A stretch of 64,000 nt of DNA from Methyloceanibacter stevinii (GTDB lineage Bacteria > Pseudomonadota > Alphaproteobacteria > Rhizobiales > Methyloligellaceae): contig NZ_LPWE01000012.1 of NCBI RefSeq assembly GCF_001723355.1, positions 124,001 to 188,000 on the forward strand. The letters run 5' to 3'. The stretch's first letter is position 1; every line of letters begins with the position of its first letter. Shown one piece after another: positions 1 to 64,000 of this stretch. A model generated the notes under the pieces. That model saw only the letters and a list, made by a program, of their open reading frames with translations, searched no databases and was not told the origin of the DNA. A program made the position numbers and the translations under genes.

Positions 1-434
1 CGGTGCCCGGCAGCCGCGACAAGCTCGTGCAGGTGTTCCTGAACCTCGTCAAGAACGCCGCCGAGGCGATCGGCGACTCCCGCAAGGATGGTCAGATCAC
101 GTTGTCGACCGCGTTCCGCCCGGGCGTGAGGCTTTCGGTGCCGGGAAGTCAGGCCCGTGTGAGCCTCCCGCTGGAAATCGCCGTCGAGGACAATGGCAGC
201 GGCGTTCCCGCCGACCTCATTCAACACCTGTTCGATCCGTTTGTCTCCACGAAGCCTTCCGGGACGGGCCTCGGCCTTGCCCTGGTCGCGAAGATCATCG
301 GGGACCACGGCGGCATCATCGAGTGCGATTCACGGCCGCGCTACACAGTGTTCCGTGCACTGATGCCGATGGCGAGCCGCGATGGGACAACGCGGACCGC
401 CGAAACAGCGGAACAAGACGAAGCACATATCTAA
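1..434 (+). CDS. ntrB: Nitrogen regulation sensor kinase NtrB, C-terminal part
   Basis: This is the 3' end of a histidine kinase gene that begins before the window. The visible ~143 residues are the HATPase_c domain: an N box ([12 protein letters not shown]), a G1 box (EDNGSGVP), an F box ([10 protein letters not shown]) and a G2 box (GTGLGLALV). The phosphoacceptor His and PAS domain lie upstream, out of view. It stops 15 bases before ntrC, the usual ntrBC arrangement, so NtrB is the best reading: it would phosphorylate NtrC in response to nitrogen status through GlnB-type PII proteins. That role is family knowledge. The domain call is certain; the NtrB name rests mainly on the neighbour. 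Confidence 0.88.
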
Positions 435-449
435 GAGACAGACCGAAGT

Positions 450-1895
<1,446 letters not shown>

Positions 1896-2089
1896 CCCTG
1901 GTCAGGGCTACTCCCGCATCCCATATGACCGCGGTGCATGTCCTTCGGGGCGCGTACAGTCATGCACCGTCCGCCTGTCGCCAAAGCGCCACATTGTGAT
2001 CTTATTGCATCATGCCTGTGGTCAAAATGCCGCACGGATGACAATCGGCCCGAACCGAACCAGGGACTTGGGAGGGAGAGCAGCACACC

Positions 2090-4447
2090 TTGCGCGACCC
2101 CGAGCCAGATACGAAAATAACTAAGGCAGGCAGCAAGTTATCCGCTCCACCAAAAGTCGCGCGTGAGCGCGATCCTGAGGGGCAAACCACGGTTCCGGCC
2201 AAGCGCCGACGCCTTCAATTCACACTCGGCCTGATCATCATGGTGCTGTCCCTCTGTGCGGGACTGGCCACCTACCTTGTTCTGACGGGCCTCACGCCGA
2301 TCGTCCCGACGCAGCAGGTGGTCGTCACCACCTTGCTCATCAACGCGGTGCTCGTGGTCGCATGCTGGGGCTGATTGCCTGGCAGGTGACGGGCCTGTGG
2401 CTCGCCAGGCGGCGTCACGAAGCTGGCGCCCAGCTTCACGTTCGGATCGTCAGCCTATTCAGCGTCATTGCCGTCGTGCCCGCGATCGCTCTTGCGATTT
2501 TCGCCAGCGTGTCGCTCGACCGCGGCCTCGATCACTGGTTCTCGAGCCGCACGAAATCGATCATCCAGAATTCGATCGACGTGGCCACGGCCTATCTTCA
2601 GGAGCACGGCCAGGTTATCCGCGCCGACACGGTCGGCATGGCCAAGGACATCGACGAGGCCGTGGAACTCGTCCGGGCACGGCCGCAAGGCTTCGGGAGC
2701 TTCCTGCGCGCCCAGGCAGGCATTCGTGCCATCCCGGCGGCCTATCTGATCGACAGCAAAGGCAAGATGCTGGCGACGGCTGCCTCCATGCCGAACATCC
2801 CGTATCGCGCGCCGCCGCCCGAAGCGATGGACCTTGCCAAGAAGGGGCAGGTCATCGTCATCGCGCCCGGCAAGACCAGCCTGGTCGGCGCGATCAAGAG
2901 CCTCGACAATTTCGACGACACCTATCTCTACGTCATCCGCCCGGTAAACGCGCGCGTGCTCCAGCAGCTACGCGCGACGCGCGCCAACGTCGCCGAGTAC
3001 CAATTGCTCGAGCAACGCCGCGCCGGCGTGCAGGTGGCCTTCGGCCTCATGTACGTCACCATCGCGCTGACGCTGCTGTTGTCCGCGATCTGGATCGGCA
3101 TGTGGTTCGCCAACCGCCTGGTAGCTCCCATCGGCCAGCTGATGGGCGCCGCCGAGGAGATCAGCCACGGCAATCTCGGGGTGAAGGTGCGCGTGAACCC
3201 GGCCGACGGCGATCTCGCCGTGCTCGGCTCTACGTTCAACACCATGGCCTCCGAGCTGAAGACCCAGCGCGATGAACTGGTGGGCGCCAACGCGACACTC
3301 GACGAACACAACCGCTTCATGTCCGCCGTGCTCTCCGGCGTGACCGCAGGTGTCGTCGCGTCGATGCAGACGGCACCGTGAACCTCGTGAACCCGTCGGC
3401 GGAGGAACTCCTTGGCCTGAAAGGGGACGACCTTATCGGGACGCAGCTCGCCGACGCCGTCCCCGAGTTCGGGCCGCAGCTCAAGCGCGCCCGCAAGCCG
3501 GCGCGGCGGCCGGGAACGGATCAAATCACGCTGCGCCGTCGTGGGTCGGAGCGCAATTTCGCAGTCCGCGTGACGAGCGAGGGCGACGGGCAGGGCTACG
3601 TCGTCACCTTCGACGACATAACGGAGCTGGTCATTGCGCAGCGCTCCACGGCTTGGGCCGACGTCGCGCGCCGCATCGCGCATGAGATCAAGAACCCGCT
3701 CACGCCGATTCAGCTATCCGCCGAACGTATTCGCCGCAAATACGGGAAGGTCATTACCGAGGACCGAGAAATCTTCGAACAGTGCACCGACACGATCGTG
3801 CGCCAGGTGTCGGACATCGGCCGGATGGTGGACGAGTTCTCCGCCTTTGCCCGAATGCCGAAGCCCGTGATGGAATTGCATGACGTGCGTGAGATCGTGC
3901 GTGAGGCCGTCTTCTTGTTCCAGGTGAGCCGCCCGGACATCGATTTCACGCTCGACCTTCCCGACAAGCCGGTCAAGACCATGTCCGACCAGCGCTTACT
4001 CACTCAGGCCGTGACCAACCTGGTGAAGAACGCGAGCGAAGGCATCGATACGGCGATCGAAAACGATCCCGACCGCGCGGGAACCGGCGAGATCACCGCG
4101 AAAGTCGCCGCCAAGGGCGACCGCGTTCACATCACGATCATCGACAACGGTTGCGGCCTGCCCAAAGAGGACCGTGACCGTCTGATCGAGCCTTACATGA
4201 CGACCCGTGTCAAAGGCACGGGACTTGGATTGGCCATCGTGCAGCGCATCACCGAGCAGCACGGAGGCAAATTGCGGCTGCCGATGCTCCGAAGCGCGGC
4301 GGCAAAGTGGAGGGGGCATCGGTGCTGATCGATCTGCCGATCGTGACGCGCGAGGATATGGACAAGGACGTTGCCGTCGAGTCTGCATCCGAGCCCGAGA
4401 CGAGTCGAAAGTCTGCCGAAGAAGAGGAAGTAACTCATGGCGTCTGA
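2090..4447 (+). CDS. ntrY: Sensor kinase NtrY, reading frame broken by three apparent single-base losses
   Basis: The coding signal runs through three frames, changing near 2365, 3368 and 4282; adding one base at each point restores about 786 codons, the normal NtrY length. The start is TTG behind GGAGGGA. In order it encodes membrane segments (from about 2220 and again near 3045-3110), a periplasmic region, a HAMP linker, a PAS domain (about 3300-3620), the His box RRIAHEIKNPLTP with the His codon at 3681, and HATPase_c boxes (NLVKNASEGI, DNGCGLP, GTGLGLAIV). The stop overlaps the start of ntrX, its cognate regulator. NtrYX systems respond to nitrogen or redox conditions in related bacteria. 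Three identical-type lesions point to sequence error; a true pseudogene cannot be excluded without reads. Confidence 0.9.
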
Positions 4448-5834
4448 CATCCTGATCGTCGACGACGAGGCCGATATCAGGGAGCTCATATCCGGCATCC
4501 TGGAAGACGAGGGTCACGGCACACGGCTCGCGAAGGACAGCGACGAAACGCTGCAGGCCATCGAGGAGCGGCGGCCTTCGCTCGTCATTCTCGACATCTG
4601 GCTCCAAGGGTCGCGGCTCGACGGCCTCGATCTTCTGGAGGAGATCAAGAAGGCCCATCCGGATCTGCCCGTCATCATCATAAGCGGCCACGGCAATATC
4701 GAGACGGCCGTGTCGGCCATCCAGCGGGGCGCCTACGACTATATCGAAAAGCCCTTCAAGGCCGACCGGCTGGTGCTCATCACCGCGCGTGCGCTCGAGA
4801 CCTCGAAGCTCAAGCGCGAGAACAGGGAATTGCGGGAGCGCAGCTCCTATTCTTCCGACATGATCGGCAAGTCCGCCGCCATCGGCCAGCTGCAGCAGGC
4901 CATCGAAAAGGTCGCGCCTACGAATAGCCGCGTGCTGATCAGCGGACCCTCCGGGTGCGGCAAGGAACTCGCCGCGCGGGTGATGCACGCCAAGTCGCAC
5001 CGCGCCGACGGGCCGTTCGTCGTCCTCAACGCGGCCGCGATGGTCCCGGAGCGAATGGAACTCGAACTCTTCGGAACGGAGGAGGGGACGGGCTCGGGTC
5101 CCCGGAAAGTCGGTGCGCTCGAAGAGGCCCATGGCGGCACGCTCTATATCGACGAAGTCGCCGACATGCCGCTTGAGACCCAAGCCAAGATCTTGCGGGT
5201 GCTGGTCGAACAGCGCTTCCAGCGCCTCGGGGGCGGCACCAAGGTTCATGTGGACGTGCGCGTGGTCTCCTCGACCAGCCACGACCTCCAGAAGGAAATT
5301 TCGGCAGGGCGCCTGCGCGAAGACCTCTACCACCGCCTCAACGTGGTACCGATCCGCATCCCGGGGCTCTCCGAGCGCCGCGAGGACGTGCCGGACCTCG
5401 TGCGCTACTTCGTGCAGACCATTTCCGTGGCCTCGGGCCTGCCGCCGCGCCGGATCGGCGAGGACGCCATGGCCGTTCTTCAGTCGCACGAATGGCCGGG
5501 CAACGTCCGTCAGCTGCGCAACAACGTGGAGCGTCTCATGATCCTCGTGGGCGGGGATGCGGACACCATCGTCACGGCCGACATGCTTCCCGACGAAATC
5601 GTCTCGCCGGTGCCACTGACGCCCAACGGGGCAGGCGGCGAGCACCTCATGTCGCTGCCGCTGCGCGATGCACGTGAGATCTTCGAGCGGGAATACCTCC
5701 TTGCCCAGGTCAACCGGTTCGGCGGGAACATCTCCCGGACGGCCGAATTCGTGGGCATGGAACGCTCCGCACTGCACCGGAAACTTCGCGCATTAGGTGT
5801 CAATTCGAATGAAAGAAACGCCGCAATGCGTTAG
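4437..5834 (+). CDS. ntrX: Response regulator NtrX
   Basis: This 465-residue protein has a receiver domain with phosphoacceptor Asp53 (VILDIW), an AAA+ domain with Walker A GPSGCGKE and a Walker B segment (YIDEVADMP), and a C-terminal Fis-type helix-turn-helix (FVGMERSALHRKL). The GAFTGA loop expected of sigma-54 activators is absent; the equivalent place reads GTEEGTGSGPRKVG. This absence is known in many alphaproteobacterial NtrX proteins, so it probably does not remodel sigma-54 holoenzyme directly. The start codon overlaps the 3' end of ntrY, indicating co-transcription with its kinase. Confidence 0.94.
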   Translation: MASDILIVDDEADIRELISGILEDEGHGTRLAKDSDETLQAIEERRPSLVILDIWLQGSRLDGLDLLEEIKKAHPDLPVIIISGHGNIETAVSAIQRGAYDYIEKPFKADRLVLITARALETSKLKRENRELRERSSYSSDMIGKSAAIGQLQQAIEKVAPTNSRVLISGPSGCGKELAARVMHAKSHRADGPFVVLNAAAMVPERMELELFGTEEGTGSGPRKVGALEEAHGGTLYIDEVADMPLETQAKILRVLVEQRFQRLGGGTKVHVDVRVVSSTSHDLQKEISAGRLREDLYHRLNVVPIRIPGLSERREDVPDLVRYFVQTISVASGLPPRRIGEDAMAVLQSHEWPGNVRQLRNNVERLMILVGGDADTIVTADMLPDEIVSPVPLTPNGAGGEHLMSLPLRDAREIFEREYLLAQVNRFGGNISRTAEFVGMERSALHRKLRALGVNSNERNAAMR

Positions 5835-5903
5835 CATAGCTCAGTGACTCGCTTTACGGGGGAGGCACACATACGGAATTCGTCCTAAGTCGAATATCTT
5901 ACG

Positions 5904-5924
5904 GACGCACATTGTGGTTGCGTC
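5904..5924 (+). other. Inverted repeat between ntrX and hfq
   Basis: A 6-bp perfect stem (GACGCA / TGCGTC) encloses a 9-base loop, within the 169-bp gap between ntrX and hfq. There is no clear T tract, so it may be a weak terminator, part of the hfq leader or an operator. In many related genomes trkA lies between ntrX and hfq; it is absent here. Confidence 0.3.
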
Positions 5925-6003
5925 TTAACAGGACCACGAGCCGGTTCGTCTCAAGCCGGCGTCATTTTTGAGACCAAGCGTGAACCAAAGGGACAACAAG
6001 CCC

Positions 6004-6258
6004 ATGCCGACAGAGCGCACGCAAAGCTTGCAAGACACTTTTCTCAATCACGTTCGCAAAGCCAAGATCCCGCTCACGATTTTTCTGGTGAACGGCGTCA
6101 AGCTTCAGGGTGTCGTGACATGGTTCGACAATTTTTGCGTTCTGCTGCGCCGGGACGGACACTCGCAGCTTGTCTACAAGCACGCGATTTCGACCATCAT
6201 GCCTGGCCAGCCTATTCAGCTTGCCGACATCACCGATGCGGAAGGTACCGCAGAGTAA
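6004..6258 (+). CDS. hfq: RNA chaperone Hfq
   Basis: The 84-residue product has the Sm-like fold motifs of Hfq: an N-terminal helix ([14 protein letters not shown]), Sm1 ([12 protein letters not shown]) and Sm2 ([10 protein letters not shown]). It forms a hexameric ring that pairs small RNAs with mRNAs. The internal ATG at 6004 ([10 protein letters not shown]) is chosen over upstream in-frame codons because it matches the conserved N-terminus. hflX follows immediately, as in most Gram-negative bacteria, so the two are probably co-transcribed. Confidence 0.97.
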
Positions 6259-7670
6259 TTGCGTCCAACTGACCCCAAACAGCTCGCAAGCAAGAAGGGA
6301 CAACGAGAACGCAACGGGGACCGCGCGGATCACCGCGTACGTGCGGTTGTCTTCGCGCCGATCCTCGACGCGAGGGCAGGCCGGTCCCGGCGGGAAAGGT
6401 CTCTAGGCGCAGGCGCCGACGCCCCAGACCGGACCCCGCAAGCCCGGCTTGAAGAAGCCGTCGGTCTCGCGGCGGCCATCGATCTCGACATTCGCGCCAG
6501 CGGCGTCGTTCCCGTACCGCAGCCGAAGCCCGCGACCCTGTTCGGATCCGGCAAGTCGAAGAACTCGCTGGCGTGGTCCGCATGGAAGAAGCCGAGCTTG
6601 TCATCGTCGACCATCCACTGACGCCCGTCCAGCAGCGCAATCTGGAAACGGCCTGGCAGGCAAAGGTCCTCGACCGGACCGGGCTGATCCTGGAGATATT
6701 CGGCGAACGCGCCAGAACGCGGGAAGGGCGCCTGCAAGTCGAGTTGGCCCATCTCGTCTATCAGAAGAGCCGGCTGGTCCGCTCCTGGACCCATCTGGAA
6801 CGGCAACGGGGCGGCTTCGGCTTTCTCGGCGGTCCCGGCGAAACCCAGATCGAAACCGACCGGCGCCTGCTTTCCGAGCGCATCACCAAGATCCAAAACG
6901 AGCTGGAGCATGTGCGCCAAACGCGGACGCTGCACCGGAAGTCGCGCCAGCGCGTCCCGTATCCGGCGGTGGCGCTCGTGGGCTACACCAATGCCGGCAA
7001 GTCCACGCTGTTCAACACGCTGACCGGCGCCGAGGTCCTGGCCCAGGACATCCTGTTCGCCACGCTCGATCCCACCATTCGCGCGCTCCAGCTGCCGAAC
7101 GGATCGAAATCCGTCCTGTCCGACACGGTGGGCTTCATCTCGGACCTGCCGACCACGCTCGTGGCCGCGTTCCGCGCGACGCTCGAGGAGGTGCAGGAGG
7201 CGGACCTCATCCTCCATGTTCGAGACATTTCAGACGGCGCGACGGCGAGCCAGCGCGCCGACGTGAACGCGGTTCTCGCCGATCTCGGGATCAACGCCGA
7301 CGAGGAGCCGGACCGCGTGCTCGAAGTCTGGAACAAGGCCGATCTACTCGATCCTGACGCCCTGGAACACGCCCGGAACGAGGCGGCGCGGCACGGTGCC
7401 ATCCTGGTCTCCGCCGTGAGCGGGCAGGGCCTCGACGCCTTGCTCGCGGAAATCGAAACCCGCCTGAACCGCCGCCGGCAGACTCTGGAGATTGTGGTAC
7501 AGCCGCAAGAAGGCGCTCTCTCGAACTGGATCTATGAGAACTGCGAAGTGATCAGCCGCGCCGATCTTGGAGAGGGCGCCGTGTCCTTGCGCATTCGCGT
7601 CGCGCCGGAGAAGCGCGACAAGCTCGCGCGCGTCGCTGGCGCATCGCGCTTACAGACCGCGGACGAGTAG
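6259..7670 (+). CDS. hflX: Ribosome-associated GTPase HflX, one apparent frameshift near 6560
   Basis: After adding one base at about 6560 the reading frame encodes about 470 residues, typical for HflX. The conserved junction is FGSGKVEEL, where the sequence has AAGTCGAA instead of the expected AAGGTCGAA. The N-terminal HflX domain includes ARLEEAVGLAAAI; the glycine-rich segment GGFGFLGGPGETQIE precedes the G domain with G1 (GYTNAGKST), G3 (DTVGF) and G4 (NKADL). HflX binds the 50S subunit and rescues stalled ribosomes, especially under heat stress. The proposed start is a TTG right after the hfq stop; the exact start is uncertain because no ATG lies in this frame before the conserved region. 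Confidence 0.9.
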
Positions 7671-7678
7671 GGGGCTCC

Positions 7679-8557
7679 CTACTCCGAATCTGCGCTGGAA
7701 GCGTCTTGGTCTTGGTCGCCAGCTTTCTCCGCACGCTTGGCCGCGTTCCAAAGCGCCTCCATCTCGTCGAGATCTGCGTCCTTCGGCGTGCGGCCCTCGG
7801 CGGCCAGCGCGGTCTCGATGTGCTGAAACCGGCGAATGAACTTGTTGCAGGTGCCCCGTAAGGCCGATTCCGGATCGACGTGCAGGTGTCTGGCCACGTT
7901 GGCCAACACAAAGGCGACATCACCGAATTCGTCCGCGATACGCTCCTGAGGCTCGCCGTGGGCGATGGCTTCCTTGAGCTCAGACAACTCTTCCTCGACC
8001 TTCTCGATAATCAGTCCGACGTCGGACCAATCGAACCCGACATCCGCCGCGCGCTTCTGGAGCTTGGCGGCACGCGTCAGCCCCGGCATGCCCACAGGCA
8101 CATCGTTGAGGATGCTTGTCGGATCGGTGGCTTCGCCCCGCGCGGCCTTTTCCTCGGCCTTGATCTGTTCCCACAGACCCGAGCCGAGAAACTCATCGCG
8201 GCGGGTAGGGTCCTCGAACACGTGCGGATGCCGCCGGATCATCTTCCTGGTGATGGCATCGGCGACGTCATCGAACGCGAATGCTCCCGTCTCGTTGGCG
8301 AGTTGCGCGTGGTAGACGACCTGCAACAGCAGATCCCCGAGTTCGTCCTTCAGCCCATCAAGGTCGCCACGCTCGATGGCATCGGCCACCTCATACGCTT
8401 CTTCGATCGTGTAGGGGGCGATGGTCGCAAAGCTCTGCTTCACGTCCCACGGACAACCCGTCTCAGGATCGCGCAGCCGCGCCATGACGGCCAGCAGATC
8501 GGCCAGCGTATAGGTTTTGTCGTCCGGCTTGATGCGCGATCCGGTCATGAATTCCAT
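7679..8557 (-). CDS. mazG: Nucleoside triphosphate pyrophosphohydrolase MazG
   Basis: This 292-residue protein carries two MazG-type helical repeats. The first has the metal-binding EExxE-type elements (IEEAYEVADAIE and KDELGDLLLQ); the second repeats the pattern (KVEEELSELKEA, ADEFGDVAF). MazG hydrolyses non-canonical or damaged NTPs to the monophosphate. It is convergent with hflX, with only 8 bp between the two stop codons. The C-terminal tail is acidic and Ser/Asp rich. Confidence 0.93.
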   Translation of the reverse strand: MEFMTGSRIKPDDKTYTLADLLAVMARLRDPETGCPWDVKQSFATIAPYTIEEAYEVADAIERGDLDGLKDELGDLLLQVVYHAQLANETGAFAFDDVADAITRKMIRRHPHVFEDPTRRDEFLGSGLWEQIKAEEKAARGEATDPTSILNDVPVGMPGLTRAAKLQKRAADVGFDWSDVGLIIEKVEEELSELKEAIAHGEPQERIADEFGDVAFVLANVARHLHVDPESALRGTCNKFIRRFQHIETALAAEGRTPKDADLDEMEALWNAAKRAEKAGDQDQDASSADSE

Positions 8558-8700
8558 CCCATAGCGCTCAACCTTATAGGTTCAATTTTAGACGCTAGAT
8601 CATGGCCTTAGGGGAGCATCCTGAACTCGCCACAACCCATACCCGGAATTCGCATAAGGTATATTATGGAAAATATCGGATATGGGGCTTAGTGGGCTGA

Positions 8701-8726
8701 CGGCGCTTCCACAGCGCCGCCGTCTG
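8701..8726 (-). terminator. GC-rich stem-loop downstream of pepA
   Basis: GGCGC and GCGCC arms around TTCCACA form a compact hairpin 14 bp past the pepA stop codon, extended by flanking GAC and GTC with a small bulge. There is no strong U tract on the minus strand, so termination efficiency is uncertain. Confidence 0.35.
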
Positions 8727-8739
8727 CCCCTGCAGCGAT

Positions 8740-10266
8740 CTATCGCCGCTCGTACTGATCCCGGATAAAGCGGTCGAGCAAGCGTACGCCGAAGCCCGAT
8801 CCCCAGCTTCGATTGACCTCGGTCGGCTCCGACGCCATGGCGGTGCCGGCGATGTCCAGATGCGCCCACGGCGTATCCGGCTTGATGAAGCGCTGCAGGA
8901 ATTGCGCGGCCGAGATCGAGCCGCCCCAGCGACCGCCCGTGTTCTTGATGTCCGCAACCTTGGAGTCGATGAGCTTGTCGTATTTCGGGCCGAGCGGCAG
9001 CCGCCACAGCGTCTCGCCGGTCTCCTTGCCCGCGGCGGTCAGTTGCTCGGACAGTTCGTCGTTGTTCGAGAAGAGACCCGCATGCAGCTTGCCGAGCGCC
9101 ACCATTACGGCGCCGTGAGCGTCGGCGAGGTTGATGACGGCCTTCGGCTTGAATTTCTCCTGGGCGTACCAGAGGCAGTCGGCCAGGACCATGCGCCCTT
9201 CCGCGTCGGTGTTGAGCACTTCGATCGTGGTGCCCGACATGGACTCGACCACATCGCCGGGGCGCGTCGCCGTCCCGCTCGGCATGTTCTCCACCAAGCC
9301 GATCACGCCGACCACGTTGACCTTCGCCTTGCGTTCGGCAAGCGCGAGCATGAGCCCGGCGACGCAGCCCGCGCCGCCCATGTCGCCTTTCATATCCTCC
9401 ATGCCGGCGGCGGGCTTCAGAGAGATGCCGCCCGTATCGAAGGTCACGCCCTTACCGACAATTGCGATCGGGTCGCCGCCCTTCTGGCCGCCGCCTTTCC
9501 ACTGCATCACCGCGACATGGCTGGTGTTCTCACTGCCCTGCCCAACGGCCAGAAGCGCACCCATGCCGAGCCGCTTCATCTGAGCCTCGCTCAGGACGGT
9601 GACTTGCACGCCGGCCTTGGTCAGCGTCTTGGCACGGGCCGCGAACTCGGCAGGGTTCAGTACGTTGGCCGGCTCGTTGACGAGATCGCGCGCGAAATTG
9701 ACGCCATCGAGGATGGCACGCTCCGGCGTGTAGGCCCGTCCGGCCGCCCGCGGGTCGGCGCAATGGATAACGAGACGCTTGAGCGATTTGTCGTCGTCGT
9801 TCTTCGTGGGCTTCTTGGATTTGTATTTGTCGAACGTGTAGTTGCGAAGCTGCGCCCCAAGCGCGAAGCTCGCGACGTCCTCAGGCGTGATGTCGTCTTT
9901 CGCCGTCTCGAGATAGACATGCGCCGTATCCCCTTCCCGGCCTGTCAGCTTGCCGCGAACCGCGCCGCCGAAATTGAGCCAGTCGTCGTTCGCATAGTCC
10001 TTGAGCTTGCCGAGACCCACGAGAACGATCCGCGCGAACTTGACGCCTTGCGGTGCGAGCACATCAACGCTCGTTCCCTGCTTGCCCTTGAAGCCGGCGA
10101 TCTTCGCGGCCTGTCGCAGCAGACCCTTGGTCTTCTTGTCGAGATCCTGCGCGGCCGGCGTGAGCTTGGGGCCCTCCTCGGCGAAGACAACAGCGATACC
10201 GTCGGCGGCGGCGCCGGTCGGGCTGGCAAAGGACAACGTCGTCGGTTTGGTCAAGGCAAACTCCAT
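8740..10266 (-). CDS. pepA: Leucyl aminopeptidase (M17 family)
   Basis: This 508-residue M17 metallopeptidase has the signature NTDAEGRMVLAD and the metal and substrate residues in VGKGVTFDTGGISLKP and the following DMKGDMGG. The N-terminal part is the less conserved macro-like domain. It removes N-terminal residues from peptides as a dinuclear-metal hexamer; PepA homologues can also bind DNA. It is transcribed divergently from lptF, the arrangement known from many proteobacteria, where the 280-bp gap holds both promoters. Confidence 0.95.
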   Translation of the reverse strand: MEFALTKPTTLSFASPTGAAADGIAVVFAEEGPKLTPAAQDLDKKTKGLLRQAAKIAGFKGKQGTSVDVLAPQGVKFARIVLVGLGKLKDYANDDWLNFGGAVRGKLTGREGDTAHVYLETAKDDITPEDVASFALGAQLRNYTFDKYKSKKPTKNDDDKSLKRLVIHCADPRAAGRAYTPERAILDGVNFARDLVNEPANVLNPAEFAARAKTLTKAGVQVTVLSEAQMKRLGMGALLAVGQGSENTSHVAVMQWKGGGQKGGDPIAIVGKGVTFDTGGISLKPAAGMEDMKGDMGGAGCVAGLMLALAERKAKVNVVGVIGLVENMPSGTATRPGDVVESMSGTTIEVLNTDAEGRMVLADCLWYAQEKFKPKAVINLADAHGAVMVALGKLHAGLFSNNDELSEQLTAAGKETGETLWRLPLGPKYDKLIDSKVADIKNTGGRWGGSISAAQFLQRFIKPDTPWAHLDIAGTAMASEPTEVNRSWGSGFGVRLLDRFIRDQYERR

Positions 10267-10546
10267 CGGTGTGGGTCACGCCGCCTTAAGGAGAGGCGGC
10301 GGTCGGCAGGAAACAGCCTTCGCGGGCGCCCGCGCGCCCGTGGTGCAACAATGCAACAGCGGCAGGAAATCGTTCGACCTTCGTAAGTGTTGCGTGGGGC
10401 GAAAGCAACCCATAGGGAATGGCCGAAATTCCGCCACGTTAAACTGGTCAAATTCCCGATAGAAACCAGCCGCTTGACGTGAATTTGGGGGCATCTTCGC
10501 GGGGCTCGGTTTTGGGACGTTTAGGGGACACCGAAAATTCAGGCTC

Positions 10547-11728
10547 ATGACGCTCTTTAGCCGATACATGTTTCGGCAGGTGACGAGTGCGTTTCTCCTC
10601 ATTCTGCTGACGCTGACGGCCATCATCTGGCTGGCTACAGCGTTGAAACAGCTCGACCTTATTACCTCGCAAGGTCAGGGCCTGATTATCTTTTTTCAGA
10701 TGACCGCGCTCAGCCTGCCGAGCCTCATCACGCTGATTGCCCCCAACGCCGTCCTCATGGCGGCGCTCTACACCCTCGATCGGATGAACGGCGACAGCGA
10801 GATCATCGTCATGACGGCCGCCGGCGCCACCGTCTGGCGCATCTGCCGGCCCCTTATCGCCCTGGCGCTGATCGTGAGCATGCTGATCCTGCTGGTGAAC
10901 GTGTTCGTCAATCCCGCCTGCATGCGGGCGCTCCGCGACCTCATCACGCAGGTTCGCGCCGATCTGATCTCCCAAGTCCTTCAACCAGGGCGGTTTTCCA
11001 GCCCCGAGCGGGGTTTGACCTTCCATATTCGGGGCCGCTCCCAGGACGGCGAACTGCAGGGGCTCCTGTTCCACGACGAGCGAGATTCGAAGCAGGTTAT
11101 GAGCTATCTCGCCGACAGAGGGCGAATTCTCAGCAATGACGAAGGTAGCTTTTTGATAATGTTCGATGGATACGTTCATCGATACAACGCCAAGGACAAA
11201 GATAAATCTGTTCAGATAATCGCGTTCGATCAGAATATGGTCGACTTGTCCAAGTTTACAGAAGGCGGAGACAAGCGAAATAAGCTTGAGCCCAAACAAA
11301 TGCCAATCATGAGCCTCATAGATCCGCCTACGGAAGACGGGCTCTCAGATAAAGATTATGGGCTTCTGCGCTACGAATTACATGAACGACTGGCAACGCC
11401 GCTCTATCCTCTTGCCTTTATCTTTCTCGCCATTGCGCTGATGGGCCAGGCGCGGACGACGCGCGAGAGTAGATGGGGGCAGATTCTCACGGTTTTTGGG
11501 CTTGCAGTCGCCATCAGGGTCGCCGGCATAACGGTCGGAAATCTGGTCACGCTGAATGCGTGGGCGGTGATCCTCGTATATGCTATTCCAATCGGGGCGA
11601 TTCTGATTGCGGCGTGGACGGCGCACGTTAGAATGTCGCCAGAACTGCGGTCCAAGCTGAACTTCGAGCTCAAGTTTCAGCCCAAAAACATAAAGTTGTG
11701 GACCGCACGAGGGGTACAGACGGGGTGA
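10547..11728 (+). CDS. lptF: LPS export ABC transporter permease LptF
   Basis: This 393-residue inner-membrane protein begins with MTLFSRYMFRQV, has two transmembrane helices in the first ~100 residues, a periplasmic beta-jellyroll region (about 130-270) and further helices near the C-terminus. LptF and LptG form the membrane part of the LptB2FG transporter that extracts lipopolysaccharide and passes it to LptA and LptD. The downstream lptG start overlaps its stop codon. Base composition of the middle part (about 11090-11380) is slightly more AT-rich than its surroundings. Confidence 0.94.
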   Translation: MTLFSRYMFRQVTSAFLLILLTLTAIIWLATALKQLDLITSQGQGLIIFFQMTALSLPSLITLIAPNAVLMAALYTLDRMNGDSEIIVMTAAGATVWRICRPLIALALIVSMLILLVNVFVNPACMRALRDLITQVRADLISQVLQPGRFSSPERGLTFHIRGRSQDGELQGLLFHDERDSKQVMSYLADRGRILSNDEGSFLIMFDGYVHRYNAKDKDKSVQIIAFDQNMVDLSKFTEGGDKRNKLEPKQMPIMSLIDPPTEDGLSDKDYGLLRYELHERLATPLYPLAFIFLAIALMGQARTTRESRWGQILTVFGLAVAIRVAGITVGNLVTLNAWAVILVYAIPIGAILIAAWTAHVRMSPELRSKLNFELKFQPKNIKLWTARGVQTG

Positions 11729-12846
11729 AGGCGCAGATGCCAGGCATCAGTGCACGTGGAACGCTCGCGCGCTATTTCTCTGCGCGTTTCCTCGCCGCTA
11801 TGGTGGCGATGTTCCTAGTCTGCTGCGTGCTGATCTTCTTCGTGGACTTCATCGAGATTCTACGGCGCGCGGGAAAATACTCGAACGAAGCGTCTGGTTT
11901 TCTTTTGGTGTGGATCACGCTGTTGCGTCTGCCGTCGTTCTCCGAACTCACCCTACCCTTCGCAGTTCTCATCGGGACGATCGTGATCTTCCTGATGCTC
12001 AGCCGCACTTCCGAACTTGTCGTCTTGCGGGCCGCCGGCGTTTCGGTTTGGCAGTTCACCCTTCCTGCCATCCTCGTCGCCTTCCTGCTCGGGATCGGAT
12101 TCGTGACCGTCTACAACCCGGTCGCGGCGTCCGCACGCGGCGAAGCCGAACGGCTTTATGCGGCGGCGTTCGGAAAAGGCGACTCCTTCCTGCAATCGGC
12201 GGGAAGTACCGGCGCGTGGTTGCGTGAAGATGGCGCGGACGGCCCCTCCGTCGTCCATGCTTTGCGCGTCCTCAACCAAGGACTCGAACTGCGCGGCGTC
12301 TCGGTGTTCCAGTACAGTCCCAGCCACGAACTGACCGAGCGCATCGAAGCCAAACGCGCCGTCTTGAAGAACGGCCGTTGGGAACTGGAGGAGGCTTGGG
12401 TCAGCGCCCCGGGCCGTGAACCGGTTCTGTACGAAAACTATCTGCTGAGTACCTATCTGACCCCGACGCAGGTGCGCGACACGCTCGGCACCGTCTACTC
12501 GATATCGTTCTGGGATCTTCCGAACTTCATCGAGATTGCCGAGCGTGCCGGATTGCCTGCCACTCAGTACCGCGTGCAGTACCAGCTGCTCTTGTCGAGA
12601 CCGTTCTTGCTCGTGACCATGGTGCTCATCGCGGCGACATGCTCGCTGCAGAGCTTCCGGTTCGGCAACGTGCAAATCAACGCCGTGTTCGGATTGGCCG
12701 CCGGATTCGGGTTCTTCGTTTTCGCCGAGATCTCGCGAAACTTCGCCATGTCGGGCCTCACCTCCGCGGTCGCGGCGGCGTGGATTCCGGTCATCGTCGC
12801 AATGTCACTCGCACTCACTGTGCTCTTGTACAAAGAGGACGGATGA
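11725..12846 (+). CDS. lptG: LPS export ABC transporter permease LptG
   Basis: This is an LptF/LptG family permease of about 373 residues with a conserved first segment (LARYFSARFLAAM), membrane helices at both ends and a periplasmic jellyroll between. GTG at 11725 overlaps the lptF stop (GTGA) and has GAGGGG about nine bases upstream, so it is preferred; an ATG at 11737 is an alternative. It partners LptF. lptD follows with an ATGA overlap, which places lipopolysaccharide extraction and outer-membrane insertion in one operon. Confidence 0.93.
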   Translation: MKAQMPGISARGTLARYFSARFLAAMVAMFLVCCVLIFFVDFIEILRRAGKYSNEASGFLLVWITLLRLPSFSELTLPFAVLIGTIVIFLMLSRTSELVVLRAAGVSVWQFTLPAILVAFLLGIGFVTVYNPVAASARGEAERLYAAAFGKGDSFLQSAGSTGAWLREDGADGPSVVHALRVLNQGLELRGVSVFQYSPSHELTERIEAKRAVLKNGRWELEEAWVSAPGREPVLYENYLLSTYLTPTQVRDTLGTVYSISFWDLPNFIEIAERAGLPATQYRVQYQLLLSRPFLLVTMVLIAATCSLQSFRFGNVQINAVFGLAAGFGFFVFAEISRNFAMSGLTSAVAAAWIPVIVAMSLALTVLLYKEDG

Positions 12847-15254
12847 CGATGCGTGTGAACCCCACAGTCCTCCGAACGATGCGCCGGGCCCTGCCCGGCC
12901 TTGACGCGTCTTATGGGCGTCGATTGGCGTTGCCGGTCGTGGCGCTTGCGGTAACGCTCGGCGCCCTGCTTGCCACGCACGAGCGCGCTCATGCGCAGGC
13001 GCAAACAGGCCTCGAGCAGATCGTCAAAGCGCCCGACGTGAAGTCGTCGGACCCGATGCTGCTGCAGGCGGACGAGTTGATCTACGAGAACAACAACTCC
13101 CGGGTCACAGCACGCGGCAATGTCGAGGTCTATTACGGCGACTACACTCTGCTCGCCGATCGCATCGTCTATGACCGCAGCGCCAACACGCTTGCTGCCG
13201 AAGGCAATGTCCGGATGAAGGATCCCGACGGCGCTGTCATCACCGCGAACGAACTGACCCTGACCGACGACTTCCGCGACGGTTTTGTCGACGCCTTGAG
13301 ATTCGTGACGCAGGACGACACGCGCATCACCGCGCAGTCGGCTTCGCGCGAGGCCGGCAACGTCACGGTGTTCCAGAAGGGCATGTTCACGCCTTGTAAG
13401 ATCTGCCGCGAGAACCCCGACAAGGCACCGACCTGGCGCATCCGTGCCGGCAAGATCACGCACAAGCGCGATCAGGCGAAGATCACGTTCAACAACGCGA
13501 CCTTCGACCTCTTCGGTGTGCCGGTTCTCTGGGCGCCCTATTTCGAGACCGCCGACCCCACGGTCAAACGCAAGTCCGGCTTCCTGATCCCGTCCTACAG
13601 CCACTCGAACGAGCTCGGCAACACGATCCAGGTGCCCTACTACTTCGCCCTGTCCGACTACTACGATTTCACCTTTGCCCCGATGTGGACGGAGAATGCC
13701 GGCACGTTGCTGCTCGGCGACTGGCGTCAGCGTACGGCGAACGGCGGCTTCAACATCGAGCTCGCAGGCGTCTTCGACAACGTCAACGACTACAGCAGTC
13801 CCGCCTATGGCGACGACTTCCGCGGCAGCATCAAGACCAAGGGCGTGTTCGCGCTCGACCCCTACTACTCCGTGGGTTGGGACGTCTTGCTCGAAACCGA
13901 CGAAACGTTCCGGCGCTACTACAACCTCGACTCGCGCTTGCGCACCGATCGCGTCTCGCAGATCTATCTCGAGGGCCTGCGCGGGCGGAACTATTTCTCG
14001 ACGCGCTTCTACAACACGCAGAGCCTGCTGTTTACCGACGAAGAGTTCTCCGAGGCCGTTGTCTACCCGATCATCGACTACGACTACATCGTCGACACGC
14101 CGATTCTCGGCGGCGAACTGAGCTTCAACAGCAACACGATGGTGTTCTCGAGCGCCGACGGCACGGACTCGAACCGCTTCATCATGGAGGCGAATTGGCG
14201 CCGGCAAATCACCGACGGCATCGGCCAGGTCTTTACGCCGTTCGGCCGGTTGCGCGGCGACGTCTATAGTCTCGACAATCCCGGTGTTCTCGAATTGGGC
14301 GGCACCGAGGATCTCACCATCGACGATCCGTACAGCGTGCTTTCCGACAACCGGGACAACGGCACGATCTGGCGCGGCAATGCGGTCGCCGGTCTTGAGT
14401 ATCGCTATCCGTTCGTCACCTCGACTGGAATGGTCACGCACACGATCGAGCCCATTGGACAGATCATTGCTCGACCCGATGCCGTCGGGGACCAGCAGGA
14501 GATCCCCAATGAGGACGCTCTAAGCTTGGTGTTCGACGATACGATCCTGTTCGATATCGACAAGTTCTCCGGCTACGACCGGATCGAAACGGGCACGCGG
14601 ATCAACGCCGGCTTCGGCTATACCGCCCAACTCGCGAGCGGCGGTTACGCTCGTGCCGTCTTCGGTCAGAGCTACCAGGTCGCTGGCGACAACGAGTTCG
14701 ACAACGCGTTCTACCAGAACAGTGGTCTGTCAACGAGCAACTCGGATTACGTTACGGGTGTCTATGTCCAGACTGTGAGCGGCTTCGCCTTCACCGGCCA
14801 GGCACGTTTCGATCAGGATAACTTCGACATGGTCCGGACCGATCTGGGCTCCAGCCTCAACTACGGCCCGGTTCAGGCGCGGGTGAACTACGCGAAGGTC
14901 CCGGGCACGATCGAGACGAGCGACATCACGCCGAATCTCACCAACGTCGTGAACGCGGACGACAGCGAGGAAATTCTGCTTGCCGGCGCACTGGCCATCA
15001 CCGACGAGTGGTGGCTGCTCGGTAACCTGCGCTACGATATTGCGGGCAGCCAGACGATCACGGACGGTCTCGGTCTTCGGTACCAGGACGATTGCTTCAA
15101 GATCGATGTGACCTACCAGCGTTCGTTCATCCGCGATCAGGACATCGAGCCGGATGAGCGCTTCGTCTTCACGTTCGCCCTGAAGCACCTCGGCGAGTAC
15201 ACGGCCTCGGCCGATGCCGGTGCACTCGGTACCAGCGATAGCGGAGGGCTCTAG
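12843..15254 (+). CDS. lptD: LPS-assembly protein LptD
   Basis: This is an outer-membrane protein of about 803 residues. A signal peptide ends near AHAQA, an LptA-like jellyroll domain follows (LLQADELIYENNNSRVTARG and related repeats), then a large beta-barrel. The start at 12843 overlaps the lptG stop (ATGA). LptD with LptE forms the plug-and-barrel that inserts lipopolysaccharide in the outer leaflet. Two Cys in CKICRE (about residue 181-184) may form a disulfide that would need periplasmic oxidation. A surA-like chaperone gene follows after 5 bp, matching the known need of LptD for SurA-type folding. Confidence 0.95.
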   Translation: MTMRVNPTVLRTMRRALPGLDASYGRRLALPVVALAVTLGALLATHERAHAQAQTGLEQIVKAPDVKSSDPMLLQADELIYENNNSRVTARGNVEVYYGDYTLLADRIVYDRSANTLAAEGNVRMKDPDGAVITANELTLTDDFRDGFVDALRFVTQDDTRITAQSASREAGNVTVFQKGMFTPCKICRENPDKAPTWRIRAGKITHKRDQAKITFNNATFDLFGVPVLWAPYFETADPTVKRKSGFLIPSYSHSNELGNTIQVPYYFALSDYYDFTFAPMWTENAGTLLLGDWRQRTANGGFNIELAGVFDNVNDYSSPAYGDDFRGSIKTKGVFALDPYYSVGWDVLLETDETFRRYYNLDSRLRTDRVSQIYLEGLRGRNYFSTRFYNTQSLLFTDEEFSEAVVYPIIDYDYIVDTPILGGELSFNSNTMVFSSADGTDSNRFIMEANWRRQITDGIGQVFTPFGRLRGDVYSLDNPGVLELGGTEDLTIDDPYSVLSDNRDNGTIWRGNAVAGLEYRYPFVTSTGMVTHTIEPIGQIIARPDAVGDQQEIPNEDALSLVFDDTILFDIDKFSGYDRIETGTRINAGFGYTAQLASGGYARAVFGQSYQVAGDNEFDNAFYQNSGLSTSNSDYVTGVYVQTVSGFAFTGQARFDQDNFDMVRTDLGSSLNYGPVQARVNYAKVPGTIETSDITPNLTNVVNADDSEEILLAGALAITDEWWLLGNLRYDIAGSQTITDGLGLRYQDDCFKIDVTYQRSFIRDQDIEPDERFVFTFALKHLGEYTASADAGALGTSDSGGL

Positions 15255-15259
15255 CAGCG

Positions 15260-16198
15260 ATGAGCCTTGCACCGTCAAACCTGAAGCGAGTTTTCGCCGC
15301 CACCGCGGGCGTGCTGCTGTTGCTGCTCGCCGCTTTCGGCGCCCAGGCGCAGGACGTAAAGATCAAGCTGTTGGTCAACGACGATCCAATCTCCGACTAC
15401 GACATCGCACAGCGTGAGAGATTTCTGCAGCTGACCGCCAAGGCGCAGCCTGGTCCGGAACTCACTAAGAAGACCACGGAAATGCTGATCACGGAGCACC
15501 TCCAGCTCCAGGAAGGCCGGAAGCTCGGCATTACGCCCAGCGACGCGGAGGTGACGCGGGTTCTGGATGGCATGGCCTCCCAGAACAATCTCGATGCCGC
15601 CGGTCTGACGACGGCTCTGGCACGTTCGGGCGTCAACATCCGTACCTTGAAAAACCGTATCAGTGCCCAGATGGTCTGGCAGCGCGTCGTCCAGCAAAAA
15701 TTCCGCCGTGAAGTGAACGTGAACGATGCTCAGATCGACGAAGCGCTGGCGGAGACCGGTAGCGGGTCGTCTTCGGGGGGTCTCAAGCAGCTGCGCCTCC
15801 CCCTCTCCAATGGCGCCAACCAAAAGACCGTCGCGGCCAGAGTGGCGGAAGCCGAGAACCTACGGGCCCAGTTTCGGGGGTGCGGCAGCGTTCAGACCCT
15901 CGCCAAAGGCGTACAGGGCGCCACCATCCGTAACCTCAAGGTCCAGGACGCCACGACGCTCGGATCTCCCGCGCGCATCCTGGTCCGCAACGCCAAGGTA
16001 GGACAGATGACGCCGCCCACGGTGAGCCGTGCCGGTGTCGAGCTCTATGCCGTCTGCGGCGGGGCGTCCGCCGCGGCCACAGGCGACCTCAACATCCGTG
16101 ACGAAACCGAGCGGAAAATCATGAACGAGGAGCTCAAGGAGAAGGCGGAGCAATACCTGGTAGAACTCCGCGAAAAGGCGTTCATCGAGTACCGCTAA
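15260..16198 (+). CDS. SurA-like periplasmic chaperone
   Basis: This 312-residue exported protein has an N-terminal signal (LLLLAAFGAQAQ) and a SurA_N-like helical domain starting with ILVNDDPISDYD-type sequence (here LLVNDDPISDYDIAQRE). The C-terminal half resembles a degenerate parvulin region without a clear catalytic signature. SurA chaperones unfolded outer-membrane proteins across the periplasm; its position directly after lptD supports that role. The start at 15260 gives a complete signal peptide. Isomerase activity is doubtful from the sequence. Confidence 0.85.
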   Translation: MSLAPSNLKRVFAATAGVLLLLLAAFGAQAQDVKIKLLVNDDPISDYDIAQRERFLQLTAKAQPGPELTKKTTEMLITEHLQLQEGRKLGITPSDAEVTRVLDGMASQNNLDAAGLTTALARSGVNIRTLKNRISAQMVWQRVVQQKFRREVNVNDAQIDEALAETGSGSSSGGLKQLRLPLSNGANQKTVAARVAEAENLRAQFRGCGSVQTLAKGVQGATIRNLKVQDATTLGSPARILVRNAKVGQMTPPTVSRAGVELYAVCGGASAAATGDLNIRDETERKIMNEELKEKAEQYLVELREKAFIEYR

Positions 16199-16250
16199 CC
16201 GCGCGCTGCAGCGATGTTCCTAAGCGCCCAGGCATGCTAGGCCATTGCGC

Positions 16251-17279
16251 ATGTCAGTCCCGGTCCCTAAGCCCCTCGCCCTGACCATCGGCGACCCAGC
16301 CGGCATCGGTCCGGACGTTACCTTGCTTGCCTTCGAGGCACGGCACCGCGAACAGCTGCCTCCGTTTGTCTATCTCGCGACAAAGCCATACCTGGAAGCG
16401 CGTGCCAAGCAGCTCGGCCTGACCGTTCGGGTTGAGACCGTTGCGCGCCCCATGGAGGCGGTCGACGTATTCGCCGACGCCTTGCCGATCCTTCCGATTC
16501 CCGTACCGGTTCCGGTGCAGCCGGGTACGCCCGAGCCCGGCTCCCAGGCGGCCGTGACCGCCTCCATAGAAGCGGCCGTCGAAATGGTTCAGTCCGGCGA
16601 AGCGCGGGCCGTCGTGACCAATCCGATTTCCAAATCGAATCTGTACCAGGCCGGCTTCACCTTTCCGGGGCATACGGAATATTTGGCTGCGCTCGCCTCG
16701 GCGGACGGCCAGGCCCCGCATCCCGTCATGATGCTCGCGTCCGACATTCTGAAAGTCGTCCCCGTAACCATCCACATCCCGTTGAAGGACGTGCCCGCCG
16801 CCCTGACGCGCGACCTGCTGATGAAAACCATCGCGATCACCGACCGGGACATGCGCCGGCGCTTCGGGCTCGCGCGGCCACGGATCGCCGTGAGCGGCCT
16901 CAACCCGCATGCCGGAGAGGACGGCAGTCTCGGCCGCGAGGAGACCGACATCATCGCGAGCACGATCCTCGCGGCGCAAGACGCGGGTCTCGATGTCCAT
17001 GGCCCCTACCCGGCGGACACGCTGTTTCATGAAGCGGCCCGAGAGCGTTACGACGTGGCGATCTGCATGTATCACGATCAGGCCCTGGTGCCGTTCAAGA
17101 CGCTCGCCTTCGAAGACGGCGTCAATGTCACGCTCGGCCTGCCCTTCGTGCGTACCTCACCGGACCATGGCACCGCCTTCGACATCGCCGGCACCGGCAA
17201 AGCCAACCCGAGAAGCCTCATCGGAGCCCTGCGGCTGGCGGACGCCATGACCGCCGAGGGCACAGGTTCTCGCGCATGA
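16251..17279 (+). CDS. pdxA: 4-hydroxythreonine-4-phosphate dehydrogenase PdxA
   Basis: This is a protein of about 342 residues with the PdxA signatures: N-terminal [12 protein letters not shown], the metal-binding His in FPGHTEYLA, and C-terminal [11 protein letters not shown] and [12 protein letters not shown]. It catalyses the NAD-dependent oxidation of 4-phosphohydroxy-L-threonine in the DXP-dependent pyridoxal phosphate pathway. ATG at 16251 is used. Its stop overlaps the rsmA start (ATGA), the widespread pdxA-rsmA coupling. Confidence 0.95.
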
Positions 17280-18124
17280 CCGCGCCGGACGGTCTGCCGC
17301 CCTTGCGGGAGGTGATACGAGCGGCGGGCCTCTCGGCAAAGAAGAGCCTCGGTCAGAACTTTCTGCTGGATCTCAACCTCACCCGGCGCATCGCGCGCTC
17401 CGCAGGGCCGTTGGAAGGTGTCACCGTCGTCGAGGTGGGGCCGGGTCCCGGCGGCCTGACCCGTGCTCTTCTTATGGAGGGCGCGGCCAAGGTTATCGTC
17501 ATCGAACGCGACGAGCGCTGTCTGGCGCCGCTCCAGGACATCGCCGCGGCCTATCCGAACCGGCTGGAGATCATGAGCGCCGATGCCCGCGAGGTCGACT
17601 ACGGCGCCTTACCGATCCACGGCCCTGCGCGCCTCGTCGCCAACCTTCCTTATAGTGTCGGCACGCCCCTTCTGATCGGTTGGCTCAAGAGCAGTCCGTG
17701 GCCGCCATGGTTCGACAGCCTCGTGCTCATGTTTCAGCGGGAGGTCGCCGAGCGCATCGTGGCCGCCTCCGGCGGCAAGGACTACGGACGCCTCGCGGTT
17801 CTGTGCCAGTGGCGCACGGACCCGCGCATCCTCTTCTCGCTACCGCCGGACGCCTTCACGCCGAAGCCGAAAGTCGCCTCGGCCGTGGTCAAGCTCGTAC
17901 CGAAGGAGCATCCAGAGCCGCCTTGCGATGTGAGGGTGCTGGAGCGCGTAACCGCCGCCGCCTTCGGACAGCGGCGCAAAATGCTCCGGGCCAGCCTCAA
18001 ACAAGTCACGCCCGATCCGGAGACGCTGCTGACGGCGCTTGGTCTCGATCCCAAAGCCAGGGCCGAAACGCTCGACATCGCCGACTTTTGCCGTATCGCG
18101 AACGCGCTCACTCAGCAGGGATAG
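17276..18124 (+). CDS. rsmA: 16S rRNA dimethyladenosine transferase RsmA (KsgA)
   Basis: The 282-residue product begins with the typical [13 protein letters not shown] and carries the SAM-binding loop [14 protein letters not shown] and the catalytic NLPY motif. It dimethylates two adjacent adenosines near the 3' end of 16S rRNA in late 30S maturation. It is the last gene of the lptF-to-rsmA operon and ends convergent with gmk, 24 bp from the restored gmk stop. Confidence 0.96.
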
Positions 18125-18148
18125 CGGCGGGTCGGAGTCGGCCGGCGA

Positions 18149-18789
18149 CTAGAGTTCGGTCAGCAGCCCCTGCACGAACCCGTCCAAGCCGGGCGCGTGC
18201 GCTTCAAACGTTCGGCCGCCAGCACCGCATGCACCGCCGCGACGGACTGGTCCACGTCGAAATTGACGAGCACGTAGTCGTAGGCGGTCCAATGCTGGAT
18301 TTCGTTGCTGGCCCCCGCCATGCGGCGCGCAACAACATCATCGGAATCCTGTGCCCGTGCCTTTAGGCGTTTCTCGAGCGCGCCGGCCGTCGGCGGCAGG
18401 ACGAAGACCGAGACGACATCGTCATTGGCTTGCTCGCGAAGCGAGTCCGCACCTTGCCAATCTACGTCGAACAGCACGTCACGGCCGTCCGCCAGGGTCT
18501 TCGTCCACGGCGCCCGCGTCGTGCCGTAGAAATTGTCGAACACGAGAGCCCATTCCAGGAAGGCCTTCTCGTCACGCATCTTCGTGAAGGTCTGCTTGTC
18601 GATGAAGTGGTAGTCCCTGCCGTCGACTTCTCCGGGGCGCCGTGCGCGCGTCGTATGCGAGATCGAAGCGGCAATGCCGGGATCTTCGTCGAGAACCCGC
18701 CGCGCGATCGTCGTCTTACCCGCGCCGGACGGCGACGACAGCACCAGCATGAGGCCGCGACGTTTGATCGTCTCCATGGGAGCGCTCAT
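18149..18789 (-). CDS. gmk: Guanylate kinase, one apparent frameshift near its 3' end
   Basis: The P-loop SSPSGAGKTT, the GMP-binding SHTTRARRPGE and YHFID segments and the lid region identify GMP kinase. In the frame as written the protein ends with an unlike tail at 18160. Adding one base near 18196 (in a GC-rich ACGCGCCCGG stretch) continues into GLDGFVQGLLTEL and a stop at 18149, matching the usual Gmk C-terminus and giving about 213 residues. Gmk converts GMP to GDP and is essential, so a sequence error is the likeliest cause. yicC lies 9 bp upstream. Confidence 0.93.
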
Positions 18790-18798
18790 CTGTTCGCC

Positions 18799-19686
18799 TC
18801 ACTCGATGTTCTGAACCTGCTCGCGCAGCTGATCGATGACGGATTTGAGCTCGAGCCCAATCCTGCTGATCTCGATATCGGCTGCTTTGGAACAGGTGGT
18901 GTTGGCTTCACGGTTGAACTCCTGTGCCAGGAATTCGAGCTTACGCCCCGCAGGCTGGCCGCTCGCAATCAGCTCGCGTGCGGCGGCGACATGAGCGATC
19001 AGCCGGTCGAGCTCTTCTTGTATGTCGGCCTTCGCGGCCAAGAGGAGCCCTTCCTGATGCAACCGCTCGGGATCGAGCGACGCGCCGGCTTCATCCAGCC
19101 GGGCAATCTGATCACGCAGCCGCGTCGCGATCAGCTCCGGCTGCTTCGCCATGATGGCCTTGGCCTGGGCAACAAGCGTTTCGATGGCCGCGAGCTGCGC
19201 CTCGATGACCTCGGTGAGCCGCTCACCCTCGGCGACACGCGCGGCAACAAGTTGATCGAGAGCCTCGGACAGCCCGGCGAGCAGCGCGGCGGCGAAGGCT
19301 TCCCGCTGCTCGTCGCTTTCCTCCGGCTCCGCGACTTCGACGACCCCGCGCATACCGAGAAGCGTATCGAGCTTCGCAGGTTCAAGAAGAGTTTGCTTTC
19401 GCGCCTGTTCCGCCACGGCGTAGGCCTCGGCCAGCGCCGTCTCGTTCAACCGGATTTCCAATTGCCCGGCGTCGCGCTTCACCGACAGCGACATGGTGCA
19501 ATTGCCCCGCGCCAGTTGCTCCTGGCAGCGCGCCCGCACCTGGGGCTCGAGCCGCTCCAACCCTGGGGGAAGGCGCAAGCGCAAGTCCAAGGACCGGCCG
19601 TTCACGCTGCGGACCTCCCAGAACCAGTTCGTGTCGCCGTGAGTCCCGTCGGCGCGGGCAAAGCCAGTCATGCTTTTCAATGTCAT
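18799..19686 (-). CDS. YicC family endoribonuclease-like protein
   Basis: This 295-residue protein starts with the family signature LKSMTGFARA and ends with the DUF1732 domain (EFNREANTTCSKAADIEI). The middle is rich in helices with coiled-coil character. YicC proteins are described as endoribonucleases or RNase adaptors that act on small RNAs; the gene is commonly next to gmk, as here. The start codon is placed at MTLKSMTGF, the conserved N-terminus. Confidence 0.92.
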   Translation of the reverse strand: MTLKSMTGFARADGTHGDTNWFWEVRSVNGRSLDLRLRLPPGLERLEPQVRARCQEQLARGNCTMSLSVKRDAGQLEIRLNETALAEAYAVAEQARKQTLLEPAKLDTLLGMRGVVEVAEPEESDEQREAFAAALLAGLSEALDQLVAARVAEGERLTEVIEAQLAAIETLVAQAKAIMAKQPELIATRLRDQIARLDEAGASLDPERLHQEGLLLAAKADIQEELDRLIAHVAAARELIASGQPAGRKLEFLAQEFNREANTTCSKAADIEISRIGLELKSVIDQLREQVQNIE

Positions 19687-19859
19687 TGGTCTTGCCCACC
19701 CCTCCCCGACGCGGCGCGGCCCGCCCTAGCGAACCGACATAGCCGGGACTTATACCCGAGTCGGGACCGAATCGGCCACGAAGCATGCTCCGGCGTTACC
19801 GCGTTCTCACTCGTTTGCGTATGCATGGATGTCGCGTCAGACCGATCGCCGCCGAACGG

Positions 19860-21284
19860 CTATCGGATCGGGTTGCGATACGGCCACCCGACAGGTCCCC
19901 CGGGCGGGGTCAGGCCGTCTTCGCCTTCCGGCAAGAGCATCCCACGCTCGGCCGCCAATTTGGCGGCCTCCTCCTCGGCCTTCTGCCGCGCGCGGATCTC
20001 GCGCTCGATCTTCCGCCACTTCACGACGTTCCGATTATGCTCCGCGAGCGTCGTGGAAAAGATGTGGCCGCCGGTACCGTCGGCCACGAAGTAGACCTCA
20101 TCGGTCTTCGCGGGCTTCAGAACCGCCTCGATCGCGGCCCGGCCGGGATTGCCGATTGGCGTCGGTGGCAGGCCATCGATTTGATAGGTGTTGTACGGAT
20201 TTTCCTGTTTCAGCTCATCCTTCGTAATAGGATGATCGCGCATGCCGGACCCACCGAAAATGCCGTAAATGATGGTGGGATCGGACTGCAGACGCATGCC
20301 CTTGCGTAGCCTATTGTTAAAGACGGCCGCGATGCGCGGACGCTCCTCCGCAATGCCCGTCTCCTTCTCGACGATGGAGGCCAGGATCACGGCCTCTTCA
20401 GGCGTCTTGACCATGATGTCCGGGTCGCGCTCTTCCCAAACTTGAGCCAGAAACTTGCTCTGCGCGGCTTGCATGCGCTGGAGAATGTCCTCCTTCGAAT
20501 CCTTCGTCCCGAAGCTATAGGTATCGGGCAGCAAGGACCCCTCCGGCGGGATGGCGCTCACGCCGCCGTCGAGTTCTTCGTTTGCGGAAATCCGCTCGAC
20601 GATCTGCTGGCTGGTCCAGCCCTCCGGAAACGTGATTCTGTACTGAACGGATTTTCCATCGACCAGCGTGTTGAGCACTTCGCGCATGGTCGCCTGCTTA
20701 TCGAACTGGTACTCGCCGGCCTTCAGCGTGCCCTCACCCTTGAGCCGCATGAAATAGAAGATGGCCGCCATGAAGATGCGGCGATCCGTGATGACCCCTT
20801 CCTCGGTGAGCCGGTTCGCAATGGACGTCGTGCTGGCCCCCTTCGGCACCGCGAAGATCGTCGAGACTTGGAGTGGGCCGGGGCGGTCGAATTCAACACG
20901 CAGGAAGTAGAAGAACGACGCCACCAAGACAGCCACGATGAGAACGAAATTGAGAAGCCCGTCGAACAAGCGCAGAACCGGATGCGAGTTGTCGTCGTCT
21001 TCGTCCTGAGGCGGCAGTTCCGGCGGCCGCTGCGGCACCAGCGCCTCGGCAGGGCTATTCGCCGCCACGTTCGCGGCGGGACGGGGCGCGACCGGAGGCT
21101 TGGGATGAGGCTGGTGGGGTGGAGTTGCCGCTTGAGGCTGACCGGGCTGTTGACCGGGCGGCTGATACGGAATCTTGCGGCCTGTGGCCGGATCCTCGAC
21201 GTATTTCCGTCCGGTTTTCCGGTCGACGAAAATACGGCGCCGCGTTCCTTGCGGAGGTGGAGGGGTGTTCCGCGACGAAGTCAT
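19860..21284 (-). CDS. mltG: Endolytic murein transglycosylase MltG
   Basis: This 474-residue protein has a long Pro/Gln-rich cytoplasmic N-terminus (about 1-100), a single transmembrane helix (about 108-130) and the YceG domain. The catalytic Glu is in SIVEKETG, and the conserved IYGIFGG follows. MltG cleaves nascent glycan strands in the inner membrane and sets their length. It lies next to fatty-acid genes and close to yicC-gmk, a common gene order. The extended N-terminus with GRKYVEDPATGRKIPY is typical of alphaproteobacterial members. Confidence 0.93.
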   Translation of the reverse strand: MTSSRNTPPPPQGTRRRIFVDRKTGRKYVEDPATGRKIPYQPPGQQPGQPQAATPPHQPHPKPPVAPRPAANVAANSPAEALVPQRPPELPPQDEDDDNSHPVLRLFDGLLNFVLIVAVLVASFFYFLRVEFDRPGPLQVSTIFAVPKGASTTSIANRLTEEGVITDRRIFMAAIFYFMRLKGEGTLKAGEYQFDKQATMREVLNTLVDGKSVQYRITFPEGWTSQQIVERISANEELDGGVSAIPPEGSLLPDTYSFGTKDSKEDILQRMQAAQSKFLAQVWEERDPDIMVKTPEEAVILASIVEKETGIAEERPRIAAVFNNRLRKGMRLQSDPTIIYGIFGGSGMRDHPITKDELKQENPYNTYQIDGLPPTPIGNPGRAAIEAVLKPAKTDEVYFVADGTGGHIFSTTLAEHNRNVVKWRKIEREIRARQKAEEEAAKLAAERGMLLPEGEDGLTPPGGPVGWPYRNPIR

Positions 21285-21378
21285 GCTAGATGAGCGCGAA
21301 CCTTAAGGACAACGGCACCACATTCCGGGGTAATATGGCGAAAGGGTGTTTCGCCTGGCAAGCAAAAGGACCGACCGT

Positions 21379-22644
21379 CTAGGCGGCGTAGCGGCGCATC
21401 ACCAACGAGGCGTTGGTGCCGCCAAAGCCAAACGAATTCGACAGGACGGTATCGATCGTACGCTGCCGCGCCTTGTGCGGCACCAGGTCGATTGCCGTCG
21501 AGACCGACGGGTTGTCCAGATTGAGCGTTGGTGGCGCAAGGTTGTCCCGGATAGCCAGAACCGAGAAGATCGCCTCGACGGCACCCGCTGCCCCGAGCAA
21601 ATGGCCGGTGGCCGACTTCGTCGACGACATGGAAACCTTGCCGGCGGCATTTCCGAACATACGCTCTACGGCACCGAGCTCGATCTCGTCGCCCATGGGC
21701 GTCGAGGTTCCGTGGGCGTTGATATAGTCGATATCGGCCACATCGATTCCCGCACGTTTCACCGCAGCGGTCATGCAGCGATAGGCGCCATCGCCGTCCT
21801 CCGCCGGAGCCGTGATGTGGAAGGCGTCACCCGAAAGACCGTAGCCGATGATCTCGGCGTAGATCGTTGCCCCGCGCGCCTTGGCGTGCTCGAGTTCCTC
21901 GACCACGACCACACCGGCCCCCTCGCCCATGACGAAGCCGTCGCGATCCCGGTCATAGGGACGAGAGGCCTTCTGGGGCGCGTCGTTGAAATTCGTGGAC
22001 AGGGCGCGGCAGGCGGCAAACCCGGCAAGGGACAGGCGGCACACCGGCGATTCCGATCCGCCGGCGACCATGACGTCCGCATCGCCGAAGGCGACGAGCC
22101 GGGAGGCATCGCCGATTGCGTGCGCACCCGTGGAGCAGGCCGTCACCACCGAATGATTGGGACCTTTCAGTCCGTGTTCGATGGAGACATAACCCGACGC
22201 CAGATTGATCAGGCGTCCCGGAATGAAGAACGGGCTGACTCGGCGCGGCCCCTTCTCATTGAACAGCAGCGAGGTCTTCTCGATGCCCTGAAGGCCGCCG
22301 ATGCCCGACCCGATCAGAACGCCCGTGCGAGTCTGATCTTCGTAGGACGTGGGCTTCCAGCCGGCGTCCTGAAGAGCCTGCGTCGCAGCGCCCATCGCGT
22401 AGATGATGAAATCATCGACCTTGCGCTGTTCCTTCGGCTCCATCCAATCGTTCGGATTGAACGAGCCGTCGCTGCCGTCGCCCCTGGGCACCTGACAGGC
22501 AACCTGGCACGACAGATCGGACACGTCGAAATCTTCGATGTGTTTGGCGGCATTTTCACCCGCCGTCAGACGCTTCCACGCAGACTCATAGCCGGAGCCG
22601 AGGGGTGAAACGAGACCGAGACCTGTAATGACGACACGTCGCAT
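21379..22644 (-). CDS. fabF: Beta-ketoacyl-ACP synthase II FabF
   Basis: This 421-residue condensing enzyme has the catalytic Cys in TACSTGAHA, His in NAHGTSTPMGD and His in SATGHLLGAAG. It elongates acyl-ACP with malonyl-ACP in type II fatty-acid synthesis. It follows acpP on the same strand after 113 bp. The N-terminus MRRVVITGLGLVSPLG is the standard start. Confidence 0.97.
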   Translation of the reverse strand: MRRVVITGLGLVSPLGSGYESAWKRLTAGENAAKHIEDFDVSDLSCQVACQVPRGDGSDGSFNPNDWMEPKEQRKVDDFIIYAMGAATQALQDAGWKPTSYEDQTRTGVLIGSGIGGLQGIEKTSLLFNEKGPRRVSPFFIPGRLINLASGYVSIEHGLKGPNHSVVTACSTGAHAIGDASRLVAFGDADVMVAGGSESPVCRLSLAGFAACRALSTNFNDAPQKASRPYDRDRDGFVMGEGAGVVVVEELEHAKARGATIYAEIIGYGLSGDAFHITAPAEDGDGAYRCMTAAVKRAGIDVADIDYINAHGTSTPMGDEIELGAVERMFGNAAGKVSMSSTKSATGHLLGAAGAVEAIFSVLAIRDNLAPPTLNLDNPSVSTAIDLVPHKARQRTIDTVLSNSFGFGGTNASLVMRRYAA

Positions 22645-22757
22645 CGCGGCTTTGCCAGATCCTTAAACAGAAAGTTCGAGGATCGGGCCCTTTCGGGCCG
22701 GATCGCTCATGGTCTGAAGTTCGAGATCAACCGCCTGGGCTGATCGGGCAGCCTGCT

Positions 22758-22994
22758 TTAGGCCGAGTTCTTCTCGAGGAACTTGATGGCGTCGCCGACC
22801 GTCAAGATCGTCTCGGCGGCATCGTCCGGAATCTCACAGCCGAACTCTTCCTCGAAAGCCATCACCAGTTCGACCGTGTCGAGGCTGTCCGCCCCGAGAT
22901 CGTCGATGAAGCTTGCGTTGTCAGTCACCTTGTCGGCCTCAACACCGAGATGCTCGACAACAATCTTTTTTACGCGCTCAGAGATATCGCTCAT
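22758..22994 (-). CDS. acpP: Acyl carrier protein
   Basis: This acidic 78-residue protein has the phosphopantetheine attachment motif LGADSLD with Ser37. It carries acyl intermediates for FabD, FabF and FabG, all encoded nearby. About 256 bp separate it from fabG, so it probably has its own promoter; no other gene was seen in that gap. Confidence 0.98.
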
Positions 22995-23250
22995 GTCCTC
23001 CTCACCGTCCCTTCAACTCTCATAGATCCCTATTGGCCTCGCGTACCTCAGAGCATTCAGCCCCCGGCCCAAGACACCCTCTAATGGCTAGTCAGGAGGG
23101 TTGATCGCGGCGGGATTGCCCTTTGTCAAGCCCCCGCAAACGGCCGATTGCGTAGCATACTCTAATTGACTTTGCCAGAAGCCCCTAACTCGCAGTCCCG
23201 TTTACAAAAATTCCAAATCACGTCCGTGCCGGACGCCGCCGCCATGGCCC

Positions 23251-23988
23251 TCAGACCATGATCATCCCGCCGTTCACATGCATCGTCTCGCCAGTGACGT
23301 AAGATGCTTCTTCGCTTGAGAAAAACACGACCGCGGCCGCAACGTCCTCCGGCTTGCCGAAGACCTGCGCCGGAATGGCGGCGGCAATAGCCTCGGTTTG
23401 CTTCTCGGTCAAGGCCTCCGTCATGGGCGTGGAGATAAAGCCCGGCGCAATGCAGTTGGCGGTGATACCCCGCGCGGCGACCTCACGGGCCAGCGACTTG
23501 GTCATGCCCACGAGACCGGCCTTGGAGGCAGCGTAGTTGCCCTGCCCCGGATTGCCGAGCACGCCCGAGATCGACGCGATATTGACGATACGCCCGCCGC
23601 GGCGGCGCATCATGCCGCGCAGCACGCCGCGCGTGAGCGTGAAGACGGAGGTGAGGTTGACCGACAACACGTCGTCCCACTCCTCGTCCTTCATCCGCAT
23701 GAAGAGATTGTCCTTGGTGATGCCCGCGTTGTTCACGAGGATATCGACCTGACCGAGAGCTTTCTCCGCATCGTCCGCGAGCGCGGCGACGGCCGTGCGG
23801 TCGCGCAGATCGCAGGGAAGCACGAAGACCCGGTCGCCGAGTTCGCCGGCGAGCTTCTCCAGCTTCGCAGCGTTGGTGCCCGAAATCGCCACGGTCGCGC
23901 CCTGATCGTGCAGAGCCTTGGCGATAGCGCCGCCAATTCCGCCTGTCGCGCCCGTCACCAAAGCACCCTTCCCACTGAGGTCGAACAT
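23251..23988 (-). CDS. fabG: 3-oxoacyl-ACP reductase FabG
   Basis: This 245-residue short-chain dehydrogenase has the NADPH-binding TGATGGIGGAIA, the NNAGITKDN motif and the YAASKAG catalytic Tyr/Lys. The start at MFDLSGKGALVTG is chosen; upstream in-frame codons overlap fabD and look non-coding. It reduces beta-ketoacyl-ACP in fatty-acid elongation. fabD lies 32 bp upstream on the same strand. Confidence 0.97.
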   Translation of the reverse strand: MFDLSGKGALVTGATGGIGGAIAKALHDQGATVAISGTNAAKLEKLAGELGDRVFVLPCDLRDRTAVAALADDAEKALGQVDILVNNAGITKDNLFMRMKDEEWDDVLSVNLTSVFTLTRGVLRGMMRRRGGRIVNIASISGVLGNPGQGNYAASKAGLVGMTKSLAREVAARGITANCIAPGFISTPMTEALTEKQTEAIAAAIPAQVFGKPEDVAAAVVFFSSEEASYVTGETMHVNGGMIMV

Positions 23989-24020
23989 AATCGAATCTCT
24001 CCCTAAAGCTTTGCGCCCGC

Positions 24021-24962
24021 CTAGCCGTTCAATGCGGCGGCGGCGCTCTCCAATTCTTCCGGCGTTCCGACGCTGCTGGCATCGACGCCGTCGAGGCGCC
24101 GCGCCATACCCGTCAGCACACGGCCCGCGCCGACCTCGTACATCTTGTCGACGCCGTTGTTCGCGAGGAACTGCATCGTCTCCCGCCAGCGCACCATGCC
24201 CGTCACCTGCTCGACGAGACGGGTCCGAATGGCTTCCGGATCGGTAATGGGCTCGGCAAGCACGTTCGCCACAACCGGCACGCATGGCTCCGAAATGGTC
24301 ACATCCGCCAGCGCCGCGGCCATGGCCTCGGCGGCGGGTTGCATCAGCGCGCAATGGAACGGTGCACTCACGGGCAGCAGGACGGCGCGGCGCGCGCCGA
24401 ACTTAGGTGCGAGCGCAACCGCTCGTTCGATGGCCGTCTTCTTGCCCGAAATCACGACCTGGCCCGGCGCATTGTCGTTGGCCGCCTGGCAGCACTCGCC
24501 CTCGCTCGCCGCTTCCGCCAGCTCTTGCGCCTGCGGCAAATCGGCCCCGAGCAGCGCGGCCATGGCGCCCTCGCCCACCGGAACCGCTTCCTGCATCGCC
24601 TTCCCGCGGATCTTCAGCAGCCGCGCCGTGTCGGCGAGGCTCAGCGCGCCGGACGCGGCCAGCGCCGAATACTCACCCAAGGAGTGCCCAGCCACATAGG
24701 CGACCTTGTCCGGCAAAGAGAATCCCGTCTTTTCCAGAGCCCGCATCGCCGCGAGCGAGACCGCCATCAGCGCCGGCTGGGCGTTTTCCGTGAGGGTCAG
24801 ATCGCCTTCCGGCCCTTCCCACATCAGCGTGGAGAGCTTCTGGTCCAGGGCCTCGTCTACCTCGTCGAAAACAGCTTTGGCCGCCGGAAAAGCTTGGGCC
24901 AATCCAGCGCCCATGCCGACAGCTTGGCTCCCCTGGCCGGGAAAAACGAAGGCAATACTCAT
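24021..24962 (-). CDS. fabD: Malonyl-CoA:ACP transacylase FabD
   Basis: This 313-residue protein begins with FVFPGQGSQAVGMG and has the nucleophile elbow GHSLGEYSAL and the conserved PVSAPFHC. It loads malonate onto ACP. It is the first gene of the fabD-fabG-acpP-fabF group and is divergent from rpsF. Confidence 0.97.
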   Translation of the reverse strand: MSIAFVFPGQGSQAVGMGAGLAQAFPAAKAVFDEVDEALDQKLSTLMWEGPEGDLTLTENAQPALMAVSLAAMRALEKTGFSLPDKVAYVAGHSLGEYSALAASGALSLADTARLLKIRGKAMQEAVPVGEGAMAALLGADLPQAQELAEAASEGECCQAANDNAPGQVVISGKKTAIERAVALAPKFGARRAVLLPVSAPFHCALMQPAAEAMAAALADVTISEPCVPVVANVLAEPITDPEAIRTRLVEQVTGMVRWRETMQFLANNGVDKMYEVGAGRVLTGMARRLDGVDASSVGTPEELESAAAALNG

Positions 24963-25309
24963 TATCTTGAAAGAACGGCGCGTTGTTTATCGGAAGGTCG
25001 CCAAAGACACTGTTTCAATCTGGCCTGTCAAGCGGGCATAAGTACCGTCCGGCCGGCCTCCCCATTTGCCTTGCAAAGCGTCCGCAAACCACTATAAAGC
25101 CCAGCTTCCAGTAGCCGCTCCGGTCGGAGGCTGAACGGAGGACCGTTTTTTGGCTCATGAATAATGGGCCTGACGGCAGGAGAAATCCGCCTCCCGTGTC
25201 TCCGCTCTTCTGGGCTTGCGCTCTTTAGAGCTACTTCTTGGGCCTTTCCTTCATAGCGCCCACGACGAGGCTTCGCGCCGGAGCAACGAAGAAGAAGGAA
25301 AGGCACACC
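24963..25309. promoter_or_regulatory. Divergent intergenic region between fabD and rpsF
   Basis: These 347 bases carry no credible gene. They must hold the promoters for fabD (minus) and the rpsF ribosomal operon (plus). Several short inverted repeats are visible near 25180-25210, so a structured S6:S18-type leader is possible, but I could not identify a specific motif. The rpsF start is preceded by GAAGAAGGAAAGG. Confidence 0.4.
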
Positions 25310-25764
25310 ATGCCTCTCTATGAACACGTGTTCCTGGCGCGCCAGGACGTATCGACACAGCAGGTCGAAGGCCTGCAGGAGACCTTCCGCTCTCTGATCG
25401 AGGAGAATGGCGGAAAGATCGCCAAGACCGAGTATTGGGGTCTCAAGTCCCTCGCCTACCGGGTGAAAAAGAACCGGAAGGCGCACTACACGCTGATGAA
25501 CATCGACGCCCCCCACGAGGCCGTGGCCGAAATGGAACGTCAGATGGGTCTGTCCACGGACGTTATCCGCTTCCTGACCGTTCGTGTGGACGAGCACGAG
25601 GACGGTCCCTCCGCGATGATGCGCCGTTCCGACCGTGACGAGCGCGATGGCCGCCGTGGCCCGCGCCGTGATCGCGATCACGACCGTGGCGATCGTCCCG
25701 CCCCGCGACGTCCCACTCCGATCGGAGCGCCGCCCCCAAAGCCGCTAGCGAGGATGCTTCCTAA
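25310..25764 (+). CDS. rpsF: 30S ribosomal protein S6, apparent frameshift in the C-terminal tail
   Basis: The first ~100 residues ([43 protein letters not shown]) are clearly S6, followed by an Arg/Asp-rich tail usual in this order. In the frame as written the gene would run to 25852 and overlap rpsR by 89 bp. Adding one base around 25690-25710 leads to the tail ending SEDAS and a TAA at 25762-25764 that overlaps the rpsR start (TAATG), a normal coupled junction, with about 151 residues. S6 pairs with S18 in the 30S platform. The exact position of the lost base is uncertain because the tail is poorly conserved. Confidence 0.9.
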
Positions 25765-26008
25765 TGAGCGCGACAACGATCCAAGCGCGCCGCCCGTTCT
25801 ATCGCCGGCGCAAGACCTGCCCCTTCTCGGGCGACAAGGCCCCGAAGATTGACTACAAGGACGTGAAGCTGCTGCAGCGTTACGTCTCCGAGCGCGGCAA
25901 GATGGTGCCGAGCCGGATCACGGCCGTGTCCGCCAAGAAGCAACGCGAATTGCGCGCGCGATCAAGCGGGCGCGCTTCCTCGGCCTGCTGCCTTATCTGA
26001 TCCAGTAA
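25764..26008 (+). CDS. rpsR: 30S ribosomal protein S18, one apparent frameshift near 25960
   Basis: The N-terminal and central parts ([38 protein letters not shown]) are typical S18. The universally conserved end [19 protein letters not shown] is present only if one G is added in GAATTGCGCGCG, giving a stop at 26006-26008 and 81 residues. As written the frame ends in a Ser/Cys tail at 26000. S18 is essential for 30S assembly, so this is strong evidence for a base-level error in the assembled sequence. Confidence 0.95.
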
Positions 26009-26133
26009 GGCTTCAGACTAAGAAGTAGCAAAAGCTTGGGCCTCCGGGCCCGGCGACACATCGAATCGAAAGTTGGGGTGGGCGCACGTTCCACCCCTAA
26101 CCGCCCCAGAAGGCAAGCGGGACAGCGAGATCA

Positions 26134-27111
26134 ATGCCGGCACATCTTCTCATAGGCGCAGGCGCAGGCCTGGTTTCAGCGGCGCTGTTCGCGTCCGCCG
26201 TCGTTTCGGCGGCGCTGGCCGGTCTCATTCTCTATCTTTGTCCGTTGCCGCTTTGCCTCGCGGGTCTCGCCTGGGGCAGGCAGTCCGTCACGCTCGCCGG
26301 ATTTGTGGGAGCGATCCTCACCCTACTCGTACTCGGCGCTTCGCCAGGCATCGTCTACGCGGTCACCGTGGCGATTCCGGCCACGATCCTGGTCCAGCTC
26401 AGCCTGCAGCATCGGACCGTTCCCGACCCCGCCGGCAACGCCAAGCAGATCATCGCTTGGTATCCAGCCGGCCGGCTCGTCGCCGCCGCCGCTATCATGG
26501 CCGGCGTGATCGCCTCGTTGATGGTCCTGCTTCTCGGCCCCGACATGACCCGTTACCAGGCGGCCATCGATCAAATGATTCCGGTGATCCACGAAACGCT
26601 GGGCGCGGACAACGAAGTCTGGACGCCCGAGGCCACCGAGAATTTACGGACTCTTCTGACGCGTGCCCTGCCCGCGGTCATGGCGATCGTGTGGATCACC
26701 ATCGCGCTGTTCAACATGTGGCTGGGCGGTGCGATCGCAAAAGGCTCGGGCCACGCTTTGCGTCCTTGGCCGAACTTTCACGCCCTCGAAATTCCCAATG
26801 CGATGGTCATTGCCTTCGCCGTGGCCCTGGCCCTGTCCTTCGTTCCCGGAATCCTCGGTTTGATCGGCACCGGGTTCGCAGGTGCGTTCTTGATTGCCTA
26901 CCTGCTTCAGGGCCTCGCGGTCATCCACTTCTACACGCTCGGCATGCCGTTCCGCACGGTCCTGCTGGTGGTCCTCTATCTCGCCGTTTTGCTTCTCGGC
27001 TGGGTGGCGATCCTCGTCGCCATTCTCGGACTTGGCGAACCGGTGTTCGGCCTGCGGGGACGCGCTTCGGCCGCCCCGACCAAAACTGACGACGACAATA
27101 CCCACGACTAA
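26134..27111 (+). CDS. DUF2232 (YybS-like) membrane protein
   Basis: This 325-residue hydrophobic protein has about eight predicted transmembrane helices, with a loop around residues 150-175. It sits between rpsR and rplI, the position where DUF2232 membrane proteins are found in related genomes. The function is unknown; an energy-coupling-factor-like or cell-envelope role has been suggested for distant relatives. A short GGGCC/GGCCC hairpin lies in the 125-bp gap upstream. The tail is Asp/Thr rich. Confidence 0.75.
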   Translation: MPAHLLIGAGAGLVSAALFASAVVSAALAGLILYLCPLPLCLAGLAWGRQSVTLAGFVGAILTLLVLGASPGIVYAVTVAIPATILVQLSLQHRTVPDPAGNAKQIIAWYPAGRLVAAAAIMAGVIASLMVLLLGPDMTRYQAAIDQMIPVIHETLGADNEVWTPEATENLRTLLTRALPAVMAIVWITIALFNMWLGGAIAKGSGHALRPWPNFHALEIPNAMVIAFAVALALSFVPGILGLIGTGFAGAFLIAYLLQGLAVIHFYTLGMPFRTVLLVVLYLAVLLLGWVAILVAILGLGEPVFGLRGRASAAPTKTDDDNTHD

Positions 27112-27150
27112 CACTGACGACTGAAAGACAAAGACTAGGAGTACTGAACC

Positions 27151-27786
27151 ATGGAAATCATCCTGCTGGAGCGCATCGGCCGCCTCGGACAAATCGGCGA
27201 TGTGGTCAACGTAAAGGACGGCTACGCCCGCAACTTTCTTCTGCCGCAAGGCAAAGCTCTCCGCGCAACCGAAGCCAATCGCGCTCATTTCGAAAACGAG
27301 CGCGCGCAGCTCGAAGCGCGTGACCTGGAGCGCAAGACCGAAGCCGAAGCCGTGTCCGGGAAACTGGCCGGCGAGCGCTTCGTGGTTATCCGTCAGGCCG
27401 GCGACACCGGGCAGCTCTACGGCTCCGTGTCGACCCGCGACATCGCCACGGCCGTCACCGAAGGCGGCTTCTCGATCGAGCGCCGCCAAGTGCTGCTCGA
27501 CAAGCCCATCAAGACCCTTGGTCTCCACGAGGTCCGCGTCGCCCTGCATGGCGAGGTCGTTCCGACCGTGATCGTCAACGTCGCCCGCACCGAGGACGAG
27601 GCCGAGCGCCAGGCACGCGGTGAAGATGTGACCCAGGAGCTGACCGACGAGGAAGAAGAGGCAGCCGAAGCGCTTGCCGCCGGCGAAGCGCTCTTCGAAG
27701 AAGGCGTGGAGCCCGAAGACGCCGACGAGGCCGCCGAAGAATTCTCCGAGGAGGAGACGAAAGAGGACGGCGCAGAGTCCGCATAG
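27151..27786 (+). CDS. rplI: 50S ribosomal protein L9
   Basis: The 211-residue product has the L9 N-domain ([19 protein letters not shown], then [15 protein letters not shown]) and the long connecting helix, then the C-domain ([11 protein letters not shown]). The last ~40 residues are an acidic Glu/Ala/Asp extension, common in this order. L9 binds 23S rRNA and limits frameshifting. A strong inverted repeat follows 34 bp after the stop. Confidence 0.97.
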
Positions 27787-27820
27787 CGCGACAATACGCG
27801 ACACGAACCATTAGGTATTC

Positions 27821-27853
27821 GAGGAGGCAGGTTGTTGTTTCGCCTGCCTCCTC
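27821..27853 (+). terminator. Perfect 11-bp stem-loop after rplI
   Basis: GAGGAGGCAGG and CCTGCCTCCTC form a perfect 11-bp stem with an 11-base loop. No U tract follows, so it may be a Rho-associated or processing signal at the end of the rpsF-rplI transcript, located before cfa. Confidence 0.55.
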
Positions 27854-27924
27854 TGCCTAGGATATGCGAGGCTCAACTTCGGTAACAACGGGCCCCGAAC
27901 ACATGATCTGTCGCGTGATCTGAC

Positions 27925-29169
27925 ATGTTTCGCCCGCTCAAACTCATTCTTGGGCGGACCATCAAGACCGGCCACCTGCAGTTGGTAGACGCCGAGGGCC
28001 GAATTCATGTGTTCGGCGATGGCACCGGCAGCCCCGTCATCGCCCGCATTCAAGACAAACGTACCGAGAGGCAGATCTTCTTCAATGCGTCCCTCGCGGT
28101 GGGCGAAGCCTACATGGACCGGCGCCTCGTTCTCGAACAGGGCACGCTCTACGATCTTCTCGAACTCGTACTGATCAACGCGTCGTGGCAACGGCGCCCC
28201 GGCTGGGTTCTGGCGCTCGACAGCATTCGTGGCGCGGCCCTGCGATTGCAGCACTACAACCTCACCAAACGCTCCCGGCGGAACGTCGCCCACCACTACG
28301 ATATCGACGGTTCGCTCTACGATCTGTTCCTCGACCCGGACCGTCAGTACTCCTGCGCCTATTTCGAGGAGGACGGCCAGTCGCTCGAGGATGCGCAGGA
28401 AGCCAAAAAGCGCCACATCGCAGCGAAGCTCAACCTGTCGGATGGAATGCGGGTGCTCGATATCGGTGCGGGCTGGGGTGGACTGGCGCTGCATCTCGCC
28501 AAGACCGCCCATGTGGACGTGACCGGAATCACGCTGAGCGAGGAGCAACTCAAAGTCGCCCGCGACCGCGCGGCCGCCGAGGGACTATCGAAGGCTGTCC
28601 GGTTCGAGCTGTGCGACTATCGCGATCTCGAGGGCCAGTTCGATCGCATCGTATCGGTTGGCATGTTCGAACATGTCGGGACCGCTCATTACAGGCAGTT
28701 CTTCCGGCAGCTGGAACGGTTGCTGACCGACCGGGGCGTGGCTCTCGTGCATTCGATCGGTCAATTCGATGCTCCTACCGCAACCAATCCGTTCATTGCG
28801 AAGTACATCTTCCCGGGCGGCTACATTCCGGCCTTGAGCGAGGTTATGCCTGCGATCGAGCGCGAAGGCCTGCTCACCACGGATGTGGAGATCCTGCGCT
28901 TGCACTATGCGACGACGCTGCGCCACTGGCGGCAACGCTTCCGTAGCGCCTGGCATACGGCGGCGGAGAAATTCGGCGAGCGATTCTGCCGGATGTGGGA
29001 GATGTATCTGGCTTGCTCGGAAGCGGGCTTCCGCTACCAGAAGCTCATGGTCTTTCAGATCCAGCTGGCCAAGTCAGTGGACGCTCTGCCCCTGACTCGC
29101 GACTACATGACGGACCGCGAGCGGGATCTGCGGGCCCGCGCAGACCAGGCGCGCGCCGCGCGCTCGTAA
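27925..29169 (+). CDS. cfa: Cyclopropane-fatty-acyl-phospholipid synthase
   Basis: This 414-residue enzyme has the SAM-binding motif VLDIGAGWGGLALHLA, the YSCAYFEEDGQSLEDAQ segment and the substrate region FIAKYIFPGGYIP found in CFA synthases. It adds a methylene from S-adenosylmethionine across double bonds of membrane phospholipids, usually in stationary phase or acid stress. It lies between rplI and dnaB, which are often direct neighbours in related genomes, so it is likely an insertion with its own promoter in the 70-bp gap after the stem-loop. Confidence 0.93.
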   Translation: MFRPLKLILGRTIKTGHLQLVDAEGRIHVFGDGTGSPVIARIQDKRTERQIFFNASLAVGEAYMDRRLVLEQGTLYDLLELVLINASWQRRPGWVLALDSIRGAALRLQHYNLTKRSRRNVAHHYDIDGSLYDLFLDPDRQYSCAYFEEDGQSLEDAQEAKKRHIAAKLNLSDGMRVLDIGAGWGGLALHLAKTAHVDVTGITLSEEQLKVARDRAAAEGLSKAVRFELCDYRDLEGQFDRIVSVGMFEHVGTAHYRQFFRQLERLLTDRGVALVHSIGQFDAPTATNPFIAKYIFPGGYIPALSEVMPAIEREGLLTTDVEILRLHYATTLRHWRQRFRSAWHTAAEKFGERFCRMWEMYLACSEAGFRYQKLMVFQIQLAKSVDALPLTRDYMTDRERDLRARADQARAARS

Positions 29170-29273
29170 GACGCGGCCCGAGCGCCAAATTAGCCTGTGA
29201 GTTTGGGCACGATCTCCCCGTTGTTCACAGGACTGACATCTGGTCGGCCCCTGGCAATTGTCTACTGTTGGGT

Positions 29274-30776
29274 ATGACCGCACTGATTCGCCAGACGCCC
29301 CAGGGGCCGCATCACGAGCCCCACCCCGAGGCCCCGGACTATCGGGAAGCCCCCAATAATCTGGAGGCCGAACAGGACCTGCTCGGCGCCATCCTCGTGA
29401 ACAACGAGGCGCTGGACCGGGTCTCGAGCTTCCTGAAGCCCGATCACTTCTTCGATCCGCTTCATGGGCGCATCTTCGAAAGCGCGGCCAAGCTGATCAT
29501 GGGCGGCAAGCGCGCGACGCCCATCACGCTCAAGACCTTCTTCCAGGCGGACCCGCCCGTCGGCGATCTCACCGTTCCCCAATATCTGGGGCGCCTCGCC
29601 GCCAACGCCACGACGATCATCAACGCCGAGGATTATGGCCGCACGGTCTACGATCTGGCCGTCCGCCGGAACCTGATCGACATCGGCGAGGGCATGGTCA
29701 ACACGGCCTATGACTCACCGATCGACGCGGAGCCCTCGAAGCAAATCGAAGAAGCCGAACAGCGCCTCTACGAGCTGGCTGAAACGGGCAAATACGGCGC
29801 CGGCTTCGAACCGTTTTCGTCTGCCCTCACCGACGCGATCGACATGGCCGCGAACGCCTACCAGCGCGACGGCGGCCTGTCGGGACTTGCCACCGGGTTC
29901 GCCGACCTCGACCAGCGCATGGGCGGCCTTCAGGCTTCCGACCTCGTGATCCTCGCGGGACGTCCCTCCATGGGCAAGACGGCGCTCGCGACCAACATCG
30001 CCTATCACGTGGCCAAGGCCTACGCCGCCGATCCCAATTCAGGCGAAGCGACGGACGGCGCTGTGGTGGGTTTCTTCTCCCTGGAAATGTCGGCGGAGCA
30101 GCTGGCGACCCGTATCATTTCCGAGCAGTCCCAGATCTCCTCGGAGAAGATCCGCCGCGGCCGCATCGACTCCAACGATTTCGACCGCATCGTCGAGGCC
30201 TCGCAGGAACTCCAGAATCTCCCGCTCTTCATCGACCAGACGGGCGGTATCTCCGTGGCCCAGCTTGCCGCTCGCGCACGGCGCCTGAAAAGGCAGCGAG
30301 GGCTTGGGTTTGTTATCGTAGACTACCTTCAGCTCTTAACAGGGTCCTCCCGCCGCGCCCAGGAGGGCCGCGTCCAGGAGGTCTCCGAGATCACCACCGG
30401 GTTGAAAGCCCTGGCCAAAGAGCTCCACGTGCCTATTCTCGCGCTCTCACAGCTCTCCCGTCAGGTCGAGCAGAGGGATGACAAGCGGCCGCAGCTGGCG
30501 GATTTGCGTGAATCGGGGTCCATCGAACAGGATGCCGATGTGGTAATGTTCGTGTTCCGCGAGGAATACTACCTAGAGCGCAGCCAGCCGCGCGAGAACA
30601 CCGAAGAGCACAGACAGTGGCAACAGGACATGGAAGCCGTCATGGGCAAGGCCGAGGTCATCGTGGGCAAACAGCGCCACGGACCGACGGGATCGGTGAC
30701 GCTGCAGTTCTCTCCGGAGTTCACCCGCTTCTCCAATCTCGCGGCCTCGGAGCGTCTGCCGGACCGGATGGAGTGA
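29274..30776 (+). CDS. dnaB: Replicative DNA helicase DnaB
   Basis: This is a protein of about 500 residues: an N-terminal DnaB domain (NNLEAEQDLLGAIL, DHFFDPLHGRIFE) and a RecA-like domain with Walker A GRPSMGKTAL and Walker B (IVDYLQL), plus the DLRESGSIEQDADV segment. ATG at 29274 is chosen because the family N-terminus begins there; upstream in-frame sequence overlaps cfa. DnaB unwinds DNA at the replication fork as a hexamer. Its stop overlaps the alr start. Confidence 0.96.
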   Translation: MTALIRQTPQGPHHEPHPEAPDYREAPNNLEAEQDLLGAILVNNEALDRVSSFLKPDHFFDPLHGRIFESAAKLIMGGKRATPITLKTFFQADPPVGDLTVPQYLGRLAANATTIINAEDYGRTVYDLAVRRNLIDIGEGMVNTAYDSPIDAEPSKQIEEAEQRLYELAETGKYGAGFEPFSSALTDAIDMAANAYQRDGGLSGLATGFADLDQRMGGLQASDLVILAGRPSMGKTALATNIAYHVAKAYAADPNSGEATDGAVVGFFSLEMSAEQLATRIISEQSQISSEKIRRGRIDSNDFDRIVEASQELQNLPLFIDQTGGISVAQLAARARRLKRQRGLGFVIVDYLQLLTGSSRRAQEGRVQEVSEITTGLKALAKELHVPILALSQLSRQVEQRDDKRPQLADLRESGSIEQDADVVMFVFREEYYLERSQPRENTEEHRQWQQDMEAVMGKAEVIVGKQRHGPTGSVTLQFSPEFTRFSNLAASERLPDRME

Positions 30777-31918
30777 GCGGCGCGGCAGCGCGGCCACAGA
30801 GCCCCGGCAACGACACGCACGAGACCGCGATCCTGACGATCGATCTTGGCGCGCTTGCCGAAAACTACCGCGACTTATGCGAACGCACGCGCCCGGCGGA
30901 ATGCGCGGCTGTCGTGAAAGCGGACGCATACGGTCTGGGCATGGCGCAAGCCGCTGCCGTGCTCTGGCGCACCGGCTGCCGGACCTATTTCGTAGCCACC
31001 ATCAGCGAAGCGATCGACCTGCGCACCCTATTACCCGAGGCGATGATCTACGTGCTGAACGGCCTCCTGGCCGGGACGGCCGCCAGCTTCCACGCCCACA
31101 ATCTTCGTCCCGTCCTCAACAGTGCCAGAGAGGTCCGCGAGTGGGCCGGCTATTGCACCCATGTCCGCGAGGCCCTGCCCTGCGCCGTCCACCTCGACAC
31201 CGGCATGAACCGGCTCGGCCTGTCGGGCACCGACATCGACGAGGTCACCGGCATCGCCGAGCTTTGGCAGACAGTGGCCTTGTCCCTCGTCATGAGCCAT
31301 CTCGCCTGCGCCGATGACTGCACCCACGCCAAGAACGCGCAGCAGCGCACGCGTTTCGACGTGCTGCGCGCGATGTTCCCGGAAGCGCCGACGAGCCTTG
31401 CAAATTCCGCCGGCATTCTGCTTGGACGCGACTATCACTACGATCTGGTGCGGCCCGGCATTGCGCTCTATGGCGGCCACCCTCAACGGCAGGGCGAGAG
31501 CCCGTTCCGCTCGGTCGTGCACTTGATGGGCCGGATTCTACAAATTCGCGATGCCGAAATAGGCGAGACCGTCGGCTATGGCGCGACTCGGACCCTCGAC
31601 CGGCCCACCCGTATCGCCGTGGTGTCGGCCGGCTACGCGGACGGTTTGTTCCGGGCCCTCTCCGCCGGCGACGGCGAAAAGGGGCTGACCGGCTATCTCG
31701 GGCCCTACCCGGTGCCGATCCTGGGACGCGTCTCCATGGACCTCATCAGCGTGGACGTGACGGACGTTCCTGAGGCTTTTTGCCAACGCGGCGCCTGGGT
31801 CGAGCTTCTCGGTCCCAATGTCAGCGCGCACGCCATGGCGGCTCAAGCGGGGACGATCGACTACGAAGTGCTGACGAGCCTCGGCAACCGGGCCTCGCGC
31901 CGCTACATCGGCAGCTAA
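30773..31918 (+). CDS. alr: Alanine racemase
   Basis: This PLP enzyme has about 381 residues, with the cofactor Lys in VVKADAYGLG, the conserved HLDTGMNRLGL and the C-terminal catalytic Tyr region (VGYGATRT; GRVSMDLISVDVTD). It makes D-alanine for peptidoglycan. The GTG at 30773 overlaps the dnaB stop codon, indicating translational coupling; upstream in-frame codons lie inside dnaB. Confidence 0.94.
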   Translation: MSGAAARPQSPGNDTHETAILTIDLGALAENYRDLCERTRPAECAAVVKADAYGLGMAQAAAVLWRTGCRTYFVATISEAIDLRTLLPEAMIYVLNGLLAGTAASFHAHNLRPVLNSAREVREWAGYCTHVREALPCAVHLDTGMNRLGLSGTDIDEVTGIAELWQTVALSLVMSHLACADDCTHAKNAQQRTRFDVLRAMFPEAPTSLANSAGILLGRDYHYDLVRPGIALYGGHPQRQGESPFRSVVHLMGRILQIRDAEIGETVGYGATRTLDRPTRIAVVSAGYADGLFRALSAGDGEKGLTGYLGPYPVPILGRVSMDLISVDVTDVPEAFCQRGAWVELLGPNVSAHAMAAQAGTIDYEVLTSLGNRASRRYIGS

Positions 31919-31945
31919 GCAGGGGCGCGTAACGTACTAGGGACC

Positions 31946-33301
31946 ATGGCAAAACCCTCCAAAGCTTACGTCTGCCAATCCTGCGGCGCCGTCGCCGCGC
32001 GCTGGTCGGGCAAATGCGCCGCCTGCGGTGAGTGGAACTCCCTCATCGAGGAGGCCGCGACTCCCTCGCAGAGCCCCGCCCTCGTGGCCATCAAGGGCGG
32101 CAAAGGCCGGCAGGCGCAGTTCGAGACATTGGACGCGAAGGCCGAGGATGCGCCGCGCCTCAGGACCGGGATCGCGGAGCTGGACCGCGTCCTGGGCGGG
32201 GGTCTGGTGCCAGGCGCAGCCGTCCTCGTGGGCGGCGATCCAGGCATCGGCAAGTCCACGCTTCTCCTGCAAGCGGCGGCCGAGCTCGCACAGCAGGGGG
32301 CGCCCGTCATCTACCTGTCGGGCGAGGAAGCCACTGCCCAAGTGCGGATGCGGGCGGGACGTCTCGGAGTCGCGGGCGCTCCCGTCGCGCTCGGGACCGA
32401 GACCAACGTCGCCAACATCATCGCCACCCTCAGCAGTGGTCCGCCCCCTGCTCTTGTCATCATCGACTCTGTCCAGACGCTTTGGTCGGAAGGCATCGAA
32501 TCCGCGCCGGGAACGATCTCGCAGCTGAGGGGCTGTTCCGCCGCGCTCATCAGCTACGCGAAGGCCAGCGGCACGACCCTGGTCCTCGTGGGCCATGTAA
32601 CCAAGGACGGCCAGATCGCCGGTCCCAAGGTGATCGAGCACATGGTCGATACGGTGCTCTATTTCGAGGGCTCAAGCGGCCACCAGTTCCGGATCCTGCG
32701 GTCGGTGAAGAACCGCTTCGGGCCCACCGACGAGATCGGTGTGTTCGAGATGCGCCTGGAGGGCCTGCGCGAGGTCGAGAATCCTTCGGCGCTGTTCCTC
32801 AACGATGCCGACCGGGGCTCACCGGGAACCGCGGTGTTCGCCGGCATGGAAGGCACTCGGCCCATCCTCGTGGAGATCCAGGGCCTCGTGGCACAAAGCG
32901 TGCTGGGAACGCCACGCCGCGCCGTGGTCGGTTGGGACCAGAACCGCCTCTCGATGCTGTTGGCCGTGCTCGAGGCGCGCTGTGGCGTGCGGCTTGGCGG
33001 CCACGACGTCTATCTCAACGTGGCCGGTGGCCTGCGGCTGAACGAACCAGCCGCCGACCTTGCCGCGGCCGCGCGCTGCTCCTCGTCTTTCACGGGGCGC
33101 GCGGCCCCCGAAGACACGGTCTATTTCGGCGAAGTGAGCCTAACCGGCGCCGTCCGCGCGGTCGGCCACACGGAGCAGCGTCTCAAGGAATCGGCTAAGC
33201 TTGGCTTCGTCCAGGCCGTTGCGCCCGCGGGCAAGGGGCCTGCCGAACACGACACGGCAGGCATCGTGCTCAACCCCGTGTCCCAGCTCGAAGACTCGTG
33301 A
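31946..33301 (+). CDS. radA: DNA repair protein RadA
   Basis: This 451-residue RecA-like ATPase has an N-terminal four-Cys zinc finger (CQSCG and CAACGEW), Walker A GGDPGIGKSTLL, the RadA-specific KNRFG motif and a C-terminal Lon-like domain (GEVSLTGAVRAVGHTEQRL). It processes branched recombination intermediates. It follows alr by 27 bp on the same strand. Confidence 0.96.
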   Translation: MAKPSKAYVCQSCGAVAARWSGKCAACGEWNSLIEEAATPSQSPALVAIKGGKGRQAQFETLDAKAEDAPRLRTGIAELDRVLGGGLVPGAAVLVGGDPGIGKSTLLLQAAAELAQQGAPVIYLSGEEATAQVRMRAGRLGVAGAPVALGTETNVANIIATLSSGPPPALVIIDSVQTLWSEGIESAPGTISQLRGCSAALISYAKASGTTLVLVGHVTKDGQIAGPKVIEHMVDTVLYFEGSSGHQFRILRSVKNRFGPTDEIGVFEMRLEGLREVENPSALFLNDADRGSPGTAVFAGMEGTRPILVEIQGLVAQSVLGTPRRAVVGWDQNRLSMLLAVLEARCGVRLGGHDVYLNVAGGLRLNEPAADLAAAARCSSSFTGRAAPEDTVYFGEVSLTGAVRAVGHTEQRLKESAKLGFVQAVAPAGKGPAEHDTAGIVLNPVSQLEDS

Positions 33302-33444
33302 CCTGGTTCGCCCTGCCCGAGGGTTAACCCAGTCGTGGATTGCGACGAAGTGTGACCCCCAAGCCATTGCACAACGGGGCCCATTCGTGCTTCATCCGCG
33401 AGAATCGTGATAGGTTAGTAACTCTTCCGAGGGAGCGTCGTGGC

Positions 33445-34005
33445 ATGCCGATTTCCTGGCTCGATATCATTTTGATCGTCATCATGCTCATCTCGGGCTT
33501 CCTCGCCATGGTGCGCGGTTTCACCCGCGAGGTGCTGTCGATCTTCTCCTGGGCCATGGCGGCCGTTGCCGCGCTGTACTTCACGCCGCGCTACTACGAA
33601 GTCCTTTCGCCCTACATCGACAATCCGAGCATCGCGCAGATCGCCTTCGCCGCGGCGGTGTTCATCGTCACGCTGATCGTCGTGAGCCTCATCACCTTCC
33701 GCATCTCCGACAAGGTGCTCGACAGCCGGGTTGGAGCGCTCGACCGCTCGCTCGGATTCGTCTTCGGCCTGGCCCGTGGCTTTCTCCTGGTGGCCATCGT
33801 CTTCATTCTTTTCACCGCGCTTGCCCGAGACCAGCCAGAGTGGGTCACCAGCGCGCGCTCTTATCCTGTCTTGCAGCGTACCCAGGTCGCCATCGAGTCG
33901 CTGCTGCCGACCAATCCTGAGGAGTTCATCCCCAAGAAGGAAGAGGAAGGCAGCGACGCGGCAACGGATGGTGCGCCTGCCCAGCAGCAAGACGCGCCGC
34001 TCTAG
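33445..34005 (+). CDS. cvpA: CvpA family membrane protein
   Basis: This protein of about 186 residues has four predicted transmembrane helices; the first segment is SWLDIILIVIMLISGFLAM, followed by VRGFTREVLSI, the hallmark of CvpA. The C-terminal ~30 residues are polar and Glu/Gln rich. The ATG at 33445 follows GAGGGAGCG. CvpA supports envelope integrity and colicin V production in E. coli, and the gene precedes purF there too, as here. Confidence 0.9.
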   Translation: MPISWLDIILIVIMLISGFLAMVRGFTREVLSIFSWAMAAVAALYFTPRYYEVLSPYIDNPSIAQIAFAAAVFIVTLIVVSLITFRISDKVLDSRVGALDRSLGFVFGLARGFLLVAIVFILFTALARDQPEWVTSARSYPVLQRTQVAIESLLPTNPEEFIPKKEEEGSDAATDGAPAQQQDAPL

Positions 34006-34068
34006 TTAGGTGCTTGCGTCAAAGTATCCAGTTGCGTGGCATTGAAGCCCCGGATGGGGCGACTATTT

Positions 34069-35568
34069 ATGGATGACGAAAGGTCCTCGCCCGTGACAGA
34101 CCACCACGACGAAACGACGCAACTTCAATGGCTTGAAGAAGACCGGCTCCACGAAGAATGTGGCGTCTTCGGCATCTTCAACCATCCCGACGCCGCGGCC
34201 CTGACGGCGCTCGGCCTGCACGCGCTTCAGCACCGAGGCCAGGAAGCCGCGGGGATCGTCAGTTTCGACGGCGAGCACTTCCACACCGAACGCCGGATGG
34301 GCCTCGTCGGCGACCACTTCACATCCCGCCCCGTCATCGATCGCTTGAAGGGCGACATGGCGGTGGGCCATGTGCGCTACTCCACCACGGGCGATGCGGT
34401 CATGCGCAACGTCCAGCCCCTGTTCGTCGATCTGGAGTCCGGCGGCTTCACCCTCTGCCACAACGGCAACCTGACGAACGCGCTCACCTTGCGCGAGAAC
34501 CTGATCAGCAAGGGCGCCATCTGTCAGTCGACCACCGACACGGAAGTCATCCTTCACCTCGTCGCCCGGAGCGAGAAGCGCAACTTCGTCGAGCGTTTCG
34601 TCGAGGCACTGCTGCAGGTGGAAGGCGCCTACGCCTTCGTCGGCATGACCAACAAGAAGCTGATCGGCGCGCGCGATCCGTATGGCATCCGCCCTCTCGT
34701 CCTCGGCCGTCTCGGGGATGCCTGGGTGCTGGCCTCCGAGTCCTGCGCGCTGGACATCATCGGCGCAGAATTCGTCCGCGAGGTCGAGAACGGCGAAGTG
34801 ATCATCGCGACCAAGGACGGTCTCGAGAGCCATCGCTTCGTGCCGAAGAATCCGGCCCGGCTGTGCATCTTCGAATACATCTATTTCGCCCGTCCCGATT
34901 CCATCATCGACGGCCGCTCCGTGTACGACGTCCGCAAAGCCATGGGCCGGCAGCTCGCCCTGGAGGCACCCGCCGACGTGGACATGGTCGTTCCCATTCC
35001 CGACAGCGGCGTGCCGGCGGCCATCGGCTACGCGCAAGAGTCCGGGCTCCCGTTCGAATACGGCATCATCCGTAACCACTACGTCGGCCGCACCTTCATC
35101 GAGCCCGAGCAGCAAATCCGGCAGCTCGGCGTCAAACTGAAACACAGCGCCAACGAGCTGCAGGTTCGAGGCAAACGCATCGTCCTGATCGACGACAGCG
35201 TGGTGCGCGGCACCACATCCCTCAAGATCGTGCAGATGATGCGCGAGGCCGGGGCCAAGGAAGTGCATATGCGCATTTCCAGCCCGCCTATCACCCACCC
35301 CGACTTCTACGGCATCGACACGCCGAACCAGGACAAGCTTCTGGCCGCCAACCGCACACTCGAAGAGATGCGCGAATTCATGGGAGCGGACTCCCTGGCC
35401 TTTATTTCCGTCGACGGCATCTACCGCGCCATGGGCTTTGACGGCCGCGACGACGACAATCCTCAGTTCACGGACCACTGCTTCACCGGCGAATATCCGA
35501 CGCGGCTGCGCGATCGCGAAGGCCCGCCGCAGCAGAAGCAGCTTTCGTTCCTTGCCGAGGTCGGTTGA
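34069..35568 (+). CDS. purF: Amidophosphoribosyltransferase PurF
   Basis: The product is about 499 residues. After a short leader, HEECGVFGIF places the N-terminal nucleophile Cys of the glutaminase domain; the leader is probably removed. The PRPP-binding motif VLIDDSVVRGTTS lies in the C-terminal transferase domain. It commits PRPP to purine synthesis. Several in-frame starts are possible (GTG 34036, ATG 34069, GTG 34093); ATG 34069 is a choice with limited support. Confidence 0.94.
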   Translation: MDDERSSPVTDHHDETTQLQWLEEDRLHEECGVFGIFNHPDAAALTALGLHALQHRGQEAAGIVSFDGEHFHTERRMGLVGDHFTSRPVIDRLKGDMAVGHVRYSTTGDAVMRNVQPLFVDLESGGFTLCHNGNLTNALTLRENLISKGAICQSTTDTEVILHLVARSEKRNFVERFVEALLQVEGAYAFVGMTNKKLIGARDPYGIRPLVLGRLGDAWVLASESCALDIIGAEFVREVENGEVIIATKDGLESHRFVPKNPARLCIFEYIYFARPDSIIDGRSVYDVRKAMGRQLALEAPADVDMVVPIPDSGVPAAIGYAQESGLPFEYGIIRNHYVGRTFIEPEQQIRQLGVKLKHSANELQVRGKRIVLIDDSVVRGTTSLKIVQMMREAGAKEVHMRISSPPITHPDFYGIDTPNQDKLLAANRTLEEMREFMGADSLAFISVDGIYRAMGFDGRDDDNPQFTDHCFTGEYPTRLRDREGPPQQKQLSFLAEVG

Positions 35569-36278
35569 CCGACCCTGTTCTCAAAGACCGCATCGCCCTG
35601 ATCACCGGTGCCTCTCGGGGCATTGGGCGCGCCACGGCCAAGCTTTTGGCGGCTGACGGCGCTCATGTGCTGCTGCTCGGCCGCAATCAGAAGAGGCTCG
35701 AGGCGGTCGACGACGAGATCACCGCAGCGGGTGGCAAGGCCACGCTCATTCCGCTCGACATTGCGAACGGTGCCGCGATCGACCCGCTCGGCCCCTCGCT
35801 CTATGAGCGCTTCGGCCGTCTGGACATCTTTGTCGGCAACGCCGCTATTCTCGGGGGCCTGCGTCCACTCAATCACATTCCGTCGGAACCTTGGGAGAAG
35901 GTGCTCGCGGTCAATCTCACCGCGAATTGGCGGCTGATCCGCACGCTCGATCCGCTGCTTCGCCTCTCCGATGCCGGCCGCGTCGTCTTCGTGACCTCGT
36001 CGCGCGTGGCGGCGCAGGGTCGGCCCTACTGGGCGCCCTATTCGGTCTCCAAGGCCGGATTGGAGACCCTGGCGAAAACCTACGCCAACGAGGCGGCCGA
36101 CAGCACGGTCAAGGTCAACATCGTGGATCCCCGTGCGACTGCAACATCCATGCGGGCCGAAGCCTATCCGGGAGAAGACCAGAGCACGATCAACAGCCCC
36201 GAGCAGGCGGCCGAGGCGATCGTCAAACTCTGCCTGCCGTCCGTCACCGAAACCGGACAGATCGTTCCTGTAGCCTGA
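35565..36278 (+). CDS. Short-chain dehydrogenase/reductase
   Basis: This 237-residue SDR has the cofactor loop TGASRGIGRAT, the NAA variant of the NNAG motif (VGNAAILGG) and the YSVSKAG catalytic Tyr/Lys. The TTG start overlaps the purF stop, so it is co-transcribed. SDR genes at this site are conserved in related genomes, but the substrate is unknown. It ends 22 bp from the converging metallo-beta-lactamase gene. Confidence 0.88.
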   Translation: MTDPVLKDRIALITGASRGIGRATAKLLAADGAHVLLLGRNQKRLEAVDDEITAAGGKATLIPLDIANGAAIDPLGPSLYERFGRLDIFVGNAAILGGLRPLNHIPSEPWEKVLAVNLTANWRLIRTLDPLLRLSDAGRVVFVTSSRVAAQGRPYWAPYSVSKAGLETLAKTYANEAADSTVKVNIVDPRATATSMRAEAYPGEDQSTINSPEQAAEAIVKLCLPSVTETGQIVPVA

Positions 36279-36300
36279 CAAAACGCAGCCCGATCAAGAT

Positions 36301-37098
36301 CTAGCCGGTGGTAATGACCATCCCGTCATAGGCCGGCTCGATGCCGTCGGGGAGCTGCTCCTTGAGCGTCTCGTAATCCAGATCGACATGCATATGGGTG
36401 AAGATCGCCCGCTTCGGCTGCATACGCCCGACCCAACCAACCGCCTGATCCACGCTCAGATGGCTGGGATGGCCGGTGTAGCGCAGCGCATCGAGGATCC
36501 AGATATCGAGCCCTTCGAGCGTCCTCAACGACTCCTCGGGGAAGTCGCTCACGTCCGGCGAATAGGCGAGCCCGTCGAAGCGATAGCCGAGCGAGTCCGT
36601 CGAGCCGTGCTGCTGGAGAAACGGAACCGCCTCGATGGGACCGCCTGGTCCGTCGATGACGATGGGTTCGCCGGGGGTGACCTCGTGCCCGTTTAGCACC
36701 GGCGGATATTCGCTGCCGGGAGGCGTGTCGAAGCAATAGTCGAAACGCTGACGCAACACGTCACCCGCCTCTTTCAGGTAGTACACATCCACACGGCGGC
36801 GGCCATTATAGGCGACCATGCGCAGGTCATCGATGCCGTGCACATGGTCGGCATGGTCGTGGGTGTAGAGGACGCCGTCCAGGAGACCCACATCGGCATC
36901 GTTCAACTGCTCGCGTAGATCGGGCGGCGTGTCCACGAGCACGCGGGTCACGCCGTTCTCCCCTTCCCGCTCCACAAGCAGCGCGCAGCGGCGGCGGCGG
37001 TTCTTCGGGTTCGACGGGTCGCAGGCCCCCCATTGATTGCCGATCCGGGGCACGCCGCCGGAGGTCCCGCAGCCGAGAATTGTGGCCTTCAAGCTCAT
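36301..37098 (-). CDS. MBL-fold metallohydrolase (PhnP/RNase Z-like)
   Basis: This 265-residue protein has the metallo-beta-lactamase motif THDHADH and further His ligands (HSSTDSLG-type region, FTHMHVDLD). The N-terminus LGCGTSGGVPRIG is typical of the PhnP-like phosphodiesterase branch. The start overlaps the stop of tatD (ATGA type), and this pair is conserved next to metG in the order. The natural substrate is unknown; a cyclic phosphodiesterase or RNA-processing role is possible. Confidence 0.87.
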   Translation of the reverse strand: MSLKATILGCGTSGGVPRIGNQWGACDPSNPKNRRRRCALLVEREGENGVTRVLVDTPPDLREQLNDADVGLLDGVLYTHDHADHVHGIDDLRMVAYNGRRRVDVYYLKEAGDVLRQRFDYCFDTPPGSEYPPVLNGHEVTPGEPIVIDGPGGPIEAVPFLQQHGSTDSLGYRFDGLAYSPDVSDFPEESLRTLEGLDIWILDALRYTGHPSHLSVDQAVGWVGRMQPKRAIFTHMHVDLDYETLKEQLPDGIEPAYDGMVITTG

Positions 37099-37904
37099 GC
37101 GGCGTCTGAGTGCTCTTTGAGAGCAGAACGCGGCACGTTGCTGAAGAGCCTGAAGAAATTATCGGTTGTCAGCGTCGCCAGTGCGTCGAGCCCAAGCCCG
37201 CGCACTTCCGCAAGCCGCGCCGCCGTCTTGGCCACATAGGCCGGCTCGTTGGTCTTGCCGCGGAACGGCTCCGGCGCCAAATAAGGCGCGTCCGTCTCCA
37301 CCAGCAGCCGGTCCGCCGGCACCGACACCGCGATGTCCCGCAGTTCCTGCGCCTTCTTGAAGGTCACGACACCGGAAAACGAGATATAGCCGCCGAGCGC
37401 TAGGCCCCGCTGCGCCAACTGCGGCCCGCTCGTGAAGCAATGCAGGATGAAGGGAAACGCGCCCTTGGCGGTCTCCTCTTCCAGGATGGCCGCCATGTCC
37501 TCGTCGGCCTCGCGCGAATGGATGACCAGCGGCAAGCCGGTCTCCCGCGCGGCAGCGATGTGGGCGCGGAAGCCCTTCGCCTGGAGCGCCGGAGGCGCGT
37601 AGTCGTAATGGTAGTCGAGCCCCGCCTCGCCGATCGCGACCACTTTCGGATGACGTGCGATCTCGATCAGCTGCTCCGCCGTGGTGTCCGGCTCCTCGGC
37701 AGCGTTGTTCGGATGCGTGCCGATGGAACAGAAGATGTTGTCGTGCGCCTCGACCAGCTCCTTCAGCTCATCGAACTTCGACACATAGGTGGAGATCGTC
37801 ACCATCAGCCCTACGCCCGCGTCCTGGGCGCGCGCGAGCACCCCCGGCAGGTCCGATTTGAGCTGGGGGAAATCGAGGTGGCAGTGGCTATCGATCAGCA
37901 TCAC
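37095..37904 (-). CDS. tatD: TatD family hydrolase
   Basis: This 269-residue TIM-barrel metalloprotein begins with LIDSHCHLD and carries the metal ligands in GEAGLDYHYD, PLVIHSREAD, FILHCFTSG and LLVETDAPYL. TatD family members are Mg-dependent DNases, often 3'-5' exonucleases. It overlaps the downstream MBL gene by 4 bp. In many relatives metG lies directly upstream; here about 1.4 kb of other genes intervenes. Confidence 0.92.
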   Translation of the reverse strand: MMLIDSHCHLDFPQLKSDLPGVLARAQDAGVGLMVTISTYVSKFDELKELVEAHDNIFCSIGTHPNNAAEEPDTTAEQLIEIARHPKVVAIGEAGLDYHYDYAPPALQAKGFRAHIAAARETGLPLVIHSREADEDMAAILEEETAKGAFPFILHCFTSGPQLAQRGLALGGYISFSGVVTFKKAQELRDIAVSVPADRLLVETDAPYLAPEPFRGKTNEPAYVAKTAARLAEVRGLGLDALATLTTDNFFRLFSNVPRSALKEHSDAA

Positions 37905-38056
37905 GGAAAGATGAAATGTCGTTAAGGTTCAATATGCTAGCTTCGCCGAAGCGAACCTGAGTCGTGCCTTTGTGCAGCACTTTCGCAGACGAAACAAGCC
38001 GACGAAACAAAAGGACGACCTCGGTCGCCACGCACGGGCGACCGCGACCCAAGACA

Positions 38057-38404
38057 ATGCCCGAACGCCTCGACAGAACAGACTTCTCCGCGCGCCGGAT
38101 CACCCTCGCGCTCACGGCCGCACTGGCGGCAGCTACCCTGCTTATGCTGCCCATGGGCGCCGCGCAGGCAGCCTGCAGCAAGCGCGTCTACGTCTACAGT
38201 GCCGACTGGTGCGGCACCTGCCGCCGCCTGCGGTCCTATCTCGATCTTAACCGCATTCGCTACACGCTGTTGGATGCGGACAACCCACGCGTTAAGGCAG
38301 ACATGCAGCGGCGCTTCGGCAACCTCGCCGTGCCCCGCACCCTGATCGGCCGGTCCGTTGTCAGCGGCCTCGACACAGCCAAGATCCAGAAGCTTTGCCG
38401 CTAG
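38057..38404 (+). CDS. Secreted thioredoxin/glutaredoxin-like protein
   Basis: The 115-residue product has a hydrophobic signal segment ending at GAAQA, then a thioredoxin-fold core: a beta strand (RVYVYSADWC), the active site CGTC, and a cis-Pro region (AVPRTLIG). The CxxC motif and predicted export suggest a periplasmic redox role. ATG at 38057 (MPERLDRTD) is preferred; an upstream in-frame start would add an unlikely basic leader. It is oriented against tatD and metG, and a small membrane peptide gene follows after 11 bp. Confidence 0.75.
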   Translation: MPERLDRTDFSARRITLALTAALAAATLLMLPMGAAQAACSKRVYVYSADWCGTCRRLRSYLDLNRIRYTLLDADNPRVKADMQRRFGNLAVPRTLIGRSVVSGLDTAKIQKLCR

Positions 38405-38415
38405 GAGAACTTCTC

Positions 38416-38550
38416 ATGGAAAGCGCGACCGAGAACGGAACCGAATTCATGGATCCGCGTTTGCCCTGTATGACAATCGCACTCGCCTTTGCCGGTACTC
38501 TGGTCTTCGCGGTCCTCGTCTCGGCCTTCTTCGACAGCGTCAGCAACTAA
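38416..38550 (+). CDS. Small single-pass membrane protein (44 residues)
   Basis: A 44-residue frame begins at ATG 38416, preceded by AGGAGAA at a good distance. Residues about 18-37 (CMTIALAFAGTLVFAVLVSA) form one transmembrane helix. It lies 11 bp after the thioredoxin-like gene and is likely co-transcribed. A short AACCGG/CCGGTT hairpin overlaps its stop. No family was recognised; it may anchor or partner the redox protein. Confidence 0.6.
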   Translation: MESATENGTEFMDPRLPCMTIALAFAGTLVFAVLVSAFFDSVSN

Positions 38551-38643
38551 CCGGCTCGCCGGTTCGACTGCCGGGCACCGACTCGATCCAAGCAGGGTCG
38601 AGTTGCCCCGTGGCATTGTGGCTGCGGCGATCCTCGCCGACCG

Positions 38644-39192
38644 TCAAACGATCCCAGTGTGATCAATGAACCCTATCGATCTGTCGGCAGTGGCATCGCT
38701 GGTGGGATCGAAGGACAGAATCTGCCTGTAGTAAGCGTCCAACGCGCTCACCAAAGGTTCGAAGGTTTTGTCGTCCCCCACGTTCACGTTGATGGCGGGA
38801 CGGTCGGCGATTGCCACATCGACGCTGCCGCGATGGACCTTGATCCGGCATTTCACCAACCACGTCTTCTTTGGAAACGCATCGGGCTCGCGCGACATGG
38901 TGAGGCCAACGTAGCCATCGTACTGCCCCTCCTCGTCGCGCGGCAACTCGGTCCGCACATCACGCACCAGCTGATACTGCTCGGCAGAGTTGGGGTCCCG
39001 GTCGTCCATGTAGGCCGCCACGTAGGGATGGTATCTCCCGGAGTGCGGGTTCGTGAACTTCTCAGGTGCGTTGATCCGGTATTTGAAGGCGTTCGCGAGC
39101 TCCAGCAGGATTCCTGTCGCACGCCGATCGCAGGCATCGATACGGTCCATCAATTGTGCGAACTGGCTGCATAGCTCGTCGAAATCCGGCAT
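38644..39192 (-). CDS. Hypothetical protein, 182 residues
   Basis: I do not recognise this protein. It is acidic, without signal peptide or membrane segment, with an N-terminal helical part (DELCSQFAQLMDRIDACDRR) and a C-terminal part of alternating hydrophobic segments (WLVKCRIKVHRGSVDVAIA). Codon usage resembles the neighbours. It sits in the inserted group between tatD and metG; the 172-bp gap to metG is AT-richer and probably holds its promoter. Confidence 0.6.
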   Translation of the reverse strand: MPDFDELCSQFAQLMDRIDACDRRATGILLELANAFKYRINAPEKFTNPHSGRYHPYVAAYMDDRDPNSAEQYQLVRDVRTELPRDEEGQYDGYVGLTMSREPDAFPKKTWLVKCRIKVHRGSVDVAIADRPAINVNVGDDKTFEPLVSALDAYYRQILSFDPTSDATADRSIGFIDHTGIV

Positions 39193-39364
39193 CTATCGCT
39201 GACTCCATTCCTCTCATCACCCGAACTCTGTGCGATTCGAGTATACAGATCAGAATACTACTAGTGCGCGATATTGTGTCCCAGCGATGTCTGGAGCGAA
39301 TTCGAATCTGGATTAATGAGAAACGTCCGGAGGGCCTCGGCCCGCCGTCAGCCCGCTAGCGAAG

Positions 39365-40918
39365 CTAGTCGCCTTCCGGCTCCACATAGCGCGGGAAGAC
39401 GGCTTGCGGCGGCGGTAGCTCGGTTCCAGGCTTGAGGCGCCCCGCCTCGCCGAGACGATCGAACGCCCGCGCCTCCACCGGCACATTCAACAGGTCCAGC
39501 AGCTTGGCACCGCTCTCGGGCATCACCGCCTGTGCGAGAATGGCTGCCTGGCGCACCACCTCAGCCGTCACGTAGAGGATCGTACCCATGCGCTCCGGGT
39601 CGGTCTTTTTGTGGGCCCAGGGCTCTTCGCCCGCGAAGTAGCGGTTTGCATCCGCAATCAGGGCCCAGATGACTTCGAGCGCCTTGTGAATGGCGAAGGC
39701 GTCGATCTCCGCTTCCACGCGTGGCAGAAGCCCATCGGCTTCGGCGAGGATCGCCTTGTCGTTGTCCGTGAGTGCGCCGGGCTCGGGAACGATCCCCCCA
39801 CAGTTCTTGGCGATCATCGATAGCGAGCGCTGCGCCAGATTGCCGAGGTCGTTGGCAAGGTCGGCGTTGATACGCTGCACGATGCCGTCGTGGCTGTAGT
39901 TGCCGTCCTGGCCGAACGGCACTTCGCGCAAGAGGAAGTAGCGGATCTGGTCGACACCGTATTCGCCGACGAGCGCGTTCGGATCGATCACGTTGCCGAC
40001 CGACTTCGACATCTTCTCCCCGCGATTGTAGAGGAAGCCGTGACCGAACACTTGTTTCGGGAGCGCGACGCCCGCCGACATCAGAAAGGCCGGCCAGTAG
40101 ACCGCGTGAAAGCGGATGATGTCCTTGCCGATGATATGGACGTCCGCCGGCCAGTATTTCTTGAAGGACTCGGAGTCTTCGTCCGGGAAGCCGACGCCGG
40201 TGATGTAGTTCGTCAGCGCGTCCACCCACACATACATGACGTGCTTGGGGTCGTCCGGAACCGGCACGCCCCAATCGAACGTCGTGCGCGAGACGGACAG
40301 ATCGCGCAAACCTCCGCGCACGAAACTTTTCACTTCGTTGGCGCGCGTTTCGGGGCCGATGAAATTCGGGTTTTCATTGTAGTAAGCGAGCAGCCTGTCC
40401 TGAAATTGCGACAGACGGAAGAAGTAGCTCTCCTCCTCGACCCACTCGACGGGCGTTCCTTGCGGCGAGAGCTTGGCGCCGTCCGGGCCCTCGCTCAGTT
40501 CACTCTCGTCGTAATAGGCCTCGTCGCGTACCGAGTACCAGCCGGCATATTTGTCGAGATAGATATCGCCGGCGGCGGCCATGCGCCGCCACAGCTCCTG
40601 CGTCGAGCGCTTATGGCGCTTCTCGCGCGTGGTGATGAAGTCGTCGTTCGAGCAGTTGAGCACTTCAACCATCTCACGGAATTTTGGCGTGTTGCGGTCC
40701 GCGAGCTCGGAGACCTCGATGCCCTGCTTGCGGGCCGTCTGCAGCATCTTGATGCCGTGCTCGTCGGTGCCCGTGAGGAAAAACACGTCCTTGCCCTGCA
40801 GCCGCCGGAAGCGCGCGATCGCATCGGTCGCCACCGCCTCGTAGGCGTGTCCGATATGCGGCGCATCGTTCGGATACGAGATCGCGGTCGTGATGTAATA
40901 GGTTTGTTTGTCGGCCAT
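39365..40918 (-). CDS. metG: Methionyl-tRNA synthetase
   Basis: This is a class I synthetase of about 517 residues with the HIGH motif ([10 protein letters not shown]) and KMSKS ([10 protein letters not shown]), and the Met-specific WVDALTNY segment. It charges initiator and elongator tRNA-Met. The start at [14 protein letters not shown] is chosen; an ATG 12 bases further upstream is possible. No C-terminal tRNA-binding dimerisation domain is present. holB lies upstream on the same strand. Confidence 0.96.
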
Positions 40919-40983
40919 TTTGTCTCCCATAGCGGAGACATAGCCTTGCCTCCCCTCCCTGCCAAGCATGCTCATTCAACAGG

Positions 40984-42114
40984 TCAGGATGTTTGGCCGG
41001 ATGCAAGCTCCTGAAGGCCGAACCAGCTGTTGAGGACGAGCAGGCCCCGGTCGAGATTCAATGCGAACGTCTCGGCGCGCGCGGCCGAAATCGCCTCCCA
41101 GGTCTCGGCCCAGGCCGGCAAGGTCTCCGCGGTCAGCAAGCGTTGCGCGAGCTTCTCCTCCGCTCCCCTGAGCCCCGTCCCGGTGGCGCCGTAGTGCACC
41201 AGCCGTTCGATCAGCCCAAGTAGCAGCGCGAGGTAGAGTTCGAGCTGCTCCGTCTCGTTGACGCTCGCCAGCTTCTCGGCCTGGCGCTGCACCCGCGCAC
41301 CGTCCAGATCCGGCAGTGCCTCGAACGTGGCGACGATATCGTTGTAGAGCCCGATGCCCTCGCCGGTGACGAGTTCGAGCGCGCGCCGCACACTCCCCTG
41401 CGACAAGGCCATGGCCATGCGAAGCGTTTCCTCGTCGGCCTCGAGTCCGTCCCGCTCGAGCGCAGCCCGGACTGCCCCGGCGAGCGCCGGATCGTCCAGC
41501 GGAGACAGGCGTAAGGCGCGGGTCCGGGAGCGGATCGTCACCGGCAGCCGCCCTTCCGCGTTCGAAACCAGCAGGAACAGCGTGTTCGACGGCGGCTCTT
41601 CGAGCGCCTTCAACAGAGCGTTCGCGGCGTTCTGGTTGAGTTGGTCGGCCCGGTCCACGATCACGACGCGCCACGAGCCATCGCCGGCGGTGCTGCCGAG
41701 AAAACTGCGCAGCCGCCGCACTTCGTCGACGCTGATCACTTGCGAATAGCGCTTCGTCTTCTCCATCCACGTACGGCGGATGAGCAGCAGGTTGGGATGC
41801 GCCAAGCCGGACACTTTGCGAAAGATCGGGTGATCGGGTGCGACGTCCGCCGGCTCGCCGGGAATAAGATCGCCGGCCTCTGCGTGGGCGAGGATGGTGC
41901 GGGCCAAGCGATAGGCGAGCGTCGCCTTGCCAATGCCCTCGGGGCCTACCAGCAGCCAGGCGTGATGCAGGCGCCCGCTGCGAAGCGCCTCTTCGAACTC
42001 CTGCGCCGCCTCGTCGTGACCGAAGACGCGATCCACCTCGCGCGGGCTCGAGAACGGCTCCAGCCGATCGGGCTCGACGGGACCGGCGCTGGCCTTATTC
42101 GGTGCGGCACTCAT
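40984..42114 (-). CDS. holB: DNA polymerase III subunit delta'
   Basis: This 376-residue AAA+ clamp-loader subunit has a P-loop (LVGPEGIGKAT), a conserved ANALLKALEEPP segment and the SRTRALRL sensor region. It assembles with delta and tau/gamma to load the beta clamp. tmk lies 24 bp upstream and metG follows downstream, the standard tmk-holB-metG order. Confidence 0.93.
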   Translation of the reverse strand: MSAAPNKASAGPVEPDRLEPFSSPREVDRVFGHDEAAQEFEEALRSGRLHHAWLLVGPEGIGKATLAYRLARTILAHAEAGDLIPGEPADVAPDHPIFRKVSGLAHPNLLLIRRTWMEKTKRYSQVISVDEVRRLRSFLGSTAGDGSWRVVIVDRADQLNQNAANALLKALEEPPSNTLFLLVSNAEGRLPVTIRSRTRALRLSPLDDPALAGAVRAALERDGLEADEETLRMAMALSQGSVRRALELVTGEGIGLYNDIVATFEALPDLDGARVQRQAEKLASVNETEQLELYLALLLGLIERLVHYGATGTGLRGAEEKLAQRLLTAETLPAWAETWEAISAARAETFALNLDRGLLVLNSWFGLQELASGQTS

Positions 42115-42138
42115 GATGGACTGCTCAGGACGCCCCGA

Positions 42139-42786
42139 TTACGGATTGAGGCGCTGCAGGACCGTCTCCCAGACATCCTCGGCGACCATGGCTTCGGGCT
42201 GACTTGCGTCCACCACGACGCAGCGGCCCGGCTCTTCCTCCGCAATGTCCAAGAATCCACGCCGAATGCGCTCATGGCTCATGAGCTCCTGGCTTTCGAA
42301 ACGGTCGAGTTCCTGACCTTCGGCGCGCGCCGCGACGCGCGCAAGCCCCTCCTCGGCCGGAATGTCTAGAACAAACGTGATGTCGGGCATCACGGCACCG
42401 ACAGTGAGTTGCTCCAAGGCATTGATGAGCCCCCGCGGCACGCCGCCCGTCGACCCTTGGTAGGCCCGCGTCGAGTCGACGAACCGGTCGCAGATGACCC
42501 ACTGGCCCTGTTGCAGCGCGCCCTGGATCGCATTCTCGATGTGATCGGCACGTGCGACCGCAAACATGACGGACTCCGCCAGCGGGCCGAATTGCGCCAC
42601 TTGTCCGGACAGCAACACCTCACGGATGTCCTCCGCCGCCGGCGACCCGCCGGGTTCGCGCGTCACGAATACGGGCCGGCCGGAGCGCGACAGCCGCTCG
42701 GCAAGAATGTTGACCTGGGTCGACTTGCCGGAGCCCTCGCCGCCTTCGAAAGTAATGAAGCGTCCGATCTCGATGGCTTGCTGCAT
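42139..42786 (-). CDS. tmk: Thymidylate kinase
   Basis: This 215-residue kinase has the P-loop FEGGEGSGKST, the DR(F/Y) motif (VICDRFVDST) and the TREPGGSP motif. It phosphorylates dTMP to dTDP. It lies 26 bp downstream of the D,D-carboxypeptidase gene and directly before holB, so it is in the same transcript. Confidence 0.96.
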   Translation of the reverse strand: MQQAIEIGRFITFEGGEGSGKSTQVNILAERLSRSGRPVFVTREPGGSPAAEDIREVLLSGQVAQFGPLAESVMFAVARADHIENAIQGALQQGQWVICDRFVDSTRAYQGSTGGVPRGLINALEQLTVGAVMPDITFVLDIPAEEGLARVAARAEGQELDRFESQELMSHERIRRGFLDIAEEEPGRCVVVDASQPEAMVAEDVWETVLQRLNP

Positions 42787-42812
42787 GGTGGAAGGGGCTC
42801 GCGTACCCGGCG

Positions 42813-44009
42813 CTAGAGCAACCAGCCGAACGCAAGCACAAGCAGGGAATCGATGCCCCGCATGGCGAAGCCGCTGCTGTTGATGTCTTCGCCGGCATAG
42901 AGCGGGATCTCGTTGATCGCAGCCAGGTCGGCCGACTTCACTTTCAAGGTCGCGATCTGGTCGCCCTTCTTGATCGGTGCCTTGATGGGTCCCTCGTAGA
43001 TGATCTCACCCGAGACGGCACCCGTGGCGCTGGCCGGAAGGAGGAGATCGATCGCGCCGTCGCCGACCAGTGGCACGTAGTGCTTCTCACCGCCCCATAC
43101 CAATGCATCGCTGACCTGCTGCCCGTCTTCGAACAGCCGGAAGGGACGGAAGCTCTTGAAGCCCCACTCCAGCACCCGGCGGGACTCCTTCTCGCGATCG
43201 CCTTTGTTCTCGAGCCCCGTAAGAACGAGCACCAGCCGCTGGTCGCCGCGCTTGGCGCTCGACACGAGGCCATACCCGGCCTCCTGCGTGTAGCCGGTCT
43301 TCAGACCGTCGACACCAATATCGGCCCAAACGAGCGGGTTCCGGTTGCGGAAGGTGAACTTGTCCCGATAGCGGAACTCCTTCTGCGCGAAGTAGTGATA
43401 GTACTCGGGAAAGGTTTCGATGATGTGCTTGGAGAGCAGCGCCAGATCGCGCGCCGTCATCAGATGGCCTTCGGCAGGAAGCCCGGTCGGGTTCGCAAAG
43501 TTGGAGCCGGTCAGTCCTATTTGCTTCGCGTAGTCGTTCATCATCTTGACGAAGCCGCCCTCGGTCCCGCCGATCCCTTCGGCAAGGATGAGCGCCCCGT
43601 CGTTCGCCGACTGAACGGTGACGCCCTGGATCAGGTCGCTGACGGTGATCGGGCTACCGAGAGGCGCGAACATGGCGGCGGTTCCAGACGGCGCGCCGCC
43701 GGTTCGCCAAGCGTGCTCGCTCACGGTGAAGGTGTCGTCGAGCGTTATGCGCCCTGACTTGAGCTCGCGAAAGACCACGGCCAGCGTCATGAGCTTGCTC
43801 ATACTCGCGGGCGGAATTTGCTTATCGGCGTCCTTCTCGTAGAGGACGAGATCGGCGCCTGAATCCATCAGAATCCCGCTTTGGGCCTTGGTGGTGAATT
43901 CGTTGGTCTTCTTCGCCGCCGCAGAGGCAACGCCCGCGGCCAACGCCACGCCAAGCGCGCAGAATGCGCAGGCAACGGCAACTTTCGTCAATCTACGCAG
44001 AGAGCGCAC
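42813..44009 (-). CDS. D-alanyl-D-alanine carboxypeptidase (penicillin-binding protein)
   Basis: This 398-residue S11 peptidase has a signal peptide (about 1-31), the SxxK motif SMSK (69-72), SxN (SAN, 134-136) and KTG (237-239). The C-terminal PBP5_C-like beta domain is followed by a short hydrophobic end (SLLVLAFGWLL) that could act as membrane anchor. It trims the terminal D-Ala of peptidoglycan stem peptides. A separate promoter is likely in the 113-bp gap upstream, which carries a CtrA-like half-site. Confidence 0.94.
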   Translation of the reverse strand: MRSLRRLTKVAVACAFCALGVALAAGVASAAAKKTNEFTTKAQSGILMDSGADLVLYEKDADKQIPPASMSKLMTLAVVFRELKSGRITLDDTFTVSEHAWRTGGAPSGTAAMFAPLGSPITVSDLIQGVTVQSANDGALILAEGIGGTEGGFVKMMNDYAKQIGLTGSNFANPTGLPAEGHLMTARDLALLSKHIIETFPEYYHYFAQKEFRYRDKFTFRNRNPLVWADIGVDGLKTGYTQEAGYGLVSSAKRGDQRLVLVLTGLENKGDREKESRRVLEWGFKSFRPFRLFEDGQQVSDALVWGGEKHYVPLVGDGAIDLLLPASATGAVSGEIIYEGPIKAPIKKGDQIATLKVKSADLAAINEIPLYAGEDINSSGFAMRGIDSLLVLAFGWLL

Positions 44010-44083
44010 GCGATCACATCGTTCTTGAGGAATGGTGGTCTAACCGCCGCCAAAGACGGCCGCCTAGGCGCGGCCACTATCGA

Positions 44084-44091
44084 ATGGTTAA
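44084..44091 (-). promoter_or_regulatory. CtrA-like half-site upstream of the carboxypeptidase gene
   Basis: TTAACCAT on the minus strand lies about 75 bp before the D,D-carboxypeptidase start. It matches the second half of the CtrA box (TTAA-N7-TTAACCAT). The upstream TTAA half was not found at the right spacing, so binding is only a possibility. Confidence 0.25.
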
Positions 44092-44122
44092 TGCTAAAAA
44101 TCAACCGGGGACGGACCAACGC

Positions 44123-45220
44123 TCAGTTTTGCAAGATGATTTTGGCGCCCCGGTACCCTGCATCGGCAACGTCCAACAGTGCCGCCGCCGCGGTTATCCC
44201 ATCCACAAACGGCCCGACGCGGACGCGGTAATAGGTCTCGCCCTGTTCGGCGATCGGCGCGACTTCGACCGGTCCGACACCTGCGAGTGCGGTCCGCGCC
44301 CGTTGCGCGTTCGCGTGGTTCTTGAAGAATCCAGCCTGAATCATGGGGCCCTGAAGGTCTTCGGATGAAGACGGGCCAATGGCGCCGGTCACCGCCACGT
44401 CACCTACTCCGCCGCCACGAATAACCGTCGGCTCCGGAGTCGCCTCGGCCACGGCAACAATGGCCGAGCGGTCGGGCCGATCAGGCAACGGCGGCACCGG
44501 CGGAGGCCCAGGCGGCCCCACCGCGATCACAACTTCCGCCATGCCGTCGGGGTCGGTCGTCCCGGCATATTGCGAGTAGCCCCGTGTCGACAGATAGTCG
44601 CGCTCGAACGCATCGTCGCCGTCTAGACTCGCCTTGCGGAGATAGCGCACCCGCACATTGGCCGTGCCGGACCTTTTGAATCCGAGCACTTCGGCTGTGT
44701 GCCGGGAAAGATCGATCAGCCGCCCATCGCGAAACGGACCTCTGTCGTTCACGCGCACCACCGCGCTCAGGCCGTTGTCGATATTGGTGACCTTCACGTA
44801 GATGGGCAGCGGCAAGGTAGGATGAGCGGCCGACAACCGCTCCATATCGAAGATTTCGCCATTGGATGTTTTGCGGCCGTGAAACAGGTCGCCGTACCAG
44901 GACGCGACGCCCCTCTGATCGTAGCTGGGGTCTGCCGCCGGAACGTAGCGCACGCCTTCGATCTCGTAGGGGTCGCCGATCTTGAAATGACCGCCCCCTT
45001 TGGGTGCGGACTCGCCGATCTGGACGTACCGCTTCCCGAGGCCGGCGGATTCCATGCCCTCGGGCACCCCGTCAGGCCAAAGCCAGAGGACCGATACCGA
45101 AAGAAGAAGGAGAACAAACCACGCCCGTGCGTCAAAGACGCGTCGAGTCAGAGACTTAACGCGGCCGGAGCTGGGCTCAGGTCCGTCCGATGTCACCCCG
45201 TCCAATGATCCGCCCCCCAA
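44123..45220 (-). CDS. rlpA: Septal ring lytic transglycosylase RlpA family protein with SPOR domain
   Basis: This 365-residue envelope protein has an N-terminal membrane or signal segment (AWFVLLLLSVSVLW), a double-psi beta-barrel (GVASWYGDLFHGRKTSNGE, VNDRGPF, DLSRHTAEVLG) and a C-terminal SPOR domain (about 290-365, IQAGFFKNHANAQRAR). SPOR domains bind denuded glycan at the septum. No lipobox Cys is visible, so it is probably membrane-anchored. It heads the rlpA-dac-tmk-holB-metG group. Confidence 0.9.
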   Translation of the reverse strand: MGGGSLDGVTSDGPEPSSGRVKSLTRRVFDARAWFVLLLLSVSVLWLWPDGVPEGMESAGLGKRYVQIGESAPKGGGHFKIGDPYEIEGVRYVPAADPSYDQRGVASWYGDLFHGRKTSNGEIFDMERLSAAHPTLPLPIYVKVTNIDNGLSAVVRVNDRGPFRDGRLIDLSRHTAEVLGFKRSGTANVRVRYLRKASLDGDDAFERDYLSTRGYSQYAGTTDPDGMAEVVIAVGPPGPPPVPPLPDRPDRSAIVAVAEATPEPTVIRGGGVGDVAVTGAIGPSSSEDLQGPMIQAGFFKNHANAQRARTALAGVGPVEVAPIAEQGETYYRVRVGPFVDGITAAAALLDVADAGYRGAKIILQN

Positions 45221-45607
45221 AAGGGCTCAAGGAAGCCGCGCCGGAAGAGCTACGAACGCAGAACAAAGTGAACTCCTCCGGCGCACGTTCAATGTGAGCC
45301 CAACTCGGTTATCAAAGAATAAATGCGGCCCCTATTTGCAGACGCTCCGGTGGAAAGACTCTCCGGCGCATAAAATATGCCCCAGAATCAGGCCATTATA
45401 GCGCGGTCAAGCTGACAGCATCAGATTGTTAACCATAGCAAGACAATCCCGTGCCCCAACGGCCACAGAGTCTTTGAAATCACTCGGGAAACACCCTGCA
45501 AGCCTTGTCGCGCAAAGGTTAACTGGCTAACGTCCGGGGTGATGGGCGGGTGCTGCTGTCAGCATAGACTGACACCTCACCAAAGTAACAACCGAACGGA
45601 CGTACGA
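45221..45607. promoter_or_regulatory. Divergent intergenic region between rlpA and the Slam-like gene
   Basis: These 387 bases carry no credible gene. They are AT-richer than the neighbourhood and must contain promoters for rlpA (minus) and for the export cluster (plus). A TTAACCAT element is at 45429-45436 and a GTTAACTGGCTAAC partial direct repeat at about 45519-45532. Confidence 0.45.
45429..45436 (+). promoter_or_regulatory. CtrA-like half-site in the rlpA/Slam-like intergenic region
   Basis: TTAACCAT matches a CtrA half-box and lies about 170 bp before the Slam-like gene and about 210 bp before rlpA. A full TTAA-N7-TTAA box was not seen. Septal RlpA would be a sensible cell-cycle target, but the call is weak. 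Confidence 0.25.
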
Positions 45608-46947
45608 ATGGGTTCGTGGGCGAAGTTGGCGACAACCGCTGCGGCGGCGGTGTGTCTGGTCCTGGGTGTTCCCGGGATCGTGTCCGCCGCTGGGGTCTCC
45701 GAACCGCAGCGCGAGGCTATGCTTCAGCGCATGATCGCCAATCCGAGCGATCTCGATCTCGCATTCGAATACGCACAAGCCTCGTCCGATGCCGGCGACT
45801 ATGAAGGCGCGATTTCCGCCCTCGAGCGCATGCTCATCTACGCGCCCAACACGCCCCGCCTCCAGTTCGAGCTCGGCGTGCTCTACTACAAGCTCGGCGC
45901 CTATGAGGTCGCCCGCAGCTACTTCGAACAGGTGCTCCTCAATCCGAGCGTGCCGAACGAAATTGCCGACCAGGTTCGGCTCTATATCCAGCAGCTCGCC
46001 CTCGCCGCGGACCCGCCGCCCTTCTCCGCGTCGATTTTCAGCGCCATCCGCTGGGAGAGCAACGCCAACTTTGGCCCGGGCACCAACACGGTGACCTTGA
46101 ACGGCATCGACTTCACCCTGGGCGACCAGTCCGTCGGCCGCCCCGGCTGGAGCTGGTTGAACATCGGGACGCTGCATTACTCCTACGATCTGAAGAACCA
46201 GGGCGACCGGATCGAGTTCGACTTCCTGGCCTACTCGACGGTCTATTTCGACGACGAACTCTCGGACATCGATCTCGACTTCTTCGAGGTCACCCTCGGC
46301 CCGAGCTTCAACATGAAGCGCATCGGCTGGGACCAGACCCGGTTGTTTCTCTACGCGATCGGCGACCTGTCCTATCTCGGCTACGACTCGTATTTCTACG
46401 CACCGGGCGCAGGTATCCGGCTCTTGAGCTTTGCGGCGACGCAGAGCGTGCTCGATGCCCGCCTCGAAACGCGCTACCGCGACTTCCAGGACAACAGTGA
46501 ACTGCCCACCAATTCGCTGCGCACCGGCTTTCAGACCCGGCTCGGGGTGAACTACACCTACTACCTCACGCCCGGTCTCGTTCTGACAACCCAGGTTTAC
46601 GCGCAACGGGAGGCGGCCGACGCCGACTTCTACGCCAATACGGAAGTCGCGTTCTCGGCCGGGTTCGCCTACACCTTCGAGAACCCGCTGTGGCGTGCCG
46701 ACTACCCCCTGACTTGGCAACTGGGCGCGGGCGCATCCGGCGCGACTACGACGATCCCGATCCGACGATCGATCCCAACGAGTCCGAGCGGGACGATACG
46801 TGGTGGGCGCGGACGGCGGTGGTGGTCCCTGTCGCGGAGACCTGGGCGCTCGTGCCGCAAGTCGAGTATCGCGACCAGCAGTCCAACTACGACCTGCGGA
46901 CATTCGACGACCTGACGACGATGCTTGGCATCCAGAAGAGGTTCTAG
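45608..46947 (+). CDS. Slam-like TPR and outer-membrane beta-barrel protein, one apparent frameshift near 46735
   Basis: With one base added near 46735 the frame encodes about 446 residues ending in QKRF, with the terminal Phe expected of outer-membrane barrels; as written it would end in an Arg/Ser-rich tail at 46915. A signal peptide (1-27, ending VSAAG) is followed by TPR-like helices (about 30-135: DLAFEYAQASSDAGDYEGAI, FELGVLYYKLGAYEVARSYF) and a ~290-residue region of amphipathic strands rich in aromatic residues. This layout matches surface lipoprotein assembly modifiers (Slam, type XI secretion), which export cargo across the outer membrane. The first FecR-type gene begins one base after its stop. 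The Slam assignment is by architecture and context. Confidence 0.7.
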
Positions 46948-46948
46948 C

Positions 46949-48603
46949 GTGGGTGCCGTACGCGCAGTCGTAGCGTTCATGGCACTCGGCGCGGCGATTC
47001 TCGGTGCGCCAACGCACGCCGCCGCGAACAAGGTGGGCGTGGCGGCCGCCGTCAATCCGGACGCCTTTTCCGGCGGCAAGGAAATCCGCATCGGCAAATC
47101 GATCTTCTACAATGAGAGGATCAGCACCGACGCCAACGGCGTGGTTCAGGTTCTGCTCGTGGACGGCTCTACCTTCACCGTCGGCAAGAACTCCAACGTC
47201 GTCATCGACAAGTTCGTCTACGACCCCAACAAGAAGACCGGCGAGATCGTCACGTCCTTCTCGAAGGGCTCGATGCGCTTCATCGGCGGCAAGATCTCGA
47301 AGAATCCCGGCGGCGTGACCGTCAACACGCCGGACGGCAGCCTGGCCATCCGCGGCGGCATGGCCCAGGGCGCGATTACCTCGCGCGGCACCATCTTCTC
47401 CTTCCTTTTCGGCAACGAGATGGTCTTCAAGAGCAAGAGCGGGAAGGTCTACACGGTTTACCAGCCCGGCTACACGCTCGACCTGAGCAGCGGGGTGCCG
47501 ACGATCCGGCCGACAACCGCGGAAGACATTCAGACGATCCTGGCCAGCCTATCCAACGGCAACACGAATACGGCCGGCGTGACCACGGACAACCAGCCCC
47601 CGCCGCAGAACTTCGTGATCCTGCCGCAAGACTTCCAGCAGATGATCATCGACGCCACCGGTACGCGGATCAGCGACGAAATCCTGCAGCAAATACTCGC
47701 GTTGCAGGAGACGACTATCGAGCAGCTCGAGGAGACGAGCATCGACTTCACGATCGGCGGCTATGGCAGCGGCATCGCGCACGACGACTACGGCAATTAC
47801 ACCACCGTCGGGAGCAAGTACTCGACCGACTTCGATTACAATGAGGACTCCGACGTCATCACGTTGACGCTGCACAACGTCGAAGGGTCTCCGCAACCAT
47901 CCGGACCAAATCTCGGCATCTTCAAGTTCAGCCCGGTCTCCAACAACAACTGGACCCTGTCCAGCCTCCGGCTCATCGACCACAGCGGAAACCCATTTTA
48001 CGTGACCGACCCGACCGGTGGGGCAGAACGGCGGACGCAAGTGATGTGCCCGGGTTGCAACTTCATCGAATGGGGCGAGTTCCACGCGGACTATAAGTAC
48101 AGCTCTTACCCGAACGACCCGTACGCCATGCAGGAAGACATCAACAATGGCTGGTGGGTTGGCGGCGCGGTCACCGCGTTCAAGGACCTGCCGACGACCG
48201 GCACGGCGACCTACTCCGGAACGGCCCGGGGCACGATCCTCGACTACAATCTGGACGGCGCGCAGGTCGAAGGCCGCGGCGATCTCGACATGAGCTGGAG
48301 CTTCGCCAAACGCTCGGGCCAGCTCTCGATCTCCGACTTCAAAGCCATTTCGTCGCCCTTGCAGAATTACACCCCGCCGACGCTGAACGTCTCCGGCACG
48401 ATGTCCACACCGGGAAGCGTGAATCGCTTCTCCGGCGACATCAGCGGCATGGCCGGACAGATTCCCGTTTCGGGCGGCGCCTTCGGCTCCTTCGTGACCG
48501 ACGGACGGCGCCCGGCTGCCGGAGTCATTGGCAACTGGGGCGCAAAGACATGAACAACTACTACCGTGCAACGGGCATTTTTGGTGCTGCTGCAAAGCAT
48601 TAG
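46949..48603 (+). CDS. Exported FecR-domain protein with C-terminal barrel-like domain (paralogue 1), one apparent frameshift near 48548
   Basis: GTG 46949 follows the Slam-like stop by one base, with AGAAGAGG upstream. A signal peptide (1-25, THAAA) precedes a FecR-like domain (about 45-140: IGKSIFYNERI, VLLVDGSTFTVG, AIRGGM). A middle region contains a helical stretch, then a C-terminal domain with Cys367/Cys370 (CPGCNFIEWG), GWW and SFAKRSG. Adding one base in GCAAAGACATG extends the end to NNYYRATGIFG and a stop at 48601-48603 (about 551 residues), which aligns with the next paralogue. No lipobox is seen. FecR domains usually sense siderophore uptake in the periplasm; here no sigma factor or anti-sigma helix is nearby, so the domain probably has another role. 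Confidence 0.72.
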
Positions 48604-48741
48604 AGCGCTTCAGCTAAAGTGGTGCCGCAGGTAGTACCGGCCCGTCCAACTGGCGCGATTGGACAATGAAACCCGGCAAAACTGTGCTATATCAATAATC
48701 GGAATTTCTCTTCTTTACGGCTTTTAGAAGAGGCTTGAGGG

Positions 48742-51735
48742 ATGGTCAGAAACGGTCACTTGACGCTGCCACGCAGCGCCGTGGCGATCGCGCTGCTTTG
48801 TAGCGCGGGCGTTGGCCTTGCCCTGTCCGCCCCCGCCTATGCCGCCAAGGTCGGCGTCGCAGCGGCCGTTAATCCGGACGCCTTTTCGTCGCTCTCCGGC
48901 GTGCCCAACAAGCAGCTGAATATCGGCAAGTCGATCTTCTACAACGAGCGCATCGAGACCACGGCGCAAGGGCTCGTGCAGGTGCTGCTGGTGGACGGCT
49001 CGACCTTCACGGTCGGCCCCAACTCCAACCTCGTCATCGACAAGTTCGTCTACGACCCGAACAAGAAGACGGGCGAGTTGGTCGCGACCTTCTCCAAGGG
49101 CTCCATGCGCTTCATCGGCGGCAAGCTGTCGAAGAACGCGGGCGGCGTGAAGGTGAACACGCCGTCGGGCGCGCTCGCCATTCGCGGCGGCATGTTCCAG
49201 GGCAACACGCAGAAGAAGATCTATTCCTTCCTCTACGGCCACTCTATGTCGATGCAAGGCCGGAACGGGCGAACGCAAACGGTCTATCAGCCCGGCTACA
49301 CGCTCGATCTTTCGCGCGGCGGCAGCGGCACCGTCCGCCCCACCACGGCCGAGGATACGGCTGTCTTTGCGAGAGCACTGACCAGTCGCGGCGGTTCGAC
49401 TGCATCGAACAGCGAAAACGGCGGTCAAAGCAATGGTGGTCAAGGCGGATCCGACGGCGGATCCGAAGGCGGCGGGCAGCAGCAGGCCGGAACGAACCAG
49501 CTATCTCAGTCAGTCAGCATTCAGGACATGGTTTCCAGTGCGACTTCAGAGGCTATCAACAACGAAATCGAAAAACAGATCGAAGAACAGAAGACGCAAG
49601 ATACTCCGCCGCCGACCAACACGCCGGCGAAGACACCAACGCCAACCACCACAACTACTCCGCCTGCCCCGCCGCCTGAGATCGACGCACGCATCATCCA
49701 GACGGCGCCGAACGGCATCGCTACCGGCGATTTCAACACAACCTTCCAGGTCATCGACAGACGTCTTGTCGCCGACCTTCCGTCCGTCGATCCGGAGGGC
49801 TGCGAGGGGCAGAATTGCGAAGTCGACGTTCAGTCTGACTTCAGCTCGGACTTCGCAGAACTAGACGTCAACAATCTCGGCGGCCGGCCGTCGCTGCAGT
49901 TCGATTTCCCGGAGACACTTCAGTGCGTCAACGGCTTCTGTCCCGTCACGGATGCGAAGGTGATCGTCGACGGCGAGACGGTGGAATATTTCGGCGGGGC
50001 GGTCATCAAGCCAGGTTTCTTTGCATATCAGGTGGCCCGAGGCGAGAACGCCAACGAAGAGCTGGGGCCGCTCAACGCTCTCGACGAATCCCTTCTCATC
50101 TTCGGCGGCAAGAAGCACAATTTCCAAGCTCCCAGCGGCAAGATTTATGTTTTTGCGCTCACGAGCGATGTGATCCAGCAGAGCGCGGCTCCGTTCGCAT
50201 CCGCCATGTCGACCGATTACTCGACGCCCGACGATGTGATCGGCGTCGTCACACCGCTACTGGCCAAGGAGCAGAATACCGGCGCCCCTGACGATCAGAG
50301 CCGGCCGGTTTGGCTACAATCGACCTTTGCCCTCGGTACCGGCGAGTCCAGCCGTCAGTCCTTCGTCAATATCGCGCTGGGCGAATGGTCTCCGGAAGGT
50401 GGCATTCAAGGATCTCGCAGGGGTGGCTCGGACCTCGACGGCGAGGATTATAGTTTCACGGGCGACATCGCGAGTCTCGAAGGCCCCGATGGCGGTCACT
50501 TCCTCGGTGCCGACGATGCGCTACCGAATGCCGTCCTGACCCTCGGCGGCCCCGGCACCGAAAACGCCGGCCGCGACACGCCGCTCAATGGCGACACAAG
50601 CCCAATTGAGCAGTCGGGGGCCACTTATCACGTCGCCGCTGGGACCGAAGCCATCGAGGGGAGCGAAACGTCGTCCGGCACCTTCACTGGCTTTGCGGCC
50701 GGCTTCTCGCAACGGGCCGGCAACAACGAGTTGCGCTCGCTCGTCAACAATTCGGCGGACGAAGTCGTTTTGGAGTTGGATTCGCCCACCAACACGCTCA
50801 CAGCGTCGGTCAATGTGGGAGATGGTCGGCTGCTTCAGAATCCCAGATACAGCTACCAATTCGGAGGTGAAGGCAATTCGGCCCTTATCAGCGACAATGT
50901 CTTTGGAGCAATTGAAACACCGGGCGAGTCGGAAATCGGCGAGACAACGTTGGAGCTTGTCCCGACCATCATAACCAAGACTTTCCTCAAGGGCACGCCG
51001 TGGGAGACCACGAAGACTTACGAAATCGACGTGCCTACTCTGGTCGACCATGACTACACGCCGGATGTGGAGGGCTATATCGTCAGCGCGGATGCCTTGG
51101 GCGCAAACGAGGTGCTGTTCGCTGGACAAACGGTGACGAACCCCGCGGACCCTGAAGGTCCACTCGTCCAGAGGCGCGCCTTCTGCCAGGACTGCGACTT
51201 CATCAAATGGGGCGCTTGGGGCACGCGCTCGCGCTATACCGATCACTCGGGCAAGCAGGTCACCGAGGATACCCATCTTGGCTGGTGGATTGCGGGCGAT
51301 GTTGTCCCAGAAGAGAATATTGATAGGCTCCAGGAACTCCAAGCAACGGCACTTTACGAAGGTGACGCGATCGGCACCGTCGCCAAGTTCAAGAACGGGA
51401 CTTGGAACCAGTCTGTCGCCAGGGGGGACATGACCCTCGACTGGAAGTTCGCCAAACGTAGCGGCGATTTCTCAATCAAGAACTTCGACAACCGGAACTT
51501 CGGCGGTAAGCTCGTAAATTTGCCGGGAACGTCGGGATTCAGCGGCATCGTCGGCAAACTCAACACTAACAATGCAGGTAGGTCGATCGTCGGCTCCGCG
51601 AGTGGCTCCTTTGTCGGGTTCCGAGGGTTGGACAAGACCCCAAAGGGCGTAATCGGGAACTTCGACGTGCACCAGGCCAACGACAAGTGGCGCGCCAACG
51701 GTATCTTCGGCGGCACGCAGCGTATCAATCGCTGA
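48742..51735 (+). CDS. Large exported FecR-domain protein with C-terminal barrel-like domain (paralogue 2)
   Basis: This 997-residue protein has a signal peptide (1-34, APAYA), a FecR-like domain (about 55-155) very close to paralogue 1, a Gly/Ser/Gln-rich linker then a Pro/Thr-rich linker (about 210-310), a long acidic beta-rich middle, and a C-terminal domain (about 810-997) with Cys815/Cys818 (CQDCDFIKWG), GWW, KFAKRSG and the end GNF...RANGIFGG. The last domain matches paralogue 1 and recalls the 8-strand barrel of TbpB/HphA-type Slam cargo. It is low in Lys/Arg and rich in Asp/Glu/Thr, like surface or extracellular proteins. The 138-bp gap upstream is AT-rich and may hold a separate promoter. 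Function unknown. Confidence 0.72.
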   Translation: MVRNGHLTLPRSAVAIALLCSAGVGLALSAPAYAAKVGVAAAVNPDAFSSLSGVPNKQLNIGKSIFYNERIETTAQGLVQVLLVDGSTFTVGPNSNLVIDKFVYDPNKKTGELVATFSKGSMRFIGGKLSKNAGGVKVNTPSGALAIRGGMFQGNTQKKIYSFLYGHSMSMQGRNGRTQTVYQPGYTLDLSRGGSGTVRPTTAEDTAVFARALTSRGGSTASNSENGGQSNGGQGGSDGGSEGGGQQQAGTNQLSQSVSIQDMVSSATSEAINNEIEKQIEEQKTQDTPPPTNTPAKTPTPTTTTTPPAPPPEIDARIIQTAPNGIATGDFNTTFQVIDRRLVADLPSVDPEGCEGQNCEVDVQSDFSSDFAELDVNNLGGRPSLQFDFPETLQCVNGFCPVTDAKVIVDGETVEYFGGAVIKPGFFAYQVARGENANEELGPLNALDESLLIFGGKKHNFQAPSGKIYVFALTSDVIQQSAAPFASAMSTDYSTPDDVIGVVTPLLAKEQNTGAPDDQSRPVWLQSTFALGTGESSRQSFVNIALGEWSPEGGIQGSRRGGSDLDGEDYSFTGDIASLEGPDGGHFLGADDALPNAVLTLGGPGTENAGRDTPLNGDTSPIEQSGATYHVAAGTEAIEGSETSSGTFTGFAAGFSQRAGNNELRSLVNNSADEVVLELDSPTNTLTASVNVGDGRLLQNPRYSYQFGGEGNSALISDNVFGAIETPGESEIGETTLELVPTIITKTFLKGTPWETTKTYEIDVPTLVDHDYTPDVEGYIVSADALGANEVLFAGQTVTNPADPEGPLVQRRAFCQDCDFIKWGAWGTRSRYTDHSGKQVTEDTHLGWWIAGDVVPEENIDRLQELQATALYEGDAIGTVAKFKNGTWNQSVARGDMTLDWKFAKRSGDFSIKNFDNRNFGGKLVNLPGTSGFSGIVGKLNTNNAGRSIVGSASGSFVGFRGLDKTPKGVIGNFDVHQANDKWRANGIFGGTQRINR

Positions 51736-51980
51736 GTCTACCCTTCTGAACGCCCTCCCACGCGCCCTTCCCGACTGCTGACAGCCACCTCCGCACCCCC
51801 CAAAAAGCGTCGTTTGAGCGTTTTCTTCGCCACATTTCGGCGCCCTATTCCGCTGCGTCTCGGAAGTTTTGGCGGTTTGGCGAAAAGCTTGCCCTGCCTT
51901 TTTCTGTCCCCACATGACCGGCTTGCCAACGCCTTGCGCGGCCCACGGCATTCGACACCAACGGGACGGGACAGGTCTTC

Positions 51981-52911
51981 ATGCTCGCTTCGATTAGCCT
52001 CACACCGAGGGCGACCGCGATTGTCGCAAGCTCGGTTCTCTCGGTCCTGCCCCTATCCGGTATGGACGCCACCGCAGAAGCCGCCGATCGCGTCGGCGTC
52101 GCTTCCGCCGTCACACCGAAAGCCACCAGCACGCCGCCAGGCGCGGGCACGCGGACCCTCAAGATCGGGAAGTCGGTCTTCTACAACGAACGGATCACCA
52201 CGTCGGACTCCGGCGTCGTGCAGGTGCTTCTGGTCGACGGTTCCACCTTCACCGTCGGCCCCCGCTCGAGCCTCCTCATCGACAAGTTCGTCTACAACCC
52301 GCACAAGGCACGGGCGAGATGACCGCCACGCTCTCGAAGGGCGCCCTGCGCTTTGTCGGCGGGAAGCTCTCGAAGCAGGAGCCCGCCGTGAAGGTCAAGC
52401 GCCCGCCGGCGAGCTGACCGTGCGCGGCGGCATCTTCCAGGGCATCGTGAACAGCTCCAACCAGGCGGTCTTCGCCTTCGTCTTCGGCGACTATCTGGCG
52501 CTGAACCGCAAAGGACGCCGCTACACCATCAAGCAGAGCGGCAACTTGTTCGCCATCGGTAATTCGGGCCCGCCCATCATCCGGCGCACCACCCAGACGG
52601 ATACCAATCTCATCCTGGCCGCGATCTCCGGCGGCACCGCCGCCAAGGTCTACAAGACGAAGGGGAACCCTTGGCCGTTCTACTACGGCATCCAGCCGAC
52701 CGGCCGTTTTCCGGATAAGCCGTTCGTCCGCGACCAGTTCTACGACGCCCGCCCGATCAAGCTGCACCGCGTTCCGGAGCCGAAGGTGCGCGTGCCTGAC
52801 GTCCACCGGCCGCACACGCCCCCCACCCCTCCCGTACGCGTGCCCAAACCGCCTAGCGTGACGCAGACGCCGCTCTATACCTCTCCCGGGTACACCTGCG
52901 CGAACTGCTAA
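51981..52911 (+). CDS. Short exported FecR-domain protein (paralogue 3), two apparent frameshifts near 52309 and 52400
   Basis: The protein starts at ATG 51981 with a signal peptide (to about AEAAD) and a FecR-like domain close to the two upstream paralogues (IGKSVFYNERI, VLLVDGSTFTVG). As written the frame stops at 52322; adding one base near 52309 and one near 52400 gives a continuous product of about 310 residues through GELTVRGGIFQG to the stop at 52909-52911. It lacks the CxxC/GWW barrel-like domain and ends in a Pro/Val/His-rich tail with a final CANC. It may be a periplasmic partner or an incomplete paralogue. The two lesions match the window-wide single-base pattern, but in this non-essential gene true decay is harder to exclude. 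Confidence 0.68.
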
Positions 52912-52958
52912 GCAGCGCTCCCCGAGCCACGAATCTCCCTCTCTTGGCCGATGACGGC

Positions 52959-52991
52959 GTGTCATGGTCGCGTGTCATTTCCGGGTGTCAT
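52959..52991 (+). repeat. Three GTGTCAT direct repeats with 13-bp period
   Basis: GTGTCAT occurs at 52959, 52972 and 52985, each 13 bases apart, just after paralogue 3 and before the next stem-loop. The spacers differ. This could be a regulator-binding array or chance in a short intergenic segment. Confidence 0.4.
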
Positions 52992-53014
52992 GCGGACCCT
53001 TTAAGGTCTCCCCG

Positions 53015-53043
53015 CCCGTCCCCATTTTCAGGGGACGGGTTTG
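53015..53043 (+). terminator. Intrinsic terminator after the FecR cluster
   Basis: CCCGTCCCC and GGGGACGGG form a perfect 9-bp stem around ATTTTCA, followed by TTT. It is the best terminator candidate in the window and would end the FecR cluster transcript 37 bp before the next start codon. Confidence 0.65.
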
Positions 53044-53079
53044 ACCCTTCCTGCCAAGCCGGCCTTCCCGGGAGTTCCG

Positions 53080-53922
53080 ATGTTGTTTCATCACGCCTCA
53101 CCTAAGTTCTTGTCACGCACCACGACCCCTCGCCTTGCGCATGTCCTTTTGCTCGCAGGGCTGGGACTTGCCGTCGCGGCCGCAATCGTCTTCTTCGCGC
53201 CGCGCGTCGCCAGCGCCGAACCCACCGACATCACCGTTCGCGTGCTGAGCAAGGACGCCAAGTTCGTTGGCTCCAGCATGGGCGGCGCGCGCGTGATCGT
53301 GCGGGACGCCGACACCGGAAAGATCCTGGCCGAGGGCGTGACCGAAGGCGGCACGGGCGACACCGGCCGCATCATGCATGAGGACGGCGGACGCCGCGCG
53401 ACGCTCTCAAGCGAGGGCGCAGCCAAGTTCGACGCCACCATCGATATCGAGGTGCCTCGCCTGGTCGAGGTCGAGGTGTTCGGTCCCCTCGCCCAGCGCC
53501 AAAGCGCGAACCGCGTGACCGTCACCCAATGGGTGGTGCCTGGAAAAGACATCACCGGCGGCGATGGCTGGCGCGTCGAGCTGCCGGGCTACGTGGTTGA
53601 CGTGCTCGACCCGCCCACGCATGTGAAGCTTGCCGGAACGACCGACAAGGTCGATCTGCGCGCCAATGTCAGCCTGATGTGTGGCTGCCCCATCACGCCG
53701 GGCGGCTTGTGGGACGCGGACGAACTCGAAGTCAAAGCGCTCGTCACCCATAACGGCGAGAAGCTCGCGCCGATCGACCTTGCCTTTGGCGGCGAGGCGA
53801 GCCAATTCGCCGGCAGCGTGCCGGTGACGGCGCCGGGCCTCTACGACGTGACCGTCTATGCGCACAATCCGCGCACGGGCAATACCGGGCTCGACCGCAC
53901 GACCTTTATCGTCGCCAAATAG
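53080..53922 (+). CDS. Exported protein of unknown function, 280 residues
   Basis: ATG 53080 follows GGGAG. The N-terminus has a basic segment then a hydrophobic helix (VLLLAGLGLAVAAAIVFFAP) and a likely signal cleavage after VASA. The mature part looks like two or more beta-sandwich domains (GARVIVRDADTGKILAEGVT; GLYDVTVYAHNPRTGNTG), with a Cys pair in MCGCPITPGG. It is probably periplasmic. The first domain resembles carboxypeptidase-regulatory-like folds, but no specific family was recognised. It follows the FecR cluster after a terminator, so it is likely a separate unit. Confidence 0.6.
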   Translation: MLFHHASPKFLSRTTTPRLAHVLLLAGLGLAVAAAIVFFAPRVASAEPTDITVRVLSKDAKFVGSSMGGARVIVRDADTGKILAEGVTEGGTGDTGRIMHEDGGRRATLSSEGAAKFDATIDIEVPRLVEVEVFGPLAQRQSANRVTVTQWVVPGKDITGGDGWRVELPGYVVDVLDPPTHVKLAGTTDKVDLRANVSLMCGCPITPGGLWDADELEVKALVTHNGEKLAPIDLAFGGEASQFAGSVPVTAPGLYDVTVYAHNPRTGNTGLDRTTFIVAK

Positions 53923-54219
53923 GATCGCTCCATCGCTCTCCGCAAAGTGCGATGAGCAGACGCGCGCGGCCTTGCCCGAAACGTGCGGCCCCTATCCGAA
54001 GCCCCGCATTGTCCCGCCGCTCTTGTTGTGCGCTGCCGCAAACCCCAAATAAAGGCTCCCCACCCGAGCCGTCGCCAGCGGCTTGACCTGTCGCCGTCCC
54101 CCGGCTTTGCTCTGGATAATAGCTTTCGCGGTCGAAATTGAAGGCCGACGATATGCGAGGCGGCGGCATACGAATGCGGCCGGAACTGAAAACGACCGAA
54201 GTTCGAAACGAGACTGTGA

Positions 54220-54627
54220 ATGCGTGATCCCAAGTCCGACCCAACCGCGCGGATGTTCGCCGAGGCCTGCGCGATGCTCAAACAGGCCGAGCAACTCCAG
54301 CGGCAGTTTTTCGGGCCGTCGAGTGGCACCAGCAGCGCCTGCTGGGAACCGCCGGTCGATATTTTCGAGACCGAGCGCGAGGTGACCGTAATCACGGCGC
54401 TGCCGGGGGTCCGCCCCGAGGCCGTCCGGGCCGAGATCGAAGGCACGACGTTGATCGTCACGGGCGTCCGGGCCATTCCGGCCGCGGGGCGCGGCGCCAA
54501 TATCGTCCGGCTCGAGATTCCCTACGGGCGATTCGAGAGGCGCATCGCCATTTCCAGCCGTTTGAGGCTCATCGGCAAAGAACTCGAAAATGGATGTCTG
54601 AAACTGATCTTTACGAAGGCAGGCTAA
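54220..54627 (+). CDS. Hsp20/alpha-crystallin family small heat shock protein
   Basis: This 135-residue protein has an alpha-crystallin domain from about 40 to 133 (PVDIFETEREVTVITALPGV, then GRFERRIAI and LENGCLKLIF). The N-terminal arm is helical and Gln rich. Small heat shock proteins hold unfolded proteins in a refoldable state. A Lon protease gene starts 22 bp downstream, so chaperone and protease are co-expressed. The 297-bp region upstream has no clear gene and probably holds a stress-responsive promoter, which I could not define. Confidence 0.87.
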   Translation: MRDPKSDPTARMFAEACAMLKQAEQLQRQFFGPSSGTSSACWEPPVDIFETEREVTVITALPGVRPEAVRAEIEGTTLIVTGVRAIPAAGRGANIVRLEIPYGRFERRIAISSRLRLIGKELENGCLKLIFTKAG

Positions 54628-54649
54628 CCCACTCACTGAAGTGCACATC

Positions 54650-57124
54650 ATGAATGAGCAAGACCAAAACCTGACCACCGAGAGTCTGCAGAAGACCGAG
54701 GAGACCACCGAGTCCCAGACCACCACGGGACAGGAAGAGTCGGCCTTTCCCGAGCTGCCGAACGATGCGGTCATTCTGCTGCCGACGCGCAACGCGGTGC
54801 TGTTTCCGGGCGTGGTCGCCCCCCTGATGGTTGGGCGTCCCCAGACCGTCGCCGGCGCGCAAGCGGCTGCACAAGCGGGCAAGCCCGTCGGCGTGCTGCT
54901 GCAGAGCGACCCGAGCGCCGACGCGCCGGGCCCCGACCAGTTGAACCGTGTCGGCACCATTGCCGAGATCATGCGCTATGTGACGTCGCCCGACGGCGCC
55001 CATCACCTCGTCGTGCGCGGCATGAACCGCTTCAAGGTTCTGGAGATCCTCGACGGATACCCGTTCCTTGCGGCGCGGATCGAGGAAATCGGCGGATTGG
55101 AAGTGTTCTCAACCGAGCTTGCGGCCCGGGTCCATCAGCTGCGCGAACGTGCGCGTGAGGCCCTGTCGCTCCTACCCAATGCGCCGGACGAACTCGGCGG
55201 TGCCCTGGAGCAGATCGAGTCGCCCTCCATGCTGGCCGACTTCATTGCCAACGTCATGGATATCAGCCCGCCGGAGAAGCAGGGCATCCTCGAGACATTC
55301 GACGTGTCCGACCGCATCGACAAGGTGCTGCGCGAACTCGTGCAGCAGATCGAGGTATTGCGCCTGTCGAAGCAAATCGGCGAGCAGACGCAGGAGTCCC
55401 TGTCCGGGCGCCAGCGCGAACACATCCTGCGCGAGCAGCTTCGCCAGATCCAAAAGGAGCTTGGCGAAGGCGAGGACGGCGAGGCCGAGATCGCCGAGCT
55501 GCGCGAGGCCATCGACAAGGCCGAAATGTCCGAGGAAGCGGAGACGCAGGCCAAGAAAGAACTTCGCCGCCTGGAGCGCATGCCCGAGGCGTCAGCCGAG
55601 CACGGCATGATCCGGACGTATCTCGATTGGCTGATCGAGTTGCCTTGGTCGAAGCTCTCCGAGGAGACGATCGACATTGCCGAGGCGCGCCGGATCCTCG
55701 ATGAGGATCACTACGGTCTGCCGAAGGTGAAACAGCGGATCCTGGAATATCTTGCGGTCCGCAAGCTCAACCCCGATGGCAACAGCCCGATCCTGTGCTT
55801 CGTCGGCCCGCCCGGCGTCGGCAAGACCTCGCTCGGCCAGTCGATCGCCCGCGCCATGGGCCGTCAGTTCGGGCGAATCAGCCTCGGCGGCGTGCATGAC
55901 GAAGCGGAAATCCGCGGTCACCGGCGCACCTATGTCGGCGCCCTGCCCGGCAATATCGTGCAGGCGCTGCGCAAGGCCGAGACGCGCAATCCCGTCTTCA
56001 TGCTCGATGAGATGGACAAGCTCAGCGCCAGCTTCCACGGCGACCCGTCCGCGGCGCTGCTCGAGGTCCTGGATCCGGCGCAGAACAGCACGTTCCGCGA
56101 CAACTATCTGGGTGTCCCGTTCGACCTGTCGAAGGTGATGTTCATCGGCACCGCGAACGTGCTCGACCAGATTCCGGCGCCGCTCCGCGACCGCATGGAG
56201 GTCATCGAGATCCCCGGCTACACCGAGGACGAGAAAGTCGAGATCGCCAAGCGCTACCTGGTCAAGCGCCAGCTGGAGGCGAGCGGTCTCAGCCCGGAGC
56301 AGTGCGAGATCACCGAAGAGGCGCTGCGCACGATCATCGACGGTTACACCCGCGAAGCGGGTGTCCGCAATCTCGAGCGCGAGGTCGGCGCCGTCTGCCG
56401 CCACGTGGCCATGCAGATCGCCGAAGGCGGCCAGTCGCGCATGCGCATCGACGTGGACGACCTTCACGGCATCCTGGGCGCCCGCAAGGTCGACAACGAG
56501 GTCGCCATGCGGACATCCGTGCCCGGCGTCGCCACAGGGCTCGCCTGGACGCCGACGGGTGGCGATATCCTCTTCATCGAGTGCACCAAAGTGCCAGGCA
56601 AGGGCCGGCTCATCCTGACCGGCCAGCTCGGAGACGTCATGAAGGAAAGCGCGCAAGCCGCTCTATCTCTTCTGAAAGTCCGAGCGGGACATCTTGGCAT
56701 CGAGCAGAGTGTTTTCGATACGTCGGACATCCATCTGCACGTCCCGGCAGGCGCCATTCCCAAGGACGGGCCGAGCGCGGGCGTGGCCATGTTCATCGCC
56801 CTCACCTCGCTCTTTACGGGGCGCACCGTACGCAGCGACATCGCCATGACCGGCGAAATCTCGCTGCGCGGCCTCGTGCTGCCGATCGGCGGGGTGAAGA
56901 ACAAGGTGCTGGCCGCGGTGCGCGCCGGGATAAAGACCGTGATGCTGCCCGAACGCAATCGCCGGGACTTCGAGGATATTCCGGAAGCCGCGCGCGAGGC
57001 GGTCAAGTTCGTCTGGATGTCGACGGTGGACGATGCCCTGGCCGCGGCCCTGAGCCCGCCGGAGGTACCCGCCGACAGCCCCAACGACCTTTCCGACGAT
57101 CAGCGCCGGCTGGCCAGCGGCTAG
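54650..57124 (+). CDS. lon: ATP-dependent protease La (Lon)
   Basis: This Lon protease of about 824 residues has an N-terminal substrate domain (ILLPTRNAVLFPGVVAPLMV), a coiled-coil region, an AAA+ domain with Walker A (GPPGVGKTSLG) and Walker B (VFMLDEMDKL), and a proteolytic domain with the catalytic Ser in PKDGPSAG and Lys in GGVKNKVLAA. The start at ATG 54650 is chosen over GTG 54641. Pairing with Hsp20 suggests a stress-specific Lon; many alphaproteobacteria carry another Lon next to clp genes, which is not in this window. Confidence 0.93.
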   Translation: MNEQDQNLTTESLQKTEETTESQTTTGQEESAFPELPNDAVILLPTRNAVLFPGVVAPLMVGRPQTVAGAQAAAQAGKPVGVLLQSDPSADAPGPDQLNRVGTIAEIMRYVTSPDGAHHLVVRGMNRFKVLEILDGYPFLAARIEEIGGLEVFSTELAARVHQLRERAREALSLLPNAPDELGGALEQIESPSMLADFIANVMDISPPEKQGILETFDVSDRIDKVLRELVQQIEVLRLSKQIGEQTQESLSGRQREHILREQLRQIQKELGEGEDGEAEIAELREAIDKAEMSEEAETQAKKELRRLERMPEASAEHGMIRTYLDWLIELPWSKLSEETIDIAEARRILDEDHYGLPKVKQRILEYLAVRKLNPDGNSPILCFVGPPGVGKTSLGQSIARAMGRQFGRISLGGVHDEAEIRGHRRTYVGALPGNIVQALRKAETRNPVFMLDEMDKLSASFHGDPSAALLEVLDPAQNSTFRDNYLGVPFDLSKVMFIGTANVLDQIPAPLRDRMEVIEIPGYTEDEKVEIAKRYLVKRQLEASGLSPEQCEITEEALRTIIDGYTREAGVRNLEREVGAVCRHVAMQIAEGGQSRMRIDVDDLHGILGARKVDNEVAMRTSVPGVATGLAWTPTGGDILFIECTKVPGKGRLILTGQLGDVMKESAQAALSLLKVRAGHLGIEQSVFDTSDIHLHVPAGAIPKDGPSAGVAMFIALTSLFTGRTVRSDIAMTGEISLRGLVLPIGGVKNKVLAAVRAGIKTVMLPERNRRDFEDIPEAAREAVKFVWMSTVDDALAAALSPPEVPADSPNDLSDDQRRLASG

Positions 57125-57185
57125 CCGCCACGAGCCTGGGTTGAGGTCACAACTGCTTCCTTTAGGGGCAGGTTGGCCGTATGAT

Positions 57186-57204
57186 CCCCCCAACTCCTGG
57201 GGGG
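57186..57204 (+). promoter_or_regulatory. Stem-loop covering the ribosome-binding site of the small gene at 57209
   Basis: CCCCCC and GGGGGG pair in a 6-bp stem around AACTCCT. The G arm is the only Shine-Dalgarno-like sequence before ATG 57209, 4 bases away. Folding would hide the ribosome-binding site, so translational control is possible. Confidence 0.4.
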
Positions 57205-57208
57205 TCCC

Positions 57209-57400
57209 ATGCGGTTCCTATTTGGCTTCATATTGGGCGTTGCGCTGACGGTCGTGGCCGCGTTCGTCATGGATCAGCGCGAACAGCAGGTCGAAAAGCG
57301 CGTCGTCAACTGGGACGTCGTGAACGAGAAAGTCGGCGCGGCCACGAAGGACGCGCAGGAGGTCTGGTCCGACTTCACCAGCGAGATGACCGGCCCGTAA
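57209..57400 (+). CDS. Small membrane protein, 63 residues
   Basis: A single N-terminal hydrophobic helix (LFGFILGVALTVVAAFVM) is followed by a charged helix (QREQQVEKRVVNWDVVNEKV). No family was recognised. It lies 84 bp after lon on the same strand, and its ribosome-binding site lies in a predicted stem-loop. Codon use and a start near a plausible ribosome-binding site support it as a gene. Confidence 0.6.
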   Translation: MRFLFGFILGVALTVVAAFVMDQREQQVEKRVVNWDVVNEKVGAATKDAQEVWSDFTSEMTGP

Positions 57401-57420
57401 AACGATTCCGCCTCAACGCG

Positions 57421-57918
57421 CTATGCGCGAAAGCTCCACCGAACTTCGAAAGCCGCAGGCAGCGCCGCACTCTTGATTTGCGGTGGCTTGGGCGGTTTGT
57501 CCTCCCGCCGGCTCTTGGGATGCGAGCTCGATTTCTCGGCCTGGGTCGTCGCCACCATGTTCATGCCGATCAGGAAGGCCGCGCCGCTGCCGACGACAGT
57601 CAAGATAGCGACCGTCCGCAAGGCCCTGCGCAACTCGCGACGCCCCGGAGATTCCAGCCGCACGGTCCGGTTCACATAGGCCAGAAACGAGCTGAACAGC
57701 GCCGCCAACGCCCCGCCGCTGAACACCAGCATGGCCATCGTCACCTTGCGGTCAACGGTCGCCTGCGGCTCCATGGCCACGATGGTCAGCAGGACCAGCG
57801 CGGCGATGCCGTTCAGACCGATGAGGAAGGACAGCGCCCGGCCGGCCAGGCGGTTCCGCTCCCGCTCGATAAAGCTGGGATCGAGGTCCGGTCCAGACTG
57901 GGGGCTATTCACGGTCAT
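57421..57918 (-). CDS. Predicted integral membrane protein, 165 residues
   Basis: The start MTVNSPQSGPDLD is chosen. After a cytoplasmic helix rich in Arg/Glu (FIERERNRLAGRAL) come about four transmembrane segments in two hairpins (FLIGLNGIAALVLLTIVAM; MAMLVFSGGALAALFSSFLA; TVAILTVVGSGAAFLIGMNMV). The C-terminal 40 residues are Lys/Pro rich. The function is unknown. It lies 20 bp after the formamidase-like gene on the same strand, so it may be co-transcribed. Confidence 0.65.
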   Translation of the reverse strand: MTVNSPQSGPDLDPSFIERERNRLAGRALSFLIGLNGIAALVLLTIVAMEPQATVDRKVTMAMLVFSGGALAALFSSFLAYVNRTVRLESPGRRELRRALRTVAILTVVGSGAAFLIGMNMVATTQAEKSSSHPKSRREDKPPKPPQIKSAALPAAFEVRWSFRA

Positions 57919-57938
57919 CTCGACAGCTCCTGGCCTCG

Positions 57939-58877
57939 CTAGCGCAGCACCATCTTCGGAAAATACAACGAAACCGTCCAGTTGGGAGCGTCGACAATTT
58001 CGCTGATCCGCAGATCGGCACAGACGCTGCACAGCATATATGCATCGACCGCCGCCATATTTGTGCTGGCGCAAAGCCAATCGATCATGCCCGAGACGGC
58101 ATCCCGCGCCGCCTGCATCAGATCCGGCCCCACGCCCGTCGTGGCTCGGTACCCGGCCTCATCCAGATGGCGGGAAACCAGCCCGTTCGTCTCGAAACGC
58201 GGAAAAGCGAGCCTCGCCTGCTTGATGAGGCCGATCTCGACCGCGACCACCATGGGGCTCTCGATGGCCGTGCCGCAGACTTCACCGTCACCTTGGGCCG
58301 CATGGGTGTCGCCGAGCGACAGCAAGCCACCCGCGACCTCGACCGGCAGGTAGAGCGTCGTGCCGACGGCGTTGTCGCGGATGTCGAGATTGCCGCCCAC
58401 CCGGCTCGGCGGGATCACCGAGTGCACGCCGGGCGCGGCGGGGGCGAGCCCCACGGTGCCGCAGAATGGCCTCAAGGGGACGGCGGCGCTGGCCCCGAAC
58501 AAGGCCGGCGCCAACGTCCGCGCATCGTATTTCCAGATATGGAGCGCAGGTTCGGTGAATTGGTCGGCCAGCAGCCCGAAGCCCGGAATATTCGCGGTCC
58601 AACCCCAACCGGACGGCTGGAAATCCTTGAAGGTCACGGCCACCGCGTCGCCCGGCTCCGCGCCCTCGATATAGATGGGCCCGGTCACGGGATTCACGCG
58701 GGAGGCGTCGCGCGCAAGGAACTCCTCGAGCGTGGTGTCGGGCCCCACCTGCCCGGCCGAGGCATCGATGGTCTCGATCTCGACCGTCTCGCCCGGCGTC
58801 ACGGTCAAGATCGGGTCGATAGCGTTGTCCCAGCCGAAATGATGGTGGTGCTTATGGATCGTGTGATTGCAGAGCAC
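57939..58877 (-). CDS. Acetamidase/formamidase family protein
   Basis: This 312-residue protein fits the FmdA/AmdA family: N-terminal HHHHFGWDNAIDP, PGETVEIETIDASAGQ and the central GDTHAAQGDGEVCGTAIE with conserved Asp/His/Glu/Cys residues. Members hydrolyse formamide or short amides to ammonia and the acid, supplying nitrogen. The start is GTG at 58877. There is no signal peptide. The substrate cannot be fixed from sequence. Confidence 0.88.
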   Translation of the reverse strand: MLCNHTIHKHHHHFGWDNAIDPILTVTPGETVEIETIDASAGQVGPDTTLEEFLARDASRVNPVTGPIYIEGAEPGDAVAVTFKDFQPSGWGWTANIPGFGLLADQFTEPALHIWKYDARTLAPALFGASAAVPLRPFCGTVGLAPAAPGVHSVIPPSRVGGNLDIRDNAVGTTLYLPVEVAGGLLSLGDTHAAQGDGEVCGTAIESPMVVAVEIGLIKQARLAFPRFETNGLVSRHLDEAGYRATTGVGPDLMQAARDAVSGMIDWLCASTNMAAVDAYMLCSVCADLRISEIVDAPNWTVSLYFPKMVLR

Positions 58878-59023
58878 GCGCGCCTCCTCGTCGGACCGTC
58901 ATAGCAAATTTGCAGGTCTAGGAGGCTGCGTTGATACGGCACCCGGCCAAGCGCAGGGCGAGCGGAGTGGACGGCGGGGAAAACGGACTAGGCTAGCGTC
59001 CGATCCAAAGCGCATCCGCCGGC

Positions 59024-59248
59024 TTAGACAGGCGGGGTGTCCAGGATGGCTAATGTAATAGCCACGGCGGCAACCACGACGACGAACACGATAAAGGGCA
59101 ACGCGTAAAAGAACGCGCGGCGATGGCCAACGTCCAACCAGTGTTCGAAGCGCCTCGCCCACTCGAACGGATAATCCTCGCCGGTGACGTGGTGGCGGGA
59201 TTTGGTTCCTGCTGTGGTGTTCGCTTGCGCTTCTGCACTACGTTTCAT
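59024..59248 (-). CDS. Small membrane protein, 74 residues
   Basis: ATG at 59248 has AAGGAG seven bases upstream on the minus strand. After a polar N-terminus (RHHVTGEDYPFEWARRFEHW) there is one transmembrane helix (FFYALPFIVFVVVVAAVAIT). No family was recognised. The aromatic and His-rich region before the helix could contact the membrane surface. Confidence 0.55.
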   Translation of the reverse strand: MKRSAEAQANTTAGTKSRHHVTGEDYPFEWARRFEHWLDVGHRRAFFYALPFIVFVVVVAAVAITLAILDTPPV

Positions 59249-59462
59249 CTGCATGCTCCTTGGAGACGAGAAAACGTCTTGCCTTATCGGCGGTTCACGC
59301 GCGCTGCTGTTGCTCTGTAGCAAGCTGAAGCCCGAACAGTTTCAGCCGCGATGCGCCTCTAGGCAGACCTCAGGCGTGCGATATCTGCACTACACGTGCG
59401 CATCGCCACGAACACGCGCTAGTTTTGCGCCTCTTCAGAAGCGCGGCGCGTTGGTGCGCGCC

Positions 59463-59612
59463 CTAGTTTATATGGGCCGCCGCCGGCGTGTGTGCCACCG
59501 CCGTGGATGGCGTGTGGGCATCCTCAGCCAAGACAATCAACAGTGTGAAGAGCATGGAATATGTCAGTGCCAGTGCCCAAACGCGCCCGGCTGCTATGGC
59601 TTTGTTCTTCAT
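59463..59612 (-). CDS. Small single-pass membrane protein, 49 residues
   Basis: A 49-residue frame starts at 59612 with GGGGAGA eight bases upstream on the minus strand. It has a basic N-terminus (MKNKAIAAGRVW), one hydrophobic helix (ALALTYSMLFTLLIVLA) and an Ala/His/Thr-rich tail. No family was recognised. It is small, so the call rests on the ribosome-binding site and membrane segment. The gap to the gene at 59248 has nothing else recognisable. Confidence 0.5.
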   Translation of the reverse strand: MKNKAIAAGRVWALALTYSMLFTLLIVLAEDAHTPSTAVAHTPAAAHIN

Positions 59613-59755
59613 GACCTAAGTCTCCCCAAAGCAATAACTGAACCTGCCATAGAAAAATGGCGTTCTCGTGCCGACATGCCGGGGGTCGATTGGTGGCGCG
59701 AATTGTGGGGTGATTTCCAGGTCCGCCCCTGAAGCATTGAGCTTCCCCGGGGCGC

Positions 59756-59848
59756 TGGCGGAGACGGGGGGATTCGAACCCCCGATACAGCTTTACACTG
59801 TATAACGGTTTAGCAAACCGCCGCCTTCAGCCTCTCGGCCACGTCTCC
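59756..59848 (-). tRNA. tRNA-Ser (anticodon GCU)
   Basis: On the minus strand the acceptor stem GGAGACG pairs with CGTCTCC, followed by G and an encoded CCA. The anticodon stem-loop reads GGTTTGCTAAACC, giving anticodon GCU for serine AGC/AGU codons. A long variable arm and a T loop (GGTTCGAATCC) complete a class II serine tRNA of 93 nt including CCA. Confidence 0.96.
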
Positions 59849-60016
59849 GCTGGACGCAAAGGCTTACTGGTCTCGTTCGGGCCGGTCAACACGCGTGCGT
59901 GCGATTTCCAGCCACACGCGGCGTTCCACGCCATGCCCCGGCGGGACCCCGGCCCCATATTGCTCTCGGGCACAATATGCTAGGCTGGAGCTTCGAAATC
60001 CTGGGAGGACTAGCGC

Positions 60017-60648
60017 ATGAGCGGCGGCATCCGATTCGGATGGCCTAGGCGTGCGGCGGCGTGCCTCGGCATAGCCCTTGCCGCCTCCTTCCTTGCCATG
60101 CCCAGCACGGTGCAGGCCGGGAGCGCCGAGTATTGCGTGACCTGCAAGAACCCCAACGCCTCGTACCGCTGCCGCCTCCAAGGCAGCGGCGTTACCCAAA
60201 GCGATGCGTTCAAGCTGTATTGCGTGGTGCGGACCACCAAGGAGGGCAATCACGCCTCCTGCGCGGCAAAGAAGGACCCCAACTGTGCCGGCGTGGTGAA
60301 GGCCTACAACTACGATGGCCCCACCCTGCCCCCGAAGGTCACCAACGACCCGCGCGTCCGTCAGTTGAACGAGCGCGTGGAACGGGACAACCGGGCGTCG
60401 AGGGCAAGCGCGGCGAGCAACCCAAATCCCTGTTCGAGATGGGCGGGCGGGCCTATGACGCCTCGAAGCGAGGGCTACAGGGTGCCGGTGCTGCAATCGG
60501 CCTTGGCGCCGGTGCGAAGAACCAACAGGCCGCGCCACCGCCGCCTCCGCCACCCCCAGTTCAGGAGGCGCCGAAGCCGCAGAAGAACTTCGCGCGCCGC
60601 AGCTGGGACTGCATGACCTCGCTGTTCCGGGAATGCGGAAACGAGTAA
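60017..60648 (+). CDS. Secreted Cys-rich protein with proline-rich linker, one apparent frameshift near 60395
   Basis: ATG 60017 follows GGGAGG. A signal peptide (to about VQAGS) precedes a Cys-rich region (YCVTCKNPNASYRC, KLYCVV, SCAAKKDPNC). As written the frame ends in an Arg-rich tail; adding one base near 60395 (CGGGCG) continues through SLFEMGGRAYDASKRG, a run of eight prolines and WDCMTSLFRECGNE to a stop at 60646-60648, about 210 residues. The Cys pattern suggests a disulfide-stabilised periplasmic or surface protein. Function unknown. Confidence 0.65.
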
Positions 60649-60724
60649 GGCGGCACGCCGGTTTTATCCGGCATCCCGCCTTCAGCGTGCGCCATGGCGC
60701 ACTTCAGCCTCGTCCAATCCAGCC

Positions 60725-61000
60725 CTAGTGGGTCTGAAGCCACTCGCGCGCTTGGCGCTGCGCCTCGGAAATCTGATCCGTGGTCATCTCGCGGGCCAGC
60801 TCCAGCCGGTAGTCGCGCGCGGAGTCGTTGCCCCGCGCCGCCGACAGGTTGAACCACTTATGCGCGGTGACGAGATCCACATCCACGTCACGCCCCGTCG
60901 CATACAGCATTCCAAGTTCGAACAGCGCATCCGCTCCGCCGGCCTGAACCGCAGGTTCAAACTGACTGCCCAAGATCGTTCCAAGTTCCAATCGTGCCAT
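60725..61000 (-). CDS. Sel1-like repeat protein
   Basis: This is a 91-residue protein starting at MARLELGTIL. It carries about one and a half Sel1/TPR-like repeats (ALFELGMLYATGRDVDVDLV, then AHKWFNLSAARGNDSARDYR), which form helical hairpins for protein contacts. There is no signal peptide. It converges with the Cys-rich protein gene. Function unknown. Confidence 0.7.
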   Translation of the reverse strand: MARLELGTILGSQFEPAVQAGGADALFELGMLYATGRDVDVDLVTAHKWFNLSAARGNDSARDYRLELAREMTTDQISEAQRQAREWLQTH

Positions 61001-61338
61001 GACGTCCCCCGTTTTGGCTCTTTGTCCCCGCCGCGTATCTGACTTTCCCCACGAAAGACGTTCGATGCGCGGTGTTGCGTTCAACGAGGACGATCATCGG
61101 CGACGTCTTTGAAGAACGTCTGAATCGATGTGCTTAATGCAAGCTCACCAAATCTGAATCGCTTGGTAAGTTTGCTTTACGAGGGCACGGGAATCGGCGG
61201 GGTAAAGATTAAGAACGCGCATTTGAAAGGGTCCTCTAACCATTTCCGGTGGCGTCTCGCTAACCACGCGCAACTTTCCGGCACGCGAATGAGATTAAGT
61301 GTCGTCGCGTATTTCCCGAACAAGTGCGGTCAGGATGA
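61001..61338. other. Intergenic region without recognised gene
   Basis: These 338 bases are AT-richer than average (for example 61130-61250) and hold no convincing frame on either strand. The left end should carry the promoter of the Sel1-like gene. Two TAACCA-type elements occur near 61237 and 61260; their meaning is unclear. Confidence 0.4.
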
Positions 61339-62933
61339 CTAACGTCGAGACCCGGCGGATGGCTGCACGAACGCAATCCTCCACTCCCAGGCTTGCGGTT
61401 CGGATGCGCTGCCGAGAGGCTCCCACGGCACGTGCACGGCCTTCGGCTTGCCGACGACCGTTCCGTCAATCTGCCGAATGGCCGGCGCAGCCAGGGACCA
61501 GAGGCCCGCCCTGCGAGCCGGACGCACACGACGACAGCCGGGGCGGTCAAATCCTGCGGCCGCACGGGAGGCAAGTGGTATGGCCGGCGGAGCGAGACGA
61601 TGCGTGCCTCGGGAAGGAACCGGCGCAGATTGCCGCCGTCGTTGCGATCCATGACGATGAGGGTTCCGCCCCCGAAGCCGCGTGCCTCCAGTTCTTTGGC
61701 GAGGCCCTCGTACGGCACCGCGAGCCGGCAGTGATTGCAGTCCGGGCTCATGGCCCTGGCCAAGTACACCGCGCGGATCGGCACGACCATTAGTGTGACC
61801 GCCAACAGCACGGCACCGATCGCCACCGGCCGGCGCGCGGGCGCGTCTTGCGCAGCCACCCGCAACAACCACAACGGCGTGAAGAAAAAGAACGGATGCA
61901 TATAGCGCTCGAGATAGTTCGAGGCGCCCGTCAACACCGCACCGAGAAAGAGAAAGACAAACCCGGCGAGGGTCATGTGCAGCAACAAGAGCGGCCAATC
62001 GGGCCCCGCCTGTGCGCGATCCCGTGGCAGTACGCCCTGCTTGATCCTCGACCACCCCTCGCGCAGCAGGGCCGGAAACATCACCAGCAGAATGAGATCG
62101 AGGGGGAAGAGAAAGCCGAGTGGCGCCCAGCTCGCGAATGCAAGACCCGTCATCGTCGCCGTCAGACGGTTCGAGGCCATGGGTGCTACGGTGCTGTCGA
62201 AAACCCGGACGAGGTCGTGGTCGTTGGCAATTAGCCAGTAGCCGAAGGGCGCGACGATGGCGGCAGCGATGCCCACACTCGCCAGCATGCGCCTGTCGAG
62301 GAGACGGGCCCGCAACGCCGGCTGAATCAGCGCGCAATTGCAAAGAATGATCAGGTAGGCGGCGAAGCCGTACTTGGTAAGCAGACCGATACCCGCCACG
62401 ACCCCGAAGAGCACATAGTCTCCAAGCCGTCCGCTCTCGACCAATCTCATAAAGGCCCAGAACGATGCGGCGATCGCGCAGGTCATGACAAGGCTGTGTG
62501 TCACGCCTTCGTGGAGGTTCCACCCGATCTGATAGAGCAGCAGCGGTGATAGGCTCGCGATCACGACCCAGCGCCGATCGTCGAACAGCCGCTGAGCGAC
62601 CAGGTAGAGAAAGACGAATGTTGCGATGAGCAGGCCGTATTTGATGAGCAAGAAGCCCATCAGCCCCGGGCCGGTGACTTGCTGCACCGTCCACAAGATC
62701 CACTCGTAAACAGGCGGCTGACGCTCCTGATAGCCGAGCGAAAGGGTCTGGCCGAGCACGTTGGCGGAAGCGTCGTCCAGCGACAGACTATGGGAGAAGG
62801 CAAGCCGGAGAGCGGTGTGCACCAGTCCGTAAAGCGCGCCGAACAAGACAACCGCGCAAAGGCACCATGGTGGACAGATTCTCTCTTCTGGGCGCGCGAT
62901 GCAGACCTGCACCGGCATCACTGACGACGCCAT
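61339..62933 (-). CDS. GT-C glycosyltransferase (family 39/ArnT-like), one apparent frameshift near 61491
   Basis: This integral membrane protein has about 530 residues and about 11-12 transmembrane helices. The first periplasmic loop has the acidic pair SLSLDDASANV and then YQERQPPVYEW, the layout of GT-C polyprenyl-phosphate-sugar transferases. As written the C-terminus changes to a Ser/Arg/Cys-rich tail; adding one base in CTGCGCCGG restores APAIRQIDGTVVGKPKAVHV and a stop at 61339. The family transfers sugars from lipid carriers to lipid A, proteins or glycans; the substrate is unknown. A start further upstream (GTG 62942) is possible. Confidence 0.82.
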
Positions 62934-63065
62934 AGCTCTCACTTTTCTTCGCGCCCACGAAGATTTGAGTGAACGGGGCTACGGTTGAAATGTGTCGGCT
63001 TGGTGTCATCCGCGCCGCCTGCGGCAGGATGTCATGGACCCGCTTTGGGACCCGCTTGGGCCCCG

Positions 63066-64000
63066 TTATGGGATCAGGACCGACGAGCCCGTGGTCTGAC
63101 GGCCTTCCATGGCGCGATGCGCGTCGGCGGCATCTTTCAGCGCAAAGCTCTGGTTCACCGAAACCCTGACCGCGCCTTTGGCTAGGACGTCAAAAAGGTC
63201 GTTCGCCGTGGAAACGAGTTCCTTACGCGTGGCGATAAAGTCCCAAAGCGAAGGCCGCGTGGCGACGAGCGAGCCCTTTTGCGCCAGAAGATTGATGCGG
63301 AACTCGGGCACAGGCCCAGATGACTGGCCGAAGCTCACCCACAGGCCACGCCGCTTGAGGCAATCGAGCGAGCCGGGAAACGTCTCCTTGCCGACGGAGT
63401 CGTAGACCACATCGACCCCCTCGCCGCCCGTGTACTCCTTCACCTGGGCGACGAAGTCCTCTTCCCGATAGTTGATCACGTGCGTGCAGCCATGGGAGCG
63501 CGCGATCAGCGCCTTGCCGGCCGAGCCCACCGTGCCGATCACGGTCGCGCCCAACGACGACGCCCATTGGCAGGCGATCGTACCCACGCCGCCCGCCGGC
63601 GCGTGGAACAGTAGCGTCGTCTTGGGACCGACCTTGAAGATCTGCCGCAACAGATACTGCGCGGTCATGCCTTTCAGCATCACGGCCGCGGCAACCTCGT
63701 CGCTCACGCTGTCGGGAATGCGCACCACGCGATCGGCGGCAATCAGGCGCTCTTCCGCATAGCTGCCCGTATGGCCGGCATAGGCCACCCGGCGTCCGAC
63801 TTTCAGCGTGCGGACGCCTTCGCCCAGCGCGGTGACGATGCCCGCGCCTTCCGTGCCCGGAACGAACGGCAGCGCATCCTGCGGATAGAGGCCCGAGCGC
63901 ATATAGGCATCGATGAAGTTGAGGCCGATTGCCGTCTGCTTGATGCGGATCTCGCCCGGTCCTGGCTCCCCGATATCGGCCTCTTCCCTTTTGAGGACGT
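63066..64000 (-). CDS. NADPH:quinone oxidoreductase (MDR family), 5' end outside the window
   Basis: The reading frame stays open to the window edge, so the N-terminus is missing; about 311 residues are visible. It contains the GroES-like part (GPGEIRIKQTAIGLNFIDAY, GTEGAGIVTALGEGV) and the Rossmann part (APAGGVGTIACQWA), with VVYDSVGKETF and no structural zinc Cys set. This matches zeta-crystallin-like quinone oxidoreductases, which reduce quinones with NADPH. The gene is alone on this strand near the edge. Confidence 0.9.
   Translation of the reverse strand, partial: VLKREEADIGEPGPGEIRIKQTAIGLNFIDAYMRSGLYPQDALPFVPGTEGAGIVTALGEGVRTLKVGRRVAYAGHTGSYAEERLIAADRVVRIPDSVSDEVAAAVMLKGMTAQYLLRQIFKVGPKTTLLFHAPAGGVGTIACQWASSLGATVIGTVGSAGKALIARSHGCTHVINYREEDFVAQVKEYTGGEGVDVVYDSVGKETFPGSLDCLKRRGLWVSFGQSSGPVPEFRINLLAQKGSLVATRPSLWDFIATRKELVSTANDLFDVLAKGAVRVSVNQSFALKDAADAHRAMEGRQTTGSSVLIP

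What the first reader, a model, noticed from the sequence alone, without database searches (positions are those of the whole stretch)
45608..52911. Candidate type XI (Slam-like) export locus with FecR-headed cargo
A signal-peptide TPR plus beta-barrel protein ending in Phe is followed at once by two, possibly three, exported proteins. Cargo 1 begins one base after the barrel gene. Known Slam systems export TbpB, HphA or hemophilin-type cargo whose C-terminal small barrel is the recognition part. Here the cargo have a FecR-like N-terminal domain and a shared C-terminal domain with a Gly-rich RAxGIFG end. No sigma factor, TonB receptor or anti-sigma helix, the normal FecR partners, is visible. 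The link between FecR-like domains and Slam export would be a distinct cargo class, though related loci may exist in other Hyphomicrobiales.
Basis: partly seen in the sequence, partly recalled or inferred. Interest (0 to 1): 0.75.

Follow-up and report, generated by a model that had tools for sequence, protein, structure and literature searches.

The report
Slam-type exporter with FecR-headed cargo
An alphaproteobacterium carries a gene for a known kind of outer-membrane protein exporter beside genes for proteins that join a regulatory-type head to the exporter's usual cargo tail, an arrangement repeated in many related bacteria and often next to a signalling enzyme.

Summary
In a genome of the genus Methyloceanibacter (inferred) a TPR plus beta-barrel protein (45608-46947) is followed at once by two exported proteins, each with a FecR head and a shared C-terminal domain, and by a third with the head only. 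AlphaFold gives the barrel of an intact orthologue 14 strands. Profile comparison places it with PF04575 Slam/T11SS proteins (E 3.9e-38), not with PgaA. The cargo tail folds like TbpB C-lobe and NHBA, the head like FecR-type anti-sigma domains. The pairing is conserved: 79 of 80 loci have the FecR head directly behind the barrel gene, and in 199 genomes of the order all 25 tail matches lie 1.1-4.2 kb downstream of a barrel gene. The only two FecR matches of the genome lie here. In 32 of 80 loci a CHASE2 adenylate cyclase ORF follows the cargo, which hints at signalling. Three of four window genes carry one-base frameshifts, probably assembly errors. I found no paper linking FecR with DUF560. 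Export was not tested. Verdict: a new cargo class of the type XI system; the boldest open reading is a sensor that spans the outer membrane.

The parts
45608..46947 (+). Slam/T11SS-type outer-membrane protein: signal peptide (by eye), TPR, 14-strand barrel (model of an orthologue), C-terminal Phe; one-base frameshift near 46733 in this assembly
46690..46947 (+). C-terminal frame of the barrel gene behind the frameshift; weak SlipAM match (E 0.013); final RF
46949..48603 (+). cargo 1: signal peptide (by eye), FecR head, linker, TbpB-like tail; one-base frameshift near 48543
   Evidence: fold of an orthologue
47030..47551 (+). FecR-type head of cargo 1
48023..48603 (+). TbpB/NHBA-like C-terminal domain of cargo 1 with a CxxC motif (CPGC) at its start
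48742..51735 (+). cargo 2, intact, 997 aa: FecR head, Pro/Thr/Gln-rich linker, variable middle, TbpB-like tail
48847..49368 (+). FecR-type head of cargo 2
51160..51732 (+). TbpB/NHBA-like C-terminal domain of cargo 2
51981..52911 (+). third FecR-headed exported protein, without the C-terminal barrel; two one-base frameshifts near 52309 and 52400

Best explanation
The locus is a type XI (Slam/DUF560) secretion unit. The cargo pass the inner membrane by Sec (signal peptide, no lipobox). In the periplasm their C-terminal TbpB/NHBA-like small barrel is recognised by the TPR plus 14-strand barrel protein, which passes them across the outer membrane. They are not lipidated, so they are either released or held at the surface. 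The FecR-type head is a constant adaptor domain, and the middle of cargo 2 is a variable, probably surface-exposed part. Shown here: homology, folds, gene order and its conservation. Inferred: export, recognition by the tail, the role of the head. The head most likely binds a partner rather than a sigma regulator, and in many relatives that partner may be the CHASE2 adenylate cyclase encoded next door.
For: Barrel family A4 (70 of the 80 barrels) against ten PF04575 proteins (A7): hhalign probability 100, E 3.9e-38, 375 columns; against four PgaA proteins (A8): 7.5 percent. AlphaFold of an intact orthologue: pLDDT 90.6, TPR plus 14 long strands; published Slams are TPR plus a predicted 14-strand barrel (passage). 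SlipAM matched at E<=0.01 in 16 of 70 barrels, best 3e-8. Head: FecR-type anti-sigma 4m0n Z 15.3, rmsd 2.5 over 136 residues, and PupR signalling domain Z 14.8, rmsd 3.0 over 137. Pairing: 79 of 80 loci have the head within 600 nt behind the barrel gene, 68 of 80 have head and tail in one ORF; 25 of 25 tail matches in 199 genomes lie 1070-4216 nt downstream of a barrel gene, same strand. No lipobox at the head junction in 93 FecR-head ORFs; the 2 pattern hits lie well upstream.
Against: No secretion experiment. The window's own barrel and most relatives fall below Pfam's SlipAM cut-off; 54 of 70 give no match at E<=0.01. Three of four window genes are frameshifted. In 199 genomes, 19 of the 39 with a barrel gene show no tail match at 1e-10. 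Outside the order, 3 of 11 tail-bearing loci with enough DNA have no barrel gene next to them. One of 80 loci, L071, has no head behind the barrel. Of four more distant barrel loci that I read (L226-L229), all have a FecR head beside the barrel but three show no tail and the fourth only a weak one.
Confidence: 0.84

Rival explanations
1. Trans-outer-membrane sensor: the tail is threaded out by the Slam barrel while the FecR head stays in the periplasm as a plug and docks on the CHASE2 domain of an inner-membrane adenylate cyclase, turning an outside ligand into cAMP.
For: CHASE2-cyclase-like ORF directly behind the cargo on the same strand in 32 of 80 loci, anywhere in the held DNA in 37 of 80 (many of these loci are close relatives of Rhizobium, so not independent); Pfam confirms CHASE2 plus cyclase in the 6 that I scanned. 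FecR next to CHASE2 proteins is on record in papers whose passages mention no Slam gene: smc02177 in the cyaD1 region of S. meliloti and the BiofilmReg operon. The head resembles the LapA-type retention module: 15 of 22 cargo match NF033682 at E<=0.01, and the ones whose bits I saw are below its cut-off; one PDB match, 5ix9, E 6.8e-6. The head is the constant part: 96-99 percent against G014 while the middle is replaced.
Against: No structure or experiment shows the head in the periplasm. In the window genome the CHASE2 match lies about 160 kb away. In S. [quoted passage not shown] Known T11SS cargo are thought to be transported whole (recalled).
Confidence: 0.25
2. The cargo are ordinary soluble ligand binders (haemophore or metal binder like hemophilin) secreted whole; the FecR head is just another fold domain and the CHASE2 neighbour is regulatory by operon only.
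For: TXISS-1B cargo are predicted soluble, non-lipidated, single-barrel (part of the Results); the haemophore 6om5 is among the Foldseek matches; 70 of 70 head-plus-tail cargo carry the pattern C-x(1-2)-C-x-F/Y-xx-W/F-G, a possible metal or disulfide site.
Against: No TonB receptor beside the locus in the window. The head is the better conserved part (mean column identity 48 percent, against 28 percent for the tail; the two alignments hold different row sets).
Confidence: 0.3
3. The barrel protein is a polysaccharide secretin of the PgaA/BcsC/PelB kind and the FecR proteins are its periplasmic helpers.
For: TPR plus barrel; BcsC and PelBC rank first in Foldseek by E-value, with TM-scores near 0.4.
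Against: 14 strands in the model; profile probability 7.5 percent against PgaA versus 100 percent against Slam; the cargo carry the Slam-substrate fold; no polysaccharide synthase among the neighbours scanned. BcsC and PelB profiles were not compared.
Confidence: 0.02
4. In this strain the locus is decaying: the frameshifts are real and the system is lost here.
For: Three of four genes broken.
Against: One-base gaps are spread over the whole window, 28 in the window against 15 in G014; cargo 2, the longest gene, is intact; close relatives are intact.
Confidence: 0.1

Closest known systems
Slam / T11SS (TXISS, DUF560, PF04575) with TbpBBD cargo, especially TXISS-1B HrpB/HrpC and hemophilin
   Same: TPR plus 14-strand barrel exporter next to a non-lipidated cargo with one C-terminal TbpB-type barrel
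   Different: FecR head, long linker and variable middle on the cargo; CxxC before the tail; no TonB receptor beside the window locus; CHASE2 cyclase neighbour in many loci; exporter mostly below the Pfam cut-off
T11SS cargo architectures listed in PMC12282271 (ten groups)
   Same: C-terminal barrel as the uniting domain
   Different: none of the ten group names there has a FecR domain; FecR does not occur in the main text (supplements not seen)
Cluster 3 T11SS with DUF1194 proteins (marine microbes, Rhodobacteraceae among them)
   Same: T11SS of alphaproteobacteria with several adjacent exported genes
   Different: there the partners are DUF1194 proteins and the C-barrel is rare (passages)
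FecR/PupR sigma-regulation proteins
   Same: FecR domain fold in the head
   Different: signal peptide instead of a cytoplasmic anti-sigma part; no sigma factor or TonB receptor beside the window locus
LapA-type retention module of T1SS adhesins
   Same: weak profile similarity of the head
   Different: C-terminal TbpB-type barrel instead of an RTX tail; scores below the family cut-off
FecR-CHASE2 pairs (smc02177 in the cyaD1 region of S. meliloti; BiofilmReg operon of Burkholderia)
   Same: FecR protein beside a CHASE2 sensor enzyme
   Different: no Slam gene in the passages seen; a FecR ORF of 295 aa beside a CHASE2-cyclase-like ORF in an S. meliloti record (L177) shows no C-barrel. I cannot equate it with smc02177

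Membership tests
Slam/T11SS OMP (PF04575) | periplasmic TPR domain plus 14-strand outer-membrane barrel | tested here: met
   AlphaFold model of an intact orthologue, pLDDT 90.6, 14 long strands; TPR_9 in 70 of 70
Slam/T11SS OMP (PF04575) | sequence homology to PF04575 members | tested here: met
   hhalign E 3.9e-38 over 375 columns; PgaA control 7.5 percent
Slam/T11SS OMP (PF04575) | passes the Pfam SlipAM cut-off | tested here: inconclusive
   window fragment 15.5 bits and L031 18 bits against 22; 16 of 70 relatives at E<=0.01; Stenotrophomonas koreensis 33.7 bits
Slam/T11SS OMP (PF04575) | translocates a cargo across the outer membrane | not testable with these tools
   needs experiment
T11SS cargo | signal peptide and C-terminal TbpB/fHbp-type small barrel | tested here: met
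   signal peptide judged by eye (A-x-A pattern near the junction in 69 of 93 ORFs)
T11SS cargo | encoded beside a Slam gene | tested here: met
   68 of 80 loci with head and tail in one ORF behind the barrel gene; 25 of 25 tail matches in 199 genomes of the order; 8 of 11 outside the order
FecR sigma regulators | FecR domain | tested here: met
   PF04773 over cut-off; fold Z 15.3
FecR sigma regulators | cytoplasmic anti-sigma part, and neighbouring sigma factor and TonB receptor | tested here: not met
   signal peptide (by eye) directly before the FecR domain; no anti-sigma family in the Pfam scans of cargo 1 and 2; no such neighbours
LapA retention-module adhesins | retention module over the NCBIfam cut-off | tested here: not met
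   20.5 bits against 50 for cargo 1, 16.9 for cargo 2
LapA retention-module adhesins | LapG-type protease in the genome | tested here: met
   Peptidase_C93 match at G000:C12:363820; no link to this locus shown
PgaA-type polysaccharide secretin | homology to PgaA | tested here: not met
   hhalign probability 7.5 percent, E 0.0047

The most novel reading that the evidence does not exclude
A trans-outer-membrane signalling device built on a secretion pore: a Slam-type barrel threads the TbpB-like tail of the cargo to the surface, while the FecR head stays behind in the periplasm as a retention plug and docks on a CHASE2-domain adenylate cyclase, so that binding outside is reported as cAMP inside. 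This would be a second logic, besides TonB receptor plus FecR plus sigma factor, for cell-surface signalling with a FecR domain.
Probability: 0.22. Interest if true: 0.88.

Novelty: new variant of a known kind. Interest (0 to 1): 0.72.

Why it matters
It adds a cargo class, joined to a signalling-type domain, to a young secretion system whose experimentally verified exporters all come from one animal-associated cluster (abstract of PMC12282271). It shows the system in many Hyphomicrobiales, plant-associated genera such as Rhizobium and Agrobacterium among them. It also points to a link between T11SS and second-messenger signalling: a CHASE2 adenylate cyclase ORF is the third gene in 32 of 80 loci. 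That makes a direct test possible of where a FecR domain sits when its protein is exported, and whether a secretion pore can serve as a sensor.

Tried and rejected
Rejected: polysaccharide secretin of the PgaA kind; 8- or 12-strand porin; lipoprotein cargo (two lipobox-like pattern hits among 93 ORFs lie well upstream of the head junction, in the stretch before the likely start); classical FecR regulator.

Led nowhere: a PDB sequence search with barrel alignment A4 gave no match at 1e-4, and with A1 the rows shown matched TPR parts only. No solved Slam structure appeared among the 50 rows shown in either fold search of the barrel, which does not exclude one. The 5ix9 retention-module lead rests on a sequence match only; 5ix9 is not among the 50 rows shown of either fold search, and that it is the N-terminal retention region of the Marinomonas adhesin is recalled. 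A paper search for it gave nothing useful. The promoter scan found no sigma-70 site and no more terminators than chance. NsrA of S. meliloti (an outer-membrane barrel upstream of CHASE2 cyclases in signalling) could not be compared: its own paper is not held and I identified no sequence; its barrel is put at residues 600-1200, so it is much larger, and I do not claim it is a relative. In the plasmid collection the barrel was found in 3 of 72,556 records. I did not run a co-evolution test of exporter and cargo.

Literature searches behind the statement that the FecR-Slam link is not in print: type XI secretion/Slam/FecR, 20 of 24 papers listed, no listed T11SS paper holds FecR; DUF560 with FecR, 0 papers; 20 of 33 listed; 10 of 70 listed; 5 of 5 listed, none with both FecR domain and a T11SS term. 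They cover open-licence papers only. Papers seen: PMC12282271 first part and passages; PMC8406197 outline with abstract, one passage, first part of the Results; PMC5449769, PMC9090332, PMC5498481, PMC7529298, PMC13001267, PMC5192318 passages only.
Full report
What is there. The window lies in a 3.2 Mb genome (G000, contig C12). On the + strand, 45608-46947 encodes a signal peptide (by eye), a TPR domain and a barrel ending in RF. Cargo 1 starts with GTG at 46949, one base behind the stop; cargo 2 is 48742-51735; a third protein is 51981-52911. Pfam finds FecR over the cut-off in cargo 1 and 2, and weakly in the third. These two are the only PF04773 matches found in the whole genome. The neighbours that Pfam names on both sides are mostly house-keeping genes, without sigma factor or TonB receptor.

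Frameshifts. The barrel gene, cargo 1 and the third gene each change frame. Against the close relative G014 the window lacks one base near 46733, 48543, 52309 and 52400. Over the aligned parts there are 28 one-base gaps in the window and 15 in G014, some of them paired alignment artefacts. Orthologues in G014, G004 and other relatives are intact; G007 and G023 show frame changes of their own in the barrel gene. I take the window's frameshifts as assembly errors, not proven.

The exporter. An alignment of 70 of the 80 orthologues from named genomes gave an AlphaFold model of the Methyloceanibacter methanicus protein with mean pLDDT 90.6: six helices in the TPR part, then 14 long strands. Its best structural neighbours are CymA, OmpG and FadL (that these have 14 strands is recalled). 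Published Slams are described as TPR plus a predicted 14-strand barrel (PMC5449769, passage). By sequence the family is at the edge of Pfam: 16 of 70 match SlipAM at E<=0.01, best 3e-8, and three match TPR_Slam. Profile against profile settles it: against ten PF04575 proteins from other genomes, probability 100, E 3.9e-38, 375 columns through to the final Phe; against four PgaA proteins 7.5 percent. The Slam set itself scores 86.7 percent against PgaA, so those two families are not wholly apart. Of 80 barrels, 75 end in Phe and 72 carry an SN pair about 20 residues before the end; the PF04575 set has the same pair nearly invariant.

The cargo. The PDB profile search lists fHbp, NHBA (GNA2132), TbpB and LbpB. 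The AlphaFold model of the M. methanicus cargo 1 (alignment of 61 rows; pLDDT 81.6; mostly disordered between about 210 and 305) matches the TbpB C-lobe at Z 15.7 (rmsd 4.4, 202 residues) and NHBA at Z 14.3 (rmsd 2.4, 145 of 146 residues); HpuA and fHbp follow closely. Its head matches a FecR-type anti-sigma protein at Z 15.3 (rmsd 2.5, 136 residues) and PupR at Z 14.8 (rmsd 3.0, 137 residues). All 70 head-plus-tail cargo carry C-x(1-2)-C-x-F/Y-xx-W/F-G. No lipobox was found at the head junction in 93 FecR-head ORFs. Cargo 2 is mosaic: against G014 the first 200 residues are 96-99 percent identical, the middle is replaced or missing, the last 200 are 57-79 percent, while the barrel protein is 99 percent identical over its first 376 residues.

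Is the pairing more than chance? A search with the barrel profile alone found 85 relatives in the genome collection, of which the best 80 were kept: Methyloceanibacter, Rhizobium, Agrobacterium, Mesorhizobium, Roseibium, Stappia, Aureimonas, Pleomorphomonas and others, and one Stenotrophomonas. In 79 of 80 a FecR head starts within 600 nt behind the barrel gene; 68 of 80 have head and tail in one ORF; L071 is the exception. In an even draw of 199 genomes of the order, 39 hold the barrel and 20 the tail at E<=1e-10. All 25 tail matches lie on the same strand 1070-4216 nt downstream of a barrel gene. The other 19 barrel genomes show no tail at that threshold; in two of them that I read, the FecR protein is a 284-aa ORF upstream of the barrel gene (L046) or a 257-aa ORF behind it (L048), both without the tail. 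In 240 genomes of the class 23 hold the tail at E<=1e-5, the own genome included. I fetched larger stretches for 14 of the 27 tail places outside the own genome. Eleven had enough DNA upstream; eight of them have the barrel gene directly before the cargo and three (L213, L217, L221) do not; the other three (L220, L223, L225) are cut by contig ends or too short. Four places from a phylum-wide barrel search were read too (L226-L229): all four have a FecR head beside the barrel, but only L226 shows a tail, weakly. L226, from another class, has one SlipAM protein at 86 bits, a second Slam-like one below the cut-off, and three FecR proteins over the cut-off; TbpB_B_D there is below its cut-off.

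A third gene. In 32 of 80 loci an ORF like a CHASE2 adenylate cyclase follows the cargo on the same strand, in 37 of 80 it lies somewhere in the held DNA. Many of these loci are close relatives of Rhizobium, so the count is not of independent events. Pfam confirms CHASE2 plus a cyclase domain in the six that I scanned. Shinella plasmid p1 and Paracoccus aminophilus pAMI5 show the annotated order barrel, FecR protein, cyclase. Of 41 genomes (the own one and 40 relatives) 38 have one to three CHASE2 matches, so neighbourhood by chance should be near one percent (my estimate). In the window genome the CHASE2 match, two adjacent pieces and probably one gene, lies about 160 kb away, so the link is not needed everywhere. 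FecR beside CHASE2 is on record in papers whose passages mention no Slam gene: smc02177 in the cyaD1 region of Sinorhizobium meliloti, where plant signals drive cAMP (PMC5498481, PMC7529298, passages), and the BiofilmReg operon (PMC5192318, passages). In S. meliloti smc02177 was needed for infection control but not for plant-signal perception, which speaks against a simple sensor role there.

How it most likely works. Sec export, then recognition of the C-terminal barrel by the exporter, then passage of the unfolded cargo. Slam1 passes only unfolded TbpB in vitro (PMC9090332, passages). These steps are inferred by homology. What the head does is open. Two facts point to more than a passenger: it is the constant part of the protein, and it keeps company with CHASE2 proteins. 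It also shows weak likeness to the retention module of LapA-type adhesins. From this comes the bolder reading, that the head stays inside and the tail is shown outside. I give it about one in four to one in five.

Novelty. The exporter is a divergent member of a known family; the cargo architecture and the operon with a CHASE2 cyclase are, as far as the searches reach, not in print. The paper that lists ten T11SS cargo architectures names none with FecR in its main text. Most of these exporters fall below the Pfam cut-off, which may be why a DUF560-based network would miss them (inference).

Noticed in passing
window 1-49358 and 51279-64000 against G014: 28 one-base gaps in the window against 15 in the close relative G014, many outside the locus: the assembly looks noisy.
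   Followed up: partly
L061, L088, L115, L178, L179 and others: CHASE2 adenylate cyclase ORF directly behind the FecR-headed cargo in 32 of 80 loci.
   Followed up: yes
window 53041-53922: Exported-looking 293-aa protein without a Pfam or NCBIfam match; related ORFs seem to lie in the same region of L034 and L036 (by eye).
   Followed up: no
L226 (G641:C1:60000-78000): Two Slam-type genes and three FecR proteins in one locus in a genome of another class of the phylum.
   Followed up: partly
window 51981-52911; L063, L064, L065, L069, L071, L083: Short FecR-headed proteins without the C-terminal barrel accompany the system; their route and role are unknown.
   Followed up: no
window 48742-51735: Cargo 2 is mosaic between close strains: constant head, replaced middle, moderately changed tail.
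   Followed up: partly
G000:C12:363820-364284: A LapG-type peptidase (Peptidase_C93) is present in the genome; no link to this locus shown.
   Followed up: no
L213, L217, L221: Head-plus-tail cargo genes in other alphaproteobacteria with no barrel gene in the held DNA upstream.
   Followed up: no
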